From Methylophaga sp. (GTDB lineage Bacteria; Pseudomonadota; Gammaproteobacteria; Nitrosococcales; Methylophagaceae), in NCBI GenBank assembly GCA_002733105.1, contig NVUI01000003.1, positions 37,031 through 69,047 on the forward strand: a stretch of DNA of 32,017 bases, in the 5' to 3' direction. Under the pieces are notes generated by a model. The model was given only the letters and a program-made list of their open reading frames with translations, ran no database searches and was not told where the DNA came from. The position numbers were made by a program, and so were the translations under genes. Shown here piece after piece: positions 1 through 32,017 of the stretch (positions are counted from its first letter, which is position 1; each line of letters begins with the position of its first letter).

Positions 1-67
1 CTGGCAGCAGTTTCTTTTTAGAAAGGTCTCCAGTGGCTCCAAAAATGATGATTGTACAAGGTTTCAT
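1..67 (-). CDS. zwf: Glucose-6-phosphate 1-dehydrogenase, N-terminal fragment (cut by window edge)
   Basis: Only the first 22 codons lie in the window. They read M-K-P-C then TIIIFGATGDLSKKKLLP, the Rossmann-fold NADP-binding start typical of glucose-6-phosphate dehydrogenase (GATGDL then K-K-L-L-P). This enzyme oxidises glucose-6-phosphate to 6-phosphogluconolactone at the entry to the oxidative pentose-phosphate and Entner-Doudoroff routes. The ATG at 67-65 is preceded on the minus strand by GGGAGA, a good ribosome binding site, which supports this start. It is divergent from glgA, so two sugar-phosphate genes share a 76-bp intergenic region. The call rests on the N-terminal motif alone. 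Confidence 0.83.
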   Translation of the reverse strand, partial: MKPCTIIIFGATGDLSKKKLLP

Positions 68-78
68 GCAGTCTCCCG

Positions 79-129
79 TTGACAGACAATTGGTTTGCCC
101 GTGATATAATTTGATTTAATTGTACAATT
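79..129 (+). promoter_or_regulatory. glgA promoter with extended -10 and a 12-bp palindrome at the expected transcription start
   Basis: TATAAT at 105-110 is preceded by TG one base upstream (102-103), giving an extended -10 (TGNTATAAT). A perfect TTGACA lies at 79-84, but the 20-bp spacing is longer than the usual 17, so the extended -10 may do most of the work. Just downstream, AATTGTACAATT (118-129) is a perfect 12-bp palindrome placed where a repressor would cover the start site. The core TTGTACAA also occurs at about 53-60 inside zwf. Regulator unknown. Confidence 0.5.
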
Positions 130-143
130 TTTAGGAGCATAGC

Positions 144-1601
144 GTGCGAAAAATTCTTTTTGCTAGCAGCGAAGTCCACCCCTTAGTTAAAACGGGTGGT
201 TTAGCTGATGTATCGAGTAGTTTACCGATAGCACTTCACCAAAATGGTGATGATATTCGTATTGTTATGCCTGCTTATCGACAATGTTTAGAAGGGCTAA
301 AAAAAATTGAGCCAGTGGCGACGATTAAACTGGAAGGGTTTCATTTACCAATAGAAATTCTACAGGCAACATTGCCAGATAGTGGTGTTACTTTGTGGTT
401 GGTTCATTCCCCTGAACATTTTGACCGAGAGGGTGGGCCATACGGTTTGCCGCAAAGTGGTGACTTTGAAGATAATGCGGCCCGGTTTGCCTTATTTTCA
501 CGGGCTATTGCTGTTTTAGCTCTAGATCAAGCTGGGTTGGATTGGCAGCCTGATATTTTGCATTGTAACGATTGGCAAACAGGACTCGCACCTGCTTTGA
601 TAGCTGATGAGCCACATCGCCCGGCAACAATCTTTACTATTCATAACTTGGCCTATCAGGGTTTGTATTCTCGTGATGTATTTGATGCGTTAGATTTGCC
701 TGAGAGGTTCTGGCATAGCAATGGATTAGAATTTTATGGATTAATGTCATTTATGAAAGGGGGGTTAATCTATGCCGATCACCTTACGACAGTGAGCCCA
801 ACCTATGCTAAAGAAATTTGTAATTATGAATATGGCTATGGCTTAGAGGGTTTATTATCTTTACGAGCACAACAAGGTCGCCTGACTGGGATTTTGAATG
901 GCATTGATAATAATGAATGGGATCCTGAAGTCGATCGATACATTAAAAAAACATACTCAACGAACAATATTCGTAATAAGTTAGTCAATAAAGCTGCTAT
1001 TCAACGTCACTTTGCTTTACCTGAAAATTATGACGCGCTAGTGTTAGGCTTGATCAGTCGTTTAGTTTCACAAAAAGGGGTAGATATTACTTTAGATGCT
1101 GTTGCAAAAGTACTCGAAGCGGGCGTCAATGTTCAGCTAGTGTGTCTAGGCAGTGGTGAAGCAAGTTATGAACAAGATTTGCGTATATTACGCGCTCGTT
1201 TCCCTGATAAAGTAGGGGTACATATTGGTTATGATGAAGCTTTGTCACATCAAATAGAAGCGGGTGCAGATGTGTTTTTAATGCCTTCACGTTTTGAGCC
1301 TTGCGGTCTTAACCAACTTTATAGCTTGCGCTATGGTACGTTGCCAGTGGTCAGAAATACGGGGGGATTAGCTGATAGTGTCGTTGATGCTACTGAGGAA
1401 AACCGTAAAAATGGAACAGCAACAGGTTTTAAATTTGATCTAAGTACATCAGAGGCAATGGAAGAGGCACTTGATCGTGCACTTGATTTATTCCAACGTC
1501 CACGGCTTTGGCGAAATATGGTGTTGACGGCAATGGAACAAGATTACAGCTGGGAAAAAAGCTCTAAAGCATATCAACAATTATATGACCGTTTAGAGTA
1601 A
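144..1601 (+). CDS. glgA: Glycogen synthase (ADP-glucose, GT5 family)
   Basis: GlgA transfers glucose from ADP-glucose to the non-reducing end of alpha-1,4-glucan in the cytoplasm. The 485-aa length is normal for the bacterial GT5 family. The N-terminus carries the diagnostic ADP-glucose-binding KTGGLADV motif (residues 16-23). The C-terminal GT-B domain has the family's FEPCGLNQLYSLRYG segment with the E-x7-E-like region. The start is GTG at 144, chosen because AGGAG lies 7 bases upstream (133-137) and the MRKILFASSEV start is typical. It is divergent from zwf, and no other glycogen gene is in view. It converges with the pqiA-side genes, with an inverted repeat downstream at 1626-1671. Confidence 0.95.
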   Translation: MRKILFASSEVHPLVKTGGLADVSSSLPIALHQNGDDIRIVMPAYRQCLEGLKKIEPVATIKLEGFHLPIEILQATLPDSGVTLWLVHSPEHFDREGGPYGLPQSGDFEDNAARFALFSRAIAVLALDQAGLDWQPDILHCNDWQTGLAPALIADEPHRPATIFTIHNLAYQGLYSRDVFDALDLPERFWHSNGLEFYGLMSFMKGGLIYADHLTTVSPTYAKEICNYEYGYGLEGLLSLRAQQGRLTGILNGIDNNEWDPEVDRYIKKTYSTNNIRNKLVNKAAIQRHFALPENYDALVLGLISRLVSQKGVDITLDAVAKVLEAGVNVQLVCLGSGEASYEQDLRILRARFPDKVGVHIGYDEALSHQIEAGADVFLMPSRFEPCGLNQLYSLRYGTLPVVRNTGGLADSVVDATEENRKNGTATGFKFDLSTSEAMEEALDRALDLFQRPRLWRNMVLTAMEQDYSWEKSSKAYQQLYDRLE

Positions 1602-1625
1602 GCGCTTTTTATATTGAATTTGAAC

Positions 1626-1671
1626 GGTTAAAAATCAGTGAATGGATTTTGGGTCAAAGTCATTTTTAACC
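1626..1671. terminator. Inverted repeat between convergent glgA and pqiA-side genes, possible bidirectional terminator
   Basis: A 10-bp perfect inverted repeat, ggttaaaaat (1626-1635) and atttttaacc (1662-1671), is separated by 26 bases. Each arm carries five A or T residues, so in either direction the transcript would end a stem with a short U tract. The long loop and AT-rich stem make it weak, but it lies between two convergent transcription units where a shared terminator is expected. Confidence 0.35.
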
Positions 1672-1728
1672 AAATGCAAAGTGATTAATAGAAGAGTGAT
1701 CTGTGTAGATTTAAAAGAGTAGTAATGC

Positions 1729-1845
1729 TTATTGTTGCATTGTTCCATCAGGAAAGGCACTGCAACTATCAGAAGTAAAGGGGGTTATCTGTTCTGCTTG
1801 AACAACATTAAACAGTATGGCAAACAGAATAAAGAGTATTTTCAT
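1729..1845 (-). pseudogene. Truncated secreted protein, N-terminal 38 codons only
   Basis: An ATG at 1845-1843, two bases after the stop of the PqiA-like gene, opens a 38-residue frame. It has a clear signal peptide (MKILFILFAILFNVVQA) and then E-Q-I-T-P-F-T-S-D-S-C-S-A-F-P-D-G-T-M-Q-Q, ending at TAA (1731-1729). From memory, the segment S-D-x-C-S-x-F-P-D-G-T begins a family of small secreted hypothetical proteins of gammaproteobacteria that normally continue for about 100 more residues with a C-C-x2-H-D motif. No continuation was found in any minus-strand frame downstream, so this looks like a 3'-truncated gene at the end of the operon. A genuinely short secreted peptide cannot be excluded. 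Confidence 0.5.
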
Positions 1846-1847
1846 GT

Positions 1848-2372
1848 TTAATGGTTGGCTTGAATACGAACAACTTGTTGAGTGATAAACATAATTAATA
1901 GCACGGCTGTTGCAAAGATGTATAAACCGAAATGTACTTGAATACTTGCGATAGCCCCTAGCTTGACGATGACAATAAGAATAGCCACAACCATGACATC
2001 TAGCATGGCCCAGCGGCCATATTCATGCATGAGATAGAGCATTTTTTTTCGTAACTTAGGCCTTAAGGTGTTTGGGTGAAGTAGGTTAAATAATAAGATG
2101 ATTTTAGCGAGAGGAAGCAGAACACTAAAACTAGCGACAATGATAAACAGAACGATTTGACCATCTTGTAGCAGTTGCCAAACACCCGATATGATGGTGA
2201 ATGAACTATTAAATAGTACAAATTTTGTCAGCGTTAAAATGGGGGCCACAAACCCTGCAATCAACAGAAGTGACGCTAGCACTAACAACCAACGCAATAT
2301 GATAGGCTTAATGGTTATCAGTTTGTGTTTCCACGCGATCTTTTTTTGCCACATATCGAGGTCGTTTATCAC
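1848..2372 (-). CDS. PqiA-like (paraquat-inducible protein A family) membrane protein, single domain
   Basis: A 174-aa integral membrane protein with four predicted hydrophobic segments (about residues 25-50, 71-98, 119-140 and 148-166). It shows PqiA-family features: P-x-L-T near the end of the first segment, S-G-V-W-Q-L, and the L-D-V-M-V-V-A-I segment (W-x-M-L-D-V). PqiA/LetA proteins work with MCE-domain proteins in lipid transport between the membranes; no MCE gene is adjacent. At 174 aa it corresponds to about one half of tandem PqiA. The GTG start at 2372 lies inside the upstream helicase gene (65-base overlap); an ATG at 2354 is the alternative. Neither has a strong ribosome binding site, so translational coupling is likely. 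Confidence 0.8.
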   Translation of the reverse strand: MINDLDMWQKKIAWKHKLITIKPIILRWLLVLASLLLIAGFVAPILTLTKFVLFNSSFTIISGVWQLLQDGQIVLFIIVASFSVLLPLAKIILLFNLLHPNTLRPKLRKKMLYLMHEYGRWAMLDVMVVAILIVIVKLGAIASIQVHFGLYIFATAVLLIMFITQQVVRIQANH

Positions 2373-3540
2373 CTTTCTTTTTAGTTTCAGCTTTATTAGC
2401 CTTAGATTTGGCGGCTAGTCCTTTCATTTTTGCTACCGGTAATTTAGATTGAAGATGGAATTCAATACGTTCTAAATTTTTACGATCATGAAGTTCCACT
2501 AAGTTAATGGCCGTGCCAACTTGGCCCGCCCGCCCAGTGCGGCCAATCCGATGGATATAAATATCACCTTTAAAAGGTAAGTCATAGTTAATCACATGAG
2601 TGATATTGGTTAAATCTAGACCACGTGCAGCCACATCAGTTGCCACCATCACTTTGATTTGTCCAGTACGAAATTTACGTGTTTTATCTAGACGAGTGGC
2701 TTGATTAAAATCACCATGCATAACTTGGGCAGAAATATTTTGTGATTGCAACCAGTCTGTGACTTGTTCAGCACGTTCTTTTTTATTGCAAAATACCAGA
2801 GCACTTTGACAGTTTTTATGATTAATACTGGCTAGTAGCAATGCTTGTTTGTGTTCTCTATTATCTGCAAAGTAGACATGTTGTGAGACTTGCTCTGATT
2901 TTTGGTTTGCAGCATTTATTTGGATAATTTCAGCATCAGAAAGCAGTTCCTCTGCAAAAATATCAACCCCACTACCTGCTAATGTTGCTGAAAATAAACA
3001 GGCTTGAAAGCCATCAGCAATCGTAGCGAGCAGGGAAAGAACATCGGGGCTTAGACCCATATCTAGCATACGATCTGCTTCATCAATGATCACAACATTG
3101 ATATCAGATAGATCCAACACTTCGTCGGACACAAGATTAAGTAAACGACCAGGAGTACCGATGACGATGTCACAAGGTTGTTGTAAAAAATTAGCTTGTT
3201 TTGCTTGAGAAAAGCCCCCCGTTACGATAACGGTATTAATGTCAAGATGCCTACTAAATCGTTCAACGACGTATTGGATCTGGAATGCCAGTTCTCGAGT
3301 AGGTGCTAGCATGAGCACTTTGGGCTGCTGATTTGTGTTAGGTTCATCAATCAGTTGTTGTAACACCGGTAAAACAAACGCAGCCGTTTTACCCGTTCCC
3401 GTTGCTGCACCCGCTAAGACATCCTTACCTTCAAGAATAAAAGGGATGGCAGCTTCTTGTACTGCCGTAGGTGTTTGAAAATCCAGCTTTTCAAGCACTT
3501 GTAATAATTTTTCATCAAGAAAAAAATCGTCAAAGATCAT
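2308..3540 (-). CDS. DEAD-box ATP-dependent RNA helicase, SrmB-like
   Basis: A 410-aa DEAD-box helicase with the full motif series: Q-motif region (F-x-T-P-T-A-V-Q, about residues 21-28), Walker A ATGTGKT (about 46-52), [28 protein letters not shown] and HRIGRTGRAG. The C-terminus (about 370-410) is a Lys-rich basic tail. The spacing and the M-L-D-M-G segment after DEAD resemble E. coli SrmB, a large-ribosomal-subunit assembly factor, but RhlE-like helicases are close enough that no symbol is given. It follows the SMP-30-like gene by 7 bases and overlaps the PqiA-like gene, so it is mid-operon. Confidence 0.9.
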   Translation of the reverse strand: MIFDDFFLDEKLLQVLEKLDFQTPTAVQEAAIPFILEGKDVLAGAATGTGKTAAFVLPVLQQLIDEPNTNQQPKVLMLAPTRELAFQIQYVVERFSRHLDINTVIVTGGFSQAKQANFLQQPCDIVIGTPGRLLNLVSDEVLDLSDINVVIIDEADRMLDMGLSPDVLSLLATIADGFQACLFSATLAGSGVDIFAEELLSDAEIIQINAANQKSEQVSQHVYFADNREHKQALLLASINHKNCQSALVFCNKKERAEQVTDWLQSQNISAQVMHGDFNQATRLDKTRKFRTGQIKVMVATDVAARGLDLTNITHVINYDLPFKGDIYIHRIGRTGRAGQVGTAINLVELHDRKNLERIEFHLQSKLPVAKMKGLAAKSKANKAETKKKGDKRPRYVAKKDRVETQTDNH

Positions 3541-3547
3541 GGGATAA

Positions 3548-4429
3548 CTAGCGGCCTATTTGGTAGGCAACAACGTTGCCAGAGAACATCATAGGAATAA
3601 TGACTAATCTATGTTCAGGCATTACGGTATGGTCTGCACTGCCTTGTTGTAATGTCAGTAATGTGGTGCTGATACCTGCTGGTGTGATATGAAGTAATTT
3701 ACCTGCCATCCAATCGGTCACATAATAATGTCCGTTACCGTCAGCCTCTACACCATCTAGGTTACCCACAGGTGATTTATCACCAAGACTTTCAATTTGT
3801 TTAGTCGTAAGATTAATGGTTTTTAAATGACCTGGGATGTCGGTGGCAAAGCCATCAGTCATATTACCCCAACTACCCACAATCAATTGATCATGCTCAA
3901 CTAATAATCCATTCGGAGATTCTAACTGATCGCTGTGGATCCATATTTCAAATTGGCCATTTTTCAAAGAATAGATAGTGTTGGTCAGTACGTCGGATAC
4001 GTAGACATTGCCTTGATCATCAGCAGCTACATCATTAAGAAGCTTAGCATTAGGTGCAAGATAACGTTGAATAATATGGTTGTTTTTAACATCAATTTTG
4101 ATCAGTTCATTAATATCCGCAACAAAAAGTATGTCACCGACAAGCGCCATGCCTTTAGGGGCATTCAGATCGTTCACCCAATGTTGCTCTATGAGCTCAC
4201 CATTAACAGATAGTATTGAAATATAACCATTTCCATCAGCAGCAATAGGATCGCCATTTATGTTAGAGACATAAAGTACATTACGTTGGGCATCATAAAC
4301 GACAGATTCTGGCTGTTCGAATACTGTTGCAGTTTGCCATGCGGGCACTAAAATTGGCTCAGCGACTAAGATGGTTGTGGGCAAAAGTAAGCAAGCTAAG
4401 CTTAATAGTAATGTAGCTGTAAATTTCAT
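3548..4429 (-). CDS. Secreted SMP-30/gluconolactonase/NHL-like beta-propeller protein
   Basis: The preferred start is the ATG at 4429, giving 293 aa with a clear signal peptide (MKFTATLLLSLACLLLPTTI, then V-A-E-P). A frame from 4498 would add 23 polar residues before the signal peptide and is less likely. The mature protein shows repeating blades with the pattern P-x-G-(M/L)-x-V...D-x-L-x-V-A-D, typical of SMP-30/LRE and NHL propellers: A-P-K-G-M, S-P-N-G-L-L-V, G-N-L-D-G-V-E-A-D-G-N-G-H-Y-Y-V-T-D. The family includes lactonases and strictosidine-synthase-like proteins, so the substrate cannot be named. Likely periplasmic. It lies between the EamA transporter and helicase genes on the same strand. 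Confidence 0.75.
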   Translation of the reverse strand: MKFTATLLLSLACLLLPTTILVAEPILVPAWQTATVFEQPESVVYDAQRNVLYVSNINGDPIAADGNGYISILSVNGELIEQHWVNDLNAPKGMALVGDILFVADINELIKIDVKNNHIIQRYLAPNAKLLNDVAADDQGNVYVSDVLTNTIYSLKNGQFEIWIHSDQLESPNGLLVEHDQLIVGSWGNMTDGFATDIPGHLKTINLTTKQIESLGDKSPVGNLDGVEADGNGHYYVTDWMAGKLLHITPAGISTTLLTLQQGSADHTVMPEHRLVIIPMMFSGNVVAYQIGR

Positions 4430-4510
4430 GGCTGTCTCAAATAGAGTATTTAGTCGGGTAATGATACCAGTTTTTAGCTTTAGTCTGGCAGGCAACATAG
4501 ACCCATATCG

Positions 4511-5383
4511 TTAGGCTTTCAAAACTAATAGACTGCCAGCGACCATTACCAAGCAAGCGGTAAGACGCCGGGCAAAATGTTTTTCATTAAATATGCGATA
4601 GCCAAGAAAGACTTGTAATACCATGCCGAGCTGAAATAGGGCTAGAGAGTAGGCAATTAATAATTTGGAGAAAACAATCATGGTCAGATATTGCATTAAA
4701 AAGATCAGAATACCAAGATACAGAAAATGATAGATATGATTTTTCGCTTGTGGGTAGTCTTTAGTAAAATTATCTTTTAGGAAGATCGTATGAGCAAGGA
4801 TTGCTAAAGGAAAGCCAATTAAACACCAAAGCACAGTGGTAGATAGAGCGCCACCAGAAATAACGGCATTTTTTAGAGGTAAGGTACCAATAGAGAACAG
4901 TAATATTGATAAGAAGCGGTATTGCACTCCACGGTCTGTGAATAACTGTAATAGGCGATTAGTATTGGTATGTATTGCTGGTGGAAATAGAAAGTAACTG
5001 CCAACAACAATAATACCAATACCCATAAAGCCTTGTAGACTAGGAATTTCATCAATAAAGATCATCGCCAGTAACATAGAGATAACGATTTTATAGGCAT
5101 TCAATGGCCCAAAAATAGAGAGGTCCGTTTTTGATAGAGACATCACTAAAAATAACGTGCCTGCCATATCAAGTAAGGCTGCAAAGAAGATGTTTACCCA
5201 GAAAGTAGTTGATAGAGACGAAAAATCAAAGGCCCATAGCAGTGGAAAGCAAATGATGCTCAACACCAAATAAGATGCCATAACAATAAAGAAAGGGTGT
5301 AACCCTTGATGAGCTAATTTTTTCTGGAATACGTTGGCAAAAGATGAGAATAATAAACGCCCAAAAACAATAAGAATTTCCAA
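4511..5383 (-). CDS. EamA/DMT-family inner-membrane transporter
   Basis: A 290-aa protein with about ten hydrophobic segments arranged as two repeats, the drug/metabolite transporter (EamA) pattern. The first half has the conserved region around residues 85-115 (L-N-A-Y-K-I-V-I-S-M-L then an acidic I-D-E-I-P), where EamA proteins carry their L-x-P-x-(V)-x-x-L-x-E-P-like segment. The substrate is unknown. It starts 41 bases after the CHASE-GGDEF gene and is probably read through from it. A decayed copy of its first ~60 codons is present at 11047-11222. Confidence 0.83.
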   Translation of the reverse strand: MEILIVFGRLLFSSFANVFQKKLAHQGLHPFFIVMASYLVLSIICFPLLWAFDFSSLSTTFWVNIFFAALLDMAGTLFLVMSLSKTDLSIFGPLNAYKIVISMLLAMIFIDEIPSLQGFMGIGIIVVGSYFLFPPAIHTNTNRLLQLFTDRGVQYRFLSILLFSIGTLPLKNAVISGGALSTTVLWCLIGFPLAILAHTIFLKDNFTKDYPQAKNHIYHFLYLGILIFLMQYLTMIVFSKLLIAYSLALFQLGMVLQVFLGYRIFNEKHFARRLTACLVMVAGSLLVLKA

Positions 5384-5424
5384 TGGGTATCTGACCGTTT
5401 GAGATTAAATAAACTGAGGTATAT

Positions 5425-6990
5425 TTATAGTGAGCATACGGTATTTCTACCCGCCTTTTTAGCCTTATAAAGTGCTTTGTCGGCAAGTATAATAAGCTCT
5501 CTTACAGATGCTCCTTTTTTAGGAAATATCGTACCAAATCCGACACTGATAGTGACATGATTAGCTGTCTTCGAAGTGCTGTGGGGAATATGTAAATTTT
5601 CTATATTTTCCCGACAGAGCTCAGATAATATATAAGCATCACTGGTATTTGGCAGAATGATGGCAAATTCTTCACCACCATAACGGGTTGCTAGATCAGT
5701 GGTTCGACGAAGTGTACTATGTAGTTGATAAGCTATATCTTTTAGACAATGATCGCCAGCCAAATGACCATATGTATCATTGAACTGTTTGAAATAATCT
5801 ATATCAATCATAATAAGTGATATAGGCTGCTGCTCTCGAATAGAATGGGCCCATTCTTGTTCAAGATAAATATCAAAGTGGCGGCGGTTAGCAATGCCTG
5901 TTAAGCCATCTTGCATGGAAATTTTTTCGAGTTCTTGTTGGGCTTTTTTTAATTCAAAGGTTCTTTCTTCGACTGCTTTTTGAATAACTTCTGCATGATG
6001 AGCTATGAACAAAGAGTTAACAACACTGTAACTGACAATGATAAAACCTAACAAAAAGATAACAAGTGGTGTTGAGCTTCTACGTTCATAAATGTATCCC
6101 TTTGAAGGGGTCGCTAATATAGTCCATTGTCTTCCCCCAATGAGGTTGAGTTGTTTCATATAATGGATGGATGTATTGGTATTAGAAATATTTGAGACTT
6201 GTCGAGAGTGTAGAATTTTTGTGGGTACTGATGTTTCGTCAATCAGTGTTAAATTAATGCCTCGGATTGATGTGTTTAGGGTTGAGTTATTGATTAAATC
6301 ATCGATTTTGAATATACCTAAGGCAAACCCAGCTAATTGAGAATAACGCTTTTCAGCTGTTGTTGGCATGCCATGATAGATAGGAAGGAAGGCCAAAAAG
6401 GCTTGCTGAGTAATATTATCTTGCACTAAGGTAATGCTTGATGATGCTGTTAGGGATCCTGTTTCACGAGATTGTGTTAATGCTTTTAGACGTTCAGTAT
6501 TTGAAGCGAGGTCAAAGCCAAATGTAGGTTCATTTCCAGTTAAAGGTTCGATGTAATAAACTGGAAAATATTCGTTTCGCTGTTTTGCTCGAATGATCTT
6601 ACCCTGTGGATCACGTTCAGTGATTTCAAAATGTGGATATTGTTGCTGTCGTTCCAATTCTATCTTAGAACGTTCGATTTTATTTACTCTAGGAACCCAT
6701 TCAAGTGCTTGAATATTAGGGTACCGAGATAACACTTCTGTCGCAAAGCGGTTAAATTCACTGGCGGTAACATTGTCAGAGCTGTCATATAAGCCCTTAA
6801 TAGCATAGAGCGCTTCAAAATTGAGGCTGATTTCCTTTTCAATAGAAAATAATTGTGCATCTACATCGCTGTTAAACTCAGTATTTATGGCCTGAGATTC
6901 AGCAGTATAAAAAAACCATGCAAGTATGACTGATGAGGCTAAACCAAGGAGAAAGGTAATCGTTATTCTAAAATTAGAAAGCGGCTTCAT
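5425..6990 (-). CDS. CHASE-domain membrane diguanylate cyclase (GGDEF)
   Basis: A 521-aa inner-membrane protein. TM1 is at residues 9-28, a periplasmic CHASE sensor domain at about 40-300 (A-L-E-W-V-P-R-V and the Y-F-P-V-Y-Y-I-E-P segment are typical), and TM2 at about 308-332. A short coiled coil (335-358) leads to a GGDEF domain (about 360-521). The active-site loop is GGEEF (438-442), so diguanylate cyclase activity is expected. An RxxD inhibitory site (R429, D432) stands exactly five residues before it, so product inhibition by c-di-GMP is expected. Its ATG lies 17 bases inside the end of the upstream GGDEF-EAL gene, so the two are translationally coupled. CHASE ligands are unknown here. 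Confidence 0.93.
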   Translation of the reverse strand: MKPLSNFRITITFLLGLASSVILAWFFYTAESQAINTEFNSDVDAQLFSIEKEISLNFEALYAIKGLYDSSDNVTASEFNRFATEVLSRYPNIQALEWVPRVNKIERSKIELERQQQYPHFEITERDPQGKIIRAKQRNEYFPVYYIEPLTGNEPTFGFDLASNTERLKALTQSRETGSLTASSSITLVQDNITQQAFLAFLPIYHGMPTTAEKRYSQLAGFALGIFKIDDLINNSTLNTSIRGINLTLIDETSVPTKILHSRQVSNISNTNTSIHYMKQLNLIGGRQWTILATPSKGYIYERRSSTPLVIFLLGFIIVSYSVVNSLFIAHHAEVIQKAVEERTFELKKAQQELEKISMQDGLTGIANRRHFDIYLEQEWAHSIREQQPISLIMIDIDYFKQFNDTYGHLAGDHCLKDIAYQLHSTLRRTTDLATRYGGEEFAIILPNTSDAYILSELCRENIENLHIPHSTSKTANHVTISVGFGTIFPKKGASVRELIILADKALYKAKKAGRNTVCSL

Positions 6991-9900
6991 TTTTCTTTAA
7001 AATAATGTTCATATCTTCAAAGGCCCTTTGCACCTCAATTAGCCCTGTCTGGGCCACATCTATTTCGCCAGCTTGATAAATCATTAATAGATCTAAAGCC
7101 GATTGGTGCATAGTTTGATGAGAAGATTCAATTTGATCCATGAGGGTACTTGTAAACCATTGTTTTCGTTTCGCCCGTTTTATCCAATGTCCACAATGAC
7201 ATTTTGTTTGCGTCATAATGGGCCATGACTCAACGTCTTCGGGCGATGATTGAATGTTATTATGAAAAGCAGTAATCCATTGTGTGGAGACAAGTTTGAA
7301 TAATTTTATTCTTCGATCTTGAATGCTCTTTTTTTTGCTAGCATATGCTATCCATTCTAAATTGGGACTGTAATTTAGTAGCCATGGTTTAATATCATCA
7401 GCAGGCATTGGTCGAGCAATACCAAACCCTTGTGCTTGCTCACACCCCAAAGTGAGTAACATTAAACCATGCTCAGTTGTTTCTACACCTTCTGCTATGA
7501 CATTACGGTTAAATGAATGAGCTAAGCCAATCACACCCTTAATAAGGGTGTAATCATTAGGATCATCAAGTATGTCTTTGACAAAGCTGCGATCTATTTT
7601 AATCGTTTGGGCCGGTAAGTTTCTGAGGTGTGTAAGTGATGAATAGCCAGTGCCGAAATCATCTAAAGCAATGTTAACTCCCAGCGTGTGTCGGCAAGAT
7701 TTTACAATGTTACTAATGGTTGTCAGATCTCCTAGTGCACTACTTTCTAATATTTCTAGCTGAAAGTATTTAGACTTCACTTTAGGATATTTTGCTAAGG
7801 CTGTGTTGAGCTCATCATGGAATGTAGGAGACTGTAAATGGTGAGAAGAAATATTGACGCTGACTTCAAACATAATGTCTTGTTTACGCCATGTATTTAA
7901 TTGTGCTAGTGCTTCATTAATAACCCAATTACCCACTTGAATTTCAAGATCTGTATTTTCAATATCAGGTAAAAAGTCAAAAGGAGGCACTAGGCCTTTT
8001 TCAGGATGTTGCCAGCGAATAAGTGCCTCAGCGCCAAAAACGTCCCCTGTTTTCATATTAATTTTGGGTTGATAATAGAGACAAAACTCATTGTTTATTA
8101 AGGCTTGTTGTATTTCTTGTAGTCGAGATAATTTGTGTATCGTTTGTTGATCATCTAATGCATTGTATAGTCTATAATGATTTTTACCGGACAGCTTTGC
8201 TTGGTACATTGCTTGATCAGCATGGCGCAACAGTGTGTCTAGATCAGAATCATCCAGTGGGAACATAGTGATGCCTGTCGATGTACTAATTTTGTGAGAA
8301 TGACCATCAATGAGATAAGGTTGGGATAATGATGCATGAATGCGTTGTATCATTAATTCACAATGAGTAAATGACTCAATATCTCTTAATAGCAGCGTAA
8401 ACTCATCTCCACCCTGACGAGAAACAGTATCTTCCTCTCTAATATTAGCCTGAATACGTGCTGCGACTTCAATTAATAATTGATCGCCTGTGTCATGACC
8501 ATAACCATCATTAACCGGTTTGAAATTATCTAAATCTAGAAAACAAATAGCAAACATACTTTCATTGCGATTACTGTGTGCTATCGCTTGAGAAAATCGA
8601 TCGGCAAAGAGGGTACGGTTAGGCAATTGAGTGAGCACATCATAATGTGCTATTGATTCAAGTGTTTGTTGTTGCTGCTTACTTTCAGTAATGTCAGTAA
8701 ATAAAATGACATAATGTAGCGTTGTACCAGCATCATCTTTTAATAGCGATATAGTGTACAGAGCAGGAAAAGATTGACCATTTTTTTTACGATTCCACAC
8801 TTCACCTTGCCAATGACCTTGTTTATTGGTGATCTGCCAAATATCATCGTAGAATTCTGGACTGTGTTTGTCAGATCTGAATAGGTGACCATGTTGGCCA
8901 ATAATATCATCAAGGTTATAACCGGTAATATCGCTGAAAGCGGGGTTTACATCAATGATACGGGCATTAGCATCCGTAATAATAATCCCTTCATGAGTAT
9001 CACTAAATACGCGTGCTGAGAGCTGTAATTTTTCATCAGCTGCTCGGTTTTCAAGTTCAATACTTGCTCTGACAGCCAGACTCTTTAACAGGTCTTTGGT
9101 TTGCCTGTTTTCAGTCATCGGCCGATCATCCAGCATGGCAATAAGCCCTAGGACTTTGTTCTGTGTATTTTTAAGCGGCACTCCAATATAACTTTCTGCC
9201 TGCATTTCAACTATCATTTGATCTTTAGGAAATAGCTGTTGGATATTGCTTGGATAAAAACATGCACCTACCTGAGCAACATTTGCACATGGCGTATCTT
9301 TTAGCTCATAAGTTATATTGTCTATAAATTGACCATCTGCCCATAATGCTATGGTAGTTGCATGAGTATGGACAGCATTCACTATGGCAAGAAAGGCATA
9401 ACGCATATCATTAGAGAGGGCAAGTTGACGAACAATAGTTTTGAAAATATCATTTTCTGCCTGCGTGCCACTCTCAGCTAGTGCTTGTAATACCAACTCA
9501 TTACGTTTTCGGTGGGAAATATCCATTACCACCCCGACCATGAGTAGAGGGTTTTTATGGGGATCCCACTCAGCAATTTTGCAAGAGGCTCGGAGCCATA
9601 GCCATTTCCCCTCAGCAGTTTTTCTTCTGTACTCCATTACGATGGCTTCACCTGACTTAATACCCTGTTGAAATATTGCCATGGTTGCATTCATGTCATC
9701 TGGATGGAGGTTGTCTTTCCATGTTTGGATAGTAAATAAAGTTTCTTTATTATTAATATTTAATAATGTGTGATATTCATCACTTACGATAATATTTTCT
9801 GTTTGTACATTTATTTCAAACCAGGCTTGGTTAGCAGAGTGTAAGACTCGTTCAAGACGCCGTTGATTTATAGATAAATCAATGGATTGTTGCTGTACTT

Positions 9901-10579
9901 TTTGTTCTAAAACTTTTGCCCCACGGTAGATGCGTTGATTAACAACTAGATATATCGGACAGATAAATAATAGAAACAGGGTGGCTAGGGCTAGTATTTG
10001 ATATAGATGTTGATTTAATAGACCTTGGATCTGAGTAATAGAAAAATCGGCGACAGCTAAATAAAATGTACCATCTTCTGAAAATTGGGGAATGAAAATA
10101 CTGCGAAAGCTGCCCCATCGATCGGTATATTCTATAAACTGTTTTTTACCCGTTCTAAATATTTCAAACACCTGTGGATCAACATCTTCATAAAGATCGA
10201 AAAAGAAAGATAAGCCTTCACCAGATTGTCGTTCTTTTTCTGTCGCACTAGATGAAGTAAACAGGATCTTCCCATCATGTAAAATGAGCGTATAGATATA
10301 CACTATGTCGGTGCTATCAGCGAACTCAGATAGGGCAAGTAAATTTTGATAATCTTGCTGTCTGGTAAGATCATCTTTTTGCATGTCTTGATGGTGAAGG
10401 TTGTGGGGCAATAATAGAGGTGCAGTGAGTGCAGCCATTTCAAGTTGTTGATCTAAACCGGTATATAACTTCTTTTTTTCTTGAGAAAAACTGAAATAAG
10501 CAAAGCTAATCACTAAAAATATATAAATAGTGACAGCAATACAAATACTTTGTTTTAATGAAAGGTTTAAAAATGACAC
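6974..10579 (-). CDS. Hybrid sensor PAS-GAF-PAS-GGDEF-EAL protein with C-terminal CZB zinc-binding domain
   Basis: A 1201-aa membrane c-di-GMP enzyme. TM1 (12-32) and TM2 (192-214) flank a periplasmic sensor region. Then come a PAS/PAC (about 240-358), GAF (about 365-512) and second PAS (about 520-635), GGDEF (about 640-805) and EAL (about 820-1070) domains. GGDEF 723-727 is intact and has an I-site (R714, D717). The EAL motifs are intact: E-A-L 851-853, N909, E942, D973-D974, K994 and E1030, so both activities are possible. The C-terminus (about 1095-1201) matches a CZB domain, with C1127-x-x-G-x-W1132 and H1154-x3-H1158; H1106 may be the fourth ligand. CZB binds zinc in E. coli DgcZ. The start is GTG at 10579; no in-frame ATG lies upstream before a stop. 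It overlaps the CHASE-GGDEF gene. Confidence 0.93.
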   Translation of the reverse strand: MSFLNLSLKQSICIAVTIYIFLVISFAYFSFSQEKKKLYTGLDQQLEMAALTAPLLLPHNLHHQDMQKDDLTRQQDYQNLLALSEFADSTDIVYIYTLILHDGKILFTSSSATEKERQSGEGLSFFFDLYEDVDPQVFEIFRTGKKQFIEYTDRWGSFRSIFIPQFSEDGTFYLAVADFSITQIQGLLNQHLYQILALATLFLLFICPIYLVVNQRIYRGAKVLEQKVQQQSIDLSINQRRLERVLHSANQAWFEINVQTENIIVSDEYHTLLNINNKETLFTIQTWKDNLHPDDMNATMAIFQQGIKSGEAIVMEYRRKTAEGKWLWLRASCKIAEWDPHKNPLLMVGVVMDISHRKRNELVLQALAESGTQAENDIFKTIVRQLALSNDMRYAFLAIVNAVHTHATTIALWADGQFIDNITYELKDTPCANVAQVGACFYPSNIQQLFPKDQMIVEMQAESYIGVPLKNTQNKVLGLIAMLDDRPMTENRQTKDLLKSLAVRASIELENRAADEKLQLSARVFSDTHEGIIITDANARIIDVNPAFSDITGYNLDDIIGQHGHLFRSDKHSPEFYDDIWQITNKQGHWQGEVWNRKKNGQSFPALYTISLLKDDAGTTLHYVILFTDITESKQQQQTLESIAHYDVLTQLPNRTLFADRFSQAIAHSNRNESMFAICFLDLDNFKPVNDGYGHDTGDQLLIEVAARIQANIREEDTVSRQGGDEFTLLLRDIESFTHCELMIQRIHASLSQPYLIDGHSHKISTSTGITMFPLDDSDLDTLLRHADQAMYQAKLSGKNHYRLYNALDDQQTIHKLSRLQEIQQALINNEFCLYYQPKINMKTGDVFGAEALIRWQHPEKGLVPPFDFLPDIENTDLEIQVGNWVINEALAQLNTWRKQDIMFEVSVNISSHHLQSPTFHDELNTALAKYPKVKSKYFQLEILESSALGDLTTISNIVKSCRHTLGVNIALDDFGTGYSSLTHLRNLPAQTIKIDRSFVKDILDDPNDYTLIKGVIGLAHSFNRNVIAEGVETTEHGLMLLTLGCEQAQGFGIARPMPADDIKPWLLNYSPNLEWIAYASKKKSIQDRRIKLFKLVSTQWITAFHNNIQSSPEDVESWPIMTQTKCHCGHWIKRAKRKQWFTSTLMDQIESSHQTMHQSALDLLMIYQAGEIDVAQTGLIEVQRAFEDMNIILKKNEAAF

Positions 10580-10677
10580 GTTGAAAATATCTTCCTGATA
10601 GTTTTATAGTCATCATAATTTAGTTTTTAACTATTAGCTATGCAAAAATCAGCAAATTATAAGTGCTCAACAAGTAA

Positions 10678-10883
10678 TTATGTATCAGCTTTATCATTTT
10701 CGACAATTTCTTTCGTGGCTAAAACCAATTTTTCATTATTTGGAACAATAATACCGACTATTTTAATTCATTTAACTGAGTAGCAGACAACGCCTTATTA
10801 TGTAGCCACAGCGTCACTTTATCTTCTCATACAAGATTGTTAGCTTTCCTAAGGCCTGCTTGGAGAAAGATGAGATAAATCAC
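10678..10883 (-). pseudogene. Decayed paralogue of the small unknown protein encoded at 26012-26263
   Basis: From GTG (10883-10881) the frame reads V-I-Y-L-I-F-L-Q-A-G-L, in-frame TGA, then E-D-K-V-T-L-W-L-H-N-K-A-L-S and a TAG at 10760-10758. After a frame change it continues I-V-G-I-I-V-P-N-N-E-K-L-V-L and stops at TAA (10680-10678). This lines up end to end with the intact 83-aa protein (M-I-Y-L-I-F-T-A-E-G-F; E-N-K-A-V-L-W-V-N-D-N-V-L-T; V-N-I-L). It lies 7 bases after the decayed dctP copy, against 8 bases in the intact locus, so the pair was duplicated together. Two stops and a frameshift show it is dead. Confidence 0.8.
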
Positions 10884-10890
10884 TGAAATG

Positions 10891-11047
10891 TTATTTTTTA
10901 ATCGCTAAATAAGCATTTTTAGAAATATCTGATCATGCATCATCTTGCTAGCGAAAAGCTTGGTGGGCTTCATAGACCCGTTCAAATTCTGGCATCTTGG
11001 CGGCTTCTTCAGCCAATATTTTATTCGTGAGCATTTTTAGTTTTGCT
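10891..11047 (-). pseudogene. Decayed 3' end of a TRAP substrate-binding protein (dctP) gene copy
   Basis: The minus strand encodes a degraded copy of the last ~50 residues of the DctP protein at 26272-27375: K-L-K-M-L-T-N-K-I-L-A-E-E-A-A-K-M-P-E-F, then V-Y-E-A-H-Q-A-F-R, TAG (10950-10948), TGA (10935-10933), then S-D-I-S-K-N-A-Y-L-A-I-K-K and a stop at 10893-10891. Similarity at both DNA and protein level is evident by eye. The two premature stops are in the homologous frame. Upstream, similarity to dctP ends abruptly at about 11047, where similarity to the EamA gene begins. Confidence 0.85.
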
Positions 11048-11222
11048 TAGAGAAAAGTGATTAAACATCCAAAGAAGCAGCACACAAATAATCGTTAAAA
11101 CGACATACGATGCCTTCCCAATAAAAAAGAGATGGAGCCCGTAATGAGCTAATTTTTTTGAGAAATATGGGCAAAAGATACCAATAATAATTAGTCTAAA
11201 CCGACAAGTAATTGCAGTTAAT
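11047..11222 (-). pseudogene. Decayed 5' fragment of an EamA transporter gene copy
   Basis: The minus strand encodes R-L-I-I-I-G-I-F-C-P-Y-F then SKKLAHYGLHLFFI and A-S-Y-V-V-L-T-I-I-C, matching the N-terminus of the intact EamA protein at 4511-5383 (QKKLAHQGLHPFFIVMASY). About 55-60 codons are represented. The match then breaks at about 11047 into dctP-like sequence. No complete transporter can be made from it, so it is a fragment fused by deletion or rearrangement to the dctP remnant. Confidence 0.82.
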
Positions 11223-11231
11223 GCTATTTTA

Positions 11232-11705
11232 CTAGGGGGACGTTTGATATTCATTATGTTCATCAATTTGATATTGATTAAACACACCATAGTGACCATC
11301 ATGGTCAAATTGGAAAACGATAAAATTATCCTTACGTGTTCCTACTTCCATTCCCGGCGTACCCACAGGCATTTTAGGTACAGATAAGCCTGCAATATCT
11401 GGTTTTTCAGCTAATAAGCGTCGGATGTCATTTGCAGGGACATGGCCCTCAATAATATAACCTTCAATGATAGCCGTATGGCAAGATGTCATTTGTTTAG
11501 GTAGTTTAACGGCTTCTTTCACCTGAGTCATATTGGTGGTTAGCAAATCAACAACGTTAAATTTATTTTCTTCCAAATGGTTGATCCATTTGTGACAACA
11601 ATTGCACGTCGGGTTGCGATACACTTTGATTTCAGGACTGCTTAATGTGGTGGCAAAAGCATTAAGAGTAAAGATCTGAAAGAGGATTAAAAATAGTATA
11701 TTCAT
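11232..11705 (-). CDS. DUF411 periplasmic metal-binding protein
   Basis: A 157-aa protein with a signal peptide (MNILFLILFQIFTLNAFA, residues 1-18). It carries the DUF411 core: V-Y-R-N-P-T-C34-N-C36-C37-x-K-W, then M-T-S-C-H-T-A, G-Y-I-I-E-G-H-V-P, and G-L-S-V-P-x-M-P-x-G-(T/S)-P-G-M-E. DUF411 proteins are periplasmic, usually lie near copper-handling genes, and are thought to bind copper through the Cys-rich motif; this is family knowledge, not shown here. Its ATG overlaps by four bases the terminal TGA of the degraded gene upstream, which suggests they once formed a coupled pair. It is the only intact gene in the 10.6-12.1 kb decay zone. Confidence 0.85.
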   Translation of the reverse strand: MNILFLILFQIFTLNAFATTLSSPEIKVYRNPTCNCCHKWINHLEENKFNVVDLLTTNMTQVKEAVKLPKQMTSCHTAIIEGYIIEGHVPANDIRRLLAEKPDIAGLSVPKMPVGTPGMEVGTRKDNFIVFQFDHDGHYGVFNQYQIDEHNEYQTSP

Positions 11706-12088
11706 AAGATATTTAAAGAGTACATGTTTAGTTCTAAGATGTAATAGGTATTATCATCGCTTATTTTAAGTGCTTCAAGTCCTGCTGTTGCTTCATCAAT
11801 TTCACCAGAAGGGTGCTTTTTAACTAGTTTACTCGTCATAGAAAATAATGCATCAGCTGCATGTTTTAAATCTTTTAGTCATGTGGCTACAGGTTTTTCT
11901 TGCTCAAAACGAGCTAACCATTGCTCTAAATGATATTACACAAAATATGGATCGATATTTTTTTGGATAGTTAAGGTATTAGTAACATGATTGAACCAAT
12001 GTTCAGCTATTCATTGTAGCAATATTAAACTAGGGGCATCAGAACCGTCTTTACCCTCTAGGCCTTCAGTCGAGTATCTCCAGCGAAA
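11702..12088 (-). pseudogene. Gene remnant with three in-frame stops, possibly a CZB-type helical domain
   Basis: One minus-strand frame stays coherent for about 128 codons but is interrupted by TGA (12013), TAA (11938) and TGA (11881) before ending at TGA (11704-11702). The text includes A-E-H-W-F-N-H-V-T-N-T-L, Y-H-L-E-Q-W-L-A-R-F and H-P-S-G-E-I-D-E-A-T-A-G-L. This resembles the CZB tail of the 1201-aa c-di-GMP protein (C-H-C-G-H-W-I-K-R; Q-A-G-E-I-D-V-A-Q-T-G-L). It may be the end of a lost chemoreceptor or c-di-GMP gene. The zinc Cys is not conserved (Tyr). No frameshift is needed, so decay by point mutation looks recent. The family call is tentative; the pseudogene call is firm. Confidence 0.6.
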
Positions 12089-12140
12089 TGACTTGGAAAT
12101 ATTATTGATTATGTTACATATCTGTAGAACGGAGTAGGGC

Positions 12141-12623
12141 TTAGCCTGACGTCGATTTTTTACGTATTGATTTCATAGCCTTAAAATATTCTCTGAATTT
12201 AGTCTCCGAATATCCATTACCTTCTTCTAAGTAACCAGAGGTTATGGAATTCAGGACTTCGCCGTTTGCATCAGTAACGACTAGAAATGGATAGCCTACA
12301 AATTCAGGCAATTGATCTAGAAATTCTTCATTATAATTTTCTTCGCTGACATTGACTTTCACAACCACAAAATTATTATTAAGTAAGGCTTTTATTTCAG
12401 AAGATTGATTAAAAAACCGCTCAAGTTTATGGCACCAGCTACACCAGTTACCACCGACTTGGATTAGAATAAATTTATCGTTTTTTTTAGCCTCAATTTG
12501 GGCAAGGTCAAAGTCTTTAAAAGGGTCACGTTCAGGGTCATATGGCCCGTTAACAGCGTTTGCTGTCAACGTAAAACCTTGCAAACTTATGAGAAGCCCT
12601 AACATTATTAACAATCTATTCAT
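12141..12623 (-). CDS. Periplasmic thioredoxin-like protein at the end of the sox cluster (SoxW-like position)
   Basis: A 160-aa protein with a signal peptide (about residues 1-23, ending T-A-N-A). The thioredoxin fold has active site W-C61-S-W-C64-H-K, followed by F-V-V-V-K-V-N-V and the cis-Pro segment G-Y-P-F-L-V-V-T-D. The C-S-W-C-H site is of the DUF255/thioredoxin_7 type rather than classical CGPC. Many Sox clusters contain a periplasmic thioredoxin (SoxW or SoxS) that keeps the SoxY and SoxC/A cysteines reduced; that role is inferred from position. It is the last gene of the cluster, about 98 bases after soxB. No soxV/CcdA partner is in the window. Confidence 0.82.
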   Translation of the reverse strand: MNRLLIMLGLLISLQGFTLTANAVNGPYDPERDPFKDFDLAQIEAKKNDKFILIQVGGNWCSWCHKLERFFNQSSEIKALLNNNFVVVKVNVSEENYNEEFLDQLPEFVGYPFLVVTDANGEVLNSITSGYLEEGNGYSETKFREYFKAMKSIRKKSTSG

Positions 12624-12721
12624 CTGTATTTACTTTGAAGCCAACACCGTTATATATGATACCCAAAACAGCTAAACACCAAGGAAGAAAACAAGCTAAA
12701 TTTAAATGTAACCGATTGATT

Positions 12722-14470
12722 CTAGTTTATTATTCCTTTATTCCCTGCCATATTAATTAATTTTGGAAGATTCATTTTTTCTATCGAGAACTGCTTTTTA
12801 TCACGTAAGTATTCAGCAACTACATCCCATATTGGATCACCGGTCGCTGGTGAATTCACAGTGGCCCAACCGGCGACTTTATAGGTTTTGCGTGCTTCTA
12901 TTTTTGTGCCATCATCCAGCCTCATTTCAGAAATTCTCTGACCAAACTGTCCCATGGGATCAATGGTATAGTCCATGCCTCCAACTCTGACCATATCGCC
13001 TCCTTGACGGTAAAAGGGATCAAGGTTGAAGATATTGTCACTCACATCCTCCAAAATGGCTTTGATTTGCTCACCAGTCATTTCTCTAGTGTAAGTTTCA
13101 GGATAGGTAATACTGGTCTGATCCATCACATGTTCCATGGTTATGTCTTGGCCTGGTAGCACGGTTGTACCCCAGCGGAAACCTGGTGACAGAGAAATAT
13201 CGGCACCATTGATTTTACGAAGTGCATCACAGATCACTTGATCAAAGGTACCGTTAAAGTTACCGCGACGGTAAAGAAGATCTTCAGATACTGCTAATTT
13301 TTCAGTCAAAATGCTTTGATAAGGTGCCCGTACATCATCAATAAAACTTGCCATTTCAGCATCAGGGGAGATAAAGTTGGAAAATACCGGCAATAACGTA
13401 TAACGGTAATCTTTAACATGGCCTTTGCCCAACTCAAGATCTAATACTGCCAAATATTTACCATTTGAGCCGGCATTCGTCACTAAGGTTTTACCCGTAG
13501 CATTTGCAACATGAATCGGTTTTGGCACGCCATCATGGGTATGTCCACCTAAGATCACATCCAAGCCAGTCACTGTTGCCGCTAATTTGAGATCAACATC
13601 CATACCATTATGTGACAGTAAGATCACCGCATCAGGTTGTTCTGAACCACGGATCTTATCAACAAGCTCTTGTAATTCTTGTGCCTGAATCCCAAACGTC
13701 CAGTCTGGAATAAAACGACTAGGATTAGCAATAGGGGTGTAAGGAAAAGCTTGGCCAATTATAGCAACACGGTGTTCGCCCATTTCTTTGATGCTATAAG
13801 GCTTGAATGCATAACCCTCATCTTCATCATAAGCGGCCGCGCCATCAAATAAGGCATCTTCATTTACTTTGACATTATGAGCCAGAAATTCACCGTTAAA
13901 CTCAGCAATATTCTCTAAAACTTCATGATCTTGATAAGTAAATTCAAAATGCCCTGTCATCACATCAACACCTAACAAATTTGATGCTTCAACCATATCT
14001 TTACCTCGGGTCCAATAGGCAGTAGCCGAACCCTGCCATGTATCACCACCATCAAGAAGGAGTGTACGGCTGTCACCACCATATGATTGGCGTAATTGTT
14101 TGACTAGGGTACTAAGATAAGCATAGCCCCCAACTTTACCGTATTTATGTGCATATTTGGTAAACTGAAGCGGGGTAAAAGCATGAGCTTGAATAGTACC
14201 CGCCGCAATATTGAAAAAGTCTAAAAAGTTGTCACCCACAATATGTGGTGGTTTACCACTCTCTTGGTTAATACCAATATTAACGCTAGGTTCACGAAAA
14301 TAAACGGGCAATAATTGCGCATGGCTGTCCGTCATATGAAGCAAACGTGCATTACCAAAATTAGCTAGATTATACATTTCTTCTGGCTTTGCAGTAGAAA
14401 ATGCAGTTCTAGGGAAAAGATTAGCAGCACTTGCTATTGCCAATATTTGAGTAAATTCACGACGATTCAT
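12722..14470 (-). CDS. soxB: Thiosulfohydrolase SoxB
   Basis: SoxB hydrolyses the terminal sulfonate of SoxY-bound cysteine S-thiosulfonate, releasing sulfate in the periplasm; it is a dimanganese enzyme of the 5'-nucleotidase/calcineurin fold. At 582 aa it has normal length. The metal motifs are present: D48-S-H50, G-G-D143-T-W-Q-G, G-H-F-E-F, S-H287-N-G-M-D and G-G-H310-T-H312-D-G. The N-terminus MNRREFTQILAIASAANLFP is a Tat-type signal (R3-R4), expected for a cofactor-loaded enzyme. It lies downstream of the rhodanese gene, separated from it by a strong intrinsic terminator; a TATAAT on the minus strand (14499-14494) just past the U-tract could start a soxB-specific transcript. Confidence 0.96.
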   Translation of the reverse strand: MNRREFTQILAIASAANLFPRTAFSTAKPEEMYNLANFGNARLLHMTDSHAQLLPVYFREPSVNIGINQESGKPPHIVGDNFLDFFNIAAGTIQAHAFTPLQFTKYAHKYGKVGGYAYLSTLVKQLRQSYGGDSRTLLLDGGDTWQGSATAYWTRGKDMVEASNLLGVDVMTGHFEFTYQDHEVLENIAEFNGEFLAHNVKVNEDALFDGAAAYDEDEGYAFKPYSIKEMGEHRVAIIGQAFPYTPIANPSRFIPDWTFGIQAQELQELVDKIRGSEQPDAVILLSHNGMDVDLKLAATVTGLDVILGGHTHDGVPKPIHVANATGKTLVTNAGSNGKYLAVLDLELGKGHVKDYRYTLLPVFSNFISPDAEMASFIDDVRAPYQSILTEKLAVSEDLLYRRGNFNGTFDQVICDALRKINGADISLSPGFRWGTTVLPGQDITMEHVMDQTSITYPETYTREMTGEQIKAILEDVSDNIFNLDPFYRQGGDMVRVGGMDYTIDPMGQFGQRISEMRLDDGTKIEARKTYKVAGWATVNSPATGDPIWDVVAEYLRDKKQFSIEKMNLPKLINMAGNKGIIN

Positions 14471-14496
14471 AATTAACCATTTTCTATTTAAATATT

Positions 14497-14545
14497 ATAA
14501 AAAAACTGCTGTTAATTAGAGTCTAGACTTTAATTAACAGCAGTT
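14497..14545 (-). terminator. Strong intrinsic terminator between the rhodanese gene and soxB
   Basis: A perfect 15-bp inverted repeat (14504-14518 with 14531-14545) encloses a further palindrome, AGTCTAGACT (14520-14529), so nearly all 42 bases can pair. On the minus strand the hairpin is followed at once by a run of seven T (complement of the A-run 14499-14505). Orientation fits termination of transcripts from soxC to the rhodanese gene. It lies 27 bases upstream of the soxB ATG and would reduce read-through into soxB. Confidence 0.85.
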
Positions 14546-14575
14546 GATCGAGCAATAATTTTATTTTTAGAAGCT

Positions 14576-15226
14576 TTACTTGCCTTTAACCGTTGTTAAA
14601 CCCAATGCTTCCCAGTTTTGCATACCACCGCGATACCATTTGATTTTATCTGCTGGATAACCAAATTTTAATAACATCAAAATATTTCTAGGGGATTGGC
14701 CACACCACATACCATTACAAAACATCACTAATGTTTTAGCTTTTGAATAATCCCAAAGACCTTCCTGCTCGATCACACCAAACTGTTCTTGTAAGATGTC
14801 AGCAATATCAAATGGGCTTGCACCTTTGGCAATCGACAGTTGAGTCCAAGGAAGGTTAATCGAACCAGGTATTGTGCCTTTGGCAACCCAATCTGGTGTA
14901 CGTGAATCAATGATCAGAATAGAGTCAACACCAGCACTTTTCATTTTGACGTAATGCAGCATTTCTAACTCACCCAAGGTTTCTACACCTTCAGCTAATT
15001 TGATTGGCCGAATACAAAAGGGTGGACACTTTCTTGACGTTTTTGCATAGTCAGGATTAATGGTATTGCTAGTATCCTGATGTCTCATAATCGTCACGAC
15101 TTCACCATTATGCATCACATCTAAAGACGCAAGATCTGGTGTTATCTGAACATCAAGCGCTGATGCAGATCCAGCCATGAAAAGTGACAAAAAAAATGCA
15201 GCTGTTTTGAGACCTGTTATTTTCAT
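14576..15226 (-). CDS. Periplasmic rhodanese-domain sulfurtransferase in the sox cluster
   Basis: A 216-aa protein with a signal peptide (residues 1-23, ending S-A-S-A). An N-terminal extension (about 24-95) contains three Cys-rich residues in R-K-C-P-P-F-C. A single rhodanese domain (about 98-213) follows, with I-I-D-S-R-T, G-T-I-P-G-S-I-N-L-P and the catalytic-loop Cys in F-C-N-G-M-W-C-G-Q-S. The loop is longer than the six-residue loop of thiosulfate sulfurtransferases and has a second Cys, as seen in rhodanese proteins of sox clusters. It probably moves sulfane sulfur in the periplasm; the partner is inferred from context. GGAG precedes the ATG. It is followed by a terminator. Confidence 0.87.
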   Translation of the reverse strand: MKITGLKTAAFFLSLFMAGSASALDVQITPDLASLDVMHNGEVVTIMRHQDTSNTINPDYAKTSRKCPPFCIRPIKLAEGVETLGELEMLHYVKMKSAGVDSILIIDSRTPDWVAKGTIPGSINLPWTQLSIAKGASPFDIADILQEQFGVIEQEGLWDYSKAKTLVMFCNGMWCGQSPRNILMLLKFGYPADKIKWYRGGMQNWEALGLTTVKGK

Positions 15227-15253
15227 CTATCTTTCTCCGTTAGTTATTGAAGG

Positions 15254-15688
15254 TTAATCATCGATTGTAGGAATAAGCATCTGCCAATGGGCATCGGCAT
15301 AATGAGACTGTTTTATCGCCAGCAATGACTGGTTTTTTACTTCTTGATATAAAGCGCGTGCCACATCATGATCACCTGCTTTATATGCAGCAAGACCTTT
15401 ATCCTGTAATGGCTTGGTTACACTCCATTCAAAGCCTAGTCGATCAGCTTGAATTCGAGCTCGACCGGCTTCATACATAAGCTGTTGTAAGTCAACTTTC
15501 GTAGCGACGACTTGTGGCTCAACAATATTTTTCTCAACACTCACTGATGATGGAACTACTATTTGTTGTTGGCTTTCAATCGGGGCGATAGTTGGCTGTG
15601 CAAGTGTTTCAGGCTCTGAGTCAGAACAGGCTGTCAGAAATAATGCTGCTGACAATACAGTGAGACCTAAACTAGTTATTTTTGTCAT
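15254..15688 (-). CDS. soxK: SoxK / SoxXA-binding protein, lipoprotein form
   Basis: A 144-aa protein. The N-terminus has a lipoprotein signal with lipobox L-T-A-C21, then a low-complexity linker (to about residue 62). The helical domain (about 65-144) has the pattern of SoxXA-binding proteins (SoxK/SAXB): A-x-x-A-D-R-L-G-F-E-W-x-x-T-K-P-L, then A-x-x-A-Y-K-A-G-D-H-D-x-A-x-A-L-Y, then a repeat of small Ala-rich helices with A-D-A-H-W. In SoxXAK complexes this subunit helps SoxXA act on SoxYZ. The position directly after soxA (4-base gap) supports the call. The lipid anchor would tether the complex to a membrane. AAGGAAA precedes the ATG. Recognised from pattern rather than alignment. Confidence 0.72.
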   Translation of the reverse strand: MTKITSLGLTVLSAALFLTACSDSEPETLAQPTIAPIESQQQIVVPSSVSVEKNIVEPQVVATKVDLQQLMYEAGRARIQADRLGFEWSVTKPLQDKGLAAYKAGDHDVARALYQEVKNQSLLAIKQSHYADAHWQMLIPTIDD

Positions 15689-15691
15689 GAT

Positions 15692-16528
15692 TTATTTCCT
15701 TGATCCAGGACCATTTATGGCAAGACCATTACTCATATGAGTGTGAAAATATTCCAAATTCCGATAGGTTACACTTTGTAATTTGAAAGGTTTTGCACGA
15801 ATTTGTTTATTACAACCGGCGTATCGACGCTGCAAGGTACCAATATCATCCCATTTAAAACGAAAAACAGGAAAATGACTGGTATGGCCCAATGCAGGAC
15901 TAAGAATATCGGCACGTAATTGGTTACCGGCATTATTAACATGGCAGGTGGCACACGCCATATTTAACTGACCACGTCGGGCATAAAACATTTTTTTACC
16001 TGCTTCATAAGCAGCCTGTGCCCTTGGATCATTGGGCACGGTGACGTTAATTAACTTATCACGTGAAGTAAATGCCATATAAGCAGAAACGTAGGCAAGT
16101 TCACCTTTACCATAAGCTAGTGCTTGTTCACCATGAGTTGTTCGACACTGATTAATAGCGAGTTCAAGGGTGACAATTTGTCCCGTTTCTTGATCAAATT
16201 TAGGGTAATCTTGTTTTATGCCAATACCACCATTTGGAAAACAGTCGGCATAGCTTTTACCATTTGCAAACGCAGTCTCGAATAGTTCCTGCCCTTGATC
16301 TACACCATCTTCATAAGGGGGGAACTCTTCAATGTCTTCCCATTGTAAACGAGCATTTTCATCGATGGCATAGACGCCATTAATATAATCTTCTAATGCA
16401 ACGTCGGGTAGACGGTCATCAAAATATTCCCGTATCATCTCGTTGTCAGATTGTGGATCCGCATAACTTGACGCGTTAACGGCTAAAGCTCCAAATAATA
16501 CGATAGATAAATAAGTTAAACCTTTCAT
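15692..16528 (-). CDS. soxA: SoxA, cytochrome c subunit of SoxXA (monohaem type)
   Basis: SoxXA oxidatively joins thiosulfate to the SoxY carrier Cys in the periplasm. SoxA here is 278 aa with a signal peptide (about 1-23). The only haem-binding motif is C192-A-T-C195-H196 in the C-terminal cytochrome domain. The N-terminal domain has no CXXCH but has C96 and C128, which match the disulfide that replaces the first haem in monohaem SoxA proteins. The active-site persulfide ligand is C239 in R-Y-A-G-C-N, followed by R-A-K-P-F. The mature protein starts about A-D-P-Q. AAGGAT precedes the ATG. It lies between soxZ (30-base gap) and soxK. Confidence 0.95.
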   Translation of the reverse strand: MKGLTYLSIVLFGALAVNASSYADPQSDNEMIREYFDDRLPDVALEDYINGVYAIDENARLQWEDIEEFPPYEDGVDQGQELFETAFANGKSYADCFPNGGIGIKQDYPKFDQETGQIVTLELAINQCRTTHGEQALAYGKGELAYVSAYMAFTSRDKLINVTVPNDPRAQAAYEAGKKMFYARRGQLNMACATCHVNNAGNQLRADILSPALGHTSHFPVFRFKWDDIGTLQRRYAGCNKQIRAKPFKLQSVTYRNLEYFHTHMSNGLAINGPGSRK

Positions 16529-16558
16529 AATTGAAATCCTTGAACGCAGCAGAATGTC

Positions 16559-16861
16559 TTACTTTATAACAGCTTCAACGGCTTTAGTTTCGCCGGTGTT
16601 ATCTACCCAAGTTAGTGATAATGTATCGCCTGATTGTCCACCTTTAAATGAAAAAGCGACATACGGGTTTTTTGATATAGCGCGTCCGAAATTGGCTTCG
16701 AAAACTACTTTATCTTGATGTTTACAGATAAGTTCTTGAATATATTTTGCCGGGATCAGTTCATCCGTTTTTTTATCCTTACGCATGCCAGTTTCCATTG
16801 GGTGCTTTGCAAGTACCTTAACGACAACCAACCCTTTTTTCATTTTTGCTTTGACTTTCAT
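16559..16861 (-). CDS. soxZ: SoxZ, SoxYZ carrier subunit
   Basis: A 100-aa protein of immunoglobulin-like fold that pairs with SoxY. Typical features are P-M-E-T-G near residues 21-25, I-P-A-K-Y-I-Q-E-L (about 36-44), F-x-A-x-F-G-R-A-I-S-K-N-P-Y (about 54-67), then F-x-F-x-G-x-x-G-D-x-L-x-L-x-W-x-D-N-x-G. There is no signal peptide, as usual for SoxZ, which is exported by hitchhiking with Tat-exported SoxY. GAGG precedes the ATG. It directly follows soxY (22-base gap). Confidence 0.95.
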   Translation of the reverse strand: MKVKAKMKKGLVVVKVLAKHPMETGMRKDKKTDELIPAKYIQELICKHQDKVVFEANFGRAISKNPYVAFSFKGGQSGDTLSLTWVDNTGETKAVEAVIK

Positions 16862-16883
16862 TTGTCTGACCTCAATATCTTAA

Positions 16884-17342
16884 TTAACCGCCACAGCCAC
16901 CGATGGTGACTTTAACTTCTTTTTCTGTTGTGTATAATTTGCCATCAGCTTCGACAACCGCTTTAACTATCATTGTTTCGCCTAATCTGATCCGCACAGA
17001 GATATTTGCTTCAGTGCCTTCTGGTATTTTGAAAGAAGCAGCTAAAGGCTGAGGATTCTTGCCGGCAAAGATACTTATTGTCCTGACATTAGGAATATCA
17101 GTTTTTACAGTAACTGGTACGACGGCCCCATTTTCTGCAATTTCAGGGATCTTGAATGTTATCCGATCATCGGTAATAAGCTCATTGCTACCATAAAGGT
17201 CATTTAAAGCTTCATCCATTGATTCGACATCAAATGCTTTTGACCATTTAGCCATTGCAAGCTTAGGCATAACAGTAACGGCGGCAACCATTGCTGTGAA
17301 TCCTAATACGCTTTTCAGTAGTAATCTTCGTTTATCTTGCAT
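16884..17342 (-). CDS. soxY: SoxY, thiosulfate carrier subunit
   Basis: A 152-aa protein with a twin-arginine signal (K-R-R-L-L-L-K-S, residues 4-11, then a hydrophobic stretch ending A-M-A about 31). The C-terminus is the swinging arm G-G-C150-G-G, whose Cys holds the sulfur substrate throughout the Sox cycle. The intact pentapeptide means a functional carrier is expected. The length is typical. AGGAG precedes the ATG. It sits between soxX and soxZ, the usual soxXYZA order. Confidence 0.96.
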   Translation of the reverse strand: MQDKRRLLLKSVLGFTAMVAAVTVMPKLAMAKWSKAFDVESMDEALNDLYGSNELITDDRITFKIPEIAENGAVVPVTVKTDIPNVRTISIFAGKNPQPLAASFKIPEGTEANISVRIRLGETMIVKAVVEADGKLYTTEKEVKVTIGGCGG

Positions 17343-17381
17343 TCTGTTTTCTCCTAGTTATCTCTTTATATGGGGTGGGTG

Positions 17382-17726
17382 TTATAGCGAATAGATATAG
17401 TCCACAACCTTATCGATTTCTTGTTCAGTCAACATTCTATGTCGTCCAAATGGAGGCATAGCAGTCAGCGGATTTTTTGTTGTTGCATCCCATATTTGGT
17501 CTCTAAGCTTTGACTTATCTGGGTACATCTTTTGCATCTGGCTTAGGGGAGGCCCCATTTTTCCAGGTAATTCACCATCATCTATGACATGGCACGCAAG
17601 ACAATTGCCTTTCTTTCTATCAAATGCAATTTCTTTACCTTCTGCAATCTGGTCTCCGGCTAGTGCATAAGGAAGCGCAATTGGAAATAGAAATACCACT
17701 GAGATAAGTTGTATTAACTTTTTCAT
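17382..17726 (-). CDS. soxX: SoxX, monohaem cytochrome c subunit of SoxXA
   Basis: A 114-aa protein with a signal peptide (about 1-23, ending A-L-A). One class I cytochrome c domain has C42-L-A-C45-H46, the K-M-G-P-P segment, and the distal Met ligand in M90-P-P-F-G. SoxX accepts electrons from SoxA during S-thiosulfonate formation and passes them to a small cytochrome. Assignment as SoxX rather than a generic cytochrome rests on the MPPFG motif and its place next to soxYZA. It follows soxD by 42 bases. Confidence 0.92.
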   Translation of the reverse strand: MKKLIQLISVVFLFPIALPYALAGDQIAEGKEIAFDRKKGNCLACHVIDDGELPGKMGPPLSQMQKMYPDKSKLRDQIWDATTKNPLTAMPPFGRHRMLTEQEIDKVVDYIYSL

Positions 17727-17768
17727 AATTTGACTTTACATCCTCTATAATTTATTAAGATCTTGAGT

Positions 17769-18710
17769 CTAGCGACTTTGGCTTACCATATATTCGACAG
17801 CAGCTACCAGGTCTTCTTCACTTAGGCTCGGGTTACCACCTTTTGCAGGCATCATTCCAGCATCGCCGGTAAAACCATTAGTTGCATGCTCTACAAGCAG
17901 CTCCATACCTTGTGCAATCCGATCTACCCAAAGCTTGTTATCACCAACTATAGGTGCGCCAGCCAAACCGGAGTCATGACACATAGCACAAGATTGTTCA
18001 TAAACCCCCATGCCTCGCTTAGTAGAGTCAACCTTATTTTCAGTTTCAGCAGCTGTTTGTTCTAAGTGTTTTAGTGGCGTAATACCTTTAATCGCTGATG
18101 TAACCTTAATTTTGCTCGGATCTTTACAGTTTTCCATGCAGGCAATATTGATAACATCAGGACGATTATCGATAAAGAAACCATCTTTGTTAGGCATCTC
18201 TATTTCGGCAAAGTTATCTCGGCTTAAAACAAAGTCTTCATCGTCGATTATTTCATTTAGATAAAGTACATAAGCTGTCAATGCGTAGGTTTCATTATCA
18301 GTTAATGACTGAGGTGCAGTAAAAGGCATGGCACGATGAATGTAGTCCCAAAGGGTACTGGCATAAGGCCAATAACTACCCACCGTTTTTTCAGGACGAT
18401 CTTCTGTCAACGTTCCTATGCCGCCGGCCAGTGCTGGCCAACGGCCTTCACCTTCACCGAAATCACCGTGGCATACAGCGCATTTCGCATCAAAGATGCC
18501 TTCACCCTGTGATACTGAGCCGCTACCTACAGGCAGACCTTGACCATCGGGACGGATATCGATGTCCCAGCCGGCAATTTCTTCTTCGGTGGCAATTCGG
18601 CCTAGGCCATAATAACCTGGCTCTTTGGCAAATGCAGAAGAGGCGATAAACCCTTGTGCAGCAAAGATTAAAACCAATACATGAAAATATTTTTTAACCC
18701 AATTGTACAT
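17769..18710 (-). CDS. soxD: SoxD, dihaem cytochrome c subunit of the SoxCD sulfur dehydrogenase
   Basis: SoxD takes electrons from the SoxC molybdenum site during oxidation of SoxY-bound sulfane sulfur. From the chosen ATG (18710) the protein has 313 aa, with a signal peptide M-Y-N-W-V-K-K then a hydrophobic run ending A-F-A (about residue 28). Two haem sites are present: C77-A-V-C-H81 and C241-A-M-C-H245. The conserved S-Y-W-P-Y-A-S-T-L-W-D-Y-I-x-R-A-M-P segment is typical of SoxD. The frame is open back to 18887, but that part has no signal peptide and lies in soxC. The chosen ATG overlaps soxC by 17 bases, fitting coupled translation. Confidence 0.93.
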   Translation of the reverse strand: MYNWVKKYFHVLVLIFAAQGFIASSAFAKEPGYYGLGRIATEEEIAGWDIDIRPDGQGLPVGSGSVSQGEGIFDAKCAVCHGDFGEGEGRWPALAGGIGTLTEDRPEKTVGSYWPYASTLWDYIHRAMPFTAPQSLTDNETYALTAYVLYLNEIIDDEDFVLSRDNFAEIEMPNKDGFFIDNRPDVINIACMENCKDPSKIKVTSAIKGITPLKHLEQTAAETENKVDSTKRGMGVYEQSCAMCHDSGLAGAPIVGDNKLWVDRIAQGMELLVEHATNGFTGDAGMMPAKGGNPSLSEEDLVAAVEYMVSQSR

Positions 18711-20013
18711 TGCTAACAGTCCCATCTTTATCAAGCATCCAGGTATGAATAGAGTTTTTGTGGTAAATCGAGTTACTGCCTCGGGCTTCTCGTAATTGTG
18801 AAAGCGTTGGCTGTACATAGCCTGTTTCATCAATGGCACGACTTTGCAGCAGTAATGGTTCACCTTGCCAATTAATTTCCATGCCAAAACGAGTTATCGC
18901 TTTAGATAACACCAGGCCTTTTAATTTAGCTGTTTGCCAACTTACACCACCATCAAGTGACACATCGACACGTTTTATTTTGCCTCGGCCAGACCAAGCA
19001 ATCCCCTCAAGATGATGAATACCTCTATGCATCATTGGTTTTTCGGGGCAAGGTGAAGTAATGACAGAATTTGTTTCTTGGACAAAACTAAACTTACGTG
19101 CCGTTCCATCTGGCATGAGATCGGTATATTTAGATGTTTCTTCACGTTGATACCAAGGTTTATCACCAATTTCTAGGCGACGTAACCATTTGATACTGGT
19201 ATTACCTTCCCAACCTGGATTGAATAATCGTACTGGATAACCTTGTTCAGGTCTGAGCATCTCGCCATTTTGAGCATACACAACCAGAGTGTCATCCAAG
19301 GCTTTTTCAAGTGGAATACTACGTGACATGCCTGCACCATCAGCACCTTCTGCTAACAGCCATTTAGCCCCTTTTTGAATGCCCACTTCATCTAGAAGCG
19401 TCGAAAGTTTTACACCAGTCCACTCACAACAGCTCAACATACCATGGGTAAATTGTAATGCTTCCATTTGGGTGCCACGCCATTCCATACCACCATTAGC
19501 AGGACATTCTAAGAAATTAATCACTGATTCTGATGGAAAGCTCATTAGCTGATCCATGGTTAGAATCAATGGCCGATCAACCATGCCATTAATAATAATA
19601 CGATGATCATCAGGGTTAACTTCTGGCACGCCAGCGTGATAGCGTTCAAATACTAGGCCACTTGGGGTAATAATGCCTTTCATTTCATGTAATGGCGTCA
19701 TACTGATAGAGGAGATTGAATCTGCCGTTAACCAGTCGACGGTACGTCGAACAACGTCTGACTCATGTTTCGAGGGATGCCCATAAGGCACAGAAACAAC
19801 ACCACGACCTAGCTTGCGACTCCATACAGGTACATTTGGCGGCAATGATTCTTTTCCTGCCATTGCCGTACCAACTGTTGCCGCTAAGGCAGATCCTACG
19901 GATAACTTCAAGCCATTTAATAAGAAATCACGTCGTTTTTTTTGTGGCAACTCAGCTGCTTCTGCCTTGATTTCTTTAAGTAAATCTGTTGTATTTTCAG
20001 ATAATCTTTTCAC
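18694..20013 (-). CDS. soxC: SoxC, molybdenum subunit of sulfur (sulfite) dehydrogenase SoxCD
   Basis: A 439-aa member of the sulfite oxidase family. A long n-region (1-23) precedes a Tat motif K-K-R27-R28-D-F-L and a hydrophobic stretch to about residue 52, consistent with folded export with molybdopterin. The Moco-ligating Cys is C170 in F-L-E-C-P-A-N-G-G. The C-terminal dimerisation domain contains G-I-A-W-S-G-R-G-K-I-K-R-V-D-V-S-x-D-G-G. SoxCD makes thiosulfate oxidation complete (no sulfur globule build-up). It is the first gene of the minus-strand sox run, so the operon promoter must lie in 20014-20202. Confidence 0.95.
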   Translation of the reverse strand: MKRLSENTTDLLKEIKAEAAELPQKKRRDFLLNGLKLSVGSALAATVGTAMAGKESLPPNVPVWSRKLGRGVVSVPYGHPSKHESDVVRRTVDWLTADSISSISMTPLHEMKGIITPSGLVFERYHAGVPEVNPDDHRIIINGMVDRPLILTMDQLMSFPSESVINFLECPANGGMEWRGTQMEALQFTHGMLSCCEWTGVKLSTLLDEVGIQKGAKWLLAEGADGAGMSRSIPLEKALDDTLVVYAQNGEMLRPEQGYPVRLFNPGWEGNTSIKWLRRLEIGDKPWYQREETSKYTDLMPDGTARKFSFVQETNSVITSPCPEKPMMHRGIHHLEGIAWSGRGKIKRVDVSLDGGVSWQTAKLKGLVLSKAITRFGMEINWQGEPLLLQSRAIDETGYVQPTLSQLREARGSNSIYHKNSIHTWMLDKDGTVSNVQLG

Positions 20014-20202
20014 TATCGACCTATATTTCTAGATAAAAATAATTGCTTTAGATTTTCATATAACTATTTAATATATACATATAACCAATTAGTATATAAT
20101 ATATGCACCTAACAATATTTACAAGTATTTATGTAGGTGAAAACACCTGTACTTTCAATTATTTTTGAGTGACCTGAAATTAATAAGGCAAAAAATGACG
20201 CT
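20014..20202. promoter_or_regulatory. Divergent promoter region between soxC and the SoxH-like gene
   Basis: A 189-bp, strongly AT-rich region that must contain the promoters of the sox run (leftward) and the MBL-fold gene (rightward). Several TATAAT-like strings occur on both strands around 20058-20104, so I do not choose one pair of promoters. The most marked element is the tandem 21-bp repeat listed separately. A ribosome binding site for the rightward gene is poor (AAGG about 16 bases before its ATG). Confidence 0.6.
20057..20098. repeat. Tandem 21-bp direct repeat, candidate operator
   Basis: Copy 1 (20057-20077) and copy 2 (20078-20098) each begin CATATAAC and end TATATA, and agree at 18 of 21 positions. 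They abut exactly, so the unit repeats every 21 bp, two turns of B-DNA. Each copy is flanked by short ATATA/TATAT inverted ends. This layout suits two protein dimers binding side by side on one face. Chance similarity in AT-rich DNA is possible. Confidence 0.55.
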
Positions 20203-21156
20203 ATGAAAATTATATTGCTAATAACTCTGCTACTGCTATCAAATACCTTTTCACTACAGGCGGCTTCTACAGATAAGTTTCTTAACGGATTCTCTGCCGA
20301 GGAAATTACACAGAATGTCTATGTCATTCATGGGCAAAATTCGGATCCGTCGGCTAACAATTCCGGTTTTATCAACAATCCCGCTTTTGTTATTGTTGAA
20401 ACGGGCGTTGTTGTTATTGATCCTGGTAGCAGCTTAGATATTGGTGAGATGGTGCTCGACAGAATCAGGCTTATTACACCGCTTCCGGTCATAGCCCTAT
20501 TTAATACCCATGAACACGGTGATCACTGGTTAGGAAACCAAGCTATCGTTAATGCCTATCCTGATATACCAATATATGCACACCCTAAGATGATTAACAA
20601 CATTGCCGATGGTGTAGGTAAAATCTGGTTGACACGTCTACTACAACTTACTGAAAATGCCATTACAGGTACTAAAATAATGGCACCTACACATCCTGTA
20701 GATCATGGTGACGAAATAAGGTTAGGACAGCGTAGATTTATAATTCATCACCTTGGGATAAGTCATACTAGCAATGATATTATGATTGAACTGCCTGAGT
20801 TTAAAACAGTATTTCTTGGCGATAATGCTGTTATTAAACGTGTTCCACGATTAGACGATGGCGATGTTCTAGGAACGATTGCTGCACTTGAGATGATATT
20901 AGAAACAAATAATACGAATTTTGTTCCAGGTCATGGTCCTAGCGGTGATAAAGCTATTGTAGAACTTAACCTTGAATATTTGAGGACCTTATACGATTCT
21001 GTCAAAATACTTTATGAAGATGATTTAAGTTATTTTGAAATGAAAGATTTCGTAGTAGAAAAAATGAATAAATTTGTTGGTTGGTATGGATTTGATGCAG
21101 AAATTGGCAGAAGTATCAGTTTAGTTTATCTGCAAATTGAGAGTGCTGATTTTTAA
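20203..21156 (+). CDS. SoxH-like periplasmic metallo-beta-lactamase-fold hydrolase
   Basis: A 317-aa protein with a signal peptide (about 1-21, ending L-Q-A-A). The MBL-fold zinc motif is intact: T-H103-E-H105-G-D107-H108-W. Further ligands are probably H192 in G-I-S-H-T-S-N-D, the D in F-L-G-D-N-A, and the H in V-P-G-H-G. Proteins of this type (SoxH and quinoprotein-relay hydrolases) are common beside sox and methylotrophy genes; SoxH is dispensable for thiosulfate oxidation in the Paracoccus system, and its substrate is unknown. It is divergent from soxC across the repeat-bearing region, so it may be co-regulated. Confidence 0.83.
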   Translation: MKIILLITLLLLSNTFSLQAASTDKFLNGFSAEEITQNVYVIHGQNSDPSANNSGFINNPAFVIVETGVVVIDPGSSLDIGEMVLDRIRLITPLPVIALFNTHEHGDHWLGNQAIVNAYPDIPIYAHPKMINNIADGVGKIWLTRLLQLTENAITGTKIMAPTHPVDHGDEIRLGQRRFIIHHLGISHTSNDIMIELPEFKTVFLGDNAVIKRVPRLDDGDVLGTIAALEMILETNNTNFVPGHGPSGDKAIVELNLEYLRTLYDSVKILYEDDLSYFEMKDFVVEKMNKFVGWYGFDAEIGRSISLVYLQIESADF

Positions 21157-21199
21157 GCCACTTCAATTGATGGGTCAGAATGGAATCTTACAACTTATT

Positions 21200-21511
21200 G
21201 CTTCAGGCTATTATCTGCCTATAACATTGCTTGTTAGTGGACCATTTATATAAGCTTTTAAAGATATTCCCTAAACCTTGTACTGCATCTGAAACATCGT
21301 CACTATATTCAGTAATTTACTTAACAGCTTTAGCATTAAATTGATTACCTTTAGATTGCTTTCCCTAGATTTTGTTTTGGCACCACGCTTTGTCTTCAGA
21401 AATAGACGAAAATCCAACCACTCTTACTTGTTCGCCCGAATTAACAATGTCTACTTTGGTTCAACCAATAATGGCCACAAGCCCCTTATATTTCTTTTCC
21501 GGCACTGCTTT
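21200..21511 (-). pseudogene. Degraded minus-strand reading frame, unidentified (faint HU/IHF-like look)
   Basis: Within the 580-bp gap 21157-21738 one minus-strand frame from about 21511 reads K-A-V-P-E-K-K-Y-K-G-L-V-A-I-I-G, stop, then N-S-G-E-Q-V-R-V-V-G-F-S-S-I. Two more stops follow before G-N-Q-F-N-A-K-A-V-K and S-D-D-V-S-D-A-V-Q-G-L-G-N-I-F. The G-E-Q-V-R-V-V-G-F segment and the later A-K-A-V-K recall HU/IHF DNA-binding proteins, but the match is short. I see no intact gene on either strand in this gap. The identity is a guess. Confidence 0.25.
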
Positions 21512-21710
21512 GTAAAGTGTAACGATCCCACTTATGCTCGGTAATGTTCAGCGGTGCATGACTCTCTTTCATTGCTCAGCCGTGGTACTGGCATGGCTCT
21601 CATTACTGGGCACACTGATGATACTTAAGATAGGAGAGGGGGAGGATACTCGTACTCGATCCGACAAGCACAATACCAACAAAATCAAGTATAGCGAACA
21701 GGTTTTGATT

Positions 21711-21740
21711 ATAAAAAACAACTCCAATCTATCAGTTGTT
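21711..21740 (-). terminator. Intrinsic terminator of the MFS transporter gene
   Basis: Aacaact (21717-21723) pairs with agttgtt (21734-21740) across a 10-base loop. On the minus strand the stem is followed by TTTTTTATAATC. It overlaps the stop codon of the MFS gene (21741-21739), so it would end that transcript. The stem is short (7 bp). Confidence 0.55.
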
Positions 21741-22914
21741 AGCGACTCTCTAATACAATTAATTCTTTGGTATGAAAATATAAGATCACAACAATAGCTA
21801 ATAGTATTACCGGAATACTCAATAGATTCATCACTTGCCAACCTAGCGATGCCTCAAGCCAACCAGAGCCCAATGCCGACAAGGTAACCATGCTGAAAAT
21901 TAAAAATTCATTGGCCGCCTGAGCTTTGGGTTTTTCAGCCTCTGAATAAGCCCCCGTTACTAAATTAGTGGCGCTAACAAACATAAAATTCCACCCGACT
22001 CCCAAGGTAAACAGCGCGATCGAAAAATGTAACTGCGACTGACCGTTAAGGTTGATGGCAATGCAAGCCAAAATTACCATTGCACCAACCAACATCATAC
22101 TGACAGTACCAAATCGTGTGATCAAATGACCTGTAAAAAAACCGGGAATAAACATACCTAGAGCATGCAGCTCAATCACCAAAGCAGATTGAGAAAAACT
22201 AAAACCATGACCATGCATCGCTAGTGGTGTTGCTGTCATAAGCAAGTTCATCACTGTGTAACTGATCATGGCTGCCGCCACCGCCACCAGAAAAACGGGT
22301 TGGCGGATAATTTGTCCTATGGGTCGTATTTTGGTATCTGGATGGTGAACTACCCGAGGTGGGAACTTAACCGTTGTAAGTACCCCGAGAGCGATCACGT
22401 ATAGCGCTGACAAGCCCCAAAATGCACCAACAAAGGGTGCGTCGTTAACGATATTTTTGCTAAAGATAGCCAAGTTTGGTCCGGCAATGGCTGCTAGCAC
22501 ACCACCAGCCATCACAATAGAGATAGCTCGTGCCTGCTGAGTTTTGTCACACATTTCAACCGCCGCAAAGCGATATAAAGTGCCAAAACCTATGGCAATG
22601 CCTAATAAAAAAGCCCCAAAACAAAACAACCAAAATGATTCGTTGTACAGCGCTTGAATGCAGAACAAGGCGCCACATATACCAATGATGTTACCTAAAA
22701 AAAAACCATTTTTTCGGCCAATTTTATTCATAATCAGCGATGCAGGAATAGTGGCACACATTAAACCAATAAATTGGAAGGCCACGGGTAGCGTTGTCCA
22801 TTCATTACTAGGCGCCATCTTTTGGCCAATAAGCGCCATAACCGACACTAACAGTATGGTACCTGTGGTCAATAGTGCTTGGCAGAGAGATAGAGAAATA
22901 ATACCAAAATTCAT
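21739..22914 (-). CDS. MFS transporter
   Basis: A 391-aa, twelve-segment major facilitator. The loop between segments 2 and 3 has the MFS signature in the form N-K-I-G-R-K-N-G (about residues 63-70), and a repeat of the motif occurs in the second half (G-H-L-I-T-R-F-G, about 256-263). The central cytoplasmic loop (about 183-200) is short and basic. The substrate is unknown; the look is of a YbjJ/efflux-like MFS. It is a single minus-strand gene that ends in an intrinsic terminator. No adjacent regulator was found. Confidence 0.88.
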   Translation of the reverse strand: MNFGIISLSLCQALLTTGTILLVSVMALIGQKMAPSNEWTTLPVAFQFIGLMCATIPASLIMNKIGRKNGFFLGNIIGICGALFCIQALYNESFWLFCFGAFLLGIAIGFGTLYRFAAVEMCDKTQQARAISIVMAGGVLAAIAGPNLAIFSKNIVNDAPFVGAFWGLSALYVIALGVLTTVKFPPRVVHHPDTKIRPIGQIIRQPVFLVAVAAAMISYTVMNLLMTATPLAMHGHGFSFSQSALVIELHALGMFIPGFFTGHLITRFGTVSMMLVGAMVILACIAINLNGQSQLHFSIALFTLGVGWNFMFVSATNLVTGAYSEAEKPKAQAANEFLIFSMVTLSALGSGWLEASLGWQVMNLLSIPVILLAIVVILYFHTKELIVLESR

Positions 22915-23081
22915 AATAACTACTCGCCAGCCAGTTTCGATGGGAAAATTCGCTAGCTTACCCTATTAGGAGCTATATAAAAATCTGCCATACTGACTTC
23001 CTGCTATCAACAAATGCCAAATCGAAGCAAACTCATTAGAGAGGTGATAATACATAAGGTCAGATTAATATCGTCTGTTAA

Positions 23082-23714
23082 CTATTTTAGAAGCCAAACA
23101 CTTTCTTGTGCAGCATATTTTCCTTTTAGCCCATCGGGTATATTCATATTTTCAAGTAAAGCTAACGAATAATGATCTTTATAGTGCTGTTTCACTTCCT
23201 CGTTACATACCGAAAAAGGAGGCCCGCTCATTAAATTTTGATTGTATTCATAGCTAATCAGCAACTGTGGAGCTGCAAGGGTAATCTTGAGTACATGCAA
23301 CGTATATTGTGTACGTATCGCTTCAGGTAAAGCAACCAGAGCAGCCCGGTCATAGATTGCATCAACCACACCAAGGTTTTCGCCTGACAAATCAAAAATA
23401 TTGCCAACAAAAATATCGATACCGTTTGCACTGTAGAGTGTCATGCCAGCAGGCTTTGAAACCTGAGGCTCTATGTCCAGTTTTTCAAACAGCTGCTTAA
23501 TAGCATCTTCACTCAGCTCGGCGCCAACGACACAATATCCTTCAGATAATAGCCATGCTATATCAAGTGTTTTGCCACACAGGGGAACAAATATTCGATT
23601 CCCTTTAACTAAGCTCAGCTCCCCGATGTATTTCACTAATAGCGAATTAACCTCACTCAGATGAAATCCTATCTCATTGTTTTTCCATTTTTGGTGCCAA
23701 AAATCTACATCCAT
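23082..23714 (-). CDS. tpm: Thiopurine S-methyltransferase (TPMT family)
   Basis: A 210-aa SAM-dependent methyltransferase. The TPMT pattern is clear: F-W-H-Q-K-W near the N-terminus (residues 5-10), I-G-F-H, then F-V-P-L-C-G-K-T-L-D-I-A-W-L (SAM-binding, about 42-55), V-V-G-A-E-L-S, and Y-D-R-A-A-L-V-A-L-P (about 120-129). The length is close to bacterial TPMT (about 215). Bacterial members methylate thiopurines and, in some species, selenium and tellurium compounds; the natural substrate is unknown. It is a single gene, 167 bases upstream of the MFS gene on the same strand; co-transcription is possible. Confidence 0.92.
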   Translation of the reverse strand: MDVDFWHQKWKNNEIGFHLSEVNSLLVKYIGELSLVKGNRIFVPLCGKTLDIAWLLSEGYCVVGAELSEDAIKQLFEKLDIEPQVSKPAGMTLYSANGIDIFVGNIFDLSGENLGVVDAIYDRAALVALPEAIRTQYTLHVLKITLAAPQLLISYEYNQNLMSGPPFSVCNEEVKQHYKDHYSLALLENMNIPDGLKGKYAAQESVWLLK

Positions 23715-23843
23715 TTTCTACCTTCAATTACTCACGAATACATAATATTTTAAATATGCAGGGCTATTTTTAGCAATCCACGATCACAGCATTTATAACG
23801 AGACTGGTTTAGGTAATTAACCGTATTGTGATTTCATACCTTT

Positions 23844-23886
23844 AATATTCCTCAAGGTATAGCCTCGCTACACCTTGAGGAATATT
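23844..23886. repeat. Large perfect hairpin downstream of the PPOX-family gene
   Basis: Aatattcctcaaggt (23844-23858) and its perfect complement (23872-23886) form a 15-bp stem, extended after one mismatch by tagc/gcta with a CTC loop. It sits 39 bases past the stop at 23925 on the minus strand. It lacks a following T-run on either strand, so it is either an atypical terminator or a structural repeat. It is the only such copy noticed in the window. Confidence 0.6.
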
Positions 23887-23924
23887 CTTATAACTCTCAA
23901 TCTAATTTTGTTAAATATCGCACC

Positions 23925-24581
23925 TTAACCTTCACCTTTTTTGACGTCATCTATCCATTCTTCAATGGTGATAATACCGCCTTCTTTTTCAGGACGACCT
24001 TGATCTTTAGGTGCTAAAACATCTTGCATTAGATCAACACGCTTCCAACCTGCCAGAGGTGTCTCTTCCTTTTGGCCTGGAACATAATGTGACAATTCTT
24101 TCAGTTCATATCTATGAATATATCGTGGGCAATTGATCCACATTTTTGATAGTTTGATACGTACAACCATATCTGCTTCATTAAACTCAGACATTAACGG
24201 ATCATCTGTTGAGACACTCGCTTCACCATGAAAACGAATACGATGCGGCGTTTCAAAATCGATAAATAAAATTCCGACTTTTGCCGTTTCCATAATGTTA
24301 CCCATGGAATAAAACATGCCATTACCATCATAAGACGGGAAAGCAATCGTTGTATTATCAATGACTTTGACAAAACCTGGTGCACCGCCTTTATATGACA
24401 CGGTAGGCTGTCCATTATGATCAATCGTTGATAGAAAAAACATGACACGACTTTCAATAAAAGCTTGCTCTTCTTCGCCAATTTCGTCGCGAATAATGAC
24501 TTCTTCCATACGGTCCGCTAATTTACGCGTTTCAAATGTATCCTGTAGCTCACGATGTTTGCTGCCATAATGATTGCTCAT
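23925..24581 (-). CDS. Pyridoxamine 5'-phosphate oxidase-like (PPOX family) FMN-binding protein
   Basis: A 218-aa cytoplasmic protein of the split-barrel FMN-binding fold. The segments F-F-L-S-T-I-D-H-N-G-Q-P-T-V-S-Y-K-G-G and A-F-P-S-Y-D-G-N-G-M-F-Y-S-M-G-N-I form the FMN phosphate-binding region, followed by V-G-I-L-F-I-D and I-R-F-H-G-E-A. C-P-R-Y-I-H-R-Y near residue 160 is common in the family. The start at 24581 is chosen because GAGGA lies 8-12 bases upstream; an in-frame ATG at 24614 has no such site. The substrate is unknown. It lies 54 bases downstream of an MBL-fold gene on the same strand. Confidence 0.83.
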   Translation of the reverse strand: MSNHYGSKHRELQDTFETRKLADRMEEVIIRDEIGEEEQAFIESRVMFFLSTIDHNGQPTVSYKGGAPGFVKVIDNTTIAFPSYDGNGMFYSMGNIMETAKVGILFIDFETPHRIRFHGEASVSTDDPLMSEFNEADMVVRIKLSKMWINCPRYIHRYELKELSHYVPGQKEETPLAGWKRVDLMQDVLAPKDQGRPEKEGGIITIEEWIDDVKKGEG

Positions 24582-24635
24582 TTTTCTATCCTCGTAGTTA
24601 ATTAAATAACCCAATGATCCAGGGTATAGAACGTG

Positions 24636-25592
24636 TTAAAAACTATCTGCTTCCAATTCTTGAAAGATCCTGCCGGCATTTTTCTTGGCCAGCTCGTCAA
24701 AGGCATCTAAATATCGATATGCTGATTGATCAATAAGGTAGGCTTCATCTAACCCCAAATCATCATCAAGTAATTTTGTTACTTCAGCATGCATGTACTC
24801 AAGATAGCCTTTCGTCTCACGTGTGACCGTCGCCATATCTGTTGAGGCACCATGTCCAGGAATAACGTGAGTTACGTCCATGGCAGAAAAAAGATCAAAG
24901 GTTTTGATCCAATCCAAGGTTTTTGTGTCTGGAAAAACAGGTAACATCCGCTGATGAAAAGCCATATCACCTGCAATAATGAGGTCATGATCTGGTAAAT
25001 AAACAGATATATCGCCTTCAGAATGTGCCGGACCAAAATGAATTAATTCAATTCGACTGCTTCCTAACTGTATTAATTTCCGGTCTGAAAACCCAACATC
25101 TGGTAGGGCAATGCTGGTGTTAATAGCACGGTCTCGATTATAAGCTTGCATGCCTTCAAGTTCTTCCTCACCGTATTGATCAATAACCTTTATTGCATCA
25201 TCATGCGCAATGATCTTCACACCTTGTTCACGCCAATAATTATTGCCTAACATGGCATGACCTTGCCCATTCTCATTGACCACATAACGTATAGGCTGAT
25301 CCGTTATCTTACTAATTTCTTCATGCAACGCTTTAGCCAGTAAATAAGATGCACCCGCATTCACAACCAGCACGCCATCATCACTAACGACAAAACTCAA
25401 ATTATTATTATGTCCGGCATTTTCATAAGTCGGTGGTTGGGTCGCACCAATGGCAGACCACACACCTGGAACGACTTCAATAGGTTTGGAATAAAGCTCC
25501 GACTCAGGATATTTATCAGCATCAGCATCAGCATCCGCTATGCTGCTCAAGCTAACGGAAAATAAAAAAATAAATAAAAAAACAGCACGCAT
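24636..25592 (-). CDS. SoxH-like periplasmic MBL-fold protein lacking the HxHxDH zinc motif
   Basis: A 318-aa protein with a signal peptide (about 1-19). It has the MBL fold and overall resembles the 317-aa SoxH-like protein at 20203-21156, including P-A-H-S-E-G-D-I-S-V-Y, L-I-I-A-G-D-M-A-F-H and V-I-P-G-H-G. Where the other has THEHGDHWLGN, this one reads N-E-N-G-Q-G-H-A-M-L-G-N (residues 106-117), so the first metal site is lost or rebuilt. The later ligands remain. It may bind one metal or act as a non-catalytic paralogue. After the signal peptide is a four-fold Ala-Asp repeat encoded by a hexanucleotide repeat. It is upstream of the PPOX gene. Confidence 0.78.
   Translation of the reverse strand: MRAVFLFIFLFSVSLSSIADADADADKYPESELYSKPIEVVPGVWSAIGATQPPTYENAGHNNNLSFVVSDDGVLVVNAGASYLLAKALHEEISKITDQPIRYVVNENGQGHAMLGNNYWREQGVKIIAHDDAIKVIDQYGEEELEGMQAYNRDRAINTSIALPDVGFSDRKLIQLGSSRIELIHFGPAHSEGDISVYLPDHDLIIAGDMAFHQRMLPVFPDTKTLDWIKTFDLFSAMDVTHVIPGHGASTDMATVTRETKGYLEYMHAEVTKLLDDDLGLDEAYLIDQSAYRYLDAFDELAKKNAGRIFQELEADSF
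25515..25538. repeat. Hexanucleotide microsatellite coding Ala-Asp repeats
   Basis: The plus strand reads atcagc about four times in a row (approximately 25515-25538, the last unit altered to atccgc). On the minus strand this gives alternating Ala and Asp codons just after the signal peptide of the MBL-fold protein. A six-base unit keeps the frame, so slippage would change linker length only. Confidence 0.7.
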
Positions 25593-25645
25593 GATCTATC
25601 CTTAAACTAAATAATAACTGTATACAGCTTCCAGCGTAGTTTAAC

Positions 25646-25843
25646 TCATAAGCTACGACCAAACTGAAACGATAAATACACTAACACCAGCAATAATAAA
25701 ACTCCACTGGCCAACCAAGGCGAAACATCATAGTTGACCTGCTGATCTCTAGTTTTTGCTGTTTTTCTCAATGTTGTTGGTTTTTCAGCTGAAGCAATAT
25801 AATCAAATGCTACCCTCGCTGACAGTGCTTCTAAATGAGCTTT
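25646..25843 (-). pseudogene. 3' fragment of a membrane protein gene
   Basis: A 65-codon minus-strand frame runs from just after a stop to TGA (25648-25646). It encodes K-A-H-L-E-A-L-S-A-R-V-A-F-D-Y-I-A, a Lys/Thr-rich stretch, then Y-D-V-S-P-W-L-A-S-G, a hydrophobic helix (V-L-L-L-L-V-L-V-Y-L) and S-F-Q-F-G-R-S-L. No ATG or GTG and no upstream part is present, so it looks like the C-terminal end of a lost tail-anchored or multi-pass protein. The family was not identified. The rest of the 25593-26011 gap, apart from this, shows no gene. Confidence 0.45.
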
Positions 25844-26011
25844 TTAAAGATAGCTGTTCGGTTTGTGGATGCTGATCAATATCGGCTCGACAGCTACATA
25901 TCTCGTTTTGAAATGAGTAATAAATCTTTTTTTCACTGGCCTATTTTTCATAGACTAAAATTTTTTTATCATGAGTTTGTTTCAGTTTTACCGTTACTTA
26001 TGATTTATGAA

Positions 26012-26263
26012 CTAATGGTATTCGATAAATATTTTATCTTGTGGTGATTGCTGCTCAACCTGTCTGAGTGCCGATAATACTGATTTTTCATTACTAGGAT
26101 CGGCATTGTCAGTAAGAATATTTACTTTGATATTGGCCATTTTTAATTGTTGTGACTGTTGATCAGTCAGTACATTATCATTTACCCATAAAACGGCCTT
26201 ATTTTCTAGGATGATGCCTTCGGCTTCATCAAATCCTTCAGCAGTAAATATCAGATAGATCAT
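26012..26263 (-). CDS. Small protein of unknown function, partner of the TRAP binding-protein gene
   Basis: An 83-aa cytoplasmic-looking protein (no signal peptide or membrane helix), starting M-I-Y-L-I-F-T-A-E-G-F. It is acidic and looks alpha/beta in pattern, with A-V-L-W-V-N-D-N-V-L and I-K-V-N-I-L as likely strands. I do not recognise the family. It starts 8 bases after the dctP stop, and a decayed second copy of the same dctP-plus-small-gene pair exists at 10678-11047, so the pair travels as a unit. This duplication is the best evidence that it is a real gene. Confidence 0.65.
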   Translation of the reverse strand: MIYLIFTAEGFDEAEGIILENKAVLWVNDNVLTDQQSQQLKMANIKVNILTDNADPSNEKSVLSALRQVEQQSPQDKIFIEYH

Positions 26264-26271
26264 TAGCGATA

Positions 26272-27375
26272 TTATTTCTCAATCGCTAAATAGGCATTTT
26301 CTGAAATATCAGACCAAGCATCATTTTGTTGGCGAAAAGCCTGGTAGGCTTCATAGATCCGTTTGAATTCTGGGTTCTTGGCAGCTTCTTCAGCCAATGT
26401 TTCATCAGTGAGCATTTTTAGTTTGGCTAAAACATCATCAGGAAAACGGTGTATTTTGACTTTGGGGCGTTCTTTTAATTCTTGCAAAGCCGACATGTTT
26501 TTTTGTTCCATTTCTGACAGCATCCGTACATTTTCAGCCATGGCTGCATTGCTAATAATGGCTTGCAAATCTTTAGGTAAAGAAGCCCAGGCACGCTGAT
26601 TAATTGTCAGCTCTAATACGGTGCCAGGTTCATGCCAGCCAGGATAATAGTAGTGTTTAGCTGCACGATATAGACCTAAACGTTGGTCATGGTAAGGGCC
26701 GATCCATTCAGTGGCATCAATGGTATTACGTTCAAGTGCGGTATAAACTTCGCTACCTGCCAATAAAACAGGATTACCGCCCGCTTTGGCAAAGACTTTG
26801 CCCCCTAGACCGGGAATACGCATTTTTAGACCTTTAATATCGTCTAAAGAGTTAATTTCTTTATTAAACCAGCCCCCCATCTGTACGCCGGTATTACCCA
26901 AAGGGAAGGGAATAACATGGAAAGGTTGGTAAACCTCACGCCATAGTTCTAAACCACCACCGTCATATAACCAGGCATTCATGCCCCGAGCTGTCATGCC
27001 AAATGGTACCGTGGAGAAAAATTGCGCTTCCGGCACTTTCCCTGCCCAGTAATAAGCGCTGCCATGGCCCATTTCAACAGTACCTTGTGACACAGCATCA
27101 AATGTTTGTAATGGTGGGATTAATTCCCCGCCAGCATAAACTTTAATATTAAGGCGACCATTAGACATGTTTTTAATATTTTGAGCAAAACGTTCAGCAC
27201 CTTCTTGCAAAACAGGAAATCCTGGTGGCCATGTAGTGACCATTTTCCAGTGATATGTTTTGCTAGTATCTACAGCAGTAGTAGCACTATCTGTGACGTT
27301 TTCTGGATCACAAGCTGTCAGGGTTAATACCAGTAAGCCTAAAAATAGGGTGCGAATCGAGTGGTGGATAACCAT
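26272..27375 (-). CDS. TRAP transporter substrate-binding lipoprotein (DctP family), orphan
   Basis: A 367-aa periplasmic binding protein with a lipoprotein signal (lipobox L-T-A-C22). The DctP-family fold shows in T-T-W-P-P-G-F-P-V-L-Q-E-G-A-E-R-F-A (about 47-64), V-Y-A-G-G-E-L-I-P-P, L-K-M-R-I-P-G-L-G-G-K-V-F with the substrate-carboxylate Arg expected in this M-R-I-P segment, and the A-T-E-W-I-G-P-Y-H-D segment. It resembles the TakP-type group, which binds 2-oxo acids and other carboxylates and can be lipid-anchored. No DctQ or DctM membrane gene is in the window. It starts 16 bases after uvrD on the same strand. A decayed copy of its 3' end lies at 10891-11047. Confidence 0.9.
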   Translation of the reverse strand: MVIHHSIRTLFLGLLVLTLTACDPENVTDSATTAVDTSKTYHWKMVTTWPPGFPVLQEGAERFAQNIKNMSNGRLNIKVYAGGELIPPLQTFDAVSQGTVEMGHGSAYYWAGKVPEAQFFSTVPFGMTARGMNAWLYDGGGLELWREVYQPFHVIPFPLGNTGVQMGGWFNKEINSLDDIKGLKMRIPGLGGKVFAKAGGNPVLLAGSEVYTALERNTIDATEWIGPYHDQRLGLYRAAKHYYYPGWHEPGTVLELTINQRAWASLPKDLQAIISNAAMAENVRMLSEMEQKNMSALQELKERPKVKIHRFPDDVLAKLKMLTDETLAEEAAKNPEFKRIYEAYQAFRQQNDAWSDISENAYLAIEK

Positions 27376-27391
27376 TAAGTTGTTCCTGAAA

Positions 27392-29563
27392 TTAAATTGT
27401 TTCTAGGTTGGCATAAGCTAATACTAACCACTTGCTACCAGCATGTTTAAAATTAACTTGAACACGCGCATTTTTGCCTGCACCTTCGGTATCAATAACA
27501 ATACCCGCCCCAAATTTCTGATGATGGACTTGCTGTCCAGGCATTAAGCCTGTTTCATTGATAGTCATTGAATGTTTAGGTGCTATGACAGAATAGCCCG
27601 CACTGACTGTATTTCTTCGGGCACGGATCTCTTCAATATATTTGGCAGGGATCTCTTTTAGGAATCGTGATGGGAAAGGTGACATTTCTTGCCCATATAA
27701 AAATCGTGATTCAGTATGCAGTAAGTAGAGCTTCTCTCGTGCTCGTGTCATTCCCACATAACAAAGCCGGCGCTCTTCAGCGAGACGAGTAGGATCATCA
27801 CTGGTTTTTTGACCGGGGAATAATCCTTCTTCCATTCCCACCATAAAGACTACGGGGAATTCTAAGCCTTTGGCAGAGTGCAAGGTCATGAGTTGTACGC
27901 AATCTTCCCATTGACCTGCTTGATTTTCGCCCGCTTCCAATGCGGCATGAGATAGGAATGCATTGAGTAAGGGGATATCTTCATATCCTTCTTCATCAGG
28001 CAGTTTGAATTGGCGTGTTGCATTGATGAGTTCATCTAAGTTTTCAATGCGGCCTTGGCCTTTTTCACTTTTATCTTTAGAAAAATGTGTCCGCAAACCA
28101 CTTTCATCTATCACTAAAGAAGTTAGTTCATGCATTGGCATAGCATCATCTTCAGGGGTTAACGAGTCTATGAGTGATAGGAAAGCTGTGAGTGCATTGC
28201 CAGCACGTGCTGTAAAGAATTTAGCATCAAGTAGTTCAACAGCTGCCTGCCACATGGTTAGATTTTGCTCACGAGCATATTGACGAAGTTGGGTGAGTGT
28301 TGCAGCACCAATACCGCGTGTTGGTGTGTTGACGACACGTTCAAAGGCAGCATCGTCATTGCGGTTAGTAATCAGCCGCAGATACGATAATACATCTTTA
28401 ATTTCAGCGCGTTCGAAGAAACGTAGACCACCATAAACACGATAGGGCATATTGGCTTGCAATAATGCTTCTTCAATGACACGGGATTGAGCATTTGAAC
28501 GATAAAGTACCGCATTATCAGCTCGGCTCCCCTCTTTATCGACCCAAGCTTGTATTTGGCCGACAAGATAAGTTGCCTCATCTCGTTCGTTATAAGCGTT
28601 ATAAATTTGAATGGGATCACCATCATCATCAGCGGTCCACAGTTCCTTGCCTAACCGTTCGCTGTTATTGGCAATAACGGCATTAGCGCCAGCTAATATG
28701 TTGCCAGTAGAACGATAATTTTGCTCTAATCGGACAGTATCTGTACCAGGATAATCTTGATGAAACTTTTGAATATTCTCAATCCGAGCACCACGCCAAC
28801 CATAAATAGATTGATCATCATCACCGACAATAAATAAATGACCTGTTTCACCAGCCAATAATCTTAACCAAGCATATTGGATAGTATTGGTATCTTGAAA
28901 TTCATCGACTAAAATTTGCTGAAAACGTTGCTGGTAATGAGCCAGAATATCAGGACGTTTTAACCATAATTCATGACATCGTAAGATGATTTCACCAAAA
29001 TCAATCACGCCAGCACGTTGGCAAGCATCTTGGTACGTTTGATAAACGGTCAACATTTTTTGTGAATAGGGATCATTGCCTGCTTGGATGTGTTTAGGAC
29101 GTAGGCCTTCATCTTTTTGTGCATTGATATACCACTGTGCTTGTTTAGCAGGCCATTGTGCTTCATCTAACTCCATGCCACGCATAAGGCGTTTCAGCAT
29201 ACGTAATTGATCGTCACTGTCTAAAATTTGAAAGCTTTGTGGTAAGTCCGCATCTTGCCAATGTGAGCGTAGTAAACGATGAGCTAAGCCATGAAAGGTA
29301 CCTACCCACATGCCTCCAATAGGATAACCTAACATATGCTCAATTTTGCCACGCATTTCTGCTGCTGCTTTATTAGTAAAAGTGACAGCAAGGATATTAG
29401 CTGGGGATAAGTTTTCAGCTTGAATGAGCCAAGCGATACGATGGACAAGAACACGTGTTTTTCCGCTACCTGCACCCGCTAGAATACGAGTGTGGCCTAA
29501 TGGTGCCGCGACAGCTTCACGTTGGGGTTTATTGAGATCGTTAAGTAATTCAGAAACATCCAT
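27392..29563 (-). CDS. uvrD: DNA helicase II (UvrD)
   Basis: A 723-aa superfamily I 3'-5' helicase for nucleotide-excision and mismatch repair. The N-terminus MDVSELLNDLNKPQREAVAA is nearly E. coli UvrD. Motifs: Walker A G30-A-G-S-G-K-T36, V-T-F-T-N-K-A-A-A-E-M-R, G-T-F-H-G-L-A-H-R, D-E-F-Q-D-T-N, G-D-D-D-Q-S-I-Y-G-W-R-G-A, L-E-Q-N-Y-R-S, and the late T-L-H-S-A-K-G-L-E-F-P and Y-V-G-M-T-R-A-R-E. The C-terminal domain (about 665-723: G-Q-x-V-x-H-x-K-F-G-x-G-I-V) is the Tudor-like RNA-polymerase-binding fold of UvrD/PcrA, which argues for UvrD over Rep. It is followed at once by dctP. Confidence 0.96.
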   Translation of the reverse strand: MDVSELLNDLNKPQREAVAAPLGHTRILAGAGSGKTRVLVHRIAWLIQAENLSPANILAVTFTNKAAAEMRGKIEHMLGYPIGGMWVGTFHGLAHRLLRSHWQDADLPQSFQILDSDDQLRMLKRLMRGMELDEAQWPAKQAQWYINAQKDEGLRPKHIQAGNDPYSQKMLTVYQTYQDACQRAGVIDFGEIILRCHELWLKRPDILAHYQQRFQQILVDEFQDTNTIQYAWLRLLAGETGHLFIVGDDDQSIYGWRGARIENIQKFHQDYPGTDTVRLEQNYRSTGNILAGANAVIANNSERLGKELWTADDDGDPIQIYNAYNERDEATYLVGQIQAWVDKEGSRADNAVLYRSNAQSRVIEEALLQANMPYRVYGGLRFFERAEIKDVLSYLRLITNRNDDAAFERVVNTPTRGIGAATLTQLRQYAREQNLTMWQAAVELLDAKFFTARAGNALTAFLSLIDSLTPEDDAMPMHELTSLVIDESGLRTHFSKDKSEKGQGRIENLDELINATRQFKLPDEEGYEDIPLLNAFLSHAALEAGENQAGQWEDCVQLMTLHSAKGLEFPVVFMVGMEEGLFPGQKTSDDPTRLAEERRLCYVGMTRAREKLYLLHTESRFLYGQEMSPFPSRFLKEIPAKYIEEIRARRNTVSAGYSVIAPKHSMTINETGLMPGQQVHHQKFGAGIVIDTEGAGKNARVQVNFKHAGSKWLVLAYANLETI

Positions 29564-29588
29564 CTAGATTAAATATATTAAGTAGGGT

Positions 29589-29634
29589 GGTATAAAAAGA
29601 AAAGAACGGGTCATGAATATCATGCCCCGTTCTA
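29589..29634 (-). terminator. Intrinsic terminator of trxA
   Basis: Agaacgggtcatga (29604-29617) pairs with tcatgccccgttct (29621-29634) with one mismatch and a three-base loop. On the minus strand it is followed by TTTCTTTTTATAC (29603 to 29591). It lies 35 bases past the trxA stop and so separates trxA from uvrD. Confidence 0.85.
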
Positions 29635-29668
29635 GAGTAGATCAAGTGTGTAAAAGCGGAATAGTTTT

Positions 29669-29995
29669 TTAGATATTACTATCTAAAAATGCAGTTAACT
29701 GAGATTTTGTCAATGCGCCTACTTTTGTTGCTTCAACTTCACCACCTTTGAATAGCATTAATGTAGGAATACCTCGGATACCGTAACGTGGTGGTGTTTC
29801 CGAGTTTTCATCAATATTCAATTTGCAGACAGTTAGCTTGCCAGCATACTCAGCACCGATTTCATCCAGAATAGGTGCAAGCATTTTGCACGGTCCACAC
29901 CATTCAGCCCAGTAATCAACTAATACAGGTAAATCAGACTGTAAGACTTGGCTCTCAAAGTCGCCATCAGTCACATTGGTGACATTTTCACTCAT
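29669..29995 (-). CDS. trxA: Thioredoxin 1
   Basis: A 108-aa cytoplasmic thioredoxin, the classical length. Active site W-C33-G-P-C36-K, upstream V-L-V-D-Y-W-A-E, and the cis-Pro segment [10 protein letters not shown] (about 72-81). The start at 29995 (M-S-E-N-V) is preceded on the minus strand by GGAGA; a frame from 30064 adds 23 residues with no ribosome binding site and no family support. It is divergent from rhlB, as in E. coli. It ends in a strong terminator at 29589-29634. Confidence 0.96.
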
Positions 29996-30099
29996 GTTTC
30001 TTATCTCCGGTGGTATATAAATTATTGGAAGGCTATAATTCACCCACTCCAATTTAAGTAACATTTTTTCCTATCATCAAAGGTAATGCAAGTATTTCT

Positions 30100-31365
30100 A
30101 TGAGCGCACATTTAACTGAGCAAGCTTTTTCATCATTACCACTACATGAAACACTCCAAAATGGTTTACGTAGCGCGGGGTTTGAATTTTGTACTCCTAT
30201 TCAAGCACAATCGTTACCCTTATTGCTGGCAGGACAAGATGTGGCGGGGCAGGCGCAAACGGGGACAGGCAAAACTATTGCCTTTTTATTGGCTACTTTT
30301 CAGTGCTTATTAACGAAGGAACCTGTTAAAAACTGGGACGGTAAACAACCACGAGCATTTATATTAGCCCCAACCCGAGAGTTGGCGAATCAAATTGCTA
30401 AAGATGCGGTATTGCTTAATAAGGATGCAAAGTTGCGCATAGTTGTTGCTTATGGTGGCAAGGATTACGAAAAGCAAAAAACAGCGATTACTGATGGTGT
30501 CGATATTTTAATTGGTACTCCTGGCCGATTGCTTGATTATCATAAGCAGCGTGTATTTAATCTAAAATCTGTTCAAGCTGTCGTACTTGATGAAGCAGAT
30601 CGCATGTTTGATTTGGGTTTTATTAAAGATGTGCGCTATTTTTTACGGCGTGTCCCCAATCCTACAGAACGTTTAGGTATGCTGTTCTCTGCAACTTTGA
30701 GCTATAAAGTAATCGAACTTGCTTATGAACATATGAATAACCCTGAGAAGGTTCAGATAGAGCCTGAAAAGGTGTCCGGTGACCGAATAGAAGAAAGTAT
30801 TTATTATCCGGCCAATGAAGAAAAAATTCCTTTACTCTTAGCGATAATTAAACGACTGCAACCATCACGAAGTATCGTGTTTGTTAATACTAAACGTGCT
30901 GCAGATAAGGTTTGGGGATTTTTAGAAAGTAACGGGCATAAAGCGGCATTATTATCAGGTGATGTGCCTCAGAAGAAACGCGAACGCTTGTTAAAACATT
31001 TTCAAGATGGGGAATTTCCATTTTTGGTTGCAACTGATGTTGCTGCTAGGGGTTTACATATTCCTGAGGTCAGTCATGTATTTAATTATGATCTGCCTCA
31101 GGATGTTGAAGATTATGTTCACCGAATTGGTCGAACTGCCCGAGCAGGTGCTAGTGGCGTCGCTATTAGCTTTGCTTGTGAAGACTACGCTTTTTCTTTG
31201 CCAGATATTGAGCAATATATTAAACATAAGCTAGCTATTGCTACTACCTCTGATGAGGTGTTGGAGGAGCCGAAGCCGGCAAAAAGGCCTGAAAAAAGGC
31301 CACCACCACCACGTAAACATAACGACAATAATCATCGTAACCGTTCGTACCGGCCAAAACGGTAG
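30100..31365 (+). CDS. rhlB: ATP-dependent RNA helicase RhlB
   Basis: A 421-aa DEAD-box helicase, the RNA-unwinding partner of RNase E in the degradosome. The N-terminus [13 protein letters not shown] matches E. coli RhlB. Motifs: C-T-P-I-Q-A-Q (31-37), [11 protein letters not shown] (about 49-59), [43 protein letters not shown] and [10 protein letters not shown]. The C-terminal tail is Pro-, Lys- and Arg-rich with a P-P-P-P-R-K-H stretch, an RNA-binding extension. Divergent from trxA. Confidence 0.95.
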
Positions 31366-31379
31366 CAAGGTTAGAGCCA

Positions 31380-31718
31380 ATGCAAATTAATGGTGCACAT
31401 CTCACGACTGCATTTATCCCAAAATCTTTTGGATTTCAGGATAAAGTACGTGCGCCAGTCACAATAGATGTTATTGCCAAATTTGATATTGAAGCACCGT
31501 CACAATCAACAAGCACGCAATCGTTCCAACAAGTAACCGCTATCAATGATCCCCAGCAATCACGTTTTGTCAGATTATTAGCAACAACAAATAACACGAC
31601 GACCAATACAGACCAATCTTCCTCAGCGTTAATACCTTTGCCAAGAAGTGTGCAGCAGTATTTGCAGATCGCAAATTTGAACTCGGAAAACCAAAGATTA
31701 CTTGATGAAACTGTTTAG
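31380..31718 (+). CDS. Hypothetical protein, 112 aa
   Basis: A soluble-looking 112-aa protein with no signal peptide or membrane helix. The middle (about 37-85) is rich in Ser, Thr, Gln and Asn and probably disordered. The C-terminal part, L-P-R-S-V-Q-Q-Y-L-Q-I-A-N-L, looks helical and, from memory, resembles the end of small hypothetical proteins of Pseudomonas-like bacteria. It starts 14 bases after rhlB and its stop overlaps the lipoprotein start by 14 bases, so it looks like a real middle gene of a run. Function not recognised. Confidence 0.65.
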   Translation: MQINGAHLTTAFIPKSFGFQDKVRAPVTIDVIAKFDIEAPSQSTSTQSFQQVTAINDPQQSRFVRLLATTNNTTTNTDQSSSALIPLPRSVQQYLQIANLNSENQRLLDETV

Positions 31719-32017
31719 CCTGATTGTACTCACAGTGTGTTTAAATCTAGTTGGCTGCAGTAGCCAATCACAGCAAAAAGTGGTCGCCGGTGATCCGGCC
31801 GACGCAGGTATTTCTCGATTGGCTAAAAGCGATATTGATGAAGTGGTAGAGCTACATCAGCGTGCTGTCATGCATAATCTGCAAGAATTGATGTTGAAAT
31901 TATATCGCCGCAATCCCAATAGTCGTCATGATAAAGACCAGCGTACTATAGAAGAGAGTGTTAATTTAGTTTTTTCATATCCTCATGATAGAGGTTATGA
32001 ACAATGGCAAGCGATGA
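31705..32017 (+). CDS. Lipoprotein of unknown function, N-terminal part (cut by window end)
   Basis: From ATG 31705 the frame is open to the window end (104 codons). The first 19 residues are a lipoprotein signal (M-K-L-F-S-L-I-V-L-T then lipobox L-V-G-C19). The mature part includes I-S-R-L-A-K-S-D-I-D-E-V-V-E-L-H-Q-R and L-M-L-K-L-Y-R-R-N-P. This pattern recalls a conserved hypothetical lipoprotein family of gammaproteobacteria; I cannot name a function. It overlaps the preceding hypothetical gene by 14 bases, suggesting coupled translation. Confidence 0.75.
   Translation, partial: MKLFSLIVLTVCLNLVGCSSQSQQKVVAGDPADAGISRLAKSDIDEVVELHQRAVMHNLQELMLKLYRRNPNSRHDKDQRTIEESVNLVFSYPHDRGYEQWQAM

Follow-up and report, generated by a model that had tools for sequence, protein, structure and literature searches.

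A decayed EamA–dctP joint in a Methylophaga genome as the probable relic of an allelic tandem duplication

The window, that is, the whole stretch of 32,017 nucleotides from Methylophaga sp. analyzed here, carries on its minus strand two series of genes separated by a short decayed stretch, which we refer to as the fossil. The left unit reads dctP-small-MBL2-PPOX-TPMT-MFS-MBL1-soxC..soxB-Trx-DUF411-EamA′, and the right unit, after the joint, reads dctP′-small′-PAS/GGDEF/EAL-CHASE/GGDEF-EamA-SMP30, where primes mark dead pieces. At the left end lie an intact dctP (26272-27375) and a small gene (26012-26263), together occupying 26012-27375. They are followed further on by the sulfur-oxidation (sox) block (12141-21156), consisting of Trx, SoxB, rhodanese, SoxA, SoxZ, SoxY, SoxX, SoxD, SoxC, and MBL1, which is found in the same order and place in only one relative, G016. 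Of the intact genes in the left unit, DUF411 (11232-11705), a native neighbor of EamA, comes last. The accessory genes of the right unit, which are signaling genes, begin with a PAS/GGDEF/EAL gene (6974-10579), which adjoins the small gene in G014, G018, G020, and G008, and continue with a CHASE/GGDEF gene (5425-6990), which adjoins EamA in G020, G003, G010, G012, and G013. The right end is formed by an intact and apparently mosaic EamA (4511-5383). The outer copies of both genes that meet at the joint are thus complete.

The fossil consists of three pieces on the minus strand, all of them broken. EamA′ (11228-11040) is the dead 5′ end of a G016-type EamA, 59 codons from the coding start to the seam, in its native place directly downstream of DUF411; dctP′ (11047-10891) comprises the last 51 codons of dctP including the stop codon, with 83–84% identity to the DctP of the window; and small′ (10883 to approximately 10657) is a dead copy of the small gene that can be aligned down to its stop. 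When the fossil is compared with the window by blastn, dctP′ and the start of small′ align with 26246-26428 (82.5% over 183 bp, E = 3e-48) and EamA′ with 5250-5356 (73% over 107 bp, E = 8e-11), while tblastn recovers EamA codons 15–60 (E = 1e-12), DctP codons 317–367 (E = 7e-21), and codons 1–41 of the small gene (E = 5e-7). The matches of all three pieces are far beyond chance. They bear out a preliminary description, made from the sequence alone, in which the stretch was read as fragments of three genes, duplicated and decayed, each having an intact homologue elsewhere in the window; the nucleotide alignment to the two source loci that it had proposed as a check gave significant matches at both, and these loci do lie approximately 6 and 15 kb away. 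Outside them, a search of the source genome with the fossil returned only a 38-bp match, and hence no other parent. In-frame stops had been noted in the last two pieces, and they are indeed there: dctP′ contains a TAG and a TGA at Q and W codons of the intact copy, and small′ contains several stops and a frame-breaking deletion. The EamA piece had been taken as open, but it is dead as well, since its start codon is gone (CTG, where G016 has GTG), an in-frame TAA occurs at codon 9, and one base is deleted near codon 21.

The native arrangement can be read from 26 relatives of the same genus, in which the order is DEAD2-trx-uvrD-dctP-(small)-accessory genes-EamA-(SMP30)-DEAD1-glgA. In all relatives whose contigs cover both dctP and EamA, the two genes share a strand and dctP lies upstream (in G024 they sit on separate contigs), and the interval between them holds variable accessory genes only. 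Four relatives have none (G019, G023, G011, and G017), six have DUF411 (G002, G005, G015, G021, G041, and G043), four have CHASE/GGDEF (G003, G010, G012, and G013), and ten have PAS/GGDEF/EAL with or without DUF411 or CHASE/GGDEF (G020, G014, G018, G008, G009, G001, G007, G006, G004, and G022). G016 alone has a PAS fragment, a sox block, and DUF411 between dctP and EamA, its locus spanning two contigs that meet inside soxA, and its DUF411 is directly followed by an intact EamA, in the very position that EamA′ occupies in the window. The order at the joint in the window is the reverse of the native one, with EamA′ preceding dctP′ on the same strand, as expected where a tandem duplication, or an unequal crossover between two versions of the locus, brings the last gene of unit 1 up against the first of unit 2. 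An intact EamA-dctP pair in the order of the fossil, which the preliminary description had suggested looking for, was seen in no relative, and the joint itself was not found in the 28 other genomes of the genus that were searched and is known from one assembly. The proposal that a dctP-small unit was placed beside or into an EamA copy and then lost its middle is not supported: given the native order dctP-small-...-EamA, a junction of an EamA 5′ part with a dctP 3′ part is what a joint of two tandem versions of the locus would look like, so no lost middle is needed.

The two units have different affinities. Third-position identity to G016 is 64–90% for the genes from small and sox through DUF411 (71% for dctP), with DUF411 itself reaching 87% at third positions and 92% over its DNA, compared to 45–58% for the flanking glgA, DEAD1, SMP30, UvrD, and DEAD2 genes and 73% for the flanking Trx, which is a short, conserved gene. 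Together with rpoB (81.4%) and gyrB (78.6%), by which G016 is not the closest relative overall, this difference suggests that the sox unit moved between the lineages of the window and of G016. The left edge of the G016-like block falls inside dctP, where MaxChi places a break at 27117 (79.0% versus 89.8% identity, p = 0.0003); in a sliding comparison the identity is G016-like from the small gene to approximately 27117 and at background level beyond. The right edge of the sox unit is the fossil.

Within the fossil, the pieces are short (150–230 bp), and their relationships to the intact genes of the window are not uniform. EamA′ is 81–83% identical to G016 EamA with the DUF411-EamA spacer included and 64% identical to the EamA of the window; in the tree it is the sister of G016 EamA (support 96/85), and a clade with the EamA of the window is rejected (AU p = 0.025). 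For small′, a sister relationship to the window's own small gene is likewise rejected (AU p = 0.0024), and the nearest sequences by identity are those of G014, G008, G018, and G020, all of which have the PAS version of the locus. In contrast to these two, dctP′ groups with the dctP of the window and of G016 (99/96; 14 of 16 diagnostic sites). Contrary to what had been supposed, the fossil is not made up entirely of copies of intact genes in the window, given that EamA′ and small′ are not sister to their counterparts there; of the three, only dctP′ is nearest to its own counterpart. The two units would then represent different alleles, or one of them may have been replaced. The intact EamA itself appears heterogeneous, in that its body (alignment columns 250–690) is the sister of G016 (100/99) and its 5′ and 3′ ends, judged by segment identities, are not especially G016-like. 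For the 5′ part, a single clade of the window, G016, and fossil sequences is not rejected (p = 0.245), and the best single break found by MaxChi on EamA is at 816, with none best near column 225. A mosaic EamA is thus moderately supported by these comparisons, and its 5′ part weakly so.

The seam (11039-11047, minus strand) is resolved by a three-way alignment, in which the crossing point reads TCTAAGCCAAACTTTC in G016 EamA, TTTTAGCCAAACTAAA in the dctP of the window, and TCTAAGCAAAACTAAA in the fossil. At 11047-11039, G016 EamA and the window's dctP share a 9-bp microhomology, AGCCAAACT, deduced from these two present-day sequences; the fossil, with one mismatch, reads AGCAAAACT. This 9-mer is one of only four shared 9-bp runs, the longest between the two genes, and a random joint would fall in such a run at 4.1e-5 of position pairs. 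The differences between EamA′ and G016 EamA are spread evenly over the codon positions (9/12/12, a pattern of neutral decay, compared to 7/3/20 for the functional pair G005 and G016), so EamA′ appears to have been dead for a long time. Since its raw divergence from G016 (19%) exceeds the third-position divergence of DUF411 from G016 (13%), EamA′ probably ceased to function early in the period since the copies in G016 and the window split, by what is a rough dating. The differences of dctP′ are not evenly spread (9/2/13), and dctP′ may for this reason be a diverged allele rather than a plain copy.

The pieces and their decay, the native order, the two types of unit in relatives, the microhomology, and the differing ancestries are all observed, and we consider it probable that the locus uvrD-[dctP-small-accessory genes-EamA] underwent a tandem (allelic) duplication and that the fossil is what decay has left of its novel joint. 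Unequal recombination guided by microhomology would have joined EamA codon 59 of one version to dctP codon 317 of a second at AGCCAAACT; we infer that this single recombination made the joint, and we infer the order of events as well. One chromosome would then have carried two tandem units, a left one of the G016 type (sox) and a right one of the G020/G014 type (PAS/CHASE). The outer dctP and the outer EamA would have stayed whole, while the inner halves, which the joint had truncated and which were no longer needed, would have decayed. In the sequence of steps that we prefer, a sox-type locus was presumably exchanged with the G016 lineage, the exchanged segment ending in dctP near 27117 and in the 3′ part of EamA; a tandem duplication, or a one-sided illegitimate insertion at the 9-mer, would have followed; and the middle of the right unit would have been, or have become by homologous exchange, of the PAS/CHASE type. 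A duplication in a sox-type genome with later overwriting of one unit by the PAS type is favored by the own-like dctP′ and the G016-like body of the intact EamA, whereas entry of one unit from outside in one step is favored by its simplicity.

Such a one-step entry would make the same joint by homology-facilitated illegitimate recombination (HFIR) of one foreign fragment, with homology pairing at one end (in dctP or EamA) and the microhomology AGCCAAACT at the other, the unit being added beside the resident one. The joint and its microhomology fit this equally, the edges of the block lie in the homologous genes dctP and EamA, and the 9-bp joint is within the pattern of 3–10 bp segments at the illegitimate end that is described in PMC6382021, citing de Vries and Wackernagel 2002. 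However, a sox unit anchored at dctP 27117 predicts a dctP′ of the old resident type, and the dctP′ observed groups with the dctP of the window and of G016; a PAS unit anchored in EamA predicts a dctP′ unlike that of the window, unless it was converted later. We regard HFIR as a real possibility that falls short of being probable. The idea that a circular sox molecule integrated by a Campbell-type crossover in the 3′ end of dctP was rejected: it fits the joint, but neither the G016-like dctP up to 27117 nor the body of EamA.

Two simpler readings fare considerably worse. Were the fossil the product of a plain duplication of the present dctP-small and EamA genes within the genome, followed by deletion, the proximity of dctP′ to the window's own dctP would be expected, but the AU results for EamA′ and small′ go against it and the accessory genes differ between the two units, which makes it very unlikely. 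An assembly artefact, in which contigs of two strains were wrongly joined, deserves mention because the relatives, and probably the source genome too, are metagenome assemblies and because the joint is known from one contig. It is nevertheless very unlikely, since both sides of the joint are decayed, which wrongly joined living genes would not be; moreover, an overlap of 9 bp is far below the k-mer of an assembler, and independent genomes show the gene orders found to the left and to the right of the joint on the 192-kb contig.

The tandem joint that we favor shares several features with known systems. Like the join points of short-junction tandem duplications in bacterial gene duplication and amplification, it has units in direct order, a chimeric junction in which the 3′ gene of the first unit runs into the 5′ gene of the second, a microhomology where they meet, and intact outer copies. 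Here, however, the units differ in accessory genes and alleles, and the junction is old and has decayed; a literature search on tandem-duplication join points found nothing. HFIR during transformation similarly combines a homologous edge on one side with 3–10 bp of microhomology on the other and a net gain of DNA, and both kinds of edge, the homologous one in dctP at 27117 (p = 0.0003) and the 9-bp joint, are present here as read from the sequence. In the present case, however, there are two copies of dctP sequence, and the recipient need have lost little or no DNA; HFIR is a RecA-dependent process of natural transformation, which is not known in the source organism. Pseudogene remnants at recombination hot spots resemble the locus in having conserved flanks (here uvrD-dctP and EamA-DEAD box) around variable content, yet here two contents stand in tandem with a preserved seam.

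More tentatively, and with the chances somewhat against it, the dctP-EamA interval could be a genus-wide exchange site whose cassettes (sox, c-di-GMP genes) are usually swapped through homology of the flanking genes and occasionally stacked through microhomology joints. If so, a genome gains both cassettes, and stacking is directly documented by the fossil. The event would be of an ordinary kind, produced by known processes and preserved in unusual detail: seam, microhomology, and decay are all legible, as are the arrangements of the two parents, so that the fossil shows how a sox cluster came to stand alongside another accessory set, without replacing it, in a marine methylotroph lineage. No recombinase was recognized among the ORFs of the window read by eye, nor among the subset scanned with Pfam, and an Rfam scan of the window gave no element.

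Some further observations concern the individual genes. The small gene, encoding 83 aa, adjoins dctP in most of the genus and diverges fast; it has no Pfam or NCBIfam match, and no TRAP permease gene is visible near it and dctP. A sox cluster at the dctP-EamA locus occurs only in the source genome and G016; seven other members of the genus have soxB elsewhere, with 77–82% protein identity. The window has MFS, TPMT-like, PNPOx-like, and metallo-beta-lactamase genes (21739-25592) that separate the small gene from the sox block and occur in none of the fetched loci of relatives. In their place G016 has a truncated PAS/GGDEF gene (L053 5017-7092), which matches the N-terminal and GGDEF parts only and adjoins the sox block, suggesting that the arrival of sox cut this gene. 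Finally, the spacer between DUF411 and the thioredoxin-like gene (11706-12140), which has no Pfam match, contains one frame, ...GLEGKDGSDAPSLILLQ*IAEHWFNHVTNTL..., with three stops, and looks like another decayed coding stretch; its counterpart in G016 is a related, shorter spacer of 230 bp.
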